Shown: one piece after another, positions 1-64,000 of the stretch
How the letters are laid out: every line of letters starts with the position of its first letter
How positions within the stretch are numbered: position 1 is the stretch's first letter
DNA from: Fomitopsis serialis
Lineage: Eukaryota > Basidiomycota > Agaricomycetes > Polyporales > Fomitopsidaceae
Length of the DNA: 64,000 nucleotides
Direction: 5' to 3'
Assembly: GCF_022376445.1 (NCBI RefSeq)
Contig: NW_025955173.1
Location: forward strand, 1 to 64,000
The notes under the pieces: model-generated
What the model was told of the DNA's origin: nothing
The model's database searches: none
The model's input: only the letters and a program-made list of their open reading frames with translations
Translations under genes and position numbers: made by a program

Positions 1-986
1 CAGCCACGAGTCCCCACCTTACTCTTGTATATCGCATTGTACCTGGGGTCTCTAGAAGAGTCCAAGTCACCCTTCTGGAGATGCGTCAACGAGGAGAGAA
101 GACGCACCGAAATGGTCGGGTTCGCAGTTACATAACTTTGATGAGCTCGTAGCGCTCAGTGACCGCCCGAGTCGAAGCTGTCATCCTTGACTGAGCCTCA
201 GCGTCAGTGCTTGTACTCATCTGTGTCCCTCGCGACCACTTATTGTCTCGTGCGCCGTCACTTGGAAATCTGATCACCTACACCGTGATACAAGGCTTTG
301 TTGTGGAGTTATGGTATTGAACAGCAGGTATGTACTCACTTCAAGGTCAACTTGAAGGTAGTCACCTCCAAACTTCCGATTCGCTCTGAGACGTCGCGCC
401 AATTGAACGAGGATTCTTGTCAGTGTGAGACAGTCTAGCGCAGCGATAGAAGTGGGCCCGTGCCACGCGTGAAATGTGCGTACGATGTGCAGCGTGCGGC
501 CGTGTGGGCTGCCGTCGTGTCCAAGCTTAGTCTGGCTCGGGACCGTCACTGGACGCGCTTGTGGCGGCCAGATCCCAAACCCGATTCGAGCATTCGTCCC
601 CGGTCCCCCTACTTACATACCGTCACGCTACCAGCATGAAGTTCGCCGCCGCCGATTCAATTGAGCCAACAACATACCGGCCACTCTGCCAAATTGAATT
701 CTTGTCTCCTTACTAGGCCGGCACTGATACTGGGAGGCTTCCGACTCGTGGCTTAGAGGCTATGCGGGTTTACAGTGGATATGGCGAACACTGGCGTGTT
801 CGACGACCTGGAGGCCAGTCGCGCAGAGGGCTTCACCAACACTGATGCCTTGAGTACGCGAATGTTGACAACATGTATTCCGAAACGTAAGTCCGTCGCT
901 GCTTTCTGTCATTCCAGGCCCACATTCAACCAAACGTCCGTCACAAACCTACCTGCAGACTCCCACTACCTCCTAGGAACATCTCC
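1..986. other. No recognisable gene
   Basis: Only short overlapping open frames without a recognisable domain, signal peptide or convincing exon series are visible here. I see no RNA gene. It may be the flank of the membrane-protein remnant that follows on the minus strand. Confidence 0.4.
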
Positions 987-1775
987 CTACACCCGGTACC
1001 GTATCTTCTGCCTAAGGACGCTCAGAGCCGTCACCATAATGGCTACCATAACGAACAGCGCGAGACTGATCGCCGTTCCGAATGCGCCCACGCCAGCGCG
1101 TCCTTCGTAGTCGGCATCCCCTGGCGCGTTCCGTCCCTCGAACGGCAGCGACAGGCCCAATGCGGGACCACACAAGCCGCTCAGCAACAATACCAACGCC
1201 ATGTAGTCTGGACGCGCGGGGTATTGCGCCCAATCATGACGCTGGATCCGCTGAGGCGGCGCAGGAAGGAGTGTCCCGGTCCGCGGCTCCCCCACCACCT
1301 CGGCGCCTTTCTTGCAAAAGGATCGATTCCATGATCCAGCAGTTTCTGAATCTCCTTCAAGAGTAGCCTTGCGATCATCCAGACGTAGAGTGACATGACC
1401 GCGAGGATGATGGTGCCGGCTGTCGCCGCGGAGAAGATCTCCAAGACGCACGCGGAGGACTCGTGGCTCGACCATGACGGTCATGGTCCTCCAGCCGATG
1501 AAGGTAGTCATCGACGTATACGCAACGCACAGTATCAGGTATAGAAGTCCGGAGAAGGCGCCGTGGATAATGCGAGCATGGAGGTCCAAGAGTCTAGCTG
1601 CGACGGGCTCGCGCTGACAGGACTCCGTCGCGGGTGTTTCCTCTCCACTGTCCGAGTCGGACTCCCGGAATGGGTCCTGGACGTGGTATGTTCCGCGACG
1701 CGGGCATGAGCAGGCGTCGTTGAACGGGTCTGCTGAGTGGGCTGAGTGGATCGGGCATGAGCGGGCCCCGTTCAT
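987..1775 (-). pseudogene. Probable multi-pass membrane protein, frame-disrupted
   Basis: An open frame of 262 codons contains a hydrophobic segment around residues 75-95 (starts SGLLYLILCVAYTS) and two more near the C-terminus (YMALVLLLSGLCGPALG and FGTAISLALFVMVAIMV). The middle of this frame is hydrophilic nonsense, whereas another minus-strand frame (1444-1181) there encodes an obvious membrane helix, TIILAVMSLYVWMIARLL, with a plausible basic loop after it. The best reading is one gene of at least four membrane segments whose middle part sits in a different frame, from indels or unrecognised introns. The N-terminal part is Ser/Asp/Glu-rich and cytoplasmic-looking. No family recognised. 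Confidence 0.4.
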
Positions 1776-3740
1776 TGGATCCGTCTCGATGCGGTCGAAT
1801 GATAGGGTTGCGTATGGCCCATCTGGTATGTTAACTTCGACTGGGATTGAAGTTGTCAGACAATAGTGCGTGTTATATGATCCTCGTACCTATGGTGTAG
1901 TCTGGCGGTGCGACGACATCGGGGTGCTGGTTGACCTCGGCCATGACTTGCTATGCAGCGGCCGGTCTAGGGTCGGCGTCGTGGATGGCGAAGAAAGTTG
2001 CGTTGTAATGTCTCGGCAGCTGAATGCGAACCTCCATACTTATGTCGGATGTGACGCGCGGGCGGTTTCCCGATACGCGTCTCCCATGGAGCAGTGCACT
2101 GCAGTGCCCGTTGTTCAACGGTTGACCACTTATCAGAAGGGTAGACTACGTAACTGAGAATACAAGGCACACGGAAGCTTGTTGCTGTACTCTTCCAGCA
2201 GGTACCGTGTACGTAGCCGCCTGTTTCGAATTCGTTGGGTGGCACAAATACACTGCTGCTGTCAGCCGGACCGTCCTTGTACTTGCGTACCCCTTGTTGC
2301 TGAGAGTACAGCATCCTGGCGACGAAATGCCTTGATGTAAACATGCTTCGATGCCTTGCTGTCTCCGAACTTTTCTCCATGTAGCGCAAAGGCCCTCGTC
2401 TAGTATTACTGGGGCAATGCCTGTCTGTGGCTGCCCAGATCTGTGTGGCGGTTCGACCCGCCGTCTGGTATTCAGTCGGCGAGATCCACAGGTACGTGCC
2501 AACGCAGATTTCTCGAGTCCCAAGGCTACTTCAAGTTGCCTACGATGCGACTCAGCCGACGTGTGACATAGTGAAGAATTGGGCGGTGACTCAACTGGTC
2601 CTTCGTACAAGACAGTGCGCAAGGTACTAGCTGTGCTCCCTTCGCGTAACTGTCCTCATGGCTTCCAGTACTACGCGCAAATCGAAGCAGCCTAGTACCT
2701 CTTATAAGTATGCAATGCTTATGTTGTACGCACTTGCTCGAGAGAATACACGTCCCAGTCAATGGCGTCGTTCAGTGCTTGATCGCCATCCCACACTGAA
2801 GACATCGTTGAATTCGATGACTTGCGCGGTCACAACAACGCGTGGACCACCCTCGGCTGGCAGCGCACCCATGAGCAAGACGACTGTCTTGCTTCAGCAG
2901 TGTTCCAGCGAAGGATGACCCTCGTTGTCGTCGCAGAGATCGCGCAGTTCGCACTACGCCATCTCGCACCACCGCGACTGTGGAGCCGGTTTTGGCGACT
3001 CGTTCGAGGCCTTTCCGGACGTTGCTCTGTCAGCGAGCCTTGAGTTTCATGCATGTAACGGAACTCACTGATGGATGTAGTCTTGCAGCGTGTACTGGTG
3101 GCTCTCAGGCATATGTCCGGTCGCCATGCTGGCGCGTTATTCACGAGTCCCTCGCAGAGCTGCTGTTCCACTCAGGATTATACATCGGAGGCAGAGAGAC
3201 GGGAACCGGGCCTGCATCTTCGTATACAGTCGGTCCAACGGCCTGTCGCGCCAGGTCGCGCCGGCTGTTGGCGAGAGCGTGGCGTCACGTCGGTGAGTGA
3301 GAACCGGGGGCCTATCCCCGGACTAAGGCGCGACGGCCACATCCATCGAAGACGTCCTCGTTGGCGCGAGGAGGCTGGATTGTATCGATGCACGTTCCCT
3401 TGTATATCCGTTGACCCGGACGACCTGGGTCTCATGAGGCGTAGGAGGCGTCGCCGCGCGGAAGGTGGCCGGGCGGGGTGGGTTCGTTCCAACTCGCCGA
3501 TCCTCCTTGGCCAGACACCTGGCGGACTTTGCAACGCGGCGCAGGGCGGTTGCATCGTAGCTGCGTGGACTATGGGCAGTCGATCCAGTCAGTATGCCAA
3601 GCTACAGGTGGGAGGAGACGTTAGGCCCGAGGCCGTGCAAGTCAGGACCCAAGATAGGCTCACGAGTGCGGGGAGGTGTTGGCGACCTGAACACCTGTCA
3701 GCTAGCACCGCTGACCAGTCGTTTTCCTGTCAGTGGGAGG
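1776..3740. other. No recognisable gene
   Basis: Many short frames overlap on both strands, none with a domain or consistent exon structure. The stretch ends at the first promoter cassette. I see decayed DNA only. Confidence 0.35.
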
Positions 3741-3749
3741 TAGATGGCT

Positions 3750-3869
3750 GGTTTAGGAGGAATGGTAACGGTGCGAAGGAGCGGGGCAGTAGTCCTAGTC
3801 TGAAGGGATGCATCGGAGGGTGTCGCTGAGTTTGACGGACTAACCGAGGCAGCGCAGGGTATTTATACC
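3750..3869 (-). promoter_or_regulatory. Promoter cassette 1 (TATA box plus ACCATTCCTCCTA block)
   Basis: On the minus strand GGTATAAATACC (3860-3871) is followed by a pyrimidine-rich leader, an ATG at about 3811, and the conserved block ACCATTCCTCCTAAACC near 3750-3766. The same arrangement occurs at four other places in the window. The block is followed by a CAG that could be a splice acceptor. The downstream reading frame is not recognisable, so this is probably a gene remnant. Confidence 0.5.
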
Positions 3870-5720
3870 TGGTGCTGATCGCGTAGTCTATTGTTCCTGA
3901 GGCGGCGTCGCGTGGGCGACGACTATGTATGTGGCTTTGTGGTACGGCGATCTAGATGGGCCACTTCTAACACGTTCCTGAGCATCATGAGTCTGGTGCT
4001 TTGATCGGTCGTCCTCATCTCAATTGAAGAGCGAAGAGCCGGACGCCCCAACATGGACCGTCGACAGTGCGTAAGCTTTTCGCAATTCACGATGTTGTAT
4101 TCCAACTCGAAAGGCTGACGGAACATCCATGCTATGCGCTTTCTAGGAACCACGAGATGAGAATAGCAAACGCTTTGACATATGACGTACCTGAATACGA
4201 CTACCTGTGGCCTCCGTTGCTATGTAGCCTTGACCCTGAACACCTCCCGCGCACAAAGACAGAAACGCTACACGCGATAGCTCGATGTTGTGGATCGATC
4301 GTACCCCCATTGCGTCGATACAAATCATGCGGCAGCACGTTGGCAGCACGTCCTTCGCCGACTACCCGAATGCCCATAGGCTTTTGTCCCGCACGGCACC
4401 AATCTTCCTAACCACTCCACGGAGCACTACCCGCGACTACCGCAGCGACGACGATCTGATCTGGTCACAGGGGTTTCTGACGCCACAAGACAGCGGAGGC
4501 GTTACTGGCACGATGTGTATGTGAGTATGCAGTCTCGTCCGTCTTCTCTCAGCACCATACTCACGCGATGTAAACCACTAGAGCTGCGTCGTGCACGTAC
4601 ACGGCCCGTCGAAACTGCATGGAGTCCACTACCAGCACTCACCACCAGATCTTTGATATGCAACGCGGAGAAAGCCAGCCACGCGCAGCGAGGCTGGCGA
4701 TTGGGCTTGGTAGTCAGACTGCGAAGGGGGCATTGTCAGCATCAGCAAACCCCGAGTGAGTAGCTCTTTCCTCCGCCTTCGTCTCAAATACGAACGTTCC
4801 CTCTGCAAAGGATTGGCAAGAAATTCAAGACGCGAACAAGACAGGTGAGTTTCTTCTGCAGTCTCATCACGAAAAGGCTAGACGTACTCACACGATCTGA
4901 AAGGCCCAACCGGCGTGGAGAAATCATTGGGTATGTACTGATGGGGCATGTCTTGCAGCTCCAGTCTTCAGAATGGTACTGAGCGGGACTACGGCAGATG
5001 ATAAAAGGCCTCCCTCGTTGACTCACGGCGTTCGGTCTTGCAAACGGTCTTCAGACTCGGACTTGCATGGTCCCTACAAGAGAGTCCTCCCACGATAGGC
5101 ATGTGAACCGCGAGGTGCGCTCCAGCTGTGTTGAATGGTTGAGGACCCGTGAATGGTAGTGATGAGCTGGCTGCTCGTGCTCGTCGACGCGTAAGCACTT
5201 GTGAGCGGCGATGGAGGACGACGCGTCTGTGGCGGGAACATCGGGCAGCAATCTGGCTGACGCCCGCAAAGTCGACCTTCTCTTCCAAGTCACTCAACTT
5301 GTGCAAGTACTGGTGCATATTTCGCTGAGACCTCTTATAAACTTTTCATCGCCGTTATGTCACCTCTGTATGCGTTTCCTGACAGGATGAAAAGTCACCA
5401 ACGACGCGCCGCTCATTCAAGTTGGCACGGACACTGTTGCGACGACATCCTGACTGACCCTATCGCTCACCCGGACCACGGCAGACAATGCGCTTCAATA
5501 AGTACGCGAGTAACGCCGCGGCTACGTGGCCAATGGTGAGCATTCTCGTCGACCAATGTCTACTGAAAGACATCCAGTGTCACAGCAATAATGCATGAAG
5601 TCGATCGCGACATGCGACCTCGCCAGATAATGACTTGTACGTACCATGCATTGTTTTGACGATGTCCACTTCCTCCATTAGAGACCTTTGTCTCTAGTTA
5701 ACTTGCGTGTTCCTACTTCA

Positions 5721-5889
5721 GGTATAAATACCCCCTCCACCGCTCTCCATTTCCTCTCATCAAAGCCGCCTCCCCACTCTTGAGCCACCCAACATGTCGC
5801 CTCACTTGCTCTGTCGTCTATTGACGGAGCCTCCTCCTCTTGCTTCTGCGTCGTGGCGCTGTCTGCGCGCGATACCATTCCTCCTAACC
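5721..5889 (+). promoter_or_regulatory. Promoter cassette 2
   Basis: GGTATAAATA (5721-5730) lies about 70 bp upstream of the ATG at 5794. The leader between them is pyrimidine-rich, as is usual for strongly expressed basidiomycete genes. The shared block ACCATTCCTCCTAACC is at 5874-5889. The cassette is divergent to cassette 1, 1.85 kb away. Confidence 0.55.
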
Positions 5890-6066
5890 GCCACATACGC
5901 CAACGCTCAATCCCTCGACGGGCTCACCGGCCGTCGACACAAGGAGGCGGTGATGGAAGCTCCTCAGGCAACCTGTCTTGAAAGAAAGGCCCGCTCGCGG
6001 AGCAAACTGAGCCCGGCACCGTATCTCCCAAGAGGCTGCAATTTTTTGCGCAATCATCCCGTCTAG
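5794..6066 (+). CDS. Possible small secreted protein (uncertain)
   Basis: This 90-residue frame starts 64 bp after a good TATA box. Residues about 20-38 (RAIPFLLTATYANAQS) resemble the end of a signal peptide with a possible cleavage after ANA. The rest is basic and lacks recognisable motifs. The conserved block shared by five cassettes encodes IPFLLT here, but falls in other frames in the other copies, so the coding role is uncertain. It may be the decayed first exon of a small secreted protein. No function is proposed. Confidence 0.25.
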   Translation: MSPHLLCRLLTEPPPLASASWRCLRAIPFLLTATYANAQSLDGLTGRRHKEAVMEAPQATCLERKARSRSKLSPAPYLPRGCNFLRNHPV

Positions 6067-8620
6067 GAGGCGTTGATGACACCGGCGAGCGACGGGGAGC
6101 CTGAGGAGACCTGAAAGACTGTCTGAGACTTGCGCGGAGCCACGTTTCGTACACCCGTGAGTACCCTACATCCCCGTTTGACCATGTACTGACGCACTGG
6201 TGATCGCATTAGGGACTCGGGCCAACCCTGGAGCGGCGCTGATGCTTCGCGGGGTCTCGTTCAATCTTGAGGAACAACATGCATGGGACCATTATATCTC
6301 AGCGGGCGTGGGCGGGATATTCAGGGACGTCTTCAGTGAGTACTGACTGACTAGACATCCGTTACTCACATGCTAACTTGCACTCACTGCAAGCTGGTAG
6401 TGAGGGCCTCAAGGACTCGGGCGGCCCAAAGGTGGACGCGGCAACCCGTAGGACGGCTCTTTTACCTTGAATGACCTATGGTACAAGCACCGGCAGTCCG
6501 CGTTCACTGACACGCGGGATTTCTTACCTGGCCCGATCGTCGCCCGAGGCCTACCTCTATGGCTCATTTGCATCGTCTATCAGTCATGGTGAGTGTTCGG
6601 AAATCGGGTGCTTTGCGTCTCATTATTGAATGCTCGATTATCCAGATGCTCCTGTGTACCCTCTCTGCCGCCCCCAGTCATCCCGTCGCATCCAGACCCC
6701 TCAACTTGCCGACTACAGCATGGATTCGAGAGCGATCGGCATGACGACGGTCAAAGAGATAATCAACACGCTCGCAGAACAAAGTGTCTGTTTTTGTCGG
6801 TCGTGGTCGTAACCTCGTCACTAACAACCGACTGAATACGATATAGTCGATGCGCACCCTTACTCCCTTGACGAAAAGGGGTGCCTAAGAAAACAAAAGA
6901 GTCAGTGGCGAAGTCTCCCGACCAATGCTCGTCGTCCCCCTGGTGGTGGATCGGCGAATGGCCAAAACCAGGGCTCCGGTACACGTTCCGGACAGGTGGG
7001 TCATACGAACATCACTCCCTCGCTTGTCTCTGACAGGTCTCGCAGCAGGCCGCTGTAGAGCTTGCGATGAAGTCGGCAGACGCCGTCCTTCTTCGCCCAA
7101 AGACAGCTGTGGGCTGTGGCTGACCTTATACCCCATCGCCACTTATCGCAGCGGAGAGTGCTCGTCATGGACCGACAACTCTTCTGCGGACCGCAGTACA
7201 GGTGTGCCCTTCGAACGCATACCCTGGCCGTCGGCACATCCATGTCGCGTGCACTCGTACACTGTAACGACGAACCTGCCATCCGCGCGAGATACCCTGG
7301 GGGGTCCGAGTCATTTCGAAGCCACATCTCGACTCAGACGAGGATACAGAAGACCTCGAACATCGAAGACACGGGTGTAGCCACTCTTCCATGCCGGCGC
7401 AGTAAGGTGGGAGCACTCGCGCACGATCGCGGAGATCATCAGTGAGCTAACCGCGGACCTCAACTGGACGTTGCTTCAGATTTGCAGCGGGTTGGATTCC
7501 GCTCCCCACTTCGGCTACCGGCTCTAGGCCACGTTTACGCACTGCGCCAAGGCCGAACATACCGGCGATTGGATGTCGGCCAGCAGAATGCCTTTCCCGG
7601 AGCTATGCCCCCGAGTCGGCGGAGACCAGGTAGTTACTGCATTCGCATTCGCATTGCTCGGTCTGCTGATGTCCGCCGACAGGATACAGCCCTGAGCGGC
7701 AGATCTAGGACATCGCAAAGTCTTCTTGCGATAATGCGGACTGCAATCCCTGCTTCTGCACACCAAAACTCGCCATGGCGCAAGACGAGGACTAACGCAT
7801 ACGGTGCATCGGAGCGCAAGTGGTAGCCCGGGACTCACGCCCGCACCTGCGCTTCGATGAGCGTCGGTCCAGCCTGATTTCGATCTCAGGTAGGCCGATG
7901 GCCTCGTATCACTGCGCGAGAGGGCACAGGTACTGCAGCACTCGCCTGGTCGTAAGTCCCCCGTCGCCGTCTGGCTATCGCGAGACTGACGTGCAGTTGC
8001 TGTAGACGCGGGCATGGTCGCATGGTTTCACTGCACCAGTTGTACGCGAGCCGACAGTGGTGTCTAGCGGACGCGACTCGACGCGGGCTGTTTCAGAACA
8101 CGCTGAGCTCCGTTGGAGCTCGCCGTGGCCATGCTAACTTAGGGATGATGTAGAGGATCCCTGCGGATGCTTCAATCACCGGTATCCATCAAGGATGGAC
8201 TGGCACCGAAGACATCCAGGATCCTTTCGACGAACCCCTCAACGTGTAATGGTCGTGAGGTGCTCACACGCGCGGTAGCAGCTCATGGGCGGGTCGCGAG
8301 CCCGTTGGCTTCTCGCACCACCTAGCGAGGGTTAGGACATCCATTCGACTGGTGCGTCGTCGACGGGAGAGTTCTCTCGTGCAACGCGTAGCGGTCGTGT
8401 GATTGTGCCTGTATGTGGAGGTCGCCAGGGGATGTGTCGAAGAATTGGTCGACTGATGTCGACGCTTCATCATTGTATTCTACAAACCATCCACGCGCTT
8501 ACTCGCGCTGTGCCAACACGTGTACGGCCTACTTGCTGGCGAGTCTGCCCGACCTTGTTACACCTCAGTGCTCGACAGTACGTGGTCAAGGATCAAGCCC
8601 AGGTCTCCCACCAAGGAGCA
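6067..8620. other. No recognisable gene
   Basis: Overlapping short frames only. The segment around 8250-8420 resembles 19800-19900 (shared TAGCGGTCGTGTGA and neighbouring bases), showing that the stretch takes part in the local segmental duplications. Confidence 0.35.
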
Positions 8621-9873
8621 TCACCTATCGCGGGAGTGAGTCGACTCACGTACATGAGGTCGTACAATGCAGACAAACTCACTCGGTTCGATGCGCAGAA
8701 GTCCACGGGCTGCCGCGTCTGGTAAGCACCGTCGCACTTCTGCATGATACTCGTCTACGCCAAATATGGACCGCTTGTGACAGAAGACGAGTTCCCTGGG
8801 GTTCAAACGATGCTGCGCGACGATCTCGGCAAGACGATCTAGTCGCAGTAGACGCAGACTCTCTTCGTCCAAGATCTCCTGGTTCGAGATCCTCAGTGCC
8901 AAGAAAGGCCGCGGTTCAGACGCGAGCTCGGAGAGCATGGGGACGATCCATTCGCCTCGGTCGTGGAAATGCAGACGGAGAGTTCGTAGATTGACGTTAC
9001 TGGTGAGTGTAGGAAATGCACCTTTGTCCCGGAGATCAACGGTGAATGAGACCCAGAATATATTGTGTACGCACTGGCATTCCTGGCCGGCCAAGACGTA
9101 GGACTGGGGCTTAGGACGAGATGCCGGAGCGCGGAACCAACAGCATCGATTAGTCTGTTCACTGGCTGTAGCTCCTGCATCTGGACGGATTGAATGTTCA
9201 GGGTGGGCAAGGACCTCAGATCGACGATGTCAGCGAGCATGTCGACCAACTCATCATACCATCTAATGTCCGACATGGCCATGGTGGTGAGCTTTAGGCG
9301 TGCGGAGACAGGCCTGAAGGACTCGGGCGAGTAATCCACCGTGGACCACCGGATGGTCCGGCAAATCAGAGTGGTTATGTTGGGTAGGGCCGTTATGAGG
9401 CGGCCAAACGAATGCAGCGACGGGAGCATATAGCCTCTGATTTCCAACTTCCTCACGGAAACAAACTGACCGAGCGCGGTCAGAGACCGCGGCTGGGCGA
9501 AGAAGTTGAAGCCACAGCGGTTCTCGAGGCGGATGTGCTCGACGTGCGAGAGTTTGCCAACAAAAAGGAGCGGGAAGGCGCGCGTGAGGGTCCACCCTGA
9601 GTAGCGGGGCGATATCTGAAGCACCCGTACGGATGAGCAGCAGACGGCGTGTCGAGAGAGGAAACTGGAGAGGGACCATGCCTGCGTCCTGTCGCGAAGG
9701 CGGACTTGGTGGAGCAGATTGAGGCGACCGCGCGGGAGCCACGCTCGACAAACGAGTGCACAGGAGAGAAGGGTTATGCGATCGGGCCAGACGAAGTCGA
9801 GAATATGTTCACACAGCTCGACGGGGAGGAGAGGGCCATCGTTCACAGTGTCGTCGTGGTAGTAGGAGACCAT
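8621..9873 (-). CDS. F-box domain protein, C-terminal part in a second frame
   Basis: The first ATG close to the domain is at 9873 (MVSYYHDD). About 15 residues on comes an F-box: LPVELCEHILDFVWPD, then LLSCALVCRAW. Leucine-rich, repeat-like sequence follows (VRKLEIRGY, LPNITTLICRTI, LKLTTMAMSDI), as in the LRR-type F-box proteins expanded in Agaricomycetes. F-box proteins are substrate receptors of SCF ubiquitin ligases, with the LRRs binding the target. Near 9070 the good frame ends and continues in another (NLRTLRLHFHDRGEWIVPML, ending at 8621). An intron there is possible, since CACCAG precedes the second part, but I could not find a donor keeping phase, so a frameshift is equally likely. 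An upstream run of nine Gly codons comes from a TCC microsatellite and is probably untranslated. Confidence 0.6.
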
Positions 9874-9975
9874 GACGCGATCTACAGTAAGAAGGCACAT
9901 CAGTGTAGTTTCTGAGTGTGGGAAAGGACCGTTGTATGGTCTTATGCGGTCGTTCCGCAGTCCTTCACGTAAATC

Positions 9976-10002
9976 TCCTCCTCCTCCTCCTCCTCCTCCT
10001 CC
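9976..10002. repeat. (TCC)n microsatellite
   Basis: About nine tandem TCC units lie just upstream of the F-box gene on its 5' side. A similar run occurs at 13284-13315. Confidence 0.9.
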
Positions 10003-10008
10003 AGTCAT

Positions 10009-11569
10009 GCTGACCTACCAATGGATCGAGTCCCGAGTCGTCTCGCATCGACCGCCGTATACACGACTCCCTGAGCTCCCACCGAGCTCCCTTTTATTAG
10101 CCACACGCCGTCCTGCAAATCACGACCTTCCTTATGGCCCAGTCGATCTCCCCGCGGCGACGTCCTCCAGAATCTACTGCACGCTGATAGTCCCCGAGAA
10201 CGGCGTGAAGTCATGCAGCCGCGCAAAATTGAAGGGCGCCTCCAGGGGCGTGCAGTGCTTCGTGTGAGTGAGGGCGCGGAGAAAGCATGCATGCTGGATG
10301 ACATGCGAGTGGACTGGCGAGTGAGTGCTCGCACCGTGTCCGTCTCGCGTTCGCGACAGTACAATTCGGGAGCTTCTGTATCGCGCGCCTCGTATTACGT
10401 CTCGTTCACCCCCAATCCCGATCGTGCGCACTGTGCCCGAGCCTTGGAGCGCGTACTCGCATTAAAATGAGCATCGGGCAGGCTCGAGGGCGGCGAGTGC
10501 GGGTGGTCTTCACACGTATCATTTGGGTTTGCTTCGGACACTGCATCTGGGCAGCGAGCACGACGCTGCACGACGGCGACGCGTTTGTGGCTGTGCCAAA
10601 CTTACACCTGATTCTTAACGAGCCAATTGCGTTCGCGTCGTCGTATCTTGCAGCGTTCATCCTCTCGCAGGGCCGATTCTACTGGCTGAACTATTCGGAG
10701 TACCGATGCTCAAAGACAGTCTTGGTTGCTCTCTTGATTGACGTGCGTCGACAGTTCGCGTGTTTCCTCCAGTAGCTCGAGCAACAAGTCCTGCGAGGCT
10801 GTTATGTGTTCGACAGTGAACGGCGGAAGCGGGCGACGGTAGTGTTGTAGCACGCATACATGCAGGTTGGTTGAGAGCACTACCAGAGAATGACATAACA
10901 GCCGTTATTGGCTTTTACCGTGCAGCGCTGTTTCCTGCATCTCATTCTCTGCGCCGAAGTGTTCATTTGACCACGAGCATAGCTCACTGGTTTACCCTTG
11001 CTTCTTACGATAAGTCCTAGCGTCTCGCAGACAGGAAAGGCGGAATGTTTGATCCGATAGTCAACCATGCTACCTTGCCGGCCACAGGCTCTTCACCGTC
11101 TCAGCATCTTCCGTTGAATTGGGTGGCTTGATGCCGAGTTGCGTCGATGTGTTTCGACAATCTTAGCATCAGTGCGCTTCCGCGATGCCGAGCGACCGTC
11201 GCGGCACTCACTACTGGTACGTCAAATTGAGATTGACGGCGCTCAGAATCGTGTTCAGACAACAGACCGGGCGCTTACCGACTTTGCCCCGAGTCCCTAC
11301 GCCGTGGCGGATGATGTTCGAGATGAAGCTATCATACTCTGACACCCGAAGCCTGCAGGCCTTGGATAGATAACGATATGGTGCTGAGGTATGTGGGCGC
11401 GTTAAAGGTGACATACACGCATACATACTCACATAAACTGCAGTCATATCTCAGCTGCGCCATTCCAAGGACCACTCACTGGCGTATCGATCTGCTGGAC
11501 AGACATCGACATACATACCTATGGGGATACGGAGGTCTACCTTTGTCCTCTGCTTTCAACACCTACACC
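10009..11569. other. No recognisable gene
   Basis: No frame here carries a domain I recognise, and no exon series could be assembled. The last 100 bp form the pyrimidine-rich upstream region of the PDI-like pseudogene. Confidence 0.35.
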
Positions 11570-12208
11570 ATGCGATTCAGTCCTTTTGTCCCTCTCGGCG
11601 CGCTTTTTGCTTTTTCTTTCCGCCGCCGAGGCTTCGGATGTTATCACTCTGACTGCAGCCAACCTTGATTCCGTTCGTCAAACACGAGCCATTGATCATG
11701 GTCGTGTTCTTCGCCCCATGGTATGTGAATCACTCTGCGCGAGGACATCCTCTGACTCTTCTAATCTGTGCTCAGGTGTCGATTTTGCCAGATTTTGGCT
11801 CCCAACTATGAGAGGGTCGCGACAAATCTCCAGGGCTCTGCGAAGTTTGCAAAGAATCAACTGTGACGATGCTCCGGAGTCAGAAGCCTGCAAGGCGAAC
11901 GGTATCGAGCGCTTCCCGTACGTAGCTTTAACACTCGAGACTTGCAAGTTCTTGGATGATAACAGTTGGTTCTCGTCTAAGACACTACGGATCTATCGCA
12001 GCGGACAGTATACGCAGTACAGGAACGGACGGAGCGTCGCAGCATTGATTGACGCCATGATGGCTTACATTCCCAAGTGCGTCTGTAGCTGTCTTCATGC
12101 TCCTCATGTTCTGAGATCGTCGTGTCCTTCAGGAAGCCTGAACAACCGCCGTCTCATCCCTCGAGAAGGCAGTGCCTAGGGCGTGCTCACGGTAAAAGGA
12201 CACGATGA
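11570..12208 (+). pseudogene. Protein disulfide isomerase / thioredoxin-like gene with two 1-base frame breaks
   Basis: The gene has three exons. Exon 1 starts at ATG 11570 and encodes a signal peptide (MRFSPFVPLGALFA, then FLSAAEASD) leading into a thioredoxin fold (VITLTAANLDS, then FVKHEPLIMVVFFAPW). The intron 11721-11775 has GTATGT, a CTAAT branch site and CTCAG. Exon 2 (11776-12076) continues with the active site CRFC in W-C-R-F-C-Q and the typical KINCDD and RFPYVALTL strands. The second intron is 12077-12132; exon 3 ends at TGA 12208 with a basic tail. Exon 1 needs three frames, each shift matching one extra base (a T near 11613-11618 and a G near 11678). Family members fold secretory proteins in the ER. 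CRFC in place of CGHC would change redox behaviour. Frames suggest a recent pseudogene. Confidence 0.75.
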
Positions 12209-13897
12209 GGAAGAGACCTTGGCTGGATCGCGCATATTCCGATTCCGAAGGAGCGGGGACATACGGTAGCATGATATTCGAGGCCCTCGCGTACTAGTAC
12301 AAAGGTAACGATATACACTCGGACGTGGCCCTTGATCCCTCCTATCGCGACTGATGATCCTCTTAGTACTACTGTCTATGATCCCCCTGATCGTGATGAT
12401 AACCATTCGCCTACGGACTCGCGGTCTTGAGCCGGATACAATGATTAGATCAGCTATTGCAGTGCTAGCCTTGTGTTACTGTTGTGTACGCACGAAGGCG
12501 GCAGCAGAAGAAACTGATGATCACAAATGGGCCCATCAGCACGATCGTCATTCCGGGATGTTGACACGGTTGCTTCGAGACAGTCCAAGATTAGAAGAGA
12601 CAGTTGTATCGCACAGAAGCCTCCGCTCATGATCAGCATGCTACCTTCCGTCCTCGCTCGCTCAGCGCATAGACGACCAATCTGCGTCCTCCCATAACAT
12701 AGACACGTACTGAGTACAACCTTCTCGAAGGTGGGACGGCCCAAGCAGTGGTCCACGACGATGTCCGAGTCTGGAAGACACAACAACATGAACACGTGCG
12801 GAACATGGAGACAGATTATTGACTTGCGCGCGGACGCCTTGAGAGCGGATACGACAATGTCGTCGGAGGTCAAAGGGTCCGCCGGGTACGCGGCGAAGAC
12901 GCCAAAGCGGTAGAATCTGTAGTGTCCTAGATGATGGTGACTACACTGGCATCCCATCAAATTTCAATCACCCTCCAACTTCGATCAGCATGGGCACACA
13001 GATGCGCCCACTGCATCGGGCAGCGTGGACTTGACCATCATGAGAGGCTTGCGCGTGGCCACGACGTTGTCGTGCGCAGTGTGGATGGAACGCTCGCGGC
13101 CGTGTCGTATGAAAGCATACAGGCACACCACGGAGTCCTTGTATCGCTAGCCGTCTGGAATGTGACAAGTTCTAGAGCCTCTCGTTTTACCTGCATTGCA
13201 TCGTCGAGTTCGTGGAACGGTACTCACATCGACGAGAAAGATCAAACCCTTATGGCACGCAGAGGTGAGGACTCAATGGAATCCCCTCCTCCTCCTCCTC
13301 CTCCTCCTCCTCCTCGGAGGTCGATTTCGTCCTTTTCCCAGAGAAATTTGGCCAGGAATCGCCGTCGACACCGTGTGGCTTTAATGGGCTCCAGACGACA
13401 TACGAGAGGTCTCTGGTCTGCGGGATGTATGTTAACAGCCGACTCGAGAGCAGGGGCGCACAGAGCGGGACGCACCTCTCATCACCTCAGCGACTCGGAT
13501 AGCACTGGCAGTTCGTGGATGCGTCACTAGACATTGGATAACAAGTCAGCGACCTCTAGAGACTGATGGATGCGCATGACGTACACTGAATCCAGGCACG
13601 CTACAGCCCTAGCAGATGCGCCGCGGCCTGTAATCAGTCTGTAGCCACTCGCGACGTCCTCATCCTCCCACCAGCTCCATATTCAAAACACTCCGACTGC
13701 TCGAGATGCTGGCTTATACAATCATGGCGTTACATGCATGAGCAACACTCAACTGATCCTCAAATCACCAAGCACACGTCAGTGAGTCATCACGTTACGC
13801 TTCACATTACAAGTGGTACGCAACTCGAATGTACACGATGCGTACAACAGGCGCGAAATACATCGGAACAGCTCCACGATCATGCTCGTACGTCCGC
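12209..13897. other. No confident gene; (CCT)n microsatellite at 13284-13315
   Basis: A minus-strand frame of 168 codons (12960-12454) includes some hydrophobic stretches but no recognisable family. The microsatellite creates long Pro or Gly runs in several frames. The end of the stretch (from about 13727) is the 3' flank of the proline-rich gene and is shared with 20070 onward. Confidence 0.35.
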
Positions 13898-14623
13898 TCA
13901 GTCAAGCTCATCTATCTCAAAACCGCGCTCGAACAGCTCGCCGTCGACGTCGTACTCCCGGGCAAACCACTCATTGTCGCCCCGGGGTCGCGGGTAGTAA
14001 GGAGTAGCGGGACGAGGGGGCGCCCAAGGCCTGGGCGCGGGAGGGGGAGGGGTAACGGGACGAGGGGGACGAGGGGGCTGCCTGCGTGCCTCCAGGTCAC
14101 GCGCGACTATGTCGTAGTAGTCGCTTCGGGGTCGCGGACGAGGGTCAGGGCCTGGATGGAGGGGAGGAGGACCAGTCTGCCGCACAGGCCCCTTGCGTCC
14201 GGGCAGGGCACGCTCGACTATCTCGTCGTCGCTCCGGACGCGGTTGGGATGCGAATGAGACGGATGAGACCCAGAATAGGCGTGTCGAGCTGACCCGCTC
14301 GGCGAATTCACGTCGGGACGTTGGCGGTGCAGATTCGCCGCATCCTTCTTTATCATCCCGGCGAGATGCGTAGGCCCACGGGCAGAGTCTTTGCGTGCCT
14401 CCAGGTCCCGAGAGACGAGGTCGTCATAGTAGCCGCGCTCCACCAGTTCATCTTGGAGTTCACGCTCAACTATGGAGGTATCCTCGGTCGCACGACTGGT
14501 ATTGTATGGTCAGCTATGACATAAGAATCAATAGCGTGGGGCTCACATGGTGACCGGGTGAGCGAGCGCGGGAGCAGCTGCCGCCGCCAAAAGGACAGCG
14601 GAGGCGAGCGTAGAGTAACGCAT
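13898..14623 (-). CDS. Secreted proline-rich repeat protein, copy A
   Basis: Exon 1 (14623-14547) encodes a clear signal peptide, MRYSTLASAVLLAAAAAPAL, followed by AHPVT. An intron (14546-14496, GTGAGC to CCAG) joins in phase to exon 2 (14495-13898), giving about 224 residues. The mature protein has repeats of the form YYD-(D/E/I)-(L/I)V-x-RDLEAR. The last is followed by a Pro/Arg-rich block (RQPPRPPRP, then RPWAPPRPATPYYPRPR) and an acidic C-terminus ending FEIDELD. TATAAAG lies at 14837-14831. A likely 5' UTR intron begins at CAG/GTGAGT near 14760. The layout suggests a small cell-wall-associated or extracellular structural protein. No named family; paralogue of copy B 6.3 kb away. Confidence 0.75.
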
Positions 14624-14830
14624 GATGTCGTGTATGCACTGGGGTCGTTACGATGGACTTCGGTGGAAGGAACGTGAGTCGTCAAAGAAAAAAAAGAGCG
14701 AGGCTGGAGGGGGTCATGGGGTAAGTGCACATTCGAACTACCGTTGTCGCGGAACACTCACCTGCCGGCAACCTACTCGGTGGGCTCGAAGGAGAAGAAG
14801 AGCTGAGGGATCTGTGAGGCGCAGCTCTCC

Positions 14831-14837
14831 CTTTATA
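14831..14837 (-). promoter_or_regulatory. TATA box of proline-rich gene A
   Basis: TATAAAG on the minus strand, within GGCGTATAAAGGGAG, about 210 bp upstream of the ATG. The distance fits an untranslated first exon plus 5' UTR intron. Copy B has the same box at 21004-21010. Confidence 0.6.
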
Positions 14838-16941
14838 CGCCAGCATTTCCGGACTTGGAATAACAGCAGCGAAGACAAGCTTGTCTTGTGCCGTTTATTC
14901 AATTTTTCACCCGCTCGGATCATCGTGCTTGACAGTTTTTGGCTTCAAGTTGACAGGCTTTGACAGGCTTGACAGATCGTCGCTTCCTGATGGTGGCGCA
15001 GACGCTTCGACTTGCGTCGCATGGTGGCGCTCCAACGTGCGCCGCAGCCTGGTGCACGTGAGCCATTCACTCGTCGTCGAGTATGCGTGGCCTGCTGCTG
15101 CAGACTGGCGGGACGATAACTCGACTAGCCACTGCCGGCACAAAGCATCGGGGATGTAGACTGGGGAATGACGTCGGCGTCGCTGTGCCGTGATGCGGAG
15201 ATTGCATCGCAATCACCTTCACCTTTGGCGATCTGTCGATCACCACCCACTGCACAGCCACCGTATCACGACTGTGCAGGATATACTGGGATATATAACG
15301 ATCAGAAAACGGTGCCGCAAAGGCTTGGTAGAGACGTAGCTTGATGCAGTCTGCTGCAGTCGTCTCAGGCGAGGCACGGTAGGATGGACGGGGGGTGACG
15401 TACCTCTCATCGCCTCACCAACAGTGCTAGTGTGACCTGACAAGGGCCACGATGACCGTCGCAGAAGCTACATGTGTATCACCTTGATGTAAGGCTCACG
15501 TGAGCGTCCTTGCCAGTGGCTGGTTACGTGCAGAGCCGAGGAGACACCATCGACAGAGGCAAATGGTCGTGGACAAGATGACGGACAGACGGTGAGTCAC
15601 CGATCGGGCAAGGATCTCCTCAGCCACAGACGCGTCGCCGGCGCTTTCTGCCATTCGCCTCGGCCACTGGCACGTCGCCTGCTACGGCAACGACTGATTC
15701 ATTGTTAGCTCGTATTCCTAGTACATCTACAGAGAGAGGATAGCAAAGATGATACGACTGCCGAAGTTAAACGCGTACTTGGGTGCAGTGTAACAAATGT
15801 CGCGGACGATGTTGGTAACTGAAGTGGAAGGATCACTGAGGGCTCGCCGCCGGACGCAACACCCCGTTCGACAATTGAAAACCGCGAACGACTGTCGAGT
15901 TGCAGGCCACTCTCAGCTGGAAGTGCTTACGAGCAAGACGACTGTCCCGCTCCAGAAGCATCCCAGCGGGGGGTAGCCATTCGCCCGCGCCATTGTAACT
16001 CCGTTTGCATCATACGGTGTGACTGCACTGTTGCGCAGCACCCTTGGCCTTCCGAGCGTCGCCGCATCAGCCGAGCACCGGCCAGCCGAGTACGTCCAAA
16101 GCTTACCTCAAGCTGCATGTTTTGAGTCCGCGAACCCGCCGGCCGTGCCACCATCGCAGAAACGAATATCAACCGACATCGACGGGCGTGTCGCAGATCG
16201 CCCGGATGCCTGAAATGGGCGGGAGTTCCGGCTACGGGGATGCCCGACGGACTATGCGCGCCCGACGCGCATCAGGTCGAGCGACCCTCGCATGCGATGA
16301 ATGAAATAGATGGAAGGGATAGGGCAGCCTTCACCACCATGGTCTTCGCACCCCTGTTTGAATGCCACTGTGCGACTGCACCGGTGCGTAGCACCTGTGG
16401 CTCCCTTCGAACCGGCGCCGCGTCAGTGAGAACCTCTCGATCGAGTACGACCGAAGCTTGCCTCAAGCTGCGCAATCTTAGTCCTCCACAGAGCGAACAC
16501 GCACCCTGCCACCATCGCAAGAATGGAGTGCACAGGACCATCGAAGGATCGTGCCGCGGCACGTGCGGATGCCTGGAAGGATGCGGGGTCGGGCTCGGGA
16601 GGATCCCCGATGGTCTACGACCCATCTACGCACATCTGCTCGCACGGCCGCGCGGCCGCGATGAACGTCGGCTGCAGGTGCATGTCAACCTCCCGACCCT
16701 TGTCGCTTACGGCGCGCGCTCGTTTCGCGCATTTTCGGTCCGCGCGCAGGCGGAGGTGGGGCCGTGGCCGGTCGCTACGCGGGCATTCGGAAGCCTGTGG
16801 GACGGAGCGTTGGGTCAGGCTTGAGGATCATGGGGACTGGGGAAGGGAACATACGAATTCGAGGTGTAACGGTGAGAGTACACCCGTGGCGGAGGAGGCT
16901 CTTATCCCCTGCGCTCTCGTTGAGGTGGCCGTTGCCTGTTG

Positions 16942-17058
16942 GTGTAGGAGGAATGGTAACAGCAGGATGGAGGGGTGCGGTTCAATTGTCTGAGGCGTGG
17001 CATCGTCGAGCTGTGTATGAGATATAAGCTCGGTGGGAGCGTCCAGGGTATTTATACC
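16942..17058 (-). promoter_or_regulatory. Promoter cassette 3
   Basis: On the minus strand TATAAATA lies within 17049-17058, followed by a leader with an ATG about 70 bp on, and the block ACCATTCCTCCTACAC at 16957-16942. Head-to-head with cassette 4, about 510 bp between TATA boxes. Confidence 0.5.
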
Positions 17059-17568
17059 CGAGCTGGCAGTCCGCGGGCATTGTTCCTCGGGTCAAAGCGC
17101 GATATGGTGACAACGGGTGGCTTTGTGGGGCGACGACCTGAAACGGATTGGATCGCCTTCGGTTGTCAGGGCCCGCAATACTACGTGGCATTGTCAGCCC
17201 GACTGCGCTGATCATTATAGGGGTCAACCAACTGCTCAACTTCGGCTATTTGAGTTCGCAGCTGCACGGAGGATGTTCGAACTGGACGTACAAAGACTGA
17301 AGAGTGTTTGCTGTGGTAGCGAAACTCACGTTGACCAGTGATCGTCCCTAGGGCCATACGCGGCGAGATCTAATGCGCCACGTCCACGATTGTTCGTCCG
17401 AAAATGGAATGCAGTTGTGTCATTGTTACGGATCCAGGAGGCAGAAGTGGCGTACGCTTTGACAAGTGGCGCGCCGAATGTGACGCTTAGAGGTAGCGAC
17501 CTGTGGTCCAGGTTGCCAAGCGTCCTTGTTCTCTGGCCCCTGCGTGGCGCGCTAAACGTATAAATACG

Positions 17569-17718
17569 GCCTCGCTCTCTATCGTTTCCCCACACACCTT
17601 CGCACTTCGACTGAGTTCACCTCGCTGAGCATATCCACCATCATGCGACCGCCCGTCGCCCATCGACTTGCCGCACCCCAGGCGGCGTTCCTCCCGCACG
17701 TCACCATTCCTCCTAACC
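17569..17718 (+). promoter_or_regulatory. Promoter cassette 4
   Basis: TATAAATA at 17569-17576 is followed by a C/T-rich leader, an ATG at 17644, and the block ACCATTCCTCCTAACC at 17703-17718. The block is followed directly by ACTCTGCAG, so CTAAC plus CAG could be a branch site and splice acceptor. No recognisable protein follows. Confidence 0.55.
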
Positions 17719-19051
17719 ACTCTGCAGAGCGACCTCCGCGCCCTTCGCGCAGACTTTGATTCCGCGCATTACGCACTACGGGGGTTTCTGATGACCCAGC
17801 GAAGCGTCGGTGGCGCTACTCTCGTACGTGAGTGTCCTCACCCTCGTTAAGCCCCGTATGGAAAATTCAGTGACTCACGACGTGTTCCCTTGCGCAGACT
17901 CCCGCAGTCACGTCACCGAAGACGCGCCCGAATGACCCTTCCCGGCCTCAACAAGCGGAGTTAGTGGCAATAAAAAGCCACACCCATACAAGTACGCCCC
18001 GCACCCACCGCGCGCCCCCTCCGCAAAACGGACGCTGGAGCTTCACTACTCACCCGCGACTCGCGAGGATGACGATCCATCGCTGCATCCCCGGTACAAC
18101 AGACCCCGAGCGCGACGCATTAAATTTGTATAGCTGTATCCACGTCACCCACCGAGAACACTAGCGAGGACATGCGGACGTACCGCTTCTGACCTGGACT
18201 CTCACGAGGTTCTGGGATCTCTGTCACTCGCGCATGCTCCTTGGGGATGGCACGGCAGACAAACATCGCAATAGGACCTGGCGGGATGGGGGCCAGCCTG
18301 TGCAGGCCTCTCCGCCAGAGGATTCACTAGGACGACGTGGAGAAGCAGGGTCTCCCGAGTTGCATGGTCCCTCCGGGAGAGTCCTCCTGCGATGGGCATG
18401 TGAGTCGCGAAGCGCTTCGATGATTGCACTGCGGGTCTGCCGCGGGTTGACGACTGCGAACGGGACGGACGCCGGGAGAGCTGCTTGGCAGTTGACGGAG
18501 CGAATGTCTATGCTACCGCGGCAAGAATGAGAGGGTTGTCGTGGTGCGTACGTATGGCTCACAGCTGCCAGTGACCGACTCGGAGCGCAGCGCGCTGTCG
18601 ACGCGGCGGGCCCGTCGACGCGTCTGTGGCTGAGAGATCGCTTCCCCGATCGTGTCCCTTTGCGGTTGTGGCTGAGATTCGTGTTGGCTGTCGTCGTCCA
18701 TCTTGAGCTTGAACTCTAGCCCTTGCTCGCTGTTACACCACGTCTTGTCGGGTTTTCTCGCGTTAGCCATGGACCAAAATACTGGAGTCGCTGAAAGTAC
18801 AAGCCTTGACTATATGCACGCGATCCCTAGTACACAGCCGAGTTGGCAGGAGCAGCGAGCTGGGACCATGCTGGCAATGGCGGTGAGTTCTACTATGATC
18901 CATTTGGCCGCATCTCCCAGCTTATGCGCAACACGTGTTCGCCGTCTTTTTTACTTAGGGCGCGTGCATGCGAGGCAAGCATTGCCCTAATAAACGCCAC
19001 TCCTTTTATTGTCCCTCTCGCGCCTGCATTGTGCACTCAACGTCCCCAGCG

Positions 19052-19240
19052 TATAAATACCCATCCTACACCGCTACTCACCCGCAGAAACTGCATATCC
19101 CCCTCTCCGCCACTCTCTTCCTGCAGCCTTTGCCATGTCGTCCCGCTTCCGACTCGGGGGCGGTCGCAGCGCAGCGCGGCCCTTGATCCTCTCCGTCATG
19201 CGTGTGGCGCTCTCGACAGGCGTCACCATTCCTCCTAACC
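19052..19240 (+). promoter_or_regulatory. Promoter cassette 5
   Basis: TATAAATA at 19052-19059, a pyrimidine-rich leader, an ATG at 19135, and the block ACCATTCCTCCTAACC at 19225-19240 followed by CTTTCACAG. It matches cassette 4 in arrangement, including the acceptor-like CAG. The 81-codon frame from 19138 has no recognised motif. Confidence 0.55.
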
Positions 19241-20067
19241 ACCTTTCACAGAACCTCACGAGGTGGTATCCGCGCCGGGTAGCGTGCATAGTGCCATACC
19301 GGGGCCCCTCTCTGGAGGTCGTACACCATCTGCGCAACACCCTGACATCGGTACGTCCTCTTCTGAGTCGCTTCCCGTAGAGCGCTCTGCCGGGATTGAC
19401 TTGCGGTTGCTGTAGACCGACATATCACGGCCGCGTACATCTGAGTCAGCGCAGCAAGCGCATGCGTCAGTCCCTGGCCGGCTCCGATAAACGCGCACCC
19501 TGACGTCGTTCCTCAAATCGCGGATTTGTACGCACTTTCAGACCCGCTCAGCGTCATCGTCCAGCCAAAGAACGCCCGTCACCAGCTTACCACCGAAGAC
19601 GCTAGCAGCAACGGCCATTCGTCGTCGAACTCCCGACTCGCGCTGGAGCCACTCCGAGAGTACTCCATTCAAGACTGGCTCTCAACAACCCGTACACACA
19701 CGGAGCTGCCTACGCTTCGCCGCTATCGCCTGTGACGAGGGCCACGTATGGATTCCCAATTTCCCATGACTACGGCCAACATTGCGCGCGGTATGGTGAT
19801 GGATGGATGGGGTGGCCATTCGACTGCTGCGCCTTGCGCGGGGGAGTCCTCTCGCGTGAAATGTAGCGGTCGTGTGACTGTGCCTGTTCGTGGAGGATTG
19901 GGTTGGGACAGGCAGATCCCGCTCCACCGACACGTCGCAACCTGTGGCCATCGGATCCAGGAGAAGGCTCGATCCATTTCGTCGTTCCCATCCTTCGGCC
20001 AGCTCCATGTATATGATTACTGCCACTCGGCTATATATCGTTAGTGCGCGATTCATTTGGCTCGCAT

Positions 20068-21190
20068 AATGGCATTACATGCATTAATAGCAACACTCGA
20101 CTGGTGCTCAAATTTCCAAGCGCGCATGACTGAGTCTTCACGTTACATATTATTGATATGGCGAACACGATGCGTACAGCAAGCAGAGGTACATCTATGA
20201 GTCCCATGATAATGATAAGATGTCCGCTTAGTCAAGCTCGTCTATCTCGAAGCCGCGCTCGAACAGCTCGCCGTCGACGTCGTACTCCCGGGCAAACCAC
20301 TCAGTGTCGCTCCGGGGTCGCGGGTAGTAAGGGGTAGGAGGACGAGGGGGCGCCCAAGGCCTGGGCCGGGGCGGGGAGGGGTAGGGGGACGAGGGGGACG
20401 AGGGGGCTGCCTGCGTGCCTCCAGGTCACGCGCAACCATATCGTAGTAGTCGCTTCGGGGTCGCGGGTAGTAAGGAGTAGGAGGACGAGGGGGTGCCCAA
20501 GGCCTGGGGCGGGGCGGGGGCGGGGTAGGGGGACGAGGAGGACGAGGGGGCTGCCTGCGTGCTTCTAGATCACGCTCGACTATCTCGTCGTAGTAGCCGC
20601 GCTCCACCAGTCCGTCTTGGAGCTCACGCTCAACCACGGAGGCGTCCTCGGTCGCTCGACTGTTATTGCATGGTCAGCTATGACATAGGAATAATAAGGA
20701 AGGGGCTCACGTGGTGACTGGGTGAGCGAGCGCGGGAGCAGTTGCCGCCGCCAAAATGACGGCAGACGCGAGTGTAGAGTAACGCATTATGTCGTGAATC
20801 AACAAGGGTCGTTACGAAGGATTTTGGTGGAAGGGACGTGAGTAAAAAAAAACGAGCGAGGCTGGAGCGGTGCAAGGGTCAGTGCAACATTCAAACAGGC
20901 TACCACCATCGTTGAACACTTACTTGCCGGCAACCTACTCGGTGGCTTCGAACTTCGAAGGGAGAAGAGGGACTGAGGAATACGGTAGACATCCCTTCGA
21001 GCCCTTTATACGCTGGTATGCACGAACTCGGGATCCCAGAAGATCGCCGTGCACTGGCATCGCCAGCGTGCTTGAGCTCTTGACTTGCTTCAAGTTGACA
21101 GCCTTTGACAGGCTTGACAGACCGTCGAATGGTGGCGGATCATGGAATCAGAAATCTTGCGCCGCACCCTGGTGCATATGTGAGCCACTT
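20068..21190. repeat. Segmental duplication, right copy
   Basis: Partner of 13727-15050, containing copy B. The upstream part keeps the TATA box (21010-21004), the 5' UTR splice donor (GTAAGT near 20925) and the TTTGACAGGCTTGACAG stretch near 21104. Confidence 0.65.
20242..20787 (-). pseudogene. Secreted proline-rich repeat protein, copy B, frame-broken C-terminus
   Basis: Exon 1 (20787-20711) encodes MRYSTLASAVILAAATAPAL, almost the same signal peptide as copy A, and has the same length of 77 nt. The intron 20710-20660 is GTGAGC to AACAG. Exon 2 has two full repeats of YYD-x-(I/M)V-x-RDLEARRQPPRPPRP, each followed by Pro/Arg-rich sequence. In the second block a run of C and G bases near 20360-20375 shifts the frame. 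The conserved acidic tail (EWFAREYDVDGELF, ending FEIDELD) is still present in the next frame down to about 20229 but is not read. Expression of a protein with an aberrant tail is possible. Confidence 0.7.
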
Positions 21191-21629
21191 ACGCGTCTTC
21201 GAGTACAAGTGGCGTGCTGCTGCAGAGGAGAGCAGACTGGCAGGTTTTACGGTCAAATGAGCACTCGACTACTAGCCACCGCCAGCGCAAAACATCGAGG
21301 ATGCTAGACTGGAGAATGACGTCAGCGTCGCTCTATACTGTTGCAGTGGTGAGAGCAAGTACTGAATCATCCACGGTAAGTTAGTCGAGCTTTGATGATC
21401 ATGATGGGAGATTCCATCGCAATTACATCCATGTTTGGCAATAAGTCGATCACCCTAGGAGACCCACCCCCACCGTACAGCCACCAACATGAAATAGCGA
21501 TGCCGCAAAAATGCTTGACAGAAACTGGTGCTAGATGTGCCAGACCACCTTACTATTTACGACGGTGGGTAGACGGACCTACTATTGACCGGGCGTCGGT
21601 TGTCTGATACATATCGCCCACAGTGAAAG

Positions 21630-22133
21630 CACCGGAGACATGTGCCGGAATGGGAACGCCCTAAATGGGGCTCAAATGCTTTCCCAAATTGTGACCGATA
21701 GGACGCAATTTGGGGTCAGCGGATATTCGAGCCTAAAGTATCCATATAAGGCAGGATATTGGCCCGCCGAAAATCTCGGGCGTAAACGTAGAACACGGGA
21801 CGGGCGTGTATTCAAGTTAAGAGACGACGGATAAGGGGTGAGACAATATGCAAGACCAAAGTTCAAAAACGGGATTACCATACGAGGCCACCGTAAACTC
21901 GGCCGAGAATGCTATCAGTAGGTTCGTCGTAAATGGTGTCTGAAATGCAAAATATACGACACTCGTAAATTTTGAATTTGGGCTCGTCGCGTATTCGAGC
22001 GCAAATGCTGGGCTTAGGACGAGATTTGGGCAACTCGCAAATCTCGGGCAGAAATGCTGGATTTTCGGCGGCCCTATATGAGCGTGTCGATCATAGCCCC
22101 CTGAGTGGCCCGCTGAGCGGCGTCGTGATCGTC
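21630..22133 (+). repeat. 504 bp dispersed repeat, copy 1
   Basis: From CACCGGAGAC to GATCGTC this segment matches 58640-58137 on the opposite strand over 504 bp with no length difference. The translated shadows are identical over about 60 residues. Inside it are many variants of two short motifs, AAATCTCGGGC/GAGATTTGGGC and GCTCGAATA/CGAGCGCAAATGC, often on opposite strands. No coding capacity. It looks like a short non-autonomous mobile element or recently converted repeat. Confidence 0.8.
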
Positions 22134-22564
22134 CATTGTCGTTACTTACAAACTTACAAATCTTTACTTACTTACCACCATGCTTACCGAAATTGCATGC
22201 TCATCGAGGCCATTCGGTGTACCGTTCACTCTGGCCCACTTCTCAGTGATCAACGACAACCCAATGCATTAACACTGTCTAGAATATCACTATCCCTGCA
22301 GTTCCTACGAGGCAGCACTCGCCCCAGCGCAATACTTGCATGCATGTGTCTCCTGCAGAGCAAGGCAACAATGTCAAGACATACCGAACACTTTGACGGA
22401 CTTGCTCACCACAACTCTCAAGTATCCGTTCACGAGTAATTCTTCGAGATCGTCATGTTCGACAATATGAGGCCGATAATAGTGGAAAGGCTTGAGATTA
22501 ATTGGATCGATGACCTACCCTCTTGTTCAGTCGTTCACCACACCACGAAACAGCGAGAGAATAC

Positions 22565-23477
22565 CTGTAGACAACCCGCGACACCAAGTAGCTTCTTTAG
22601 AGATGGTATGTCTAAATCACCGGGTGCAGGAGGTTGGAAGACGAGCGCCGCAATGACGTCCCAGTCACCCGCACAAGCGAATAACTTGACAGTGAATGAC
22701 GCTGTCTACGCGATAATGAGCATGTTGAATAAAGGTACGGAACGTAGCTTCTAACCTTGTCCTGTACTGGTATGGGCAGTCGCTTGCGTTGCTGTTGAGT
22801 ATTGCGCTCGCGAGGCTTTGGGGAATTGACCTCAGCAACATCTTCAGCAGACGTCGGCTGAGTGGTCGTAATGGGCTGAGATGGCGCGGAAGATGGCACA
22901 CTAGTCAAAGCCTGAGAGGTAGAGCTCTCCGGAGGCCCCGCACTCGTACCCTTGGAACGAACGAGTACAATTGTGCGACCATCCTGGACGCGCATACGCT
23001 TTATGACACGCGGGTCGTTCGAGACGTCCTGGGCTTCTTCATCTATGGCAGACCTCTTAAGACGTGTTCTGCTTTCCGAGTGCGAGCCCTTCTTGCGCTT
23101 CACGGATTCTGGTCCTGCGACATCGTTAGCCCTCCGTTTGCCATCCGTTGGCTTCGCAACGTCATGTCGTCTCTGGCGAACTATTAGCGGGAGATCAGCT
23201 ATTAAAGCAGTAGAATACGAACATAAAGGTCAAGTGCACGGCAGTAGTCAATCCGGAGGGCTCTACCCGAGCGTCCCGTGCCATTCACTGACAGTTGTAA
23301 ACGTTCACAGAGGGGGTGTGCGATGGTAAGTCGCAGAGATCTAACGTATGTCGTGGTGCATGCAGACGACAAGAGGATTTCGTGTACGGTGTCGAGCTCA
23401 TCCTCAGTCGCTGTCACTGGCATGACATCGTCAGTGGGAGGTGCGGTATACTTAGATCGGCTGATCACTTGCCTCAC
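22565..23477 (-). CDS. Hypothetical basic Ser/Thr-rich protein (multi-exon)
   Basis: Three coding-like blocks can be read. The first, near 23477-23360, contains SKYTAPPTDDVMPVTATEDE. The second, from an acceptor TAATAG near 23200 to about 22740, contains RQRRHDVAKPTDGKRRAND and then KRKKG, a nuclear-localisation-like cluster, followed by a Ser/Thr/Pro-rich part. After a 50 bp intron (GTTAGA to GCGTAG) the third reads TASFTVKLFACAGDWDVIAA and ends near 22565 at CAG/GTATTC. The joins keep phase where I checked them. No family recognised. Start and end are open. Confidence 0.4.
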
Positions 23478-23751
23478 TGTCTATGTACCACGATACCACG
23501 ATACTCACTTTATTGTTGTGCGGAGCACAATAGAGAGTACGACCATCACAAGAACTCTCGGCGGCACCGCGATATAGCCGATTGCTAACCCATGGATTCT
23601 TTCCGTGTTGGATACAAAATTTAAGTACGAACGTCTATGTAACTGTACGAACACCTTTCAAGAAACAGACACATGAGAACGCGAGTCGTAAGTGACAATC
23701 ACTAAACCTTGGGGCGCAACGAACGTACATGGGGCTTAGATGCGGATCCGG

Positions 23752-24346
23752 TTACTTCGCACGCTGCGCCTTGTTCTTCAAGTGAGTCTTGAGCATGTCG
23801 CGAGTCACCCAATGATCCTCGTAGTCCAGCAAGACAGGGAAAGACTTCGCGGCCTATTATCGTCCTTGAGCCGGCGCAAATATGGGTAGTGGCATGTACA
23901 TACCTCATCGCACACGGTCTTGATGGCCTCTAGAGGTTGATTGCTGAGACTGATTGGTTTCATGTGTTTCGTGGCCAAGGCGGCGACCCTATGCTAGAAG
24001 CTAGTGAATATATCGCCTAACGCGGGCTGGTGGCATATCACACCTGAACTTTGCCGTACAAACCGTCGGGCCACTTCAAATCAGAGGCAAGCGTATAGCC
24101 ACCTCTGCCAGGGCGAGCGACTTCACCGTCCGGCTTGCGAATCTTGGGCCGATCACTGAGAACAACCGTCTCGGTGGCAGGGTCGAACATTCTGTGCGGG
24201 GGTGGATTTTCAGGCTCGAAATCCATTTCCAGAGCATTCAGGGGGTGAGTGAGCAGGTGTTCTGCAGTGAAGTCGATTTGTAGAGGGAACGTCGAGTACT
24301 GGCGCCGAACGAGCTGGTGGGCGGGACGATGCGAGAGGTGAGCCAT
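23752..24346 (-). CDS. Hypothetical 164-residue protein, three exons
   Basis: Exons 24346-24044, 23993-23904 and 23853-23752 join in phase 0 across two 50 bp introns (GTGTGA/TTCTAG and GTATGT/ATAATAG). The start MAHLSHRPAHQL was chosen as the first ATG of the coherent part; the frame is open further upstream, so an earlier exon is possible. The middle has SDRPKIRKPDGEVARPGRGG, then YTLASDLKWPDGLYGKVQ. The C-terminal YEDHWVTRDMLKTHLKN resembles C-terminal ends I recall from Agaricomycete hypothetical proteins. Function is unknown, but the exact exon phases argue for a real gene. Confidence 0.65.
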
Positions 24347-24863
24347 GGCTATGCGACTCGGGATGGAGGCGATCTTCGTATGCACCAAATGATATAGACT
24401 CTGAGCGCAGCCGTCACTCAGACGACAGTACGAGAACAATGAGAACAATGGACAAAAACGCACTTTGTCTGTCTCCGGGCGTTGCACCGCTTGTAATATC
24501 GCTTCCTGAAACCGCATGTCGCCTCTGCCAAAACAGGTGCACGGAGAAAGACTCACCTTGGGACGATTCATCAGGATCATCTCCGGTCAACATTGATTGA
24601 TCAATCAGCCGTCCATGCGACACGAACTCTTATTGTTCGCTGGAACCGACACTGCTGACTCGAGTCGGCACTGCTGTGATCGCATTAAAGATCTACACTA
24701 CTGGAACGCAGTCCCGACTACGACATCAATAGTAAGTGATATATTAACTATTACATTGATAGTATGCTACCATGCTACATACGCTACACTAAGGAGGGCA
24801 TTCGCGACGTGGTGGATCGAAAGGAAGAGAAGTACCTTGGGACCGCTCAGACGATCCTGGGTG

Positions 24864-24968
24864 CGTTTAGGGCAGGTGCAAAGCCGTGGCAATCTCCGGC
24901 GGGCCGTATGGCAGCCGGTCCTAGGACCGGTTGGCCCGGGCGCTCCGAGTTCTCGCCTGCCCTAAACG
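24864..24968. repeat. Small fold-back sequence with 13 bp terminal inverted repeats
   Basis: CGTTTAGGGCAGG (24864-24876) and its exact reverse complement (24956-24968) flank 79 bp containing the palindrome CCGGTCCTAGGACCGG (24915-24930). The decamer TGCCCTAAAC recurs at about 42490 and 42511. Confidence 0.7.
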
Positions 24969-25258
24969 GGCGGTGACTGATAGGGCGCTCAGCACCGCTA
25001 CCGTTTCCTCTTTCGCACTCTCATCGTCCCGAGTCATCTTACTTACACGGGATGGGTAGCGTAGTACTTCAACGTAGTTACATTCGAAGTAGTCGATCAA
25101 TAAGCGATTGTGAGCCTGTATAGGCTCATAACAGAAGTATGAATGGGCTGTCGTATAGTGATGGTATGTCGGTAGAACACCAGTCACAGAAGGCTTGTAT
25201 GCCTGATGACTGTAATAGCTGCGTAATGGACGGCGTACATACCGATGCCCGAAGCCAT

Positions 25259-26707
25259 TCAGTGCTTAGTAGGCCTGCATTTCCCCCGCGGTAAGAAATC
25301 ACTAATCGTAGTATGCTGAAAACTCACCGTCGCTGTAGACTTCAGGACATATGTCCCGTCGTCCCAAGGCTGAACGATTGCGTGATGTAACTCCCGTACT
25401 ACAGGAATTATCTCCATGGTCCTTGACGTCGTGCGAGACCAAATACTGGCTCCGAAATCAGGGTACGCGAGGAACGGATCGACGACCGACGGTGGGCGGG
25501 GCTGGAAGCGTTGGACTGCGAGGAGCATATGTCCAACAAGATGCGGCCGTGAGTTGTCCAAAGCTGCAACCGCGAATATCTCACGTATAACACCAGGAAT
25601 GAAGGCGTCGCCGGTGCGTGGCTGGAAGAAGATGATGCCGCCCGCCTTCCCCTCGACGTACTTTGAGTACGTTAGACCAGAGAAGGTATAGCGATTATGC
25701 ATGATCGCTCTCCGTCCAGGCGTCCAGTCAGGTAAGTCGACCTTTATCGCCGTCTGCTGGCTCACCATGGCCTCGTAGTAGTGTTTGTCGAGTTCTTTGA
25801 ATTTGAGGTAGTTGCTGATCTCGTCTCCCGCAACCGTGGCTCCGACGCCATTGTTTGGTAGAAGTTGCGACATCAGCGTACCTCGAGTGTCCGCTTTGAG
25901 AAGGGATTCCATCAGCGGCCGGAGTCGTTGCAAGGCGTCCGGACACGCCTCTTGCTGCACGAACGACTTGATATTCGCGGCCGCACAGAACGTATCCAGC
26001 ATGGTGCGATCCATTTGACCTGACATTATCGGTGAGTACCAATGTATGACTCCGCAGATAGGACGTACTCCTCACCTATCTTTCCATTAGTGTTCACCTG
26101 TTGCAGCAAACCGATCACCCGTTCAAAGGGGAACATCCACCAACCCGGCATGGGTCCGAAGTGCATGAGAAATTCTGGTATGTGCATCGCGTTATGATGA
26201 CTGGGCAGCAATGATAGATCAGGTCTAATGCGCCGAATGCCAGTGAGATACGCAAGCATATGTGCGGCGTATGCGTTCTTGTGCTGCTCAGACGTGCGGT
26301 ATGATACTCCCTGTCGGATGGCACACGCAAGTCGCATCGTGTTCACGGCAAGGTCGTGTCTCGTCTTCTCCGTTTCGTTCAGTCCTGCAGTGTCTGACGC
26401 GTACCAATGTTTCATCAGGTAAACGGGAAGTTCGAAGTCGATCCCCGCCTTCCACTGGTCAGCCTTCAATTTGCCGTGCACTTTCGTCCCGATTCGTGCA
26501 GGCGGGCCCGTCGAATGGCTAGGGCGCATCGTGCACGCTATTTCGGACTGCACGCGCAGGAGGTCGTCTTTGGTGAACAGTGAACGTGGTCCGTTGGTAC
26601 TGTTCGACGCCGCGACCTCAGCGACGAAGTCATCCCCAACGATCTCGGAGAGCGGCAGAACATTCGGGCCATCTTGAGGCGGCTTATGTGTTCCTGGTGT
26701 CGCTGCC
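25259..26707 (-). pseudogene. Tnp2-type (CACTA-like) transposase, C-terminal part
   Basis: After the long intron the protein resumes with PGTHKPPQDGPNVLPLSEIV and continues to HFGPMPGWWMFPFERVIGLL, a stretch typical of the C-terminal half of Tnp2-like proteins, where a GxWW-(M/F)-FPFER motif precedes a helical region. A short intron near 26075-26030 (starting at GTGAGG) leads to a last block beginning GQMDRTMLDTFCAAANIKSF and running to 25259. Another splice donor (ACG/GTGAGT) lies near 25330, so the final residues are uncertain. The frames are intact here. The gene as a whole is split by the LTR insertion upstream. Confidence 0.7.
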
Positions 26708-27331
26708 CTGGTATGTTCGAGCCTACTGAGTAAGATTTGACGTTCCGAACGGTAAACCCGGAGTGAGATCTGGCCGTCTGAAACGGTGCGGCCGGCGCCA
26801 GCCGGAGGGGTCCGGGTCAACGTTGCAGACGTTGTCATTGCCAGCACGTTGCCAGCGGTCCGGCCAGAGTGCATGCCGGCCGGCTCTGCCTCGTCTCCAA
26901 CGTTGCGGCCGGCCTTGCCATCCCTGAATACTGTCCCCAACGATCCACCCGGCCTGTTTTCATGGTACGTTGCAACACTCCGGCCGGAGTGCATGCCAGC
27001 CCCACCCCCCTCCTCAATGTTGCGGCCGGCCTGTTTTCACCGGACGTTGCAACGCTCCGGCCGGACTACACCCCGGCCGCCCCCCACTTCTCAACGATCC
27101 GCCCGGCCTCTTTCACCCAACGTTGCAATGCTCCGGCCGGAGGGTATGCCGGCCGGTCATCCCTCGTTCTCAACGTTGCGGCCGGAGCAGGCAGAATTCA
27201 AAGTGGCCAGGCAGTCCACGCTGCAAACAGTCCGGCCGGTCAACAGATATAGCATTGCAAACGAGCCGGCCAGCCTCAGGCCCTACCACTACAAATGGTC
27301 CGGCCGGACTTTTTGCCGGCCGAAAACACAA

Positions 27332-27986
27332 TGTCTCGGGCCGAGGGTACAGCCAAAACTCGGCCAAAGCAGCCAGACATTTTGCCGGCCGAGCTTTTGC
27401 TTCACCGACTGGGCAAGCATTGTCTCGGGCCGAAAAATTGACCATTTTCTCGGGCCGAAGATTTGAGTACTGCCTCGGGCCGAAGAGTTGGGCATTTTCT
27501 CGGGCCGAAGATTTGGCCGAAGCTCGGTGAAAACAGCCGGGCTGTTGGATTGCCATATAAGGAAATTTGGTATTGACTGGTAGTACTTCATTGATAGACT
27601 ATAGTATCAATTCCCTAGTGACCAAAGATGTCTAGTTAGGCCAGGATGTGCAAAACAAGATTTACTCACAGGCTTCTTTGCACAGCAAGTTAATCAATTT
27701 CTGAAGCCAGTTTTCTTTTCCCACACTGTTTGACTATCTAGGATGTGTTGTTTCAATGCATAGAGTATATCCCCAACAGGAATAGTCTTATTCTTTGAAG
27801 CTGAATGCAGAACATGAGATAAGGGGCATACAGGTATGGTACCGTGCTGAACAATGTTGACTCCTGCAGCCAATGTACATTCAAAACAATGTTTCACCAT
27901 CTAGAATAGTTCATTTCCTCACAAGGAATCTGTTCTCCAAAGGAATAGTCTTATTCACACAAGCTGAATGTGGTACAGAGTTAAGG
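27332..27986 (+). repeat. Left arm of 655 bp inverted repeat
   Basis: Base i pairs with base 56313 minus i over the whole arm. Contains short frames that reappear identically on the other strand of the partner arm, so they are repeat artefacts rather than genes. Confidence 0.85.
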
Positions 27987-28326
27987 GGATCATGCACTCC
28001 GGCCAGACCATCTCCTATGAGGATGAGGATTGGCTGGCCGGACTGTTACCAATGTAAATGTTTCTGTGGCAAGTGCAATGTGCATGCTGGTACAACATTT
28101 CAGTGTGACACCCAGACAGACAATAATCCAAAGTATGTCTCTCACAATATAATGCATATTCACCTTATCTTCATCCCCGAGTTCAGCTTCAAAGAATAAG
28201 ACTATTCCTTTGGGAGACTTGCTTGTTGCATTGAAATGTGCTACTCTAGATTGTGGAACATTGTGGGGAAAGCATATTGGCTTCAGGAAGTGAACACAGT
28301 ATGACATGTATACCCATACACCCTTG

Positions 28327-28981
28327 CCTTAACTCTGTACCACATTCAGCTTGTGTGAATAAGACTATTCCTTTGGAGAACAGATTCCTTGTGAGGAAAT
28401 GAACTATTCTAGATGGTGAAACATTGTTTTGAATGTACATTGGCTGCAGGAGTCAACATTGTTCAGCACGGTACCATACCTGTATGCCCCTTATCTCATG
28501 TTCTGCATTCAGCTTCAAAGAATAAGACTATTCCTGTTGGGGATATACTCTATGCATTGAAACAACACATCCTAGATAGTCAAACAGTGTGGGAAAAGAA
28601 AACTGGCTTCAGAAATTGATTAACTTGCTGTGCAAAGAAGCCTGTGAGTAAATCTTGTTTTGCACATCCTGGCCTAACTAGACATCTTTGGTCACTAGGG
28701 AATTGATACTATAGTCTATCAATGAAGTACTACCAGTCAATACCAAATTTCCTTATATGGCAATCCAACAGCCCGGCTGTTTTCACCGAGCTTCGGCCAA
28801 ATCTTCGGCCCGAGAAAATGCCCAACTCTTCGGCCCGAGGCAGTACTCAAATCTTCGGCCCGAGAAAATGGTCAATTTTTCGGCCCGAGACAATGCTTGC
28901 CCAGTCGGTGAAGCAAAAGCTCGGCCGGCAAAATGTCTGGCTGCTTTGGCCAAGTTTTGGCTGTACCCTCGGCCCGAGACA
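28327..28981 (-). repeat. Right arm of 655 bp inverted repeat
   Basis: Reverse complement of 27332-27986. Transcription through both arms would give a long double-stranded RNA stem. Confidence 0.85.
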
Positions 28982-29723
28982 ATCTGAAAATCTTCGGCCC
29001 GAGACAATCTGAACAATCTCGGCCCGGGACAATCCATGCCCGGTCGGCAAAGCAAAGGCTCGGCCGGCAAAATGGCTGGCTGCTTTGGCCGAGTTTTGGC
29101 TGTACCCCCGGCCCGAGACATTGTATTTTCGGCCGGCAAAAGGTGAAAAATTCCGGCCGGCCGGACCATTGACACTGACATTTCTACTGGCAGGCCGGAC
29201 CATTTGCATTGCTGGGAATTGATTCCATGTGCTCCGGCCGGACCGTTGCAATGTGTACATTGCTCTGGCAGGAACTCCGGCCGGGCCGTTGCTAATGGCA
29301 CCATGTTTATTGTATTTATTGACCGGCCGGAGCGTTTGCAATGTAAACTGCCCGGCCACTCCGTTTAGCTCAGAAATCTGCCTGCTCCGGCCGGACTGTT
29401 GGAAAGAGGATGACCGGCCCACATACCCTCCGGCCGGACCATTGCAACGTCTCGGGAAGGTTCCAGGGGAGGCCGGCCGCAACGCTGGAGATGGTGGATG
29501 ACCAGCCGGCCATGCCCTCCGGCCGGAGCGTTGCAATGGCACCGTTGCAAACGTTCCGGCCGGACCCTGGGGCTGCTCCGGCCGGCCTCCGGGTCAACGT
29601 TCCAAACGGGCAAATCTCACTCCGGGTCTACCGTTCCGAACGGGTTAGACACACTAAATAATGTGTATGTTCCTGATATATACTCCATTAGCTGTCGTTA
29701 ACAATGATTCAGCGTCCACTCAC

Positions 29724-30936
29724 GAGCAGGGCTTCGGAAAGCGTCCGTTTCTTCACCTTCCTGTATGAAATCTTCGAGATGTCAACACCGTACCGGCGAC
29801 AGGCTTCCCACAGTACTGCCTTAGCGAAGCTTTCCAACGCTTTCGAGGTGCAGGACTTGGTGAGTTTGCCATCCAACTTGGCCAGCGCTTTCTCCGTTGA
29901 CGCGTCGACATCAGGTTCCGCCACGGCACCGTCACCGTCCTCCTCGTCAACGGGAACATCCATGCCTAAGATGACGCGGAAGTGGTGCTGTACGACACGA
30001 AGGAAGAGAGTGTGCATGCCGTCGATAACCACAAGCTTCGTAGGATCCCAATATGACAGTCGCCAGAGTTCTGACCAGCGGACTCCGTGCTTCTTGTAGA
30101 GCTTCTTCTGCGTCGTCTTATTAGGTGCGTCACGCCAAGCTATCGCGTGCTCAAGCAGCTCCTCCCTAGTCTTCATCGTCCAGGTCTCGGGGTTCACGTT
30201 ATTGATATCTTCTTTCGTGAGTTTGCACAAAGCGCAGAAGCAGTGCGCCGCATGTGACGCTTGTCCGGAGACCTTCCGGCTAGCAGGGAGGTCGTTCACG
30301 CCTGTAGCAACACCGGAATGGACTCTGCGGCCCCTCGGATGTTGATATGTACGTGAGTACCACACGCCCCGACTCCACGCCGTGTCCAAAGTGTTGACGA
30401 GGGGGCGCAGGAAGTGGTTCATCTGGTCGTTTGAGGGTTCCGGGTGAGGCATGATGCCGTTCACGTACACGAAAGTTGGCTTGATGCGCAGACTCGGAGG
30501 TAAGAGCAAGCAGATCATCGCGATGGAGCCAGACGAGACTGATTTTCCTGAGATTTTGTTGAGATATGGGTTGAACCAGTCCACGGAGAGTGACCACAGC
30601 AGCAAGAGATCGTCGTCACCAGCAGTAGGTGTCTCTGCCTTCCACCGATCGCACATCTCTCTGACACCTTTCGCCTGTGATATGTCGCACAGCGCTCCCG
30701 TCCTGACCATAGCGAGGCTGCTACGGATCGCGTCCTCGACGCCTGGTTGGCTGAGCATCCGCCCGACGAAGCTATCGAAGTCTTGGACTGGGAACGGGCG
30801 AATGGGGACGCGTATACTTTCGCCGTTCCTCACTCCGCTCTTCGTGAGGCGAGCATTGCATGGTTCGCTGGTCGGCCACGGGCGATAGCTGCAGCGGCGT
30901 GGATAGATAGGTAGTTTAGGAGTGCCGGGGGCGTAT
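29724..30936 (-). pseudogene. Tnp2-type transposase, central catalytic part
   Basis: The frame runs from the LTR insertion point (APGTPKLPIYPRR) through VPIRPFPVQDFDSFVGRML, LLLLWSLSVDWFNPY, GVNDLPASRKVSG, HCFCALCKLTKEDI and WDPTKLVVIDGMHTLFLRVV. The last follows the H-x-x-L pattern of Tnp2/EnSpm transposases, where acidic residues near D-x-F-NPY and the D-x-M-H motif belong to the catalytic core. C-x-x-C in CFCALCK fits a metal-binding insert. It ends at a GTGAGT donor at 29723. The frame is uninterrupted. TSD and reading frame show that residues PTY at the end of the N-terminal part were directly joined to APG before the LTR element arrived. Confidence 0.8.
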
Positions 30937-31139
30937 TGTAACGGATATTCCCGTTACGGTATATCTTATCTTGCATGTTTGTTCTTGTTTGCTCGAGGGC
31001 TCGTATGGCGCACCAGCGCACTTACGAGACCTCAGTCCTTTACCATCCTCATCGCCCCATGTATGCTACGTGTAGACAGTCCCTCTGAATAGAGACTGGG
31101 TACAGCGCATACCGGGCCCGAGGATTAAGGGACGCTACA
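30937..31139 (+). repeat. 5' LTR (203 bp)
   Basis: TG...CA ends. Begins with a hairpin, GTAACGG (30938-30944) against CCGTTAC (30951-30957). A second stem, CTCGTA ... TACGAG, lies in the middle. By eye it matches the 3' LTR throughout. Confidence 0.9.
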
Positions 31140-31370
31140 CTTTTTTGCGCTCCAGAACAGCTTCTGTTCTGGGGACTATCTACTCTAGGCAACAACCTGG
31201 AAACATTGAATTTCTATGCTTTACATCAAAATCTAGTCGACTTCGCAACCACTCAAGAAGATGGCTGGATCGACAACCCACTCTCCCAAGCACTCGCGTA
31301 GTACTCGGGAGGCCCGCCGCGCGAAGGTCGATGCGAAGGTCGATGGACTTCTTGGCAGTTTTGCGAAGTT

Positions 31371-33011
31371 TTGAAGAGTAACCTGGCTGAGACACGAGCC
31401 ACCCCCGATACTAGGCGGTTCCGGACACTCGATGACTCGATGAAGCATCTAGAGGATGCTATCGCATCGCTCAGACGCTCCGTGGAGCAGGACAACGAGT
31501 CCAGACGTCACCGTCGAACGACCCGCCGGACTGAGTCCTCCGACCGCGAGGACTCAACCGGAGCACTCGCAGAGCAGGCGTCGTCCGACCGCGAGGTCGA
31601 ACACACAGCACGCGCAGAACCGCTGCGGGCCAAGGTCGAGCTCATTCAGAGCTGCCAGGAGAACACGACTCCGCCTGCTCCAGCCGAGCCGCAGGAGCTG
31701 GAAAGCTCCCCGACGAGTGGTGCACGCACCGAGATCGACAGCGCTGCCGCTGCCGAGCCCGTGTCTGAGTCCAAGGGACCACCAATTGAGCAGATCGAGC
31801 CCGACGTCGAGCCTGCTCAGAGCTGCCCGGAGACCCCGTCTCCGCCTGCTCCCAGTGAGCCGACGAAGCTCGGCACCACACTCAAGAGTGGTGCACGCGC
31901 CAGGTTCGTCGACGCCGCCGTCGCCGAGCCCGAGTCCCAGTTGTCCGACAAGATGACTCGGTCCTGCGCCCGGGAAGGCATAGGGACGCGACCCCACGTC
32001 GCATCCCCGGATGTAGACGAGCTTCTGCTCGTAGATCCACATATCGCGTGCTCAGAAATGAGCCGCGACTCAAAATATACAATTATCGCGCCGGACGACG
32101 TGCCCGACGCGGCCAGCATCGAGCTCGACGCTCAATGCGTCGAGCGTCATGCGCACGCGCCGAGAGCGAGCACTCCCAGCGGTAGCGCCGGAAGTACTCC
32201 TCTCAATGCTAACCGCCACTTCGACCTCCACACTGGCAGCCACCGCCCGCGTGCAACCGCGTTCCAACCCGGTTCGCACTTCCCAACGGAAGTGCGAGCC
32301 GCGGACTGTCCTTGGACAGCTGAACCCTTCGCGGTTCAGCTAAAGGACCGACCGGTCAGTATCGACTGCCATCTCGCGGTCGACACCCCCTTTGGTGACG
32401 ACTACTCGCGCGCGGCCGCTACCCAGGAAGACTTGCACTTCCTACCGGAAGTGCAAGACTTCGGACTCTCCAAGACGGTTGAACCGCACTCGGTATCGTT
32501 GGCACGCCTCGACCGGTCCCCAGAACAGGTCGACTGCGCTCAACCTCAGGATAGGCACGAGCGTCCGTCTGGCGGGCCAGACGCACACGCTGTTCCAATG
32601 GACGTACAAACTTGCGTTCGCGGATCCGGATGGCCAGCTGAACTACTGACAGTTCAACTGGCGGCGCCCAATGATCTGGCACCTCACGGTGCCAGACCGC
32701 GATCTACTTCCTATATGACCACGATCCTCGACTCTCGGAACCTCGCTTCGGACTCGAGAAGCTCTGTCCTCGACCCCGGCACCATCTGTTCGACCCTCGA
32801 AGGTTCTGGCGACACGCAACAGAGCCGCGCGGCCCAGGACTCGCACGACGCGCGTGCAAGTCCAGCGCCGAGCAACAAGGTCGAGAAGAACGTGCAGAAC
32901 GGGGAGCGAACAGGAACCAGGGAGATGAGGAAGAGAGAGGAGGGGAAGGGTGTGGGGCGAGCAAGAAGAACGAGCACAGAGGCTCAATGGACGCAGGTAC
33001 GCCCGTGTTGA
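31371..33011 (+). CDS. Long repetitive open frame 1 in the LTR element (coding status uncertain)
   Basis: 546 codons, rich in Pro, Glu, Asp, Ser and Ala. The N-terminal 50 residues could form a coiled coil (DSMKHLEDAIASLRRSVEQD). Later comes a degenerate repeat of about 50-55 residues with the pattern (L/S)HF-(L/P)-TEV ... (T/V)(A/E)EP-x-(A/S)VQL. The conserved codons of the repeat are exactly the DNA hairpins (for example TTCC/GGAA and AACC/GGTT arms), so base pairing rather than protein could be what is selected. It ends with a basic/acidic low-complexity tail encoded by a purine tract. No homology to Gag is visible. Confidence 0.35.
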   Translation: MKSNLAETRATPDTRRFRTLDDSMKHLEDAIASLRRSVEQDNESRRHRRTTRRTESSDREDSTGALAEQASSDREVEHTARAEPLRAKVELIQSCQENTTPPAPAEPQELESSPTSGARTEIDSAAAAEPVSESKGPPIEQIEPDVEPAQSCPETPSPPAPSEPTKLGTTLKSGARARFVDAAVAEPESQLSDKMTRSCAREGIGTRPHVASPDVDELLLVDPHIACSEMSRDSKYTIIAPDDVPDAASIELDAQCVERHAHAPRASTPSGSAGSTPLNANRHFDLHTGSHRPRATAFQPGSHFPTEVRAADCPWTAEPFAVQLKDRPVSIDCHLAVDTPFGDDYSRAAATQEDLHFLPEVQDFGLSKTVEPHSVSLARLDRSPEQVDCAQPQDRHERPSGGPDAHAVPMDVQTCVRGSGWPAELLTVQLAAPNDLAPHGARPRSTSYMTTILDSRNLASDSRSSVLDPGTICSTLEGSGDTQQSRAAQDSHDARASPAPSNKVEKNVQNGERTGTREMRKREEGKGVGRARRTSTEAQWTQVRPC

Positions 33012-33463
33012 GCGTATCCCACTCGCCACCGCCTCCTTCTCCAATGCCCACACCGGCACACGTATCGACGACCACAGAGGTCGTCGTGCGTGTCGCAGGC
33101 CATGGAGACGGCATGTACGCGTTGCGGGACGACCTAATGGTCGTGCCCATCGCCCCGGTTGTGCTACGGGACGACCTTATGGTCGTACCACCAACGTCGC
33201 AAAGCGACACAGTGGACGTTCAGTCCCGCATATCGGACACGTCCCGACCTTTGCTGACCGACCAGCACACTGTACCGACCAGTGAAGGTACGTCCTCGAT
33301 GGACGTACCTGTCTCGATACCTCCATCCCCAATGCCCGCGCCAGCAGGCGTATCGACGAACGAGAAGTCCGTCGTACGCACTGCTGGCCACGAAGATGGC
33401 ATGTATGTGTTGCGGGACGACCTAAGGGTCGTACCCCCGCCCCTCGAGGCGGTATGCCTGTAA
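32987..33463 (+). CDS. Repetitive open frame 2 in the LTR element (uncertain)
   Basis: 158 codons carrying the module-B protein repeat VVVR-x-AGH-x-DGMY-x-LRDDL-x-VVP three times. It overlaps the end of frame 1 and is continued by frame 3 in a different phase. CAG/GTACGC at its start is a possible splice donor that could connect frames. Confidence 0.3.
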   Translation: MDAGTPVLSVSHSPPPPSPMPTPAHVSTTTEVVVRVAGHGDGMYALRDDLMVVPIAPVVLRDDLMVVPPTSQSDTVDVQSRISDTSRPLLTDQHTVPTSEGTSSMDVPVSIPPSPMPAPAGVSTNEKSVVRTAGHEDGMYVLRDDLRVVPPPLEAVCL

Positions 33464-36207
33464 CACGGGACGACCTCGCGGTCGTACCGTCTATTCCGCT
33501 AGGCGGCACGGCGGACGCGCAGCATTGCACGTCCGAAGTGCCCCATCGAGCATTCACCAGCCGTCGCGTAGCGAACTCGAAGCTCGATGGTATGTCCATA
33601 CTGGACGTACCCAGTCCTTCCCCGGTTCTCTCGCTAGTACCCGAGCCAGTGTGCATGTCGACGAACGAGAAGGCTGTCGTGCGCACTACTGGTCACGGAA
33701 ACGGCAGGTACACGTTGCGGGACAACCTCGCGGTCGTTCCGTCCACTTCGCAAGACGACACGGCGGATGCACGGTGCTGCGTGCCCGCCTTGTCCCGACC
33801 TGTCATGACCGACCCACACGCAGGATCGATCAGTGAAGAGGTCGTTGTGCGTGCCGCAGGCCATGAAGACGGCACTTTCGTGTTGCGGGACGACCTGATG
33901 GTCGTACCCTTCGTTTCGCAAGGTAGCACACTGGCACTACGGGACGACCTCACGGTCGTACCGTCTATGCTACAAGGTGACACGGCGGACACGCCACAAT
34001 ACATGTCCGACGTGCCCCGTACAGCCTCCACCCGCCATCGGGTAGCAGACTCAGACCGTGACCTCGAAGATACGTCCATGCTGGACGTATTCAACTCTCC
34101 GCATATGCTATCGTCAGTACCCTCGCGAACGGGCGTAGCGATGAACAACAACCTCGTCGTGCGCACTGTAGGCCACGACAATGGCATGTATGACCTAAGG
34201 GTCATACCCGCCACTTCTCGAGGCAGTACACTTGCGATACGGGACGACCTCGCGGTCGTACCATCCAATCTGCAAGGCGACACGGCGGACGCGCAGTGCT
34301 GCACGTCCGACGTTTCCCAGACAGCTTTCATTAGCTGTCGAGTAGCGGGTTCGAAACTTGAAGGTACGCCCATACTGGACGTACCCAATGCCCCACCAGT
34401 TATATTGCCATCGCCTGAGCCAGCGTGCGTATCGACGAACACGGAGATTGTCGTGCGCACCGCTGGCCACGAACACAATACAATCATGCCCCAGAACGAC
34501 CTTGAGGTCGTACCCGAGCGTTCGAGTTCCTCGCTACCGTCTCCACTCCCATTACGGTACGACCTCGCGGTCGTACTCTTCAATTGGCAAAGCGAGACGA
34601 CGACCGAGCGCCATCCCACAATCTACGTACCCTGCTCGGTCACGAACGACAGTCGCGACGTAGAGGGTACGTCGAATTCATGGCTCGATATACACGCTAC
34701 CGGCAAGCACTGGCACAGAGGGTCGAGAAGTACAAGTACGCTCTCGGCGGACGTACTTACCTCGACGCCTGCTGCACCCATGCTCGTGTCCGTGCCCACG
34801 CTAGCGAGCGTCACGGTGAACGAAGAACCTGTCGCGCGCAACACCCACGGCTCGTCGGGCCACCGTCTCTTCATCTCCGCCTTCATGATCACTTGTGATC
34901 ATGGAGATGACATTACGCTCACATCTCGGGACGACCTTCAGGCCGTACCGGGACCCGTCATTCGCCACGGCGAAGTCGGGTACGCACAGTGCTCTCAGCA
35001 GCCCGAGATCGCCGTCGGGTCTGCTCAATGCCACCTGGAGGCACCATCCCAAGGTGCCCCGGCCCAAGCGATGAAGCCAGGCATCACCCCGAAGGATGAT
35101 GCACGCGCCGAGCTCGACACGTCCGTCATCGAGCTCGCATCCGAGCTGAACGAGTGGTGCGTTGAGTCGACGCATCTCCGCACTCGGGAGGGCATAGGCA
35201 CACAGTACCATAATAGTACTGTGTACAGCGGGGACGAACCCGTACGTGTAGATACACCCGTCGCGCGCTCAGAGATGAGCCGCGACACAAAAAATGTATT
35301 ATTATTATCGGACGACGTGCCTGCCACGACGAGCAGCCTGCTCGACGCGACGCGCGACGCGCTCAACGCTACAGGCGTTGGGTGTCACGAGCCCGTGGCG
35401 AGCGACCCGAGCGCTAGCGCCCACCGCACTACACTCGACCGCCACCACCGAACCCTCGTTCTTGACCTCTTCCACTCTCTGGGCAGCCACCTCGAGCGCC
35501 CGTCTGGCGAGCCAGACGCGCGCGCCGCCACGCGAGTGCGAACTCGCGTTCGCAACTGGCTGGTTGACTTAATGCCAGCCCAGTCAGTGGCAGCCGACGA
35601 CCTGGTACCTCGCGGTACCAAATCGCCACTTCCTCCCTCCCCGGCTCCTCACCTCACCACTTTCGGTTCGCGCATTCACTCTGGCGACCGCTACCGCGGC
35701 TTTGGCGACATGCTACCCAGCAGCGCGACTCAGGACTTGAACACCGCGCGTTCAAGCCCAGCGCCGAGCTGCAAGGCCGAGCGGACCACGAGGAACGCGG
35801 ATAGTGGAGGCTGCAAGGAGATCCCGAAGGAACAAGAAGGGTGCGAGGAACGGACGAAGGGTCAGGGGAGGAAGGGTGCGGGGCGAGTAGAGAAAGCGAG
35901 CAGGAAGGCTCGCAAAATACAGGTACGCCCTTACTGGACGTACTCAACTCGCCTCCGCCTGTGTCAGTGCCCGCGCCAGCGTGCGTGTCGACGAACATGG
36001 AGTTCGTCGTGCGCACTACGGACCATGAAGATGGCACCTCCGCCCCCAGGGACGACTGCGAAGTCGTACCCAATGTCCCGCACGGCAGTGCATCCGTGCT
36101 GCGGGACGACCTCGCGGTCGTCCCACTCATCTCGCAATACGACATGGCGGACGTGCAGTACTGCACGTCCGACGTGCCTCACCATCCCACGACCGGATGT
36201 CGAGTAG
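33454..36207 (+). CDS. Repetitive open frame 3 in the LTR element (uncertain)
   Basis: 917 codons. The first 400 residues are module B: about six to eight variants of the unit (L)RDDL-x-VVPS ... GDTADAQ-x-C-TSDV. Then comes module A2 (DDVPATTSSLLDA, then HLERPSGEPDA) and a purine-encoded charged tail. RDDL-x-VVP is the translation of the hairpin ACGACC-NNNN-GGTCGT. No known domain. Confidence 0.3.
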   Translation: MPVTRDDLAVVPSIPLGGTADAQHCTSEVPHRAFTSRRVANSKLDGMSILDVPSPSPVLSLVPEPVCMSTNEKAVVRTTGHGNGRYTLRDNLAVVPSTSQDDTADARCCVPALSRPVMTDPHAGSISEEVVVRAAGHEDGTFVLRDDLMVVPFVSQGSTLALRDDLTVVPSMLQGDTADTPQYMSDVPRTASTRHRVADSDRDLEDTSMLDVFNSPHMLSSVPSRTGVAMNNNLVVRTVGHDNGMYDLRVIPATSRGSTLAIRDDLAVVPSNLQGDTADAQCCTSDVSQTAFISCRVAGSKLEGTPILDVPNAPPVILPSPEPACVSTNTEIVVRTAGHEHNTIMPQNDLEVVPERSSSSLPSPLPLRYDLAVVLFNWQSETTTERHPTIYVPCSVTNDSRDVEGTSNSWLDIHATGKHWHRGSRSTSTLSADVLTSTPAAPMLVSVPTLASVTVNEEPVARNTHGSSGHRLFISAFMITCDHGDDITLTSRDDLQAVPGPVIRHGEVGYAQCSQQPEIAVGSAQCHLEAPSQGAPAQAMKPGITPKDDARAELDTSVIELASELNEWCVESTHLRTREGIGTQYHNSTVYSGDEPVRVDTPVARSEMSRDTKNVLLLSDDVPATTSSLLDATRDALNATGVGCHEPVASDPSASAHRTTLDRHHRTLVLDLFHSLGSHLERPSGEPDARAATRVRTRVRNWLVDLMPAQSVAADDLVPRGTKSPLPPSPAPHLTTFGSRIHSGDRYRGFGDMLPSSATQDLNTARSSPAPSCKAERTTRNADSGGCKEIPKEQEGCEERTKGQGRKGAGRVEKASRKARKIQVRPYWTYSTRLRLCQCPRQRACRRTWSSSCALRTMKMAPPPPGTTAKSYPMSRTAVHPCCGTTSRSSHSSRNTTWRTCSTARPTCLTIPRPDVE

Positions 36208-38210
36208 CGGGTACGCCCCAGATGGACGTACCCACCTCGACACTTCATCCCTTGCCCGCGCCCATACCAACAAGCGTAGCGACGAACGTGAAGTTCGTCG
36301 TACGCATGGCTGGCCAAGAGGACGGCATGTTCACGCTGCCGGACGACCTATTGGTCGTGCTTTCCGATACGCAAGGCCGCGCGCCAGTATTAGAGGACGA
36401 CCGCGAGGTCGTACATTTCAATGCGCAAGGCGGCACGATGGATCAGCAGCGATGCAGGTCCGAGATGCCCCATCCAGCGTCGACCGTCCGTTGTGCAGCG
36501 CGTACGTCTAGCCTGCCGCTAGACGTACACGGGGCTTATGACCACCCCTCGTCGATTGCCCCTGACTTCTTGTCTGGCAGCTATATCGCTCGTCCACCCG
36601 CAACGCAACACGGCCTGCACGTCCTCACGGAAGTGCAGGGCCCTGACTGGCCCAGTGCAGCTGAACCTCCTTTGGTTCAGCTGGCAGAGTCGTGGGTTCA
36701 CCTCGACGACAGATCCAGCAGCCCCCAATCGCGCGCGGCCGCATTCCGGGAAGAATTGTACTCCCAACCGGAAGTGCGAGCCCCCGGTAGCGTCAAGACA
36801 GCTGAACACCTCGCTGTTCAACTGACAGGCCCGCAATACGACCTTGACCTGCTCGACGAAGTGTTGGACCTCAATCCCGACTTGTTGAGCAGTCACCACC
36901 GTCTTCGCGACCCCGGCGCCTCTGCGAGTGCGCAGCCCGACGCTTGCGTAGCCCCAACGAACACGCGAGTTCGGGATTGCGAGGCGACTACTGCACTACC
37001 GACAGTGCAGCAGCCGGCGCTTACGGACTCCGACCGACCAGAACGGCTGTCCGACCGTCAACCCGACGAGAACTTCACAGTTCTCATCGAGGGTTCGATC
37101 CTAGGGACCCCTACCAAACTCCCCATCACCTCCTTCGCGGCCCCCGACATCGGTGGCGACTACGAGAGGCGTCACGAGTCGGAGCTCGTGCACGCACCCC
37201 GAAGATCGAGTGCAGGACGGACGGAGGATCAGGGCGGGGTCGAGGTGGAGGTGGAGGAGATTGCAGAGGCAGGAGAGGCAGAGGAGGAAGGTCAGACAGA
37301 AGGAAGAGAGGGGGAAGGGCACGGCGTAGGCAAGGAAGACAAGCTTCCGTGCTCGGAAGACAAAAGTACGCCCGTACTGGACGTACCTCCCCCGCTTATA
37401 TCGCCACCCCTTACACCGTCATCACCACTATCGACGGCCACGACAACCACACTGGTTGTCGTGGCAATCACCGTGCACAATGGTGGTACGGGCAGACCAC
37501 GGGGCGACCTACAGGTTGCTCCCGGCACGGCTAGGCATTGCGGTACGATCGGCGAGCGAGTCTGCTCGTCCGATGTATCCGACATCTTCACAGCTCACGC
37601 GCAGACGACGAGTTCCTCGCTCGACATCTACGCTGAGGTGCTTAGCAGTGGATCAAACAACGAGTGCCTCAAGGTACTCGCTGCGCATTCACCACCTCCT
37701 ATCCCACTACCACCACCTGTGACGATCACGACAATCAACGTGGTTGTCGTGGCAGTCACCACGTATGACGGTGGTACCAATGGCCTATGGAATGTATTAC
37801 GAGCTGCACCCGGCATGACGATGCATCGCGGTACAATCGGTGAGCTTACTTGCTCGACCGATGTGCCTGATCGTTCTGCAGCCCACGTGCAGACGTTGGG
37901 CTTCCCCGTCGACGTCCACGATGAGGAAGTTGACGGTGATTCGAGAAGCGAGTACCTCGTGGTACTCGTGCCAGTATCATTACCCTGCATTCCGATACCA
38001 CCACCGATTGGTCACATCCAGTATGGTCGCGCATCGGACTCAGGGAGTGCTGAGCTCGCTGGCGAATGCGAGTACATTACAGCTCGGGTTGCGACCACCC
38101 TCACTGGTCCCATCACCATCATCCATGATGTATCTGGAGAACTTCACAGTTCTCCGACCTGGGTTGCTATCATCATTCCGGGCTGCATAACTCCATTGAG
38201 TTATGTATGA
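35841..38210 (+). CDS. Repetitive open frame 4 in the LTR element (uncertain)
   Basis: 789 codons covering module B2 (VVRTTDHEDGTSAPRDD), module A3 (LHVLTEVQGPDWPSAAEPP) and module B3 (STATTTTLVVVAITVHN). Between A3 and B3 lies a Glu/Gly/Arg-rich stretch from purine tract 3. It overlaps frame 3 in another phase. The frame changes at every A-to-B boundary, so a single uninterrupted protein is not encoded. Confidence 0.3.
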   Translation: MRGTDEGSGEEGCGASRESEQEGSQNTGTPLLDVLNSPPPVSVPAPACVSTNMEFVVRTTDHEDGTSAPRDDCEVVPNVPHGSASVLRDDLAVVPLISQYDMADVQYCTSDVPHHPTTGCRVAGTPQMDVPTSTLHPLPAPIPTSVATNVKFVVRMAGQEDGMFTLPDDLLVVLSDTQGRAPVLEDDREVVHFNAQGGTMDQQRCRSEMPHPASTVRCAARTSSLPLDVHGAYDHPSSIAPDFLSGSYIARPPATQHGLHVLTEVQGPDWPSAAEPPLVQLAESWVHLDDRSSSPQSRAAAFREELYSQPEVRAPGSVKTAEHLAVQLTGPQYDLDLLDEVLDLNPDLLSSHHRLRDPGASASAQPDACVAPTNTRVRDCEATTALPTVQQPALTDSDRPERLSDRQPDENFTVLIEGSILGTPTKLPITSFAAPDIGGDYERRHESELVHAPRRSSAGRTEDQGGVEVEVEEIAEAGEAEEEGQTEGREGEGHGVGKEDKLPCSEDKSTPVLDVPPPLISPPLTPSSPLSTATTTTLVVVAITVHNGGTGRPRGDLQVAPGTARHCGTIGERVCSSDVSDIFTAHAQTTSSSLDIYAEVLSSGSNNECLKVLAAHSPPPIPLPPPVTITTINVVVVAVTTYDGGTNGLWNVLRAAPGMTMHRGTIGELTCSTDVPDRSAAHVQTLGFPVDVHDEEVDGDSRSEYLVVLVPVSLPCIPIPPPIGHIQYGRASDSGSAELAGECEYITARVATTLTGPITIIHDVSGELHSSPTWVAIIIPGCITPLSYV

Positions 38211-38397
38211 CGAGAGTGGACGGCCATGCTGCTCACTGACACGAAGTAGCTTGTCGTTGTCTACAGTATGACACCACCTCGGTCTGGCCTATTGCTACCA
38301 CCGTTGTGTGGTAGCATGTACTTTCCTTTTCATTTCCTCTTTCTTTTTGTTTCTCTGGTTATTGCTGGGACCCGTGGTCGTGTCCAGTGGGGGAGGG

Positions 38398-38600
38398 TGT
38401 AACGGATATTCCCGTTACGGTATATCTTATCTTGCATGTTTGTTCTTGTTTGCTCGAGGGCTCGTATGGCGCACCAGCGCACTTACGAGACCTCAGTCCT
38501 TTACCATCCTCATCGCCCCATGTATGCTACGTGTAGACAGTCCCTCTGAATAGAGACTGGGTACAGCGCATACCGGGCCCGAGGATTAAGGGACGCTACA
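38398..38600 (+). repeat. 3' LTR (203 bp)
   Basis: Same sequence as 30937-31139, preceded by a polypurine tract and followed by the CGTAT duplication. The matching LTRs suggest a recent insertion. Confidence 0.9.
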
Positions 38601-38605
38601 CGTAT

Positions 38606-39785
38606 GTAGGCTCGTAAGTCATGGAGCAGACGGGGCATGCTGCCCAGTCGGTAACGATGGGATCCAGGTCGAACAGCCGTCGCACTGTGCGGATGTCGGT
38701 AGGAAACTCTCTAAGGACCTTCTGATCCATGGGACTAGGTGGTCCATTCAGTCCGATGGCCATCTCGCTGAACATTTTGAGAACGTGAAGCGTGAAGTTG
38801 CACATTTGGCGCGTGACGCCTCCGAGAAGTTGCAGAACGAGGGCGAGGAAGATCGCGACTACCACAAGTGGGTTCGATTGCTTCAACGGATGTTCATACA
38901 ACACCGCTTTACGTCGCGTCAGTACGCTGGGCAGCATTCAGATTGTCCAGAGCACTCACTCGTATCAACTACACGGACAGGACCTTCTGTGCTCGTAGGG
39001 GTCGGAATCAGGGACACCTCCCGGAGCATTGCTGCCACGGTCGCGATCTGCGTTTCCAGCCGTTCGGTCATGCCCTCGCGCTGGAGTACGACTTTTGGGT
39101 CAGAACTTCCCTGTGCCAGGAAGTGCACGGTACGTTGCGCCTCCATGAACCAATGCAATTCGTCATCTAACGCCTTCACAGCGTCGGTCGCGGCAGCGCT
39201 CTTCATAGGGGCCTGTAGGCCCTTCGAGAACGCCTCGTCGCAGAGCCTGATGTGATCGTCGAGTTCGTAGTCTAGGAGCGCCAGTTCGGGCCAGGGCTCT
39301 ACTGGCGGTGTGTGCAGCGGCTCAGGATTGGGGATGGGAGGAGGGTTATTGCGTATGGTGCTCGTGGAGCGGGTTGCTGAATCGCCGGTGAGTAATTGTG
39401 CCAGCGCGTTAGAGAGCTGAAAACATACTCAACGGCGAGTCGTCCACGCCTCGTCCCCACATTGTGTTGTGCTGGGTGTTACCCGTCTCAAGCCCGTCAT
39501 CCGTCAACGTCATATACGTCAATTCGTCAAGCATGGCGTCGAATTTGGCCTCGGCGATCTTTGGGATGGTGTGAGCACGATCTCTTGCCTTATCGGATGG
39601 GCTATACTCACTGCACGCTCTTCTTCTTTGCGCTTCTCCTCAATCAACTGGTCTGTGCGACGTTTCTCCTCTCGACGTACTTCTTCTCGACGCTTTTCTT
39701 CTGTCTGGTGATGCCGATATTCGTTATACGCGAGGGGAGAACCCTTGCATGTAGAACAGTTGCACATCACTGTTTGGGGCGCCAT
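38606..39785 (-). pseudogene. Tnp2-type transposase, N-terminal part
   Basis: The ATG at 39785 starts MAPQTVMCNCSTCKG, a Cys pair usual at the N-terminus of fungal Tnp2-like proteins, followed by a strongly charged helix (RREEVRREEKRRTDQLIEEK). Exon 1 ends at 39612 (GTGAGT). Exon 2 has IAEAKFDAMLDELTYMTLTD. The next holds PWPELALLDYELDDHIRLCD. After a further intron comes NPLVVVAIFLALVLQLLGGV, then LREFPTDIRTVRRLFDLDP and WAACPVCSMTYEPTY. The exon joins I tested keep phase. At 38606 the frame is cut by the LTR element and resumes exactly at 30936. The gene would have cut and pasted a CACTA-like transposon; it is now disrupted unless the LTR element is removed. Confidence 0.8.
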
Positions 39786-40187
39786 AGTGGAAGGGACGAC
39801 AGCGACGAGTGAGTGAGTGCTTTGCAAAGGCGGTCAGTATCTCCATTCCCATCATGAGTCAGACATTCCCTATTGACGGTTATTGTCCATTGTTCTGAAT
39901 CGCGACGCATGCTGCGGTCGTCGGAGCCTGCTACATACGGTGCGCGTACCAGACCTGCCGATCACTCAACAATGTGACTCCGGAACGGTTGTCACCGAGG
40001 CCCGCTTGTAAACGCCATCCAAGCAAGAACAAAAGGGAAGGCGCATCAACTCGTCGCTGATGTGGAAGCAGCGCCATGGTAAGCGACCTTCGTCGTTTCC
40101 CCGGCTGATGCGCCGAGTACGCTTTTGTTCATTGCTTTTGTTCGGTACGTGTCCGTGCTTCGTCGGGGCTGACAGGCCGGATGGACG
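39786..40187. other. Divergent intergenic region with an imperfect hairpin
   Basis: AAGCAAGAACAAAAG (40021-40035) and GGCGCATCA (40040-40048) are matched inverted by TGATGCGCC (40106-40114) and CTTTTGTTCATTGCTT (40122-40137), with one indel. The hairpin lies between the divergent transposase and the downstream genes and may be a regulatory or transposon-end sequence. Confidence 0.45.
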
Positions 40188-40199
40188 GTGAACGCACGC

Positions 40200-40610
40200 C
40201 AGGATTATATATACTCAGACTATTGGGCAGATGCAAAGATCTCCGCAAACGCTACCCCGCATCGCAAACTACGCTATGGGAAACCTCCTCAGTACCGATA
40301 CCGACGTCGCCAGCTCCTCCTTGGTACGCACCTCCTTGATGCGCAGGGAGAGTACCGTATCCGACCTCGTCCCGGTATGTCCAGACACCCCGCTCACATA
40401 TTAATCCACTGAAAGCCATTCCAGGGAGCATACAAACCGAGGACGCAAGACGGGCTAGGAGAGAACCCGCCCCATTTCGGACTTGACCTGCAAGATTCGG
40501 TAGATTCTATCCTCGGACCGGTACCGGTAAGTCAAGGTAACACCACACGTACCTCGTCGCTAAGCTTCTATCCAGGGAGCATATAGACCGAAGACATGGG
40601 TGACTAGACT
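40200..40610 (+). CDS. Possible hypothetical gene fragment (uncertain)
   Basis: Coding-like blocks are separated by intron-like pieces: ATPHRKLRYGKPPQYRYRRR; then, after TTCCAG, GAYKPRTQDGLGENPPHFGL; then, after GTAAGT ... TCCAG, GAYRPKTWVT. The two exons starting GGAGCATA-(C/T)-A-(A/G)-ACCGA resemble each other, a small exon duplication. No start, end or family is clear. It may be the 3' end of a degraded gene preceding the F-box gene. Confidence 0.25.
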
Positions 40611-40624
40611 CGTAAGTACCGAGA

Positions 40625-42341
40625 ATGAGTGTATTGCGTCGGAGGGCTGACGAAGGCACGGAGCAGCCTTCGGACGTGTCGATGCAAAGAATTCATCTTG
40701 CGCAAGAGGCGTTCGTAAAGGCGCTTTCGAAGCGTCCTTCTAAACGCCTCAGAGTCTCCGCCACAGACGAGGAGGCATGTGCTTCGTTATATTCGCCGAG
40801 CGACTTCGCTGAACTGGTCTCAACCCAGGAACAAGGCCACTCGTTTACGGTCGCAACGACATCGGCGGCACCGAGGGGCGGCAGGCTCGCCTCGATTACA
40901 GGCGATTACATCGCGCATCTGCCGGTGGAAACTGTGCAGGCTGTCGCGAAGCCGCTCTTCGACGACGACGACCTGCACTCCTTGTCTCTCGTGAACAAAC
41001 GGCTCCACGTCATCGTCACACCGATTCTGCTCAAGCGGAAGGGTCTCAAGGCGAACGGGGAACGTGTTTTAACGCTCTCTGACGAGGATGCGTTCACCGG
41101 CCTTTGTATCCTATGCAGGTGGCTCGAGTTCCATCCCCCGTCGTTCATGTTACTCGTGTTTTCACCTATCGCGGACCGCGCAGAGGTGCAATGCCGTGCG
41201 GTTCTCGACTTCTTTAGCGTCATGCGATCCAAAACCGTCGCCGTTGAAACCGTCTTCCTCAGCTTCTGCAGCGATGCCAAACTGGAGTGCTGGAGGGCCC
41301 TCTTTGAAGGCGTCATCGAATCCGGTGTCTCCGAACTGCGAATACAGCAAGACGACGTGTTACGCAACGTAGGGCCCTTCAAATCTTTGAAGCGGCATGC
41401 GACACCGGCGCAGCTCTATCCGAACCTGAAGTCCTTCCGGCCTCATGCGCCGGTCCTCTTCGACGAGGAGACCATTCGGTGGACGTTACAGGTGATCAAC
41501 GCCTCCGCGCTCAGAGAACTCAGCCTCTCTAAGCAATCCGAGAAGGCGTCTTGGTCCTCCCTCCTCTCGCACTTCAAGCTACCTTCTCTACGGGTTTTCA
41601 CTGTCGAGGGGGTACTCTCTCTATGCTGTCACTTTCTACCTTCCTCCTGAACCATCCAGCTCTCGAGTCCCTCTACATCGGAGCGGACTCTGACTCGGAG
41701 CTCAAGACATTCGTACCTCCCAAGCTACCCGCTCGTCACCAGGTCCTCCGCTGTCTGCGGACCCTAGAGGCCCCGTTGTCGTACGTGGTTCATCTGGTTG
41801 GTGCGGCGCCCTGGGGCACGTCGTCCCGTTTGACGGACCTCCGAATCCTTCCCGATGTACGCAACGGCTTTCCCTTCCAGCCGTGTGTCGAACACGTCCT
41901 TCAGAAAATTGCGGATATGGAACACCTCTCGTGGGTTTCCATCGAAGTCCCTCAGGCTGTCGGGCAGTGCACTGCCCCGTGGTGCGCAGTGCCTGCCCCT
42001 GCAGGTCCGGATCCCTACCACTCGCTCACTCGCTTGGTAATCTCTCAGAGCGGCGTCAAGGACGCTCACTATCTTTTCAGCGAACACTTCATGGTACGAG
42101 GTTATATCGTTGTTGCTATGAACTTTACTTACTTGCTTCGAAGATGACGCTTCCAAGCCTGCTACGTACATTCTCCAGGATCGAACAACTGGAAGTTGAA
42201 GAAGGCGCGATCGACACGGAGGCTGAAGGGAGCGTGAATCGTCAGGATACGATCAACGCTATCGTAAATGCGGGCTCTGTTCTGATGTCTATTGAGATCA
42301 AGTCGGGTTCGCAGTGCGTGAAGTGGGAGCCGGTTTTGTAG
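40625..42341 (+). pseudogene. F-box/LRR protein with a single-base frame break
   Basis: The ATG is at 40625. The N-terminal 90 residues are basic and probably disordered. An F-box-like segment follows (DYIAHLPVETVQAVAKPLFD, then LHSLSLVNKRLHVIVTPIL). Leucine-rich repeats come next (VSELRIQQDDVL, ALRELSLSKQSE, LPSLRVFTVEG). At the GGGGG run near 41607-41612 the frame shifts: STFLLNHPALESLYIGADSD continues clearly in the next frame, and one more G would restore it. A possible intron from the adjacent GTACTC does not restore phase. An intron at 42094-42143 is followed by a last LRR exon ending at TAG 42341. Family role: substrate receptor of an SCF ubiquitin ligase. A sequencing error in the G run is an alternative. 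Confidence 0.7.
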
Positions 42342-43020
42342 CCTCTGTATTGTAGACCTTTATTACGTCTGTTACACAAGTACTAGAATTTGTATGCTCC
42401 GCTTTGTTATCTAATCAGTCTTCCGCGAGCGCTCATCCACTGGCCGGATCGGGACGAGCGGGCACGGGCGATCGCCGGGCCGGGTAACCTGCCCTAAACC
42501 AATGTGGCTTGCCCTAAACACCCGCTACGTTATATGGCGGTGTCGGCGCCTCTTCTCTCTCTTTCCTCCCACTCCCTCCTCTCACGTAGTGTACACTTCG
42601 GTCAATAGTTAGCGTAGCAATGGGTTAATAAACGGTCTGATACAAGTAGTGTTTGAAAGGGATGCTCTCGTAGTTAACGGTTTGAAAGGGACGCTTCCGT
42701 AGTTAACGGTCTGTAAAGAGTTGAACGATCTGTTTCACCTCTCTGTAATGAATTGAACGATCCGTTTCGCATCTGTTTTGTCGCCTACATAGATATTAGA
42801 CTTTAGAGATATGAACCGCACGTATCGCTTCTATTGTATCGGTTATAGAAACTAGACTAGAGAGATTAGAACCGTCCGTTTCGCATCCCTTCTCGGTGTT
42901 GAACAGCGGTTAACAAACTCGTTTAGAGGTTCCCGGGTACATCGAGTCACATCTTATTGTACAACGGGCTATTCATTGCCCCGCCCTATTGTTTATTGCG
43001 CTCGTCGGATCACCCGTAAG
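42342..43020. other. Intergenic, AT-richer, with short tandem repeats
   Basis: TGCCCTAAAC occurs at about 42490 and 42511, as in the fold-back at 24.9 kb. A 29 bp unit (GTTTGAAAGGGA, then GTAGTTAACG) is repeated twice at 42651-42708, with related partial units (TTGAACGATC-T/C-GTTTC) at 42720-42770. No gene seen. Confidence 0.5.
42651..42708. repeat. 29 bp tandem repeat, two units
   Basis: Units 42651-42679 and 42680-42708 differ at a few positions in the middle. A third, diverged partial unit follows. Confidence 0.7.
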
Positions 43021-43287
43021 GGGAAACGTCGTGCGAATCCTGCTGTCGGGTGTCGCCCTGGTGGTGCCGTAGCTGTTCGCACTAGCGCTGCGTAAGTCCT
43101 ATTGTCCAGCCTACGCGACCCATGAGTCACTTATTGATCATCCGTACAGGGAAACATCGCGCGGATCCCGTTGTCGGTTGTGGCCCTCGGTGCCCTGGCG
43201 GCGCAGCAATTGCTCGCACTCGCGTCCCGTAAGTCCTATTGTCCAGCCTACGCGATCCATGAGTCACTCATTGTCCCTCTCAATCAG
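43021..43287 (+). repeat. Tandem duplication of an exon plus intron (period about 128 bp)
   Basis: GGGAAAC-(G/A)-TCG ... CGTAAGTCCTATTGTCCAGCC is present twice (43021 and 43149). Each unit is an exon-like hydrophobic block (GNVVRILLSGVALVVP in the first, GNIARIPLSVVALGALAAQ in the second) followed by an intron-like GTAAGT...CAG (43092-43149 and 43229-43287). The first unit has an in-frame TAG. Confidence 0.6.
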
Positions 43288-43324
43288 GGTGCATCGTTGC
43301 ACGCCGTGATAACACGCGGTGACG

Positions 43325-45001
43325 ATGTGCCTGTATATAAACTGCCCTAGGAGCTGGCGAAGCATCTTCACATACACGGAAGAACATGTGCGTCGTCTTT
43401 CTATAGTGTCGTATGTCAAGCTGATTAGCGATCAAGGCTTGAAAAACGCACCACGCTCATCGGGCACACTGGTCCCGTCTATGCTGTTTGCTTACGCTCC
43501 GACGGCCAAGTGCTTCTTACTGGTGGTAAGTATATCCCTCATTAGCATGTGATCTACTTGCTTATCAGTCCAATTGAACAGGCGGCGACGCAAAACTCAT
43601 GATTTGGAACGTCGTCACTGGAGAGCTTCAACAGGAAATATGCGACGTGTTTCATGGGGCCATCGGATCGGTGTGCTGGGTTGACTTCGAGGGGCGAGGG
43701 GACGATGGATTTGCTTACGGCTGCTCGAACGGTACAATTCACGTCTACAAATGGAGTCCCATCCGTGTGAGTACCGATTATTATGTTACTCTACGATGCG
43801 TTAACGATTTGTAGGGTCAATACGTGTTTGTGTCACTTACCGACGCACACCGAGGGAGGCAAGTCCAGGACATCCGCTTCAATTCTAAATACCGTCGCAT
43901 TGCAAGCATCGGCGACGGTAGCCCATGCGTGTGGCGTATTGACGACAGGGGTACGTGCGTCGTGCTCGTTTGTGATGCGTATCTGACATGAAACCAGGTA
44001 TTTTATCCACGATGGTGAAGGATGCGCCCCGCCGTGCGTTCATGGGGCGCACCGTGCATTTCTGCGACGACGGCGCAAGCATTCTGGCGACGTTCTTGGA
44101 GACTCATGAAATGTGCGTAGAATCATTCAAGGATATGAGTCTGCAACTGATGGTGGATATCAGAGCGTGTTATACGATAGAACCCTGGACGCTCAAGTGG
44201 TCGACGACGATCAAGAACAGGATGTGAGCATCATTACCTTGCGTGGTTGGGTTGTGCTGATCATGTTTTAGCGGCCATGCGACTTTGTCTGCCGATGGGA
44301 GGTTTTTTCTGGTATCGAATCTCGTGAATGGAGTGGACCGCTACCATTTCCCCACGCTGGACTACGCCGACACGTTCGAGTACACGATGTCGTTGCCGTA
44401 CAAGATCTTCATGCTGAGTGTCGAAGGAACGCAGATTGTGGTGGGCGGTGAATGCGGTGCGGTGCGGATCTTCGACGCGTTGACCGGGCAAGTTCAGGAC
44501 ACGTTGAGACACGCCAACGGTGAGTGGCCAAGTCGCTTGCATGATCGGTTTATCTGACGCTCCGCAGTGGAAGGTCCCATTCAAACTCTTACGGTATGTC
44601 AAATCGCTGCGCTTGGAGTTAGACATTCACTGACATGTCGTCAATAGACTGGCAGGAATGAGCAGGGCGCAATGGTGGTCACGGCGACGGGATCACAATC
44701 CGGAGGTGTGGTGTTCGTGTGGGCTGAACCCAAGGCAAGTCTCCTTGCACTGCAGGGTGCAGAAGCTCATGCAGTATTGCCAGGTCTCAAAGACCGATGC
44801 GTCTCAACGTCTTGGTTCAGCCAAAGATGGGTTGTCACTTCCGATGGTCCTGTTGGCCGTCTCCGCCGTCACCATACTTTTCAACATGTTGAACACTCTA
44901 GTTGAGGGTGGGGTGGCCGGTTGGACAGTGAGATGGTTCAGACTGTTCTTTCAAACTTGGCTGAGTGGGTCTCCGCGTGATGAGGGCGTTATTTATTTGT
45001 A
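43325..45001 (+). CDS. WD40-repeat protein, about nine exons, membrane-segment C-terminus
   Basis: Exons 43325-43387, 43429-43525, 43582-43766, 43815-43950, 43998-44112, 44164-44223, 44272-44519, 44568-44593 and from 44648 join in phase across introns of 41-58 bp. WD40 signatures are LIGHTGPVYAVCLRSDGQVL then KLMIWNVVTGE, GQVQDTLRHANVEGPIQTLT, and GGVVFVWAEPK. Such repeats form a beta-propeller used as a protein-interaction platform. After about 44800 the continuation lies in another frame with a membrane-helix-like stretch (LPMVLLAVSAVTILFNML), a C-terminal layout I recall from Agaricomycete WD40 proteins. An unresolved intron or frame break must lie near 44740-44840. The start is uncertain because the duplicated exons just upstream may belong to this gene. 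Confidence 0.7.
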
Positions 45002-45225
45002 GATGTGTTCGTGTGGTGTTTACTCTTCCTATACCGTACAATACGCGCCTTTCATGCCCTACATGGGGCGATGTGGTCGTGCGGTGAAATCATGGTACAT
45101 ATATGGTAATGCGGTTCCGTATGCACGTGCTCATGGTGTGGTTGTGGCTGCCGCTCCCGGTTATCTTCCTCACACTACACATTTCGTACATCGCGTCCCT
45201 TTTCAAGCGTCTTACTGTATTGTCA

Positions 45226-46794
45226 ATGTCAGATAACAATCGAGAGGGGTCTGGCGATCGGCTCGTAAGTTAATCAACGTGATCGAGAGGCCGTACACTG
45301 ATTGGATTTGGCGACTTAGGTTGCAGCCATACCGTCGAATCGTGCCGAGGAGCTTGTCCCTGGTGCACTATGGGCGACGGCATATGGTCCTAATGGGGAT
45401 CGTGTGGGCAGGGTAGTGGTCGGACCAACTAATGGTCTGACGGTGGTGCCGCATGATCCACCAACTCCTGAGGGTGTGGCACAGCGGGACGAACCATCAT
45501 CGGCAGCGGATCGGGATGGTTCTCCTCCACGGAAAAGACGACGCCGCAGGCGACCTGCGGGTCATCGGTTTCTCGATATCGAGGCAGAGGTGGATGAGGA
45601 CGACGAGGACGACGAGGAAGATGACGATGAGAGGGACAATGGTACGTCGTCGGTGGCCTTCGAAGCACTATATGTACCTTACTAACATCTCAGACTTCAT
45701 CGATGACGGCGACGACACCAACTCCGTGGCTCGTCAACGCCTTCCGGTTCCTACTCGAGTCCGGGAAGAGTTTGACATCGGGAAGCTCATGGAGAAGGCT
45801 CGGAAATACGCGTCGCGTCGGAGGCTTGACGCAATCGAGGGCTTGGCCGAGGTCTCGAGGCTACAAGAAGCCGACCTGTTGCCTGATACCTTCACGGGGA
45901 CGATCATGCGCGTAGAGACGGTACGTGGTCATGGTCTTTGGGTTTACCAGGTACTCAAGTAACGTCAGACGATGGGCAATGCAAACACCTTCTTCGAGAT
46001 TATTTGCGAATCAGCGTTCAACCCCCAAAACGGAGGTATCTACTCCGTATTCCTACCCTCGTCCGACGCCGATCGTTCAGCCTCTACTCCCTTTGAGGCA
46101 AGGCGTTTGTTGGACTCATTTTACGTCGAGGCTCAAGATCAAGCATCCGTGATACACGCACTGGACGCCGCACACGACCGGGGCTATCGCTATCGCGCCT
46201 ACTCTATCGAGAAAGCAGACTACGTCCGTTTACTCCCTCGGGCATGGCGTGGAGTCGCTGCACACTCGTGGGTCGCATTCAAACGCGGTCCGTATCGGGG
46301 CGACGTCGGATTTGTGGAATGCGTGGATAACAGCAAAATGGCTGTCGTCTGGTGTGTGCCGCGCATTGACCTTGGCCCCCAGCCGGGAGGGTCGAAGGAG
46401 GGATACGAGGATGAAGATGAGAGCGGAGAGGCGGCGGAGCGGGGACAGGAGCATGCGACGCGAGAGGAGGGAGGATCGGTGGAAGGATCTCGGCGTCGAG
46501 ACGAGGAACAGAGTGAGAAGGTGAAGGATGGGAAGCAGGTCGAGGAACGGCCAGAGGCGAGGTCGCAGGGTCGTCAACGGCACGCGAAGGCTCCTTTCAG
46601 GCCTGAACAGGTCGCCAGTCTCTACGGGAAGAGCGCCGTTCGCGCCGATGGTGACACGTTCGTGTTCCGTGGCCAGCATTATCAAGGTGGCCTGGTGCGA
46701 CAGGAAGTGGAGGTGGCCAATTTGTCCATGAGCCATGTCTTCAGCTATACGCTGTATCGCGTCTGCTCGACGGCTCCGCAAATCCCACAAGACC
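45226..46794 (+). pseudogene. Spt5-like transcription elongation factor paralogue, N-terminal half
   Basis: ATG at 45226. Exons 45226-45264, 45320-45641, 45694-45920 and 45970-46794 join in phase. The order of parts follows Spt5: a basic then acidic N-terminus (PPRKRRRRRRP, DIEAEVDEDDEDDEEDDDE), an NGN-like region (IYSVFLPSSDA, ALDAAHDRGYRYRAY), and a first KOW motif (SWVAFKRGPYRGDVGFVECV). A charged linker follows. True Spt5 pairs with Spt4 and binds RNA polymerase II; this shorter protein is a diverged paralogue of unknown role. The gene is cut at ...QIPQD by the Copia element, with AGACC duplicated. Confidence 0.75.
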
Positions 46795-47295
46795 TGTTGA
46801 ACTTCCGACTTTCCAGTGTTATCTTATCTTATCAGTTACGTACATATATGGACTTGTGTTCTGCGATGTAGTATTACATACATTCTTTTGATGGACTCTG
46901 TCTGGACTCATCTTGTGACTCGCTCCAGACCGATCTACACTGTTCCAGACTTATTCTGGATCATTCCACTCCCTTCCGGCATGTTCCATGACCTTCCAGT
47001 ACATTCCTTGATCACATGGACGCTTATGCATATCCCTATCTCTGGAGTTAAGGCTTACTCATTTCCCTAAAACTCGGACTTAGTGATTACTGATCTGCTT
47101 ACTGATGTAGCATGTGATCAGTCCCAGACATGTATATATACTGGGGTGATTCCCCCCTAATGGATAACGATCTCTCCTCTCTTCTGCCTGCCTAGCATCA
47201 GAGTCTTCCCTCTGGGATAGGTCTGTTCACTCCACTCTACTGTCCTTCACTTCCACTGGCCTAACAAGCCCTTCTAAACCTCTTTCACTTCAACA
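46795..47295 (+). repeat. Copia 5' LTR (501 bp)
   Basis: TG...CA ends; same length as the 3' LTR at a fixed offset of 6092. The 84-codon shadow frame inside is identical in both LTRs. Confidence 0.95.
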
Positions 47296-47319
47296 GGTTA
47301 TGAGCCCCGCGCTCTGATC
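47296..47319 (+). other. Copia primer-binding site, half-tRNA-iMet type
   Basis: GGTTATGAGCCCCGCGCTC begins at the first base after the LTR. Its complement reads GCGGGGCTCATAACC, which matches the anticodon arm of initiator tRNA-Met (CAU anticodon inside CTCATAACC). This is how copia-type elements prime, using the 5' half of the tRNA cut in the anticodon loop, rather than the 3' CCA end. Confidence 0.7.
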
Positions 47320-47424
47320 GTTTATATCACCTGTACCTTTTGCGCAACCAAAGCCCAACTCTTGAAAGAGTGAGTTGGCATATTTTGTCCTTATTTGGAC
47401 TACTGTTTAGCCGCTCTGTGACAA

Positions 47425-48231
47425 GTGCCCAAAGCCTTGTCCAAGCGCATTTCCAGGGTAGCTCGCAAGAGCAATTACGAAGTTTTTCCACCGTCTCGTC
47501 GTGAGAGATACGACGTAGGCGACGCCGACACTAGCGCTGTTGCTGAGCGTCATCAGCGTTTATACGGTCATCTACCCATTGATCGCCAGATCGATATCAT
47601 CCTCACTCCTACCCCGCGCCCTCGCCGTCCCACCTATCGTCGCCCTGACACCTCTCGTCCCCCGAAGGCGTCCTGTCGCAAGACCCTTGAGCAGCAGCTT
47701 GAGGAGCTCCAGTTGAAGGCAGACGACTCTAGGGCACTCCTTGAAGCTCGACGTGCGGAGTACGCTGCTACGCTTGCCGCTGAAACCACCGCCAAAGAAG
47801 CTGCCAAGGCTTCCCTTATCGCACGCATCGAAGGCGTACCTCTTCCCCTTCCTATCACAGCCCTTAAGCCGTTTGACGCCGACTTCAAGAAAAAGTCTCA
47901 GACGGAGAAGGCCGCCATCCTCACGAAGCGTCTCTTCGCCGTTCAGAAGTGCCTTCACCCTCTCTTCACCCACAAGCTGCGCGACACTGTTCGCTGGTCG
48001 CTCACCGACAACCTCAACGCTTTTGGACGTCGGTTCAATTGGGTCTGTTCTCACTTTGAGACAGAGGGTCATTCGTGGTCGCACGACGCGCTCAACGACG
48101 TCAAGCTTGTCTGCGAGCTGATTGGGAAGATCTCCTTCAAGGAGCTTAGCAAGAACCTTTCTAAGGTTACTAGGGAAGTTGGGGACTTGCACAAGGGCAA
48201 TCACTTGGCTTGGGTAGACAAGTATTTGTAG
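47425..48231 (+). CDS. Extra open frame between LTR and gag of the Copia element
   Basis: 268 codons, opening at a GTG and containing no Met codon at all. Basic N-terminus (LSKRISRVARKS), then a coiled-coil-like helix (LEQQLEELQLKADDSRALLE and on), then an Ala-rich part and a C-terminal Trp/Phe-containing domain (FGRRFNWVCSHFETEGHSW). It ends in TAG at 48229. The gag-pol frame continues in the same phase after 57 nt, with a second stop (TGA 48274) between. An acceptor-like TATTTTTCAG lies at 48264-48273 and another, CGCATTTCCAG, near 47448. It may be a spliced or readthrough N-terminal extension of Gag, or a separate accessory protein. No recognised family. Confidence 0.5.
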   Translation: MPKALSKRISRVARKSNYEVFPPSRRERYDVGDADTSAVAERHQRLYGHLPIDRQIDIILTPTPRPRRPTYRRPDTSRPPKASCRKTLEQQLEELQLKADDSRALLEARRAEYAATLAAETTAKEAAKASLIARIEGVPLPLPITALKPFDADFKKKSQTEKAAILTKRLFAVQKCLHPLFTHKLRDTVRWSLTDNLNAFGRRFNWVCSHFETEGHSWSHDALNDVKLVCELIGKISFKELSKNLSKVTREVGDLHKGNHLAWVDKYL

Positions 48232-48717
48232 TCGCGTCACAAATTTTATCTTTGTTCCTGGAATATTTTTCAGTGAAGCATCACAACTGTGGCAACGTCT
48301 CAAGAGGAGACATTTGCAGAGACTCAGGTCTCTTCAGGCGAAGAGTCAGACGACTCATACGATTGTTCAAACCACTACCATCTATACGACTACGAGGAGG
48401 TTTGCGACGCTCATTATAGAGACGACGATCAAACCTGGTGGAACTGTGACAACACTCATTGTCCAAACCGTTACCACACACCATCTGGTGATTTTCCTCG
48501 AGGCTTCAAAGCTGGTATCGCTGTCGAAGCTTGGCAAGACAATTTCCTATTCGCCAACGAATTTTCGGAGTCACCTCCAAAACCTGAACATTTAATCTCG
48601 CTCCCTGAGTCGAGATCTCAAACACCTGAACCGGAGGAATTACCCTTCGAGTTATTTACACCAGAACCTCCTTCTTCGCCCGACACACAAGGCGAATTTA
48701 TCCTCTTATCCGCAACC

Positions 48718-51700
48718 ATGGGTGACGTCAAGCCAGACAATATCCCTAAGCTCTCTTCAGCGTCCCAATACGCTGACTGGTCTGCCGCTATGCGCGGTTA
48801 TTTAATATTCATAGAGGCCTGGCCCGCTGTTATTGCAACAGTAACTACCGACACAGAGTACAAGAAACAGAATGCCCGTGCTCAGGGTGTTCTATTTATG
48901 CGGACTGATCGCTCGATGCATCATTTGCTCGAGGGATCTAGTGGTGAACTCAAGACCGCTAAGGAAATGTGGGCGGCCCTTAAGACAGCCTTTGGTACAC
49001 CCGACACGGCATTCGTCTGGAGTCTCTTCCAGTCGGTGATCAAGTCTCCGGAGATGTCTGATTCCAAACCTCTGCAGGATCAGATCAACAAGCTGGTTAC
49101 TCGGCTTAAGGAGATTACGGCTGGTGGCATAACTCTCGGTGAATCGACCCAGGCTCTTCTCCTTCTGTCGAAGGTGCCTGAATCCTATCAATCGATGATC
49201 TCTGCGCTCATGGCGACGCAGAACATCAAGGATCTCAAGGTCGACTCTGTTCAGTCGAAGATTCTTGCCGAAGAATCTCTCCGCCGGTCTGGTATGGGAC
49301 AATCTGCGTCCAAGACATCCCAGGTCAAGCACAAGTCATCGGGTCCCTGTGGTCACTGCGGTGGAAATCACGGCAGTGAGAATTGTTGGACAAAGTACCC
49401 GCATTTGCGCCCCCAAAATAAGGGTGGCGGCAAGGGGAAAAAGGACAACAAGGGCAAAGGCAAAGGGAAGAATAAGGGCAAGGGCAATGGTAACGGACAA
49501 TCTGGTTCTGGTTCCTCCAACGCTGCTACTACTTCAGACTCCACAAATGTTGTAACTGTAGAATCCTCCGTGTCGTCTTCAGCTAATACTATGACTGCTT
49601 CCTGGTATACTGCGGGTCACTCTGCTTCTGGAAGAATGACTGACTGGATTATGGATTCTGGTGCGTCGAAGACAATCACCAACGACATGGCTGATTTTTG
49701 GGACTATACTCCTTACGAGGAACCCATGATTTTTGGTACAGCCGGCAAGTCTAAGATTGCAGCTTATGGAGAAGGGACCATCAAAGGTGTTGTGCACGTT
49801 GAAGGGAAACATGTTAAAGCAACTATTACAAATGTTGCTTACATCCCTGCCGCATCTGGTCGCCTGTTTTCTACTGGTGTTATTGAGCAATCAGGTTTTA
49901 CCCTAGTTCAGGGAGGAGGTCGTATGGTCATCTATGACCAACCTATTTCGCAAGGTCGAGTCTGTGGTAACATGATCATGGAGGCACACCATAAGCCCTT
50001 CAATAATCTCTATATGTTGTACCTAGACATTTTGACACCGCAATCGGCAAAGTCTACAGACAAGTCGAATTTTCGTCTCTGGCATGAACGCTTCGGACAT
50101 TCGTCTGAAGATGTTATTCGTCAGATTCCCAAGCACACTAAGGGTGTGGATTCCATTGGTGCCAAGGATACTTCTTCTCCTTGTGCAGGGTGTCAGTGGG
50201 GCAAGTCTCATCGCGCTCCATTTCCCCCATCGGCTAAACGTGCTACAAAGCCCCTTGAGCTCATTCATACTGATGAGGACGGTCCTATGCGTACCACTGC
50301 AATAGGTGGATGGCGTTATTTCATCAGCTTTCTCGACGACTATACTGGTCTTGGTCGTGCCTATTATCTCAAGCACAAGAACGATTCGATCCAAGCGTTC
50401 GATGACTTCAAGGCATGGGCTGAGAACCAAACAGATGAAAAAATCAAGGCTGTACGCTCGGATCGTGGGGGGGAATATACGTCTGCTGCTTTTACCGAAC
50501 ATTTGCGCAAATTTGGTATTGAACATCAGTTCACAATGCCGTACTCTCCTCAACAGAATGGGAGAGCTGAGCGCTGGAATCGGACCATTGTTGAGAAGGC
50601 TATGTCTATGCTGCACCATGCTGGACTAAGCCATGGTTTTTGGCAATTGGCTGTGGACACTGCGGTTCATATTTATAATCGGCAACCTATGCGACGCCTT
50701 AACTGGCAATGCCCCATTACTCTCTGGAATGGCACAATTCCGGATATTTCATACTTTAGGATTTTTGGGTGCAAGGCATTTGTGCATGTGCAGAAAGAAC
50801 AGAGATCTGGGAAGCTCGACAAGAAGGCTGTTGAGATGATCTTTGTAGGCTATGAAGTTGGTTCCAAAGGGTATCGTTTCTGGAACCCGGCTACTCGAAG
50901 TATTGTTGTGTCTCGTGATGTGACCTTCGATGAAGAGACATTTCCTGCACGAAAGGACTTAGGCAATAATCCGAAATCCCTGGATGAGCCGTTTGATGAA
51001 CCTCCTGAGGATGCCAACTCAGAGGATCTAGATTTTGAGGATATTCCTATCCCTGTTCCTGTCCCGCCGGAACATGAACCTGAAGAACATCAGGAGCCAG
51101 TGGGAGATAATCCGCAACAGCAACCTGATCCAGTAGCTCCTCCGCAACCTCAGTATGAGCGTCCTCGCCGTCAAGGTGCTGGACAGAACCCTCAGAGGAA
51201 TAGAGACAATGCCTATGGTGACGAGCCACCAGCAAGTATTGACCGTCGTACTGATAGTCAAGGCCGTCAACAACCTGAGGCTGAAACTGCTCAATTTATA
51301 CGGATGCTGGCGGAAGCGAACCATGGTCTTCCCCAAAGTCATAAGGAAGCCATGGAATCTCACGACCATGATAAATGGCTTGCTGCTGAAGGTTCTGAGT
51401 ACAAGTCACTCATGGACAATAAGACTTGGGTTCTAGTTCCACGGCCTAAAAACCGGAAGGTTGTCAAGTGCCGTTGGGTTTATGCGATTAAGCACGATGG
51501 TCGCTATAAAGCACGTGTTGTCGCAAAGGGATTTACCCAAGTATGGGGTCAAGATTATACTGAGACTTTCTCTCCGGTTGCACGGTTTGAATCTGTACGC
51601 TACTTGTTGGCACATGCAGCCCTTGAAGATTGGGAGATAGAGTCTATGGATGTCAAGACGGCATTCCTTAACGGTGACCTTGACGAGGAAATCTACATGG

Positions 51701-52875
51701 AACAACCCGAAGGATGGGTTGTACCTGGCAAGGAGAACTTTGTCTGTCTTCTCAAGAAGGCAATTTATGGATTAAAGCAAGCTTCTCGTCAATGGAATGC
51801 TAAGATCCACAAGTCTCTCCTAGACTTAGGGTTTAAACGGACTTATTCGGATGCTGGAATTTATGTCTTCTCCCGGGACTCTGACGGACACACCTGCCTA
51901 ATCATATTGTATGTCGACGACTTGCTCATCATGGGTGACTCGAAATTGTTTATCGACAACATCAAGCAGAAGTTGTCCTTAGAGTATCAGATGACAGATC
52001 TGGGTGCTGTTCAGCGATTCCTTGGTCTTAGAATACGTCGAGAGCGTACTACACGTCTCATCTACGTTGATCAGGAAGACTATATTGAGTCAGTTTTGGA
52101 GAGGTTTCAGATGTCCAACTGCAAGCCTGCACGGACACCTCTTCCCGCTGGAGCAGACCTAGAGAAGAATCCAGACACAGCATCTGAGGTTTTCCGTACC
52201 CGCTACCAGAGCATTATTGGCAGCATCATGTATGCTATGCTCGGTACTCGTCCAGACATTTCTTTCGCGGTCACACGTCTGGCAAAGTATTCTTCAAACC
52301 CATCCAAAGAGCATATGCGGTTAGCCTACTATGTCCTAAGATATCTTCAAGGGACTAAGGAACTCGCTCTCTGTTATGACGGAGGCTCGAATTCTGGTCT
52401 GATTGCCTATTCAGACTCTGACTGGGGTGAAGATCGCGATGATAGGCACTCTACAAGTGGCTTTACTTTCCTTATGGCCAATTGTGTCGTTTCTTGGGTG
52501 TCAAGACGTCAACCGACGGTATCTTTGTCTTCAACTGAAGCAGAGTATAAGGCCAGCTCTGACTGCTGTCGTCAGATGGCGTGGCTACGTCATTTTGGAG
52601 AAGAACTGGGAGATAATATGTCTCATCCAACTCCGCTTTGTCTTGACAACCAAGGCAACATTTTCCTTGCGGTGAACCCTGCTGTGGATCGCCGCACCAA
52701 GCATATAGAAATCCGTTATCACTATATTCGGGAGTTCTACGAACGTGGAGAAATGGAGATCTACTACGTCGCAAGTGAAGACCAACTTGCTGATGCCTTG
52801 ACCAAGAATGTTCCATTCAGTGGAATTGAGAAATTCAGGTCTTCAGTTGGCATGATGAGATACTTGACATCTTGA
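48718..52875 (+). CDS. Copia Gag-Pol polyprotein (1385 aa)
   Basis: The first ATG in frame, 48718, has a good context (ACCATGG) and starts Gag (MGDVKPDNIPKLSSASQYAD); the frame is open a further 143 codons upstream without an ATG. In order: Gag UBN2-like region, CCHC knuckle CGHCGGNHGSENC (about residue 211), a Lys/Gly-rich linker, protease WIMDSGASKT (Asp about 313), and the integrase zinc region (LWHERFGH to CAGC). The integrase core follows with D519, D582 (RSDRGGEY) and E618 (NGRAERWNRT), so D-35-E. Then RT (KARVVAKGFTQVWGQDYTET; catalytic YVDD about 1065-1068) and RNase H (AYSDSDWGED, SSTEAEY) to a TGA at 52875. The protein is complete, with all catalytic residues seen. Confidence 0.95.
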   Translation: MGDVKPDNIPKLSSASQYADWSAAMRGYLIFIEAWPAVIATVTTDTEYKKQNARAQGVLFMRTDRSMHHLLEGSSGELKTAKEMWAALKTAFGTPDTAFVWSLFQSVIKSPEMSDSKPLQDQINKLVTRLKEITAGGITLGESTQALLLLSKVPESYQSMISALMATQNIKDLKVDSVQSKILAEESLRRSGMGQSASKTSQVKHKSSGPCGHCGGNHGSENCWTKYPHLRPQNKGGGKGKKDNKGKGKGKNKGKGNGNGQSGSGSSNAATTSDSTNVVTVESSVSSSANTMTASWYTAGHSASGRMTDWIMDSGASKTITNDMADFWDYTPYEEPMIFGTAGKSKIAAYGEGTIKGVVHVEGKHVKATITNVAYIPAASGRLFSTGVIEQSGFTLVQGGGRMVIYDQPISQGRVCGNMIMEAHHKPFNNLYMLYLDILTPQSAKSTDKSNFRLWHERFGHSSEDVIRQIPKHTKGVDSIGAKDTSSPCAGCQWGKSHRAPFPPSAKRATKPLELIHTDEDGPMRTTAIGGWRYFISFLDDYTGLGRAYYLKHKNDSIQAFDDFKAWAENQTDEKIKAVRSDRGGEYTSAAFTEHLRKFGIEHQFTMPYSPQQNGRAERWNRTIVEKAMSMLHHAGLSHGFWQLAVDTAVHIYNRQPMRRLNWQCPITLWNGTIPDISYFRIFGCKAFVHVQKEQRSGKLDKKAVEMIFVGYEVGSKGYRFWNPATRSIVVSRDVTFDEETFPARKDLGNNPKSLDEPFDEPPEDANSEDLDFEDIPIPVPVPPEHEPEEHQEPVGDNPQQQPDPVAPPQPQYERPRRQGAGQNPQRNRDNAYGDEPPASIDRRTDSQGRQQPEAETAQFIRMLAEANHGLPQSHKEAMESHDHDKWLAAEGSEYKSLMDNKTWVLVPRPKNRKVVKCRWVYAIKHDGRYKARVVAKGFTQVWGQDYTETFSPVARFESVRYLLAHAALEDWEIESMDVKTAFLNGDLDEEIYMEQPEGWVVPGKENFVCLLKKAIYGLKQASRQWNAKIHKSLLDLGFKRTYSDAGIYVFSRDSDGHTCLIILYVDDLLIMGDSKLFIDNIKQKLSLEYQMTDLGAVQRFLGLRIRRERTTRLIYVDQEDYIESVLERFQMSNCKPARTPLPAGADLEKNPDTASEVFRTRYQSIIGSIMYAMLGTRPDISFAVTRLAKYSSNPSKEHMRLAYYVLRYLQGTKELALCYDGGSNSGLIAYSDSDWGEDRDDRHSTSGFTFLMANCVVSWVSRRQPTVSLSSTEAEYKASSDCCRQMAWLRHFGEELGDNMSHPTPLCLDNQGNIFLAVNPAVDRRTKHIEIRYHYIREFYERGEMEIYYVASEDQLADALTKNVPFSGIEKFRSSVGMMRYLTS

Positions 52876-52877
52876 AC

Positions 52878-52886
52878 AAGTGGGAG
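52878..52886 (+). other. Copia polypurine tract
   Basis: AAGTGGGAG directly precedes the TGTT of the 3' LTR. It is the site where plus-strand DNA synthesis is primed. Confidence 0.85.
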
Positions 52887-53387
52887 TGTTGAACTTCCGA
52901 CTTTCCAGTGTTATCTTATCTTATCAGTTACGTACATATATGGACTTGTGTTCTGCGATGTAGTATTACATACATTCTTTTGATGGACTCTGTCTGGACT
53001 CATCTTGTGACTCGCTCCAGACCGATCTACACTGTTCCAGACTTATTCTGGATCATTCCACTCCCTTCCGGCATGTTCCATGACCTTCCAGTACATTCCT
53101 TGATCACATGGACGCTTATGCATATCCCTATCTCTGGAGTTAAGGCTTACTCATTTCCCTAAAACTCGGACTTAGTGATTACTGATCTGCTTACTGATGT
53201 AGCATGTGATCAGTCCCAGACATGTATATATACTGGGGTGATTCCCCCCTAATGGATAACGATCTCTCCTCTCTTCTGCCTGCCTAGCATCAGAGTCTTC
53301 CCTCTGGGATAGGTCTGTTCACTCCACTCTACTGTCCTTCACTTCCACTGGCCTAACAAGCCCTTCTAAACCTCTTTCACTTCAACA
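52887..53387 (+). repeat. Copia 3' LTR (501 bp)
   Basis: Matches the 5' LTR and is followed by the AGACC target-site duplication, after which the Spt5-like frame resumes. Confidence 0.95.
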
Positions 53388-54775
53388 AGACCAGGTCGAG
53401 GTGTACTTTGCCCACCACTACGCGAAGGGACTTCAAATCGATGAACGTGTCAAGATTGTGGAGGGGAGCAGCGAGGTAGCACGGCGTGGATCGAAAACGT
53501 GGATGGCGAGTCGGCCGTCGTCAAGCTCGACATCTACGATCTATCCGTGCATGTCCCGCTTCGTCATTTGCGCAGACACATCGTCGTCGGCGATACAGTC
53601 GCAGTGGTCGTGGGCGTAAACAACGGGAAATGGGGCAGTGTCACTCAGATAGATGGTGGATTGCTCAGCATTGTTTCCCCTAACGGTGAGGCTGACGTAC
53701 GTATCTCTGTTCCATATACGCATCAAGTACTTACTATGCGACAGGTGACTGTGGATGCACGGTTCGTACAGTTCTACGATCCCCCCCGTCATGCTGCAAG
53801 GGGTAAACGGGCCGGCTGGAACCAATTTTCCATTGCGCCCAACCTTGATGCGTCCACCCTGCATCCGTCCCTTCTGGAGGTGCAGACGGTGGCGGACTTG
53901 CGATCACGGCGACATCTGTGCATCAGCAAACGCGTTGCCATTACCCACGGCCCCTTCAAATCCTACAGGGGATAGTCAAGGCCCTCGGTCAAGAAGACCA
54001 TTTCATCGTAGAGCTGGACGCGCCCAGAGGGCGCACATACCCTGTGCATTGGCGACATCTCGCCTTGATATGGTAAGTGACGTACAACGTGGTATCTACT
54101 GGTTCTCAAGGTTTTTAGGGACGGCCTCCTCGTGCCGCTAGACCCGAGTAAGGAGTCAACACCCTTCACTATACCAGGGGAAGTGGAGGGATCACGGCTT
54201 AGGCGCGAGCGGACGCCAGAGCCCCAGATGTCAGACCTTGATCCATCGGCGCCGGATTATTTGGAGAGGGCAGAGGAGTTGGGTTGGGGACTTGGCGCAG
54301 GGCCTAGAGTGGACCCAGGTATGTTATGAGCTTATTGACCTTTCAATCGTCTCACGCGATGTTAGATCTATCCTGTGCGTGGTTGTATGATCCCGACATG
54401 CGATCTGCGCTTCGAAGTCACGAAGTCCGCGTTATCATCCGTGGAACCAAGAGCCCGGAAGTCTTTCTCGGTGGAGAGTGGGAGTCGAAAATGGTGAAGA
54501 CGGACAAGACCGCAGAGCTGTGTACCGTGAAGTCTCAGCCTGCGGTCGTTATACGAAGCTTAGCTCCGCCTGCCCGGATCGCCGAGTTTCCGATCCGTTA
54601 CTTACATACTATACCCGGAGGTAAAGGCAAAAAGGTGCTGGTTGTCCGCGGCCAGCATAAAGGACGAGCAGGCCAGGTGACACGCGTCGCCGGAAAACAA
54701 GTTATAGTGAAGCCTTTTGACGGTAACGACTCTCCATTTGAGGATCTACTGGAGCATGTAGTACTGTTAGCGTAG
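53388..54775 (+). pseudogene. Spt5-like paralogue, C-terminal half with two frame breaks
   Basis: The frame resumes as QVEVYFAHHYAKGLQIDERV and VKIVEGSSE, then shifts by one base near 53475-53485 (one missing G) to STAWIENVDGESAVVKLDIY, a KOW region. A second single-base loss in GGGG near 53968-53972 separates HGPFKSYRG from IVKALGQEDHFIVELDAPRG. Introns near 53699-53744, 54074-54119 and 54319-54366 are GT-AG. The last exon ends with a KOW motif, KKVLVVRGQHKGRAGQVTRV, and a TAG at 54775. Besides the Copia insertion these frame breaks show that the locus no longer makes a full Spt5-like protein, unless the breaks are assembly errors. Confidence 0.75.
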
Positions 54776-55091
54776 TTGTAGTCGTTCTCAGTACGGACCG
54801 GATATGGTGGCTGTTGCCGTTTTAAGACCCGTGTACATTGTATGAGTCATTGTGATCGCTTCCCATATATTTAATCTTTGTCTACCCTTCGGGGAAGGGC
54901 CGCACCAATCGTCAAAAGATGACTGGTAAGCGTGTCCTTTTGTCCTTGCTGATGATCCGCCGCTTGTAACCGATCCCACCACGGTCTGCGGCACGACAGT
55001 CCCATTGTCTATCGTCGTGCAGCTGTACTAAGTTACCCGTCCTTAGGACGTATTTATATCTCAGGTCCCGCCGTCTTCGCCCCAGTTCACC

Positions 55092-56985
55092 ATGAGCGAT
55101 GATCGCCAGCAACCGAGGGAGCTGTTAAGGGGTACCAATGGATGGTACTTCTTGGGGATGAACAAGGTACTCAGATCAGTTCATTATGTCGCGTTCTACA
55201 CTCACTAACTGTTTACTGGAAGCATGCCGATGCAGCAGCGGCTGGTGTGCCCGAAGGCGATGAACCCATGGACGGTGGTGCTGGACGGTCGGCTGATACA
55301 GGTATGCTCAACCTGTTTCTTTAAAAAACTACTGTAGCTGAGCATCTCGTGTCCAGACAACGACGACATGGAAGAACGGGAGGTCGAAGGCGCTGTCCAG
55401 GACGCGCGGTTCCAAACTATCGATCAGGATAGTTCTGTGCTGGCCACGCCCGTTCGCAAGCCAATGGCGAGTATTGAAGAACGTAGCATTTAGTCTAACG
55501 CTAATGTGTACACTCCTTTAGCTGGCGGCATCGTCGCCGCCCCGGTTGGCCCCATTGACACCAGACCAGCGTGTGGATAAATTGGTGTGCCTGTAGTATA
55601 CCTCGTTTTGCACTCCCATGCTGATCGCCACCAAGAGGGATCTATTAAACAACCTAGCTATGGACCATCCTGATAAGGCGGTGAGTAATGAGTTGGCGGT
55701 CCGGCGGCGTATTTGACCGAAAATACAGAGATCCTTGATCGAGCAAGTCCAGCAGACGTTGCCCGAGGGAGCGAAGGATCAGGTATTCATTCTGTTGTAA
55801 CTTCAATGCAGATATTGACCAGAAGTATACAGAGCGGGACCCAGGTATCACCATCTGCTGCAGTGAAGACTACGTCTGCCAACAATGGCGATCCCGTTGA
55901 CCAGGACGGCGATGATGAGGAAGATGACGAAGTGGTTCGTACTAAGGGTGTGAAGCGGGGTCCGCGTGATCACAATATGTTCAACGTGAGTTCCGGGAGC
56001 CTTTCATTACTTACGAATGCTAATGATCTGTCAGCGGTATTTCCGTGACTGGCTGAAAGCCAAGAATGTGCCGCTGAAATACGAACGAGTCAAACCAATC
56101 TCGGCAACCCTATTCACGGTCCAATCGTGGCTGAATGGTCATGGGCCAGGGCCTGATACGTCTCACCCGCTCCTCGATTGGGATACTCCAATGAGTGAAG
56201 CGTGGAACAGTGAGACGATTGTCGTACTTTCTAACGCCTTCCTCGGGGAGATCGCGGTGAACATGCACCTTCCGCTCACAGTCAGGGACTGCCCAGCCCG
56301 TCCGGCTGTATATGTCAACCTAACCAAGAAGCTACAGAAGGTGCAGACGGATTACAACAAGCACCGGCTGCTTACTGCCGAAGCTTACGTTGAAGAGAAA
56401 AGCAAACTCAAGGCGGAGACTAGGCGCAATGTCCGGCGAAATGGGGTAAGCCTGCATTCGTGTTTTCTTGGCTTTACTTACACAATATTTCAGACATACG
56501 AGCGTCGGCAGCGCATCGTTCGCCTCAACTTCGAGACCGACCCCGATTTATGGAAGGAGGTTGCGAAGGTCGTCGACCTCCTCAATGTCGGCGCGATGAG
56601 TTCCGATCATACGGACGATGGCTCTACCCCCAAGAGGAAAACCGTTACGCGCGCGCGAACCCCTTGGCGTGCAGCGGAAGTAGCAGACCTGATGCAAGCA
56701 TTGGAAAGCTATCCGGTGGGGGGTTCGGCAGCGGGCAACAAGCCCTACCTCAGGACGTTCGATCTTCTCAAGGCGCCGATTTCGGGTCGCAAGGTGATCC
56801 CCAAGTTGCCCATTAATTTCTACGACCGTCATTGGTATGCAGCCCAAGGTCAGGCGGTGAAGCATACACTTGCTGTAGGCAGGCCAGTCTATATTCCGGG
56901 CCTCCCACTCCATGTAAGTGTGCGTTTTTCTTGTATAACAGAAAAATTCTGACCTTCATATAGTCAGGGGCGTCGTAATTACTAG
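55092..56985 (+). CDS. Hypothetical protein, multi-exon, acidic centre
   Basis: ATG 55092. Exons 55092-55166, 55223-55301 and 55357 onward join in phase. An intron with GC-AG or GTTCGC ends lies near 55445-55520; then LAASSPPRLAPLTPDQRVDK and RDLLNNLAMDHPDKA. Further exons start at 55729, 55812 and 56036, and one at about 56492 follows the GTAAGC intron. The last (56964-56985) ends at TAG. An acidic stretch (QDGDDEEDDEVVRTKG) precedes a conserved-looking domain, YFRDWLKAKNVPLKYERVKP, with HGPGPDTSHPLLDWDTPMSE and AWNSETIVVLSNAFL. I recall this type of domain from Agaricomycete hypothetical proteins but know no function. A TATA-like element is near 55048. Confidence 0.65.
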
Positions 56986-57317
56986 TACGGACAAAGCTGT
57001 CGTCGCGTAACTTGTAGACAATATACAATGCGTCTTTTGTCAAACAACCGTGAGAGTTCTTGGCGGGGTCAGGCGCTGCAGACACAAGCGCACCCATCGG
57101 CGACCAGCTCGACTACGAAGGCTAGGCGGTCCATCAGTATGTAAGTGGCGCCCACTAGTGTCCATATGTACGCTTCTGATCGCTTCGTACCGTAGTCATG
57201 ATCGCCCCATACAAATTAGCGAGCCTCTCATGGGATGGCGCTTGAGCGCATGCCGTAAGTATTTTTCTATATAGTCAAGGGTGCGTCGCTTGTCCTCTCA
57301 ACGACGCACCCCCCACA

Positions 57318-57851
57318 ATGCCTCTCCGCTCCCTGTCGTCGTTAGCTGGCTGCACGCCGCCCCTTCGCTCGTTAGACCTTTCTTTCGATCCTCTTTCTTG
57401 CCCGTCGATCGGCGCATATCGCATCGCCGCCATCTCCCCGCGCTTCGGCGGAAGCTACATTTTTGGTGCAGTCGCAACCAGCCTCAGCCAGCCGCTCGGC
57501 CTGGGCCAGCCCATCTGTCTCGTGGTGGCAGACAATAACCGCACATATTACGGTCGCCTCGCTCAAATCTGTGCCGTAGGCGCGTCGAAAGTTCTCTTCC
57601 GCGTTGTGTCCGACCTCGGTGACTCCTACCTCCTCGTATGTGAGGAGGCAGCGTGCGAGCTACCTCTAGCCGCGAAGATGCGGAAGTGGTTTATGCCCTC
57701 GAAGTGGCTAGCCATCTTCCAGTTCCACACCGATGTCCAATATGCCGACGTCTCACCACTCCGTCCGTACTATCATCGCCCGCCTGCTCCGAAGCCGTCG
57801 TTCGTAACGTTGATGTGGAGTTCAACGGAAGACTGGGTGCACGCAGTGTAA
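57318..57851 (+). CDS. Hypothetical 177-residue protein, single exon
   Basis: ATG 57318 follows a TATATAG (about 57268) and a C-rich leader with CACAATG. The protein has alternating beta-strand-like hydrophobic stretches (GAYRIAAISPRFGGSYIFGA, ICLVVADNNRTYYGRLAQI, VLFRVVSDLGDSYLLV), which suggest a compact beta fold. No motif is recognised. It lies 330 bp downstream of the preceding gene in the same direction. Confidence 0.5.
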   Translation: MPLRSLSSLAGCTPPLRSLDLSFDPLSCPSIGAYRIAAISPRFGGSYIFGAVATSLSQPLGLGQPICLVVADNNRTYYGRLAQICAVGASKVLFRVVSDLGDSYLLVCEEAACELPLAAKMRKWFMPSKWLAIFQFHTDVQYADVSPLRPYYHRPPAPKPSFVTLMWSSTEDWVHAV

Positions 57852-58136
57852 CCTGGTATGTTCATTTTCTTCACTGTCATAATGTGAATCACTGACCACG
57901 TTGTTGTAGTTGTCAAATTGAACTTCATTGCACGCCAATGTGTGCACTCGAGATGGACGAATGGTTGGACTGGTTGATTGTGCTTGGATTGGTTGACATG
58001 CTTGGACTGATTGATCGTGGTTGTGCTCGTGTTCATGCATTATAGATACTGTTCTGGACCCGTAATGTCATTCCGCGTGTTTTATGACAAACTGATGTGA
58101 AATTGAGAGACTCCTCTACACTAAGGTATTGCAATA

Positions 58137-58640
58137 GACGATCACGACGCCGCTCAGCGGGCCACTCAGGGGGCTATGATCGACACGCTCATATAGGGCC
58201 GCCGAAAATCCAGCATTTCTGCCCGAGATTTGCGAGTTGCCCAAATCTCGTCCTAAGCCCAGCATTTGCGCTCGAATACGCGACGAGCCCAAATTCAAAA
58301 TTTACGAGTGTCGTATATTTTGCATTTCAGACACCATTTACGACGAACCTACTGATAGCATTCTCGGCCGAGTTTACGGTGGCCTCGTATGGTAATCCCG
58401 TTTTTGAACTTTGGTCTTGCATATTGTCTCACCCCTTATCCGTCGTCTCTTAACTTGAATACACGCCCGTCCCGTGTTCTACGTTTACGCCCGAGATTTT
58501 CGGCGGGCCAATATCCTGCCTTATATGGATACTTTAGGCTCGAATATCCGCTGACCCCAAATTGCGTCCTATCGGTCACAATTTGGGAAAGCATTTGAGC
58601 CCCATTTAGGGCGTTCCCATTCCGGCACATGTCTCCGGTG
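58137..58640 (-). repeat. 504 bp dispersed repeat, copy 2
   Basis: Inverted partner of 21630-22133, 36.5 kb away, colinear without indels by the checks I made. The flanks differ immediately outside. No target-site duplication is obvious. Confidence 0.8.
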
Positions 58641-58846
58641 AAGGCATCGGCATCGGCATCGTCTCTGTGCCGCATACGCTGACTACAGACGACACACGAG
58701 GAGCGAGTCCTCGGATAACGGTGACGTACCTCTCATCGCGTAGGCAACAGTGTTCTGGCCAAGCCCCATCAGCCATAGTTTTTGCCCTAGACCACGGCCG
58801 TTCTGAATAAGCGGCAGGCGTTTACCTGTGCTGGACTTGGGGATCT
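58641..58846. other. Intergenic; GGCATC microsatellite and duplicated fragment
   Basis: GGCATC is repeated three times at about 58643-58660. GTGACGTACCTCTCATCGC at about 58721 is shared with 15395-15414, a trace of the duplications seen in the left of the window. Confidence 0.5.
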
Positions 58847-59269
58847 ATGATGATGATGATGAACTCAGCATTTATTAACCGCAACAAGCAAACAACGTGC
58901 TAAGACGCGGCGGACGCCGGCCTGTACAAATGTGGGCGTTAAAACGCGCCACCCAGACCTGCGTCCCGTTCGAGGTGGTATAGTAGTCTATAGACGTGAT
59001 GTGTGTATAGTAATGGGCAGGCAATCTAATCGGGTTGTGAGACGGGGTCTAATGGTGTGGTCTGAGGTCGGGACGTAACGCGCATGGTAATAAAGATAGA
59101 GAATAATGAAGAAGCGAGAAATGAGGGGAAAGCATACGGTCCATATCTCGGCACTCCGGTGTCTTTCTCCTAGGGGCGCAAGCCGGGATTGCCCCCCTAG
59201 TGCACGATGTGTCGATGGTGGTGTTGGGTAGGGTGTGGGGACGGTACTTCGCCGTGCAGCTAGTACCGT

Positions 59270-61894
59270 TTAGTCTTCGTCGCCCTCGTCGTTCTCCGCC
59301 TCTCCTCCGTCCTGGTCCTGGTCTTCCTCTCCGCTCGGGTCTTCGTCGTCTTCGTCTTCCGCGTCTTCTTCTCTCGCTTCCTGGTCCTGGTCTTCTTCGC
59401 GCCATCCGCCTGGCGGGTCTCCCGTCTTCGTAAACGCGTTGCTTTTTCCGATGAACTTCGCAAGGGCGTCTATCCCCTCCTCTGTGCCGAGGATGGTCGG
59501 CAAGTCGATCGTCGTGCTCACCGCGCGTAGGATGTGTCGGTGCTTCTCGTATCGTGGGCAGTCCTGGAGGATGTGGCGGCGTGACTGGTATGGGTCGCCG
59601 CATGGGCAGTCGACCGGTTCAGTAGGTACAAACGACTTGTAGTACTCGCCTATGAAGCAGTGTCCCGTTCGGCATTGGAGCGTACGTCCGAATAACTCTC
59701 GTGGAAGAGTTAGGAAGGGTTTTCTTGGTTTGGTTTGTGGTGGTAGACGGTTCGCTGTTGCGAAGTGGCCTGTTGGGTGTGTCTTTTTCCACTCGTCTAT
59801 CCACGCGTTCGTTGCACGTTCTTTCGCTCTGCGCAATGCGTTGGCTCGTGTCGCGTACTGGTTCGGGCCTTCTTCCTCCGTAGCTTTCTTTGCTAGTACG
59901 TCTGCAATTTCGTTTCCGACGATGCCCTTGTGGCCTGGCTTCCACGCCACTGTGATTCGATGTTTGGGGCTTGCTTCCAGGAATCGTATGGCGAAATTCC
60001 TGAAGGTTATCGAGTGGATCTGCGAGGGGCCTGGTTTCGCCTCGAAGATGGCTGAGATCGCGGCGGTGTTGTCGGCGAAGAAGTGTAGGTGGCTGATGTC
60101 TCGAGCGTCGTCGCACTGGAGGTATTCTTCCATGTCGACGGCCGCCTCTGCTAGTCCTAGCATCTCCGCGTCGTAGACCTCCGATTTCCTGCTCATGGCT
60201 ATTATCCTCTTGAATAGAATCTTGTTCTGCTGGGCAACGACAAAGCCTGCGCCGGCACGGCGTTGGCCGTTCTCTGTGAGTAGGGAGCCATCAGAGTAGA
60301 TCATCACATTTTCTCGTGACCGTTTAAGTTTGCTTAACTTTCCGTTGTGCATCTTCATTGCCTCGTTCTTCGTCACTCCTTTGACTGCCGGCGTGATCAC
60401 CAGTCGGCCTCCAAAGTCGGCCGGGGTCTTCTTCCATGGCGGTACGGCGAGCGGCACTATGCGCTCGTCGCTGGGGTCCGATCTCTTCGCAAGGTTGCAG
60501 AGTCGAGTGGAGGCAGGGGGTGTCTTGCGGCGGGCTGTCACTTTGCGGTGAGTGGGACGCGGGGGAGCTGGTGTCGAGGTTGGTAGTATGTTCCATCCCT
60601 CTGGGAGGCGTCGGATGATCGGGCTGTGGGCGCTGAGTTTGTTGAATCTTATGGCGGCGCGGTCTTTCGTGAGTTCTAAGTGGTGTCGGATGGGTAGGAT
60701 AGCGGCCTCGATTTCCATCGCCACGATTTTCGTCGTCTTGAAGGCGGCACAGATGAGTCTCAGTGCTCGGTTCTGTACCTTCTCCAGTGCGTGTTCGTGT
60801 GCCTTCTTGCCTCTCCACCAGGCCGGGCACGCGTATGTCAGTATTGGACGTACGCATGCGGTGTATAGCGTCCTCAGGTGTTCTTGGGAGAGCCCTCGTA
60901 CCGTGTTTGCGAGCATCCCCATGCCGTTTACGGTCTTCTCCGCTCGTCCAGCCATCTGTTTAACGTGGTGGTCAAAGTTTAGGCGGCGGTCCAGGTGGAC
61001 TCCGAGCCACTTGGTCGTGTGTGTTGCCTGGATGGTTATGCGTATGCCGTTTGCTCCTGGTAGGGTGATTGACGGTGAGTCGTTTGGTTTGCGTTGTTTC
61101 ATCGAGTAATGCATGAGTTCTCGTTTAACGAGGTCGGGCGACAGCCCGACGCTCGTCAGCCAGGCCTCTACGTCGTTGTATGCCAGGGTGAGTATCCGGA
61201 TGTTTGTGTCGAGGGACTCTGACGAGACGTAGATCTTCCCGTCGTCGATGAACATGATCAGGCTGGTTTCGCAGGGGTTGTCGGGGAGCTTGAGCTTGGC
61301 GGTCATTGCTTCGACATGGGTGCGGGCTTTCTCTTGGAACATTTCCAGGAGTTCGGCGGCGTAGAGGATGGATAGGATGGGGGATATGGGGGAGCCTTGG
61401 GGTATGCCATTCGTGACTGGTTTCATGTCTCCGCGTATCCCGTCTAGGCAGATGGCGGCTTCGCGGTCTGATAAGAACGTCGCGGTCCATCGGACGAGTT
61501 GGAGTGGCAGATGTTTTGCTCGCATGACGTTGAGCAGGCGCTTGTGGTTGACGAAGTCGAAGAATCCTTTGATGTCGAAGGTGAGTGCGGACGTGACTTT
61601 GCCGTGGTTATGGGCTGCCTCGACGTCGTGTACGAAGGTGAGGATCGCGTCGTCCGTAGAGCTTGCGGGGCGACCCCCGAATTGGTTTGCTGGGACAAGG
61701 TTGTGTGTTGACACCAGATACGCCAGGCGGTTTGCGACGATGCGCTCGAGTGTCTTCCCTAGACACTCGAGGAGTTGTATCAGTCGGTACGCCCGTGGGT
61801 TGCTGTAGTCTGGTTTACCGGGTTTCGGCAGGGCGATGGCAATCGCCTTTCGCCAGGCGCGTGGGTGGTATCCAGTCTGTAGGCAGTGATGCAT
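59270..61894 (-). CDS. LINE reverse transcriptase and RNase H (ORF2, 3' part)
   Basis: 874 codons. RT motifs in order: LPKPGKPDYSNPRAYRLIQL, ANQFGGRPASSTDDAI, LTFDIKGFFDFVNHKRLL (catalytic Asp), GIPQGSPISPILSILYAAEL, and the catalytic MFIDDGK near 61240-61257. RNase H follows (MIYSDGSLLTENG, AEMLGLAEAA, FFADNTAAISA, GHKGIVGNEIADVLAKKA), with the DEDD residues visible. Near the C-terminus a knuckle CPCGD ... H ... C and an extremely acidic tail (EEDQDQEAREEDAEDEDDED) end the protein. The first codons belong to the sequence N-terminal to the fingers, so this frame should be continuous with the endonuclease frame but is one base out of phase with it. Confidence 0.9.
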   Translation of the reverse strand: MHHCLQTGYHPRAWRKAIAIALPKPGKPDYSNPRAYRLIQLLECLGKTLERIVANRLAYLVSTHNLVPANQFGGRPASSTDDAILTFVHDVEAAHNHGKVTSALTFDIKGFFDFVNHKRLLNVMRAKHLPLQLVRWTATFLSDREAAICLDGIRGDMKPVTNGIPQGSPISPILSILYAAELLEMFQEKARTHVEAMTAKLKLPDNPCETSLIMFIDDGKIYVSSESLDTNIRILTLAYNDVEAWLTSVGLSPDLVKRELMHYSMKQRKPNDSPSITLPGANGIRITIQATHTTKWLGVHLDRRLNFDHHVKQMAGRAEKTVNGMGMLANTVRGLSQEHLRTLYTACVRPILTYACPAWWRGKKAHEHALEKVQNRALRLICAAFKTTKIVAMEIEAAILPIRHHLELTKDRAAIRFNKLSAHSPIIRRLPEGWNILPTSTPAPPRPTHRKVTARRKTPPASTRLCNLAKRSDPSDERIVPLAVPPWKKTPADFGGRLVITPAVKGVTKNEAMKMHNGKLSKLKRSRENVMIYSDGSLLTENGQRRAGAGFVVAQQNKILFKRIIAMSRKSEVYDAEMLGLAEAAVDMEEYLQCDDARDISHLHFFADNTAAISAIFEAKPGPSQIHSITFRNFAIRFLEASPKHRITVAWKPGHKGIVGNEIADVLAKKATEEEGPNQYATRANALRRAKERATNAWIDEWKKTHPTGHFATANRLPPQTKPRKPFLTLPRELFGRTLQCRTGHCFIGEYYKSFVPTEPVDCPCGDPYQSRRHILQDCPRYEKHRHILRAVSTTIDLPTILGTEEGIDALAKFIGKSNAFTKTGDPPGGWREEDQDQEAREEDAEDEDDEDPSGEEDQDQDGGEAENDEGDED

Positions 61895-61905
61895 CAGCGT
61901 AGTGA

Positions 61906-63420
61906 TTAAGTCCGGGGCCTCCTTCCAGGCCCATCGTATGACACGAAACTGGCATTGCGACAGCCGGGGGCTTTGTCTGCGCCTTGTTCGAATATGGAAC
62001 GCCTCACCTCATCGGCTGTGATGTCTTCGTCTGGGAAGTCCTCCTCGTGCGCGTTCTCCAGGTCATTGTCGGGGATGCCGTCTAGTGGTGGTGGTGGTTG
62101 GAAGAGCTCGTCCCGCAGCGCGTCGCACTTGTCTTTGTGCGCGACCGCGGGCTCTTGGCCTGGTCCTCTCGAGATGGCTGGGGACTGGTACGATCGCACG
62201 CCTTTTCCCCACTTCGTGAAGCTCCAGATATCCGCTGACGTCGCTTCCTCGAGCGTGTCCGTGATCCACTTCTGGCGTGCCTTCCTGTATAGCCGCTTGA
62301 AGTAGTTCCGAGACTTCTTTATCTTCACGTTTGTCGCTGTTGCCTGGGACCCCCAGCGCTGGATGTGCGCTAGGCTCTGTGAACGTAAGTCTGCGATCCT
62401 TTTTGCTGCGCCGTGCAACTCCGCGTTCCACCACGGCCGTGCTCTATCACTCGGTTTCCTGACTTTTGCTGCCGTGGTGTTCGCTTCCTGCATGGCAGCT
62501 GTTATCGCGTCAGCCGCCTCGTCCACCTGGTCTGGCGTAAGTATAGTCCGCCGGTCCTGCAGTCGGCCTAGTGCCCGACTATGTCCCTGGAGCGCTGTCC
62601 TGAAGGCTTTTCCCCACTCCTTCGGGTCCGTGTCCTTGAAGTTGTATCGCTCTCCTGCGATGTTTTCGATTTCCGCGGCTCCGTGGTCGATCTCCCATCT
62701 CAGAGCGAAGTGGTCCGACCCGAACGACATGTCCTGGTCTATGCGCCAGTGTCGAGCCGTGTCGAGTTCTGTCGCCTTCGGGTTGGTGAACGTCAGGTCG
62801 AGCGTCGATTGCGTCCTGTGGTCATGTGAGAAGTAGGTAGGTTCGCCTTTCTCGTTTTTGATCACATAGCCCCTTTCCGTTAGCCAGTCCACCGTCTGGT
62901 CCGTCCTCTCTGTGGCCGGGTCCGCGATGCGTGACCAGAGCGGGTGGTGGAGGTTCCAGTCCCCCGAGATGATTACGGGTAGCTGTGCTGGGATGTCGAG
63001 CCTCTGGAGTCGCTTCGCTGCTGACCGTGTTCCCTCCTTCTTGTCATCGTTGTAGATGTTGATGATGATGGTAGGAGGGTGCGGGGCCTGGGCGATTTCG
63101 AGCACCTGCATATCGAGATCGTTAGCTATGTCTGATCGGAGGGTCACAGAGAAGTCCCCTCGCCGGCGTGTATACGCCATGGCTCTGGGACGCTTTCCCT
63201 TTTTCACTGCTGATACCGGAAGTATCGGCGTCCAGCCCGCCGCCGCTTCCGATACCGGTCCTTTGGTGTCGTTGCCTATGTTGCCCCACCACGGTTCAGT
63301 GACGAGGATTATGTCAGCTGAGTCCTCGTCTGTCGCCGTGTTGAGCAGCGCGTGGATCGCTGAGTTCTGCTTGTTGGCGTTGAGTTGGAGCACCCGGATT
63401 GGTTTGGTTGTGTTCATCAT
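61906..63420 (-). CDS. LINE endonuclease (ORF2, 5' part)
   Basis: 504 codons from MMNTTKPIRVLQLNANKQN. Exonuclease-endonuclease-phosphatase motifs: LNANK (Asn), VTEPWWG (Glu), IISGDWNLHHPLW (Asp/Asn), LDLTFTN and the final GSDHFAL (SDH). This domain nicks the target DNA to prime reverse transcription. The frame runs on to ADKAPGC and then to a stop in a nonsense tail at 61906. ADKAPG is the usual entry to the RT domain, and the continuation (CQFRVIRWAWKEAPDLITTL) is found in the RT frame, so a one-base deletion after APG split the protein. Confidence 0.9.
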   Translation of the reverse strand: MMNTTKPIRVLQLNANKQNSAIHALLNTATDEDSADIILVTEPWWGNIGNDTKGPVSEAAAGWTPILPVSAVKKGKRPRAMAYTRRRGDFSVTLRSDIANDLDMQVLEIAQAPHPPTIIINIYNDDKKEGTRSAAKRLQRLDIPAQLPVIISGDWNLHHPLWSRIADPATERTDQTVDWLTERGYVIKNEKGEPTYFSHDHRTQSTLDLTFTNPKATELDTARHWRIDQDMSFGSDHFALRWEIDHGAAEIENIAGERYNFKDTDPKEWGKAFRTALQGHSRALGRLQDRRTILTPDQVDEAADAITAAMQEANTTAAKVRKPSDRARPWWNAELHGAAKRIADLRSQSLAHIQRWGSQATATNVKIKKSRNYFKRLYRKARQKWITDTLEEATSADIWSFTKWGKGVRSYQSPAISRGPGQEPAVAHKDKCDALRDELFQPPPPLDGIPDNDLENAHEEDFPDEDITADEVRRSIFEQGADKAPGCRNASFVSYDGPGRRPRT

Positions 63421-63594
63421 ACTGAGGCTGCTGCGAGGCTCTCGACTTGTTCTCTTTCTTGGTCCCTGGTTCTCGCTGCGATTTGGCTTGGCGAGAGCCT
63501 GCTCTCCAAGTACGCAACTGCTGTTGAGAAATCGTCGTCAGAGATTGTTAGAGCGGTTTGGCAGAACGATGTTTCAAACTGGGGAATCGCTTCT

Positions 63595-64000
63595 CTAGCG
63601 ATGCCAGGTCGTTCTTCGCCTTCTCTTGGTTGAGGGCCTCGTAGCGGTTCTTGGTCCGCGCGTCCTCCTTGCGTTTTGCTTGGCTTGGCCCTGCTTCTCC
63701 CTCTCCTGGGCCTTGTTGGCGTTGGACGACGACTTTGGGCCTCGTGCCTCTTTCCACCCTGGGCCCGCGGAGCTGGTTTTTACGCCCTCTGGTACGCGCG
63801 ACGGTCTGGATTTTGTGGTGCCTGCTGCTCTGGACCGGCTGGCGCACTCTCGCCAGTTTGCTGAGTGCGGTCCGTTGCAGTTAGCGCATTTGAAATCATG
63901 CTTACACTCCTCCATGTTTGTGTCCCCGTCTGGTTTCTCACTTGCGCACTCTTTGCAGACATGGTTCTCCTCACTGTGCTCCGATTCTCCGCATATCCGG
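63595..64000 (-). CDS. LINE Gag-like ORF1, C-terminal zinc-knuckle part (partial)
   Basis: The minus-strand frame from about 63915 to 63595 includes CKHDFKCANCNGPHSANWRE and C, a CCHC zinc knuckle, with more Cys residues upstream in the same region (HVCKECASEKPD), so probably two or three knuckles in tandem. A basic Lys/Arg/Gln-rich tail follows. ORF1 proteins of this group bind the element RNA. The N-terminal part lies beyond the window, and exact ends and frame continuity cannot be judged. Confidence 0.65.
   Translation of the reverse strand, partial: RICGESEHSEENHVCKECASEKPDGDTNMEECKHDFKCANCNGPHSANWRECASRSRAAGTTKSRPSRVPEGVKTSSAGPGWKEARGPKSSSNANKAQEREKQGQAKQNARRTRGPRTATRPSTKRRRRTTWHR

What the first reader, a model, noticed from the sequence alone, without database searches (positions are those of the whole stretch)
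31140..38320. LTR element whose interior is an array of covarying hairpins
More than 50 short inverted repeats (stems 6-11 bp, loops 2-6 nt) tile about 7 kb. Homologous hairpins in different modules change both arms together. ACGACC/GGTCGT at many sites becomes ACGACT/AGTCGT (36052), ATGACC/GGTCAT (34188) and GGGACGACC/GGTCGTCCC (36103). GGTACGTCC/GGACGTACC (33287) becomes ATACGTCC/GGACGTAT (34070) and GTACGTCTAGC/GCTAGACGTAC (36502). GGCACC/GGTGCC (32675) becomes GGTACC/GGTACC (35602), and CGACGACC/GGTCGTCG (33067) becomes CGACGAAC/GTTCGTCG (36248). Loops vary freely. This pattern is the signature of selection or a copying mechanism acting on pairing, in an element with no gag or pol. Possibilities: a structured RNA that hijacks the Gag/RT of an autonomous partner, a multivalent protein-binding RNA or DNA scaffold, a Dicer decoy or substrate, or hairpins made by template switching during reverse transcription. 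I know of no described LTR family with this design.
Basis: partly seen in the sequence, partly recalled or inferred. Interest (0 to 1): 0.88.

Follow-up and report, generated by a model that had tools for sequence, protein, structure and literature searches.

The report
Hairpin-studded non-autonomous LTR retrotransposon
A recently active jumping element in a wood-decay fungus shows no recognised gene for moving itself, yet it carries the remains of one giant reading frame peppered with hairpins whose two arms tend to change together, suggesting that the folded shape matters, perhaps for being carried by another element.

Summary
Window 31140-38320 has 64 stems of 6 bp or more against 12.4 in dinucleotide shuffles; nine of ten quoted hairpins lie within 3 nt of the stated place. 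The element has identical 203-bp LTRs and a CGTAT duplication, lies in a genome taken to be Fomitopsis serialis, and its family has at least 43 PPT/3'-LTR junctions.

Synonymous shuffling removes most hairpins. In the best-sampled module, 87 Watson-Crick double changes compare with 38 (maximum 52) for permuted columns. One bulged hairpin is near-invariant.

Against a simple RNA reading: G-U is depleted as strongly as other mismatches, both strands fold equally, and arms evolve only about 25-35% more slowly, not clearly different from control. I favour selected cis-acting structure in a LARD-like element; arm-to-arm correction stays open. No helper was found.

The parts
30932..30936 (.). target-site duplication CGTAT, left
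   Evidence: 30932-30936 = 38601-38605 = CGTAT
30937..31139 (+). 5' LTR, 203 bp, TGTAAC...CTACA
   Evidence: identical to the 3' LTR
31140..31153 (+). CTTTTTTGCGCTCC directly after the 5' LTR, in the place of a primer-binding site (role inferred from position)
   Evidence: 36 genomic matches, 1 in the reversed-pattern control
31152..31172 (+). first hairpin, 9-bp stem, 3-nt loop, in the leader
31261..38210 (+). remains of the giant ORF (ATG at 31261, read); in this copy open only in pieces: 31302-33011, 32675-33463, 33286-36207, 35805-38210 in successive frames
   Evidence: four of 18 relatives (L017, L015, L018, L028) carry it in one frame of 2210, 2118, 1988, 2519 codons stop to stop
32043..32069 (+). 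bulged hairpin, copy 1: ATCGCG-T-GCTCA-GAAA-TGAGC-CGCGAC (outermost pair broken here)
35260..35286 (+). bulged hairpin, copy 2: GTCGCG-C-GCTCA-GAGA-TGAGC-CGCGAC
33037..36333 (+). 7 copies of the 83-nt B1 module (33037, 33325, 33630, 34110, 34404, 35960, 36251), an imperfect stem-loop of up to 26 bp
   Evidence: (family D4)
33156..36447 (+). 9 copies of the GACGACC..GGTCGTA hairpin module (family D3)
   Evidence: (D3)
32979..37387 (+). 9 copies of the GGTACGTCC/GGACGTACC hairpin module (family D6)
38382..38397 (+). polypurine tract GTCCAGTGGGGGAGGG before the 3' LTR
   Evidence: 43 genomic matches of PPT plus LTR start, 0 in control
38398..38600 (+). 3' LTR
38601..38605 (.). target-site duplication CGTAT, right

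Best explanation
This is a recently inserted copy of a non-autonomous LTR retrotransposon family of Fomitopsis (Neoantrodia) serialis. Its interior does two things at once. It holds one very long, weakly constrained reading frame for a low-complexity protein, and it holds an array of stem-loops whose base pairing is kept by selection. SHOWN by sequence: LTRs, TSD, PPT; frame conservation; hairpin excess that synonymous shuffling removes; compensatory double changes; less decay than a neutral simulation in the three modules tested; a near-invariant bulged hairpin with a GAAA or GAGA loop, whose core is present once or twice in all 19 interiors examined. INFERRED: the structures act in cis on the element's RNA (or its cDNA) during mobilisation by a helper element's Gag and RT, as packaging, dimerisation or compaction signals. 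The bulged hairpin would be the specific signal and the array a multivalent scaffold. The ORF would keep the RNA translated and stable, or make a disordered protein that acts with it.
For: Element anatomy. No Pfam match in three ORF pieces of this copy or in two relatives' ORFs. None of the RVT_1 (147) or RVT_2 (104) matches listed lies inside the 30 PBS-PPT intervals, nor within 8 kb inward of the 6 PBS and 13 PPT matches left unpaired. Hairpins exceed dinucleotide shuffles and synonymous shuffles: 18 against 1.8 at 8 bp or more in L017; at that length all 8 ORFs tested exceed every one of 60 shuffles. Fold z per 120 nt: about -2.0 in this element and L017, -0.56/-0.33 in the Copia region, 0.07/-0.18 in window 1-7000. 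Module B1, 61 members: WC doubles 87 against 43.7 +- 5.6 (neutral placement) and 38.3 +- 5.0 (permuted columns); thinned to 31 rows, 46 against 19.9 +- 3.7. Mean MFE, members against neutral decay: B1 -27.2/-21.8, B2 -12.3/-8.3, B3 -7.8/-6.3. Between deep families, 60 of 141 hairpins lose at most one pair, against 4490 of 30584 random segments. Bulged hairpin: 68 genomic matches with up to 2 mismatches, 1 in control; stem identity 0.98, bulge 0.56, flanks 0.74/0.70 in 18 unique copies.
Against: G-U, A-C and other mismatches are depleted about equally in B1 (0.68, 0.70, 0.77 of neutral), and over 51 hairpin families A-C exceeds G-U (mean G-U share 0.37; 37 families below one half, 12 above). 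Selection on a plus-strand RNA should spare G-U. Both strands fold equally well. The large rate difference of arms is mostly ascertainment: in triples that avoid it, arm/background is 0.65 (0.36-0.97) or 0.75 (0.51-0.99), against 0.92 for random segments, so slower evolution of arms as a class is not firmly shown. Strong covariation rests on B1 and the pooled set; B2 and B3 have only 3 WC doubles each, with no other doubles. Between deep families only 9 of 141 hairpins are fully intact (0.064, control 0.039). In L024 the excess is seen only at 8 bp or more. The rows were picked by a core that fixes or restricts nine positions; 3 of the 68 matches read GAAG in the loop. No helper was found, and packaging is inferred by analogy with Ty1 (PMC5454406, abstract and introduction read).
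Confidence: 0.5

Rival explanations
1. Arm-to-arm correction: during reverse transcription or repair a strand folds back and one arm is rewritten from the other, so that pairing is kept by a copying bias without any function.
For: All mismatch types are depleted alike. Both strands fold equally. Loop lengths peak at 4-6 nt, as foldback needs, and GNRA-like loops are common on both strands (10 and 16 of 59). The arm rate in unbiased triples has an interval that includes the control. Homologues with four or more changes have them all in one arm in 6 of 25 cases against about 2.5 expected, though most of the six look like one hairpin family.
Against: With two or three changes there is no concentration in one arm: 39 of 94, about 40 expected. 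Perfecting changes fall equally on both arms, 18 and 17. At 90% identity or more, WC doubles are 4 against 79 single changes. 2 of 160 changed loops are inverted, 1.1 expected. In all 30 copies listed the bulged hairpin keeps an unpaired base at the same place while that base varies; such correction should erase it.
Confidence: 0.2
2. Decaying palindromes: the modules descend from long, nearly perfect inverted repeats spread by duplication and are now losing pairing, with no present function.
For: The B1 column consensus folds at -40 kcal/mol, its members at -27 on average. Most homologues of a perfect hairpin are imperfect (781 of 1106).
Against: Members keep more pairs and lower energy than neutral decay (B1: 17.97 against 15.43 +- 0.21 pairs; -27.2 against -21.8 +- 0.45). 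WC doubles are twice the neutral number.
Confidence: 0.12
3. Structure needed as DNA, or on both strands (hairpins in single-stranded cDNA, cruciforms, or transcripts of both strands).
For: No preference for plus-strand G-U; equal folding of both strands; GNRA-like loops on both strands.
Against: Perfect stems without a loop are rare (3 unique hairpins with stems of 8 bp or more, against 47 with a 4-nt loop), so double-stranded protein sites are unlikely. The best conserved hairpin has its GAAA/GAGA loop on the plus strand, and 15 of its 68 matches carry GTTCA, a plus-strand G-U pair. In module B2 G-U exceeds A-C, 16 to 9.
Confidence: 0.1
4. RNA-interference related: the imperfect stems of up to 26 bp are Dicer substrates or decoys.
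For: Stem-loops of 50-60 nt with paired arms of about 20-26 nt.
Against: Nothing specific; small-RNA data were not available here.
Confidence: 0.05
5. By-product of a repetitive protein whose motifs happen to be encoded by palindromic codons.
For: Hairpins coincide with repeated peptide motifs such as RDDLxVVP.
Against: Synonymous shuffling removes most hairpins; synonymous sites in arms are conserved too (pS 0.038 against 0.086, with the ascertainment caveat); paired changes alter amino acids in step (T..V to N..F, read); hairpin centres show no fixed codon phase in four ORFs.
Confidence: 0.03

Closest known systems
LARDs (large retrotransposon derivatives, e.g. Sukkula) of plants
   Different: LARDs are described there as encoding no protein; here a frame-conserved ORF fills the interior, and the structure is an array of short stem-loops within it. 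The host is a basidiomycete.
TRIMs (e.g. Cassandra)
   Same: Non-autonomous LTR elements with predicted conserved RNA structure.
   Different: TRIMs nearly lack an interior; here it is 5,974-8,153 bp in 16 elements with LTR pairs, 7,258 in this copy.
Ty1 helper/mini-Ty1 RNA packaging (TIPIRT domain) and retroviral psi
   Same: Stem-loops extending into the coding region; compensatory changes restore function; a defective RNA is mobilised in trans (PMC5454406, abstract and introduction).
   Different: There the signals lie in the first few hundred nucleotides; here hairpins run through the whole interior. No function has been tested here.
Genome-scale ordered RNA structure of persistent RNA viruses (recalled; only a search listing was seen)
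   Same: Structure spread through coding sequence.
   Different: Here discrete short hairpins in an LTR element, with no G-U preference in the pooled data.
Rickettsia palindromic elements in coding genes (recalled; the search found no paper)
   Same: Hairpin-forming sequence read as protein.
   Different: Those are inserted units in host genes; here the hairpins make up a retroelement interior.

Membership tests
LTR retrotransposon | terminal direct repeats TG..CA, target-site duplication, PPT | tested here: met
LTR retrotransposon | primer-binding site complementary to a tRNA 3' end | tested here: not met
   The interior starts CTTTTTTGCGCTCC, not TGG; no primer was identified, and internal tRNA fragments or self-priming were not tested
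Autonomous LTR retrotransposon | gag/RT/integrase | tested here: not met
   No Pfam match in the five ORFs or ORF pieces tested; no RVT_1 or RVT_2 match inside 30 PBS-PPT intervals
LARD | large internal domain, no recognised gag/pol | tested here: met
   interior 5,974-8,153 bp
LARD | no protein-coding capacity | tested here: not met
   ORFs of 1,988-2,519 codons in four relatives; 8983 in-frame against 291 out-of-frame codons at 80-90% identity among eight ORFs
LARD | conserved RNA secondary structure of the interior | tested here: met
   base pairing is shown, its being RNA is not
TRIM | miniature, almost no internal domain | tested here: not met
TR-GAG elements (recalled) | recognisable Gag domain | tested here: not met
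   the structure job did not finish, so a Gag fold is not excluded
Helper-mobilised parasite with shared packaging signal | autonomous partner with the same LTR, PBS or hairpin | tested here: inconclusive
   None found among the hits listed; the lists are lower bounds. The one lead, C305, is a fragment of about 470 bp beside a Copia ORF

The most novel reading that the evidence does not exclude
A non-autonomous LTR retrotransposon whose entire 7-kb interior is a dual-use sequence: a reading frame kept open with loose amino-acid constraint, serving mainly to carry an array of selected stem-loops. Their Watson-Crick complementarity is kept on both strands and acts as a multivalent signal by which the element parasitises a helper's particle, with one near-invariant bulged GNRA-type hairpin as the specific recognition site.
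Probability: 0.3. Interest if true: 0.8.

Novelty: new variant of a known kind. Interest (0 to 1): 0.62.

Why it matters
Which features let a helper element choose an RNA for its particle is poorly known (said of virus-like particles in PMC5454406, 2017, introduction). This family offers natural variants in one genome: at least 43 PPT/3'-LTR junctions, identical LTR pairs in 11 of the 16 other elements with both LTRs, interiors down to about 65% identical, 95 hairpin families of which 36 show a compensated pair, and one near-invariant hairpin. It also gives a case where conserved peptide motifs are at least partly shadows of nucleic-acid structure, and where selection on pairing and arm-to-arm correction can be told apart.

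Tried and rejected
Rejected or corrected. (1) My first reading, that arms evolve 2.5-3 times more slowly, was largely ascertainment, because the reference copy was chosen to be perfect; correct it (0.65-0.75, wide intervals). (2) Nearly equal codon-position rates suggested no protein constraint; Nei-Gojobori counts gave median dN/dS of 0.55-0.75, so constraint is weak, not absent. (3) Minus-strand function from A-C excess and GNRA loops: not separable from base composition. (4) Loop inversion and codon phase of hairpins: no signal; one-arm rewriting: none with two or three changes, a small excess with four or more. (5) Autonomous partner: C8:143449 is cut by the contig end; C305 is a fragment beside a Copia ORF without matching LTRs; the Copia of this window has other LTRs. 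(6) Rfam: best match E 0.24, far below its gathering score. (7) Other species: protein searches hit only Fomitopsis serialis, 3 proteins and 1; both scored only the 8,000 or so candidates sharing most words. (8) Structure prediction of the N-terminal region was started and not finished; nothing rests on it. (9) RNAalifold gave no structure for B1.

Counts and drops. Covariation used 19 interiors (window plus 18 fetched loci; L010 and L026 incomplete; L020 and L022 fetched but not used). HSPs under 120 columns or above E 1e-10 and hairpins with gaps were dropped, and comparisons within one element are included. Modules used rows with at most 15% gaps: B1 61 of 80, B2 55 of 77, B3 48 of 56 unique hits. 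One search is superseded. One search ended with an error after L030, so L031 was fetched and not analysed.
Full report
WHAT IT IS. The finding lies in an LTR retrotransposon at window 30937-38600. The two 203-bp LTRs are identical and are flanked by CGTAT on both sides. By eye it interrupts a reading frame with a Transposase_21 (tnp2) match, 29712-30953 on the minus strand. The window is part of contig C128 of a 66.2-Mb, 806-contig genome. The only protein relatives found are annotated in Fomitopsis serialis, and for three of the four the contig length (456024, 43940, 26343) equals that of C179, C260 and C444; the fourth was not checked. The host is therefore taken to be that species. The LTR search scored 40 matches (a lower bound); the PPT plus LTR-start pattern occurs 43 times with no control match; CTTTTTTGCGCTCC occurs 36 times with 1 control match. 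Of 16 other elements with both LTRs, 11 have identical pairs and the rest 97.8-99.5%, so the family moved recently.

IT IS CODING. Stop-to-stop ORFs of 569, 262, 973 and 801 codons follow each other in changing frames in this copy. In four of 18 relatives they are one frame: 2210 codons in L017, 2118 in L015, 1988 in L018, 2519 in L028; the others have it shorter or in pieces. Frames agree between copies (8983 in-frame and 291 out-of-frame codons at 80-90% identity, eight ORFs) with median dN/dS of 0.55 at 90-100% and 0.68-0.75 below. Of 235 gaps in alignments of at least 90% identity, 86 are of 1 nt, 16 of 2, 69 of 3 and 2 of 4; 115 are multiples of three. The protein is rich in S, T, P, A, V and D; three pieces of this copy and two relatives' ORFs match no Pfam family. 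Copies with a broken frame, this one included, also have identical LTRs, so the product may act in trans or be dispensable for the last move (inference).

THE HAIRPINS ARE REAL. They exceed dinucleotide shuffles five-fold at 6 bp and over thirty-fold at 8 bp. Shuffling synonymous codons, which keeps the protein and codon usage, lowers stems of 8 bp or more from 18, 20, 22, 11, 12, 4, 17 and 12 to means of 0.9-1.8 in the eight ORFs tested. L024 is the weakest: 4 against 0.87 (maximum 3), and within the shuffled range at 6 and 7 bp. Folding z-scores per 120-nt window average about -2 on either strand in this element and L017 and -2.4/-2.5 in L028, against -0.56/-0.33 for the Copia region and near zero for window 1-7000. 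Loop lengths of unique stems of 8 bp or more peak at 4 (47), 5 (31) and 6 (17); loop zero occurs 3 times. These are hairpins of a single strand rather than double-stranded palindromes. In some families they are the inner part of longer imperfect stem-loops of 50-60 nt.

COVARIATION. Pooled over homologous hairpins, 248 of 389 double changes keep Watson-Crick pairing, against 16-32% with slid partners. Of 95 hairpin families, 36 show at least one such double and 28 at least one non-pairing double. Clean cases include TCGCACTTCC..GGAAGTGCGA and TGGCACTTCC..GGAAGTGCCA (window and L019). In module B1 (61 members, 26 pairs) there are 87 WC doubles against 43.7 +- 5.6 for substitutions placed at random and 38.3 +- 5.0 (maximum 52 of 500) for permuted columns. 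After thinning to 31 rows it is 46 against 19.9 +- 3.7, and 17 of 26 pairs have at least one. Members keep 17.97 pairs against 15.43 +- 0.21 expected, and -27.2 against -21.8 kcal/mol. B2 and B3 also keep more pairs than expected (7.80 against 6.59, 6.58 against 4.37), but with only 3 WC doubles each. Pairing is thus kept better than neutral decay would allow, but loosely. Between the deepest families 60 of 141 hairpins lose at most one pair (control 4490 of 30584), but only 9 are fully intact, little above control.

ONE SPECIAL HAIRPIN. GTCGCG-N-GCTCA-GARA-TGAGC-CGCGAC occurs at 32043-32069 (first base A here) and 35260-35286. All 19 interiors hold its core once or twice. Genome-wide there are 68 matches with up to two mismatches, 41 exact, and 1 control match; 15 carry GTTCA instead of GCTCA, a plus-strand G-U pair, and 3 read GAAG in the loop. 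In 18 unique copies the stem is 0.98 identical, the bulge 0.56 (T 10, C 7, A 1, each changing the amino acid), the loop GAAA or GAGA, and the 30-nt flanks 0.74 and 0.70. The copies were picked by a short core, so nine positions are fixed or restricted by choice.

WHAT SPEAKS AGAINST A SIMPLE RNA STORY. In B1, G-U, A-C and other mismatches are reduced to 0.68, 0.70 and 0.77 of neutral; over 51 families A-C outnumbers G-U, though not in B2 (16 G-U, 9 A-C). An RNA-only constraint should tolerate G-U. Both strands fold equally, and GNRA-type tetraloops are frequent on either strand (10 and 16 of 59). The apparent slow evolution of arms is mostly ascertainment: in triples where the reference cannot bias the comparison, arms run at 0.65-0.75 of background with intervals up to 0.97-0.99, against 0.92 for random segments. 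Watson-Crick complementarity as such is therefore what is kept. That fits selection on both strands, or arm-to-arm correction. Correction lacks most of its own marks: no one-arm rewriting with two or three changes (39 of 94), though 6 of 25 with four or more, mostly one family; equal use of both arms; few doubles in close pairs (4 against 79 single changes); no excess of loop inversion; and an unpaired base that persists in all 30 listed copies of the special hairpin.

MECHANISM. Most likely the element is moved by proteins of another LTR element, and its structures act in cis on that route, for packaging, dimerisation or compaction, as shown experimentally for stem-loops of Ty1 RNA with a helper (PMC5454406, abstract and introduction read). 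That step is inference. No partner was found: none of the listed RVT_1 (147) or RVT_2 (104) matches lies inside the 30 PBS-PPT intervals or within 8 kb inward of the 19 unpaired PBS or PPT matches, and these lists are lower bounds.

COMPARED WITH THE KNOWN. LARDs and TRIMs are non-autonomous LTR groups said to specify well-conserved RNA structures (PMC7215508, passages). This family resembles LARDs in size and lack of gag and pol but fails the no-coding criterion. The listings of nine literature searches showed no such family; the held library is open-access and lacks most subscription journals. I rate it a new variant of a known kind.

Noticed in passing
window 29712-30953 (-) and 38606-38937 (-): The element sits inside a tnp2-like (Transposase_21, PF02992) reading frame; the part right of the insertion appears to continue the same protein (by eye).
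   Followed up: partly
window 46795-53186: Copia element with LTRs identical over at least 300 nt and a 1532-codon gag-pol ORF at 48277-52875; eight genomic places give the same RVT_2 score.
   Followed up: partly
window 59270-63537 (-): Two overlapping minus-strand ORFs with endonuclease (Exo_endo_phos_2) and RVT_1 plus RNase H: a LINE-type element, with a strong AT skew over 59-64 kb.
   Followed up: no
window 28797-29120 and 27416-27515: 25-bp repeats CCAAATCTTCGGCCCGAGA.. in opposite orientation at two places, perhaps subterminal repeats of a DNA transposon.
   Followed up: no
window 38367-38385 and the ends of L024 and L028: A further hairpin directly before the polypurine tract; in L024 and L028 GGACTCGT..ACGAGTCC, less perfect in the window (by eye).
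   Followed up: no
L010, G000:C257:285604-299522: A copy with LTRs 13.9 kb apart; the fetched part loses similarity after about 3 kb, so another element is probably nested in it.
   Followed up: no
L021, L023, L024, L028: More distant families with fewer short perfect stems (0.9-1.8 per kb at 8 bp or more); in L028 folding is nevertheless as strong (z -2.4 and -2.5), through longer imperfect stem-loops.
   Followed up: partly
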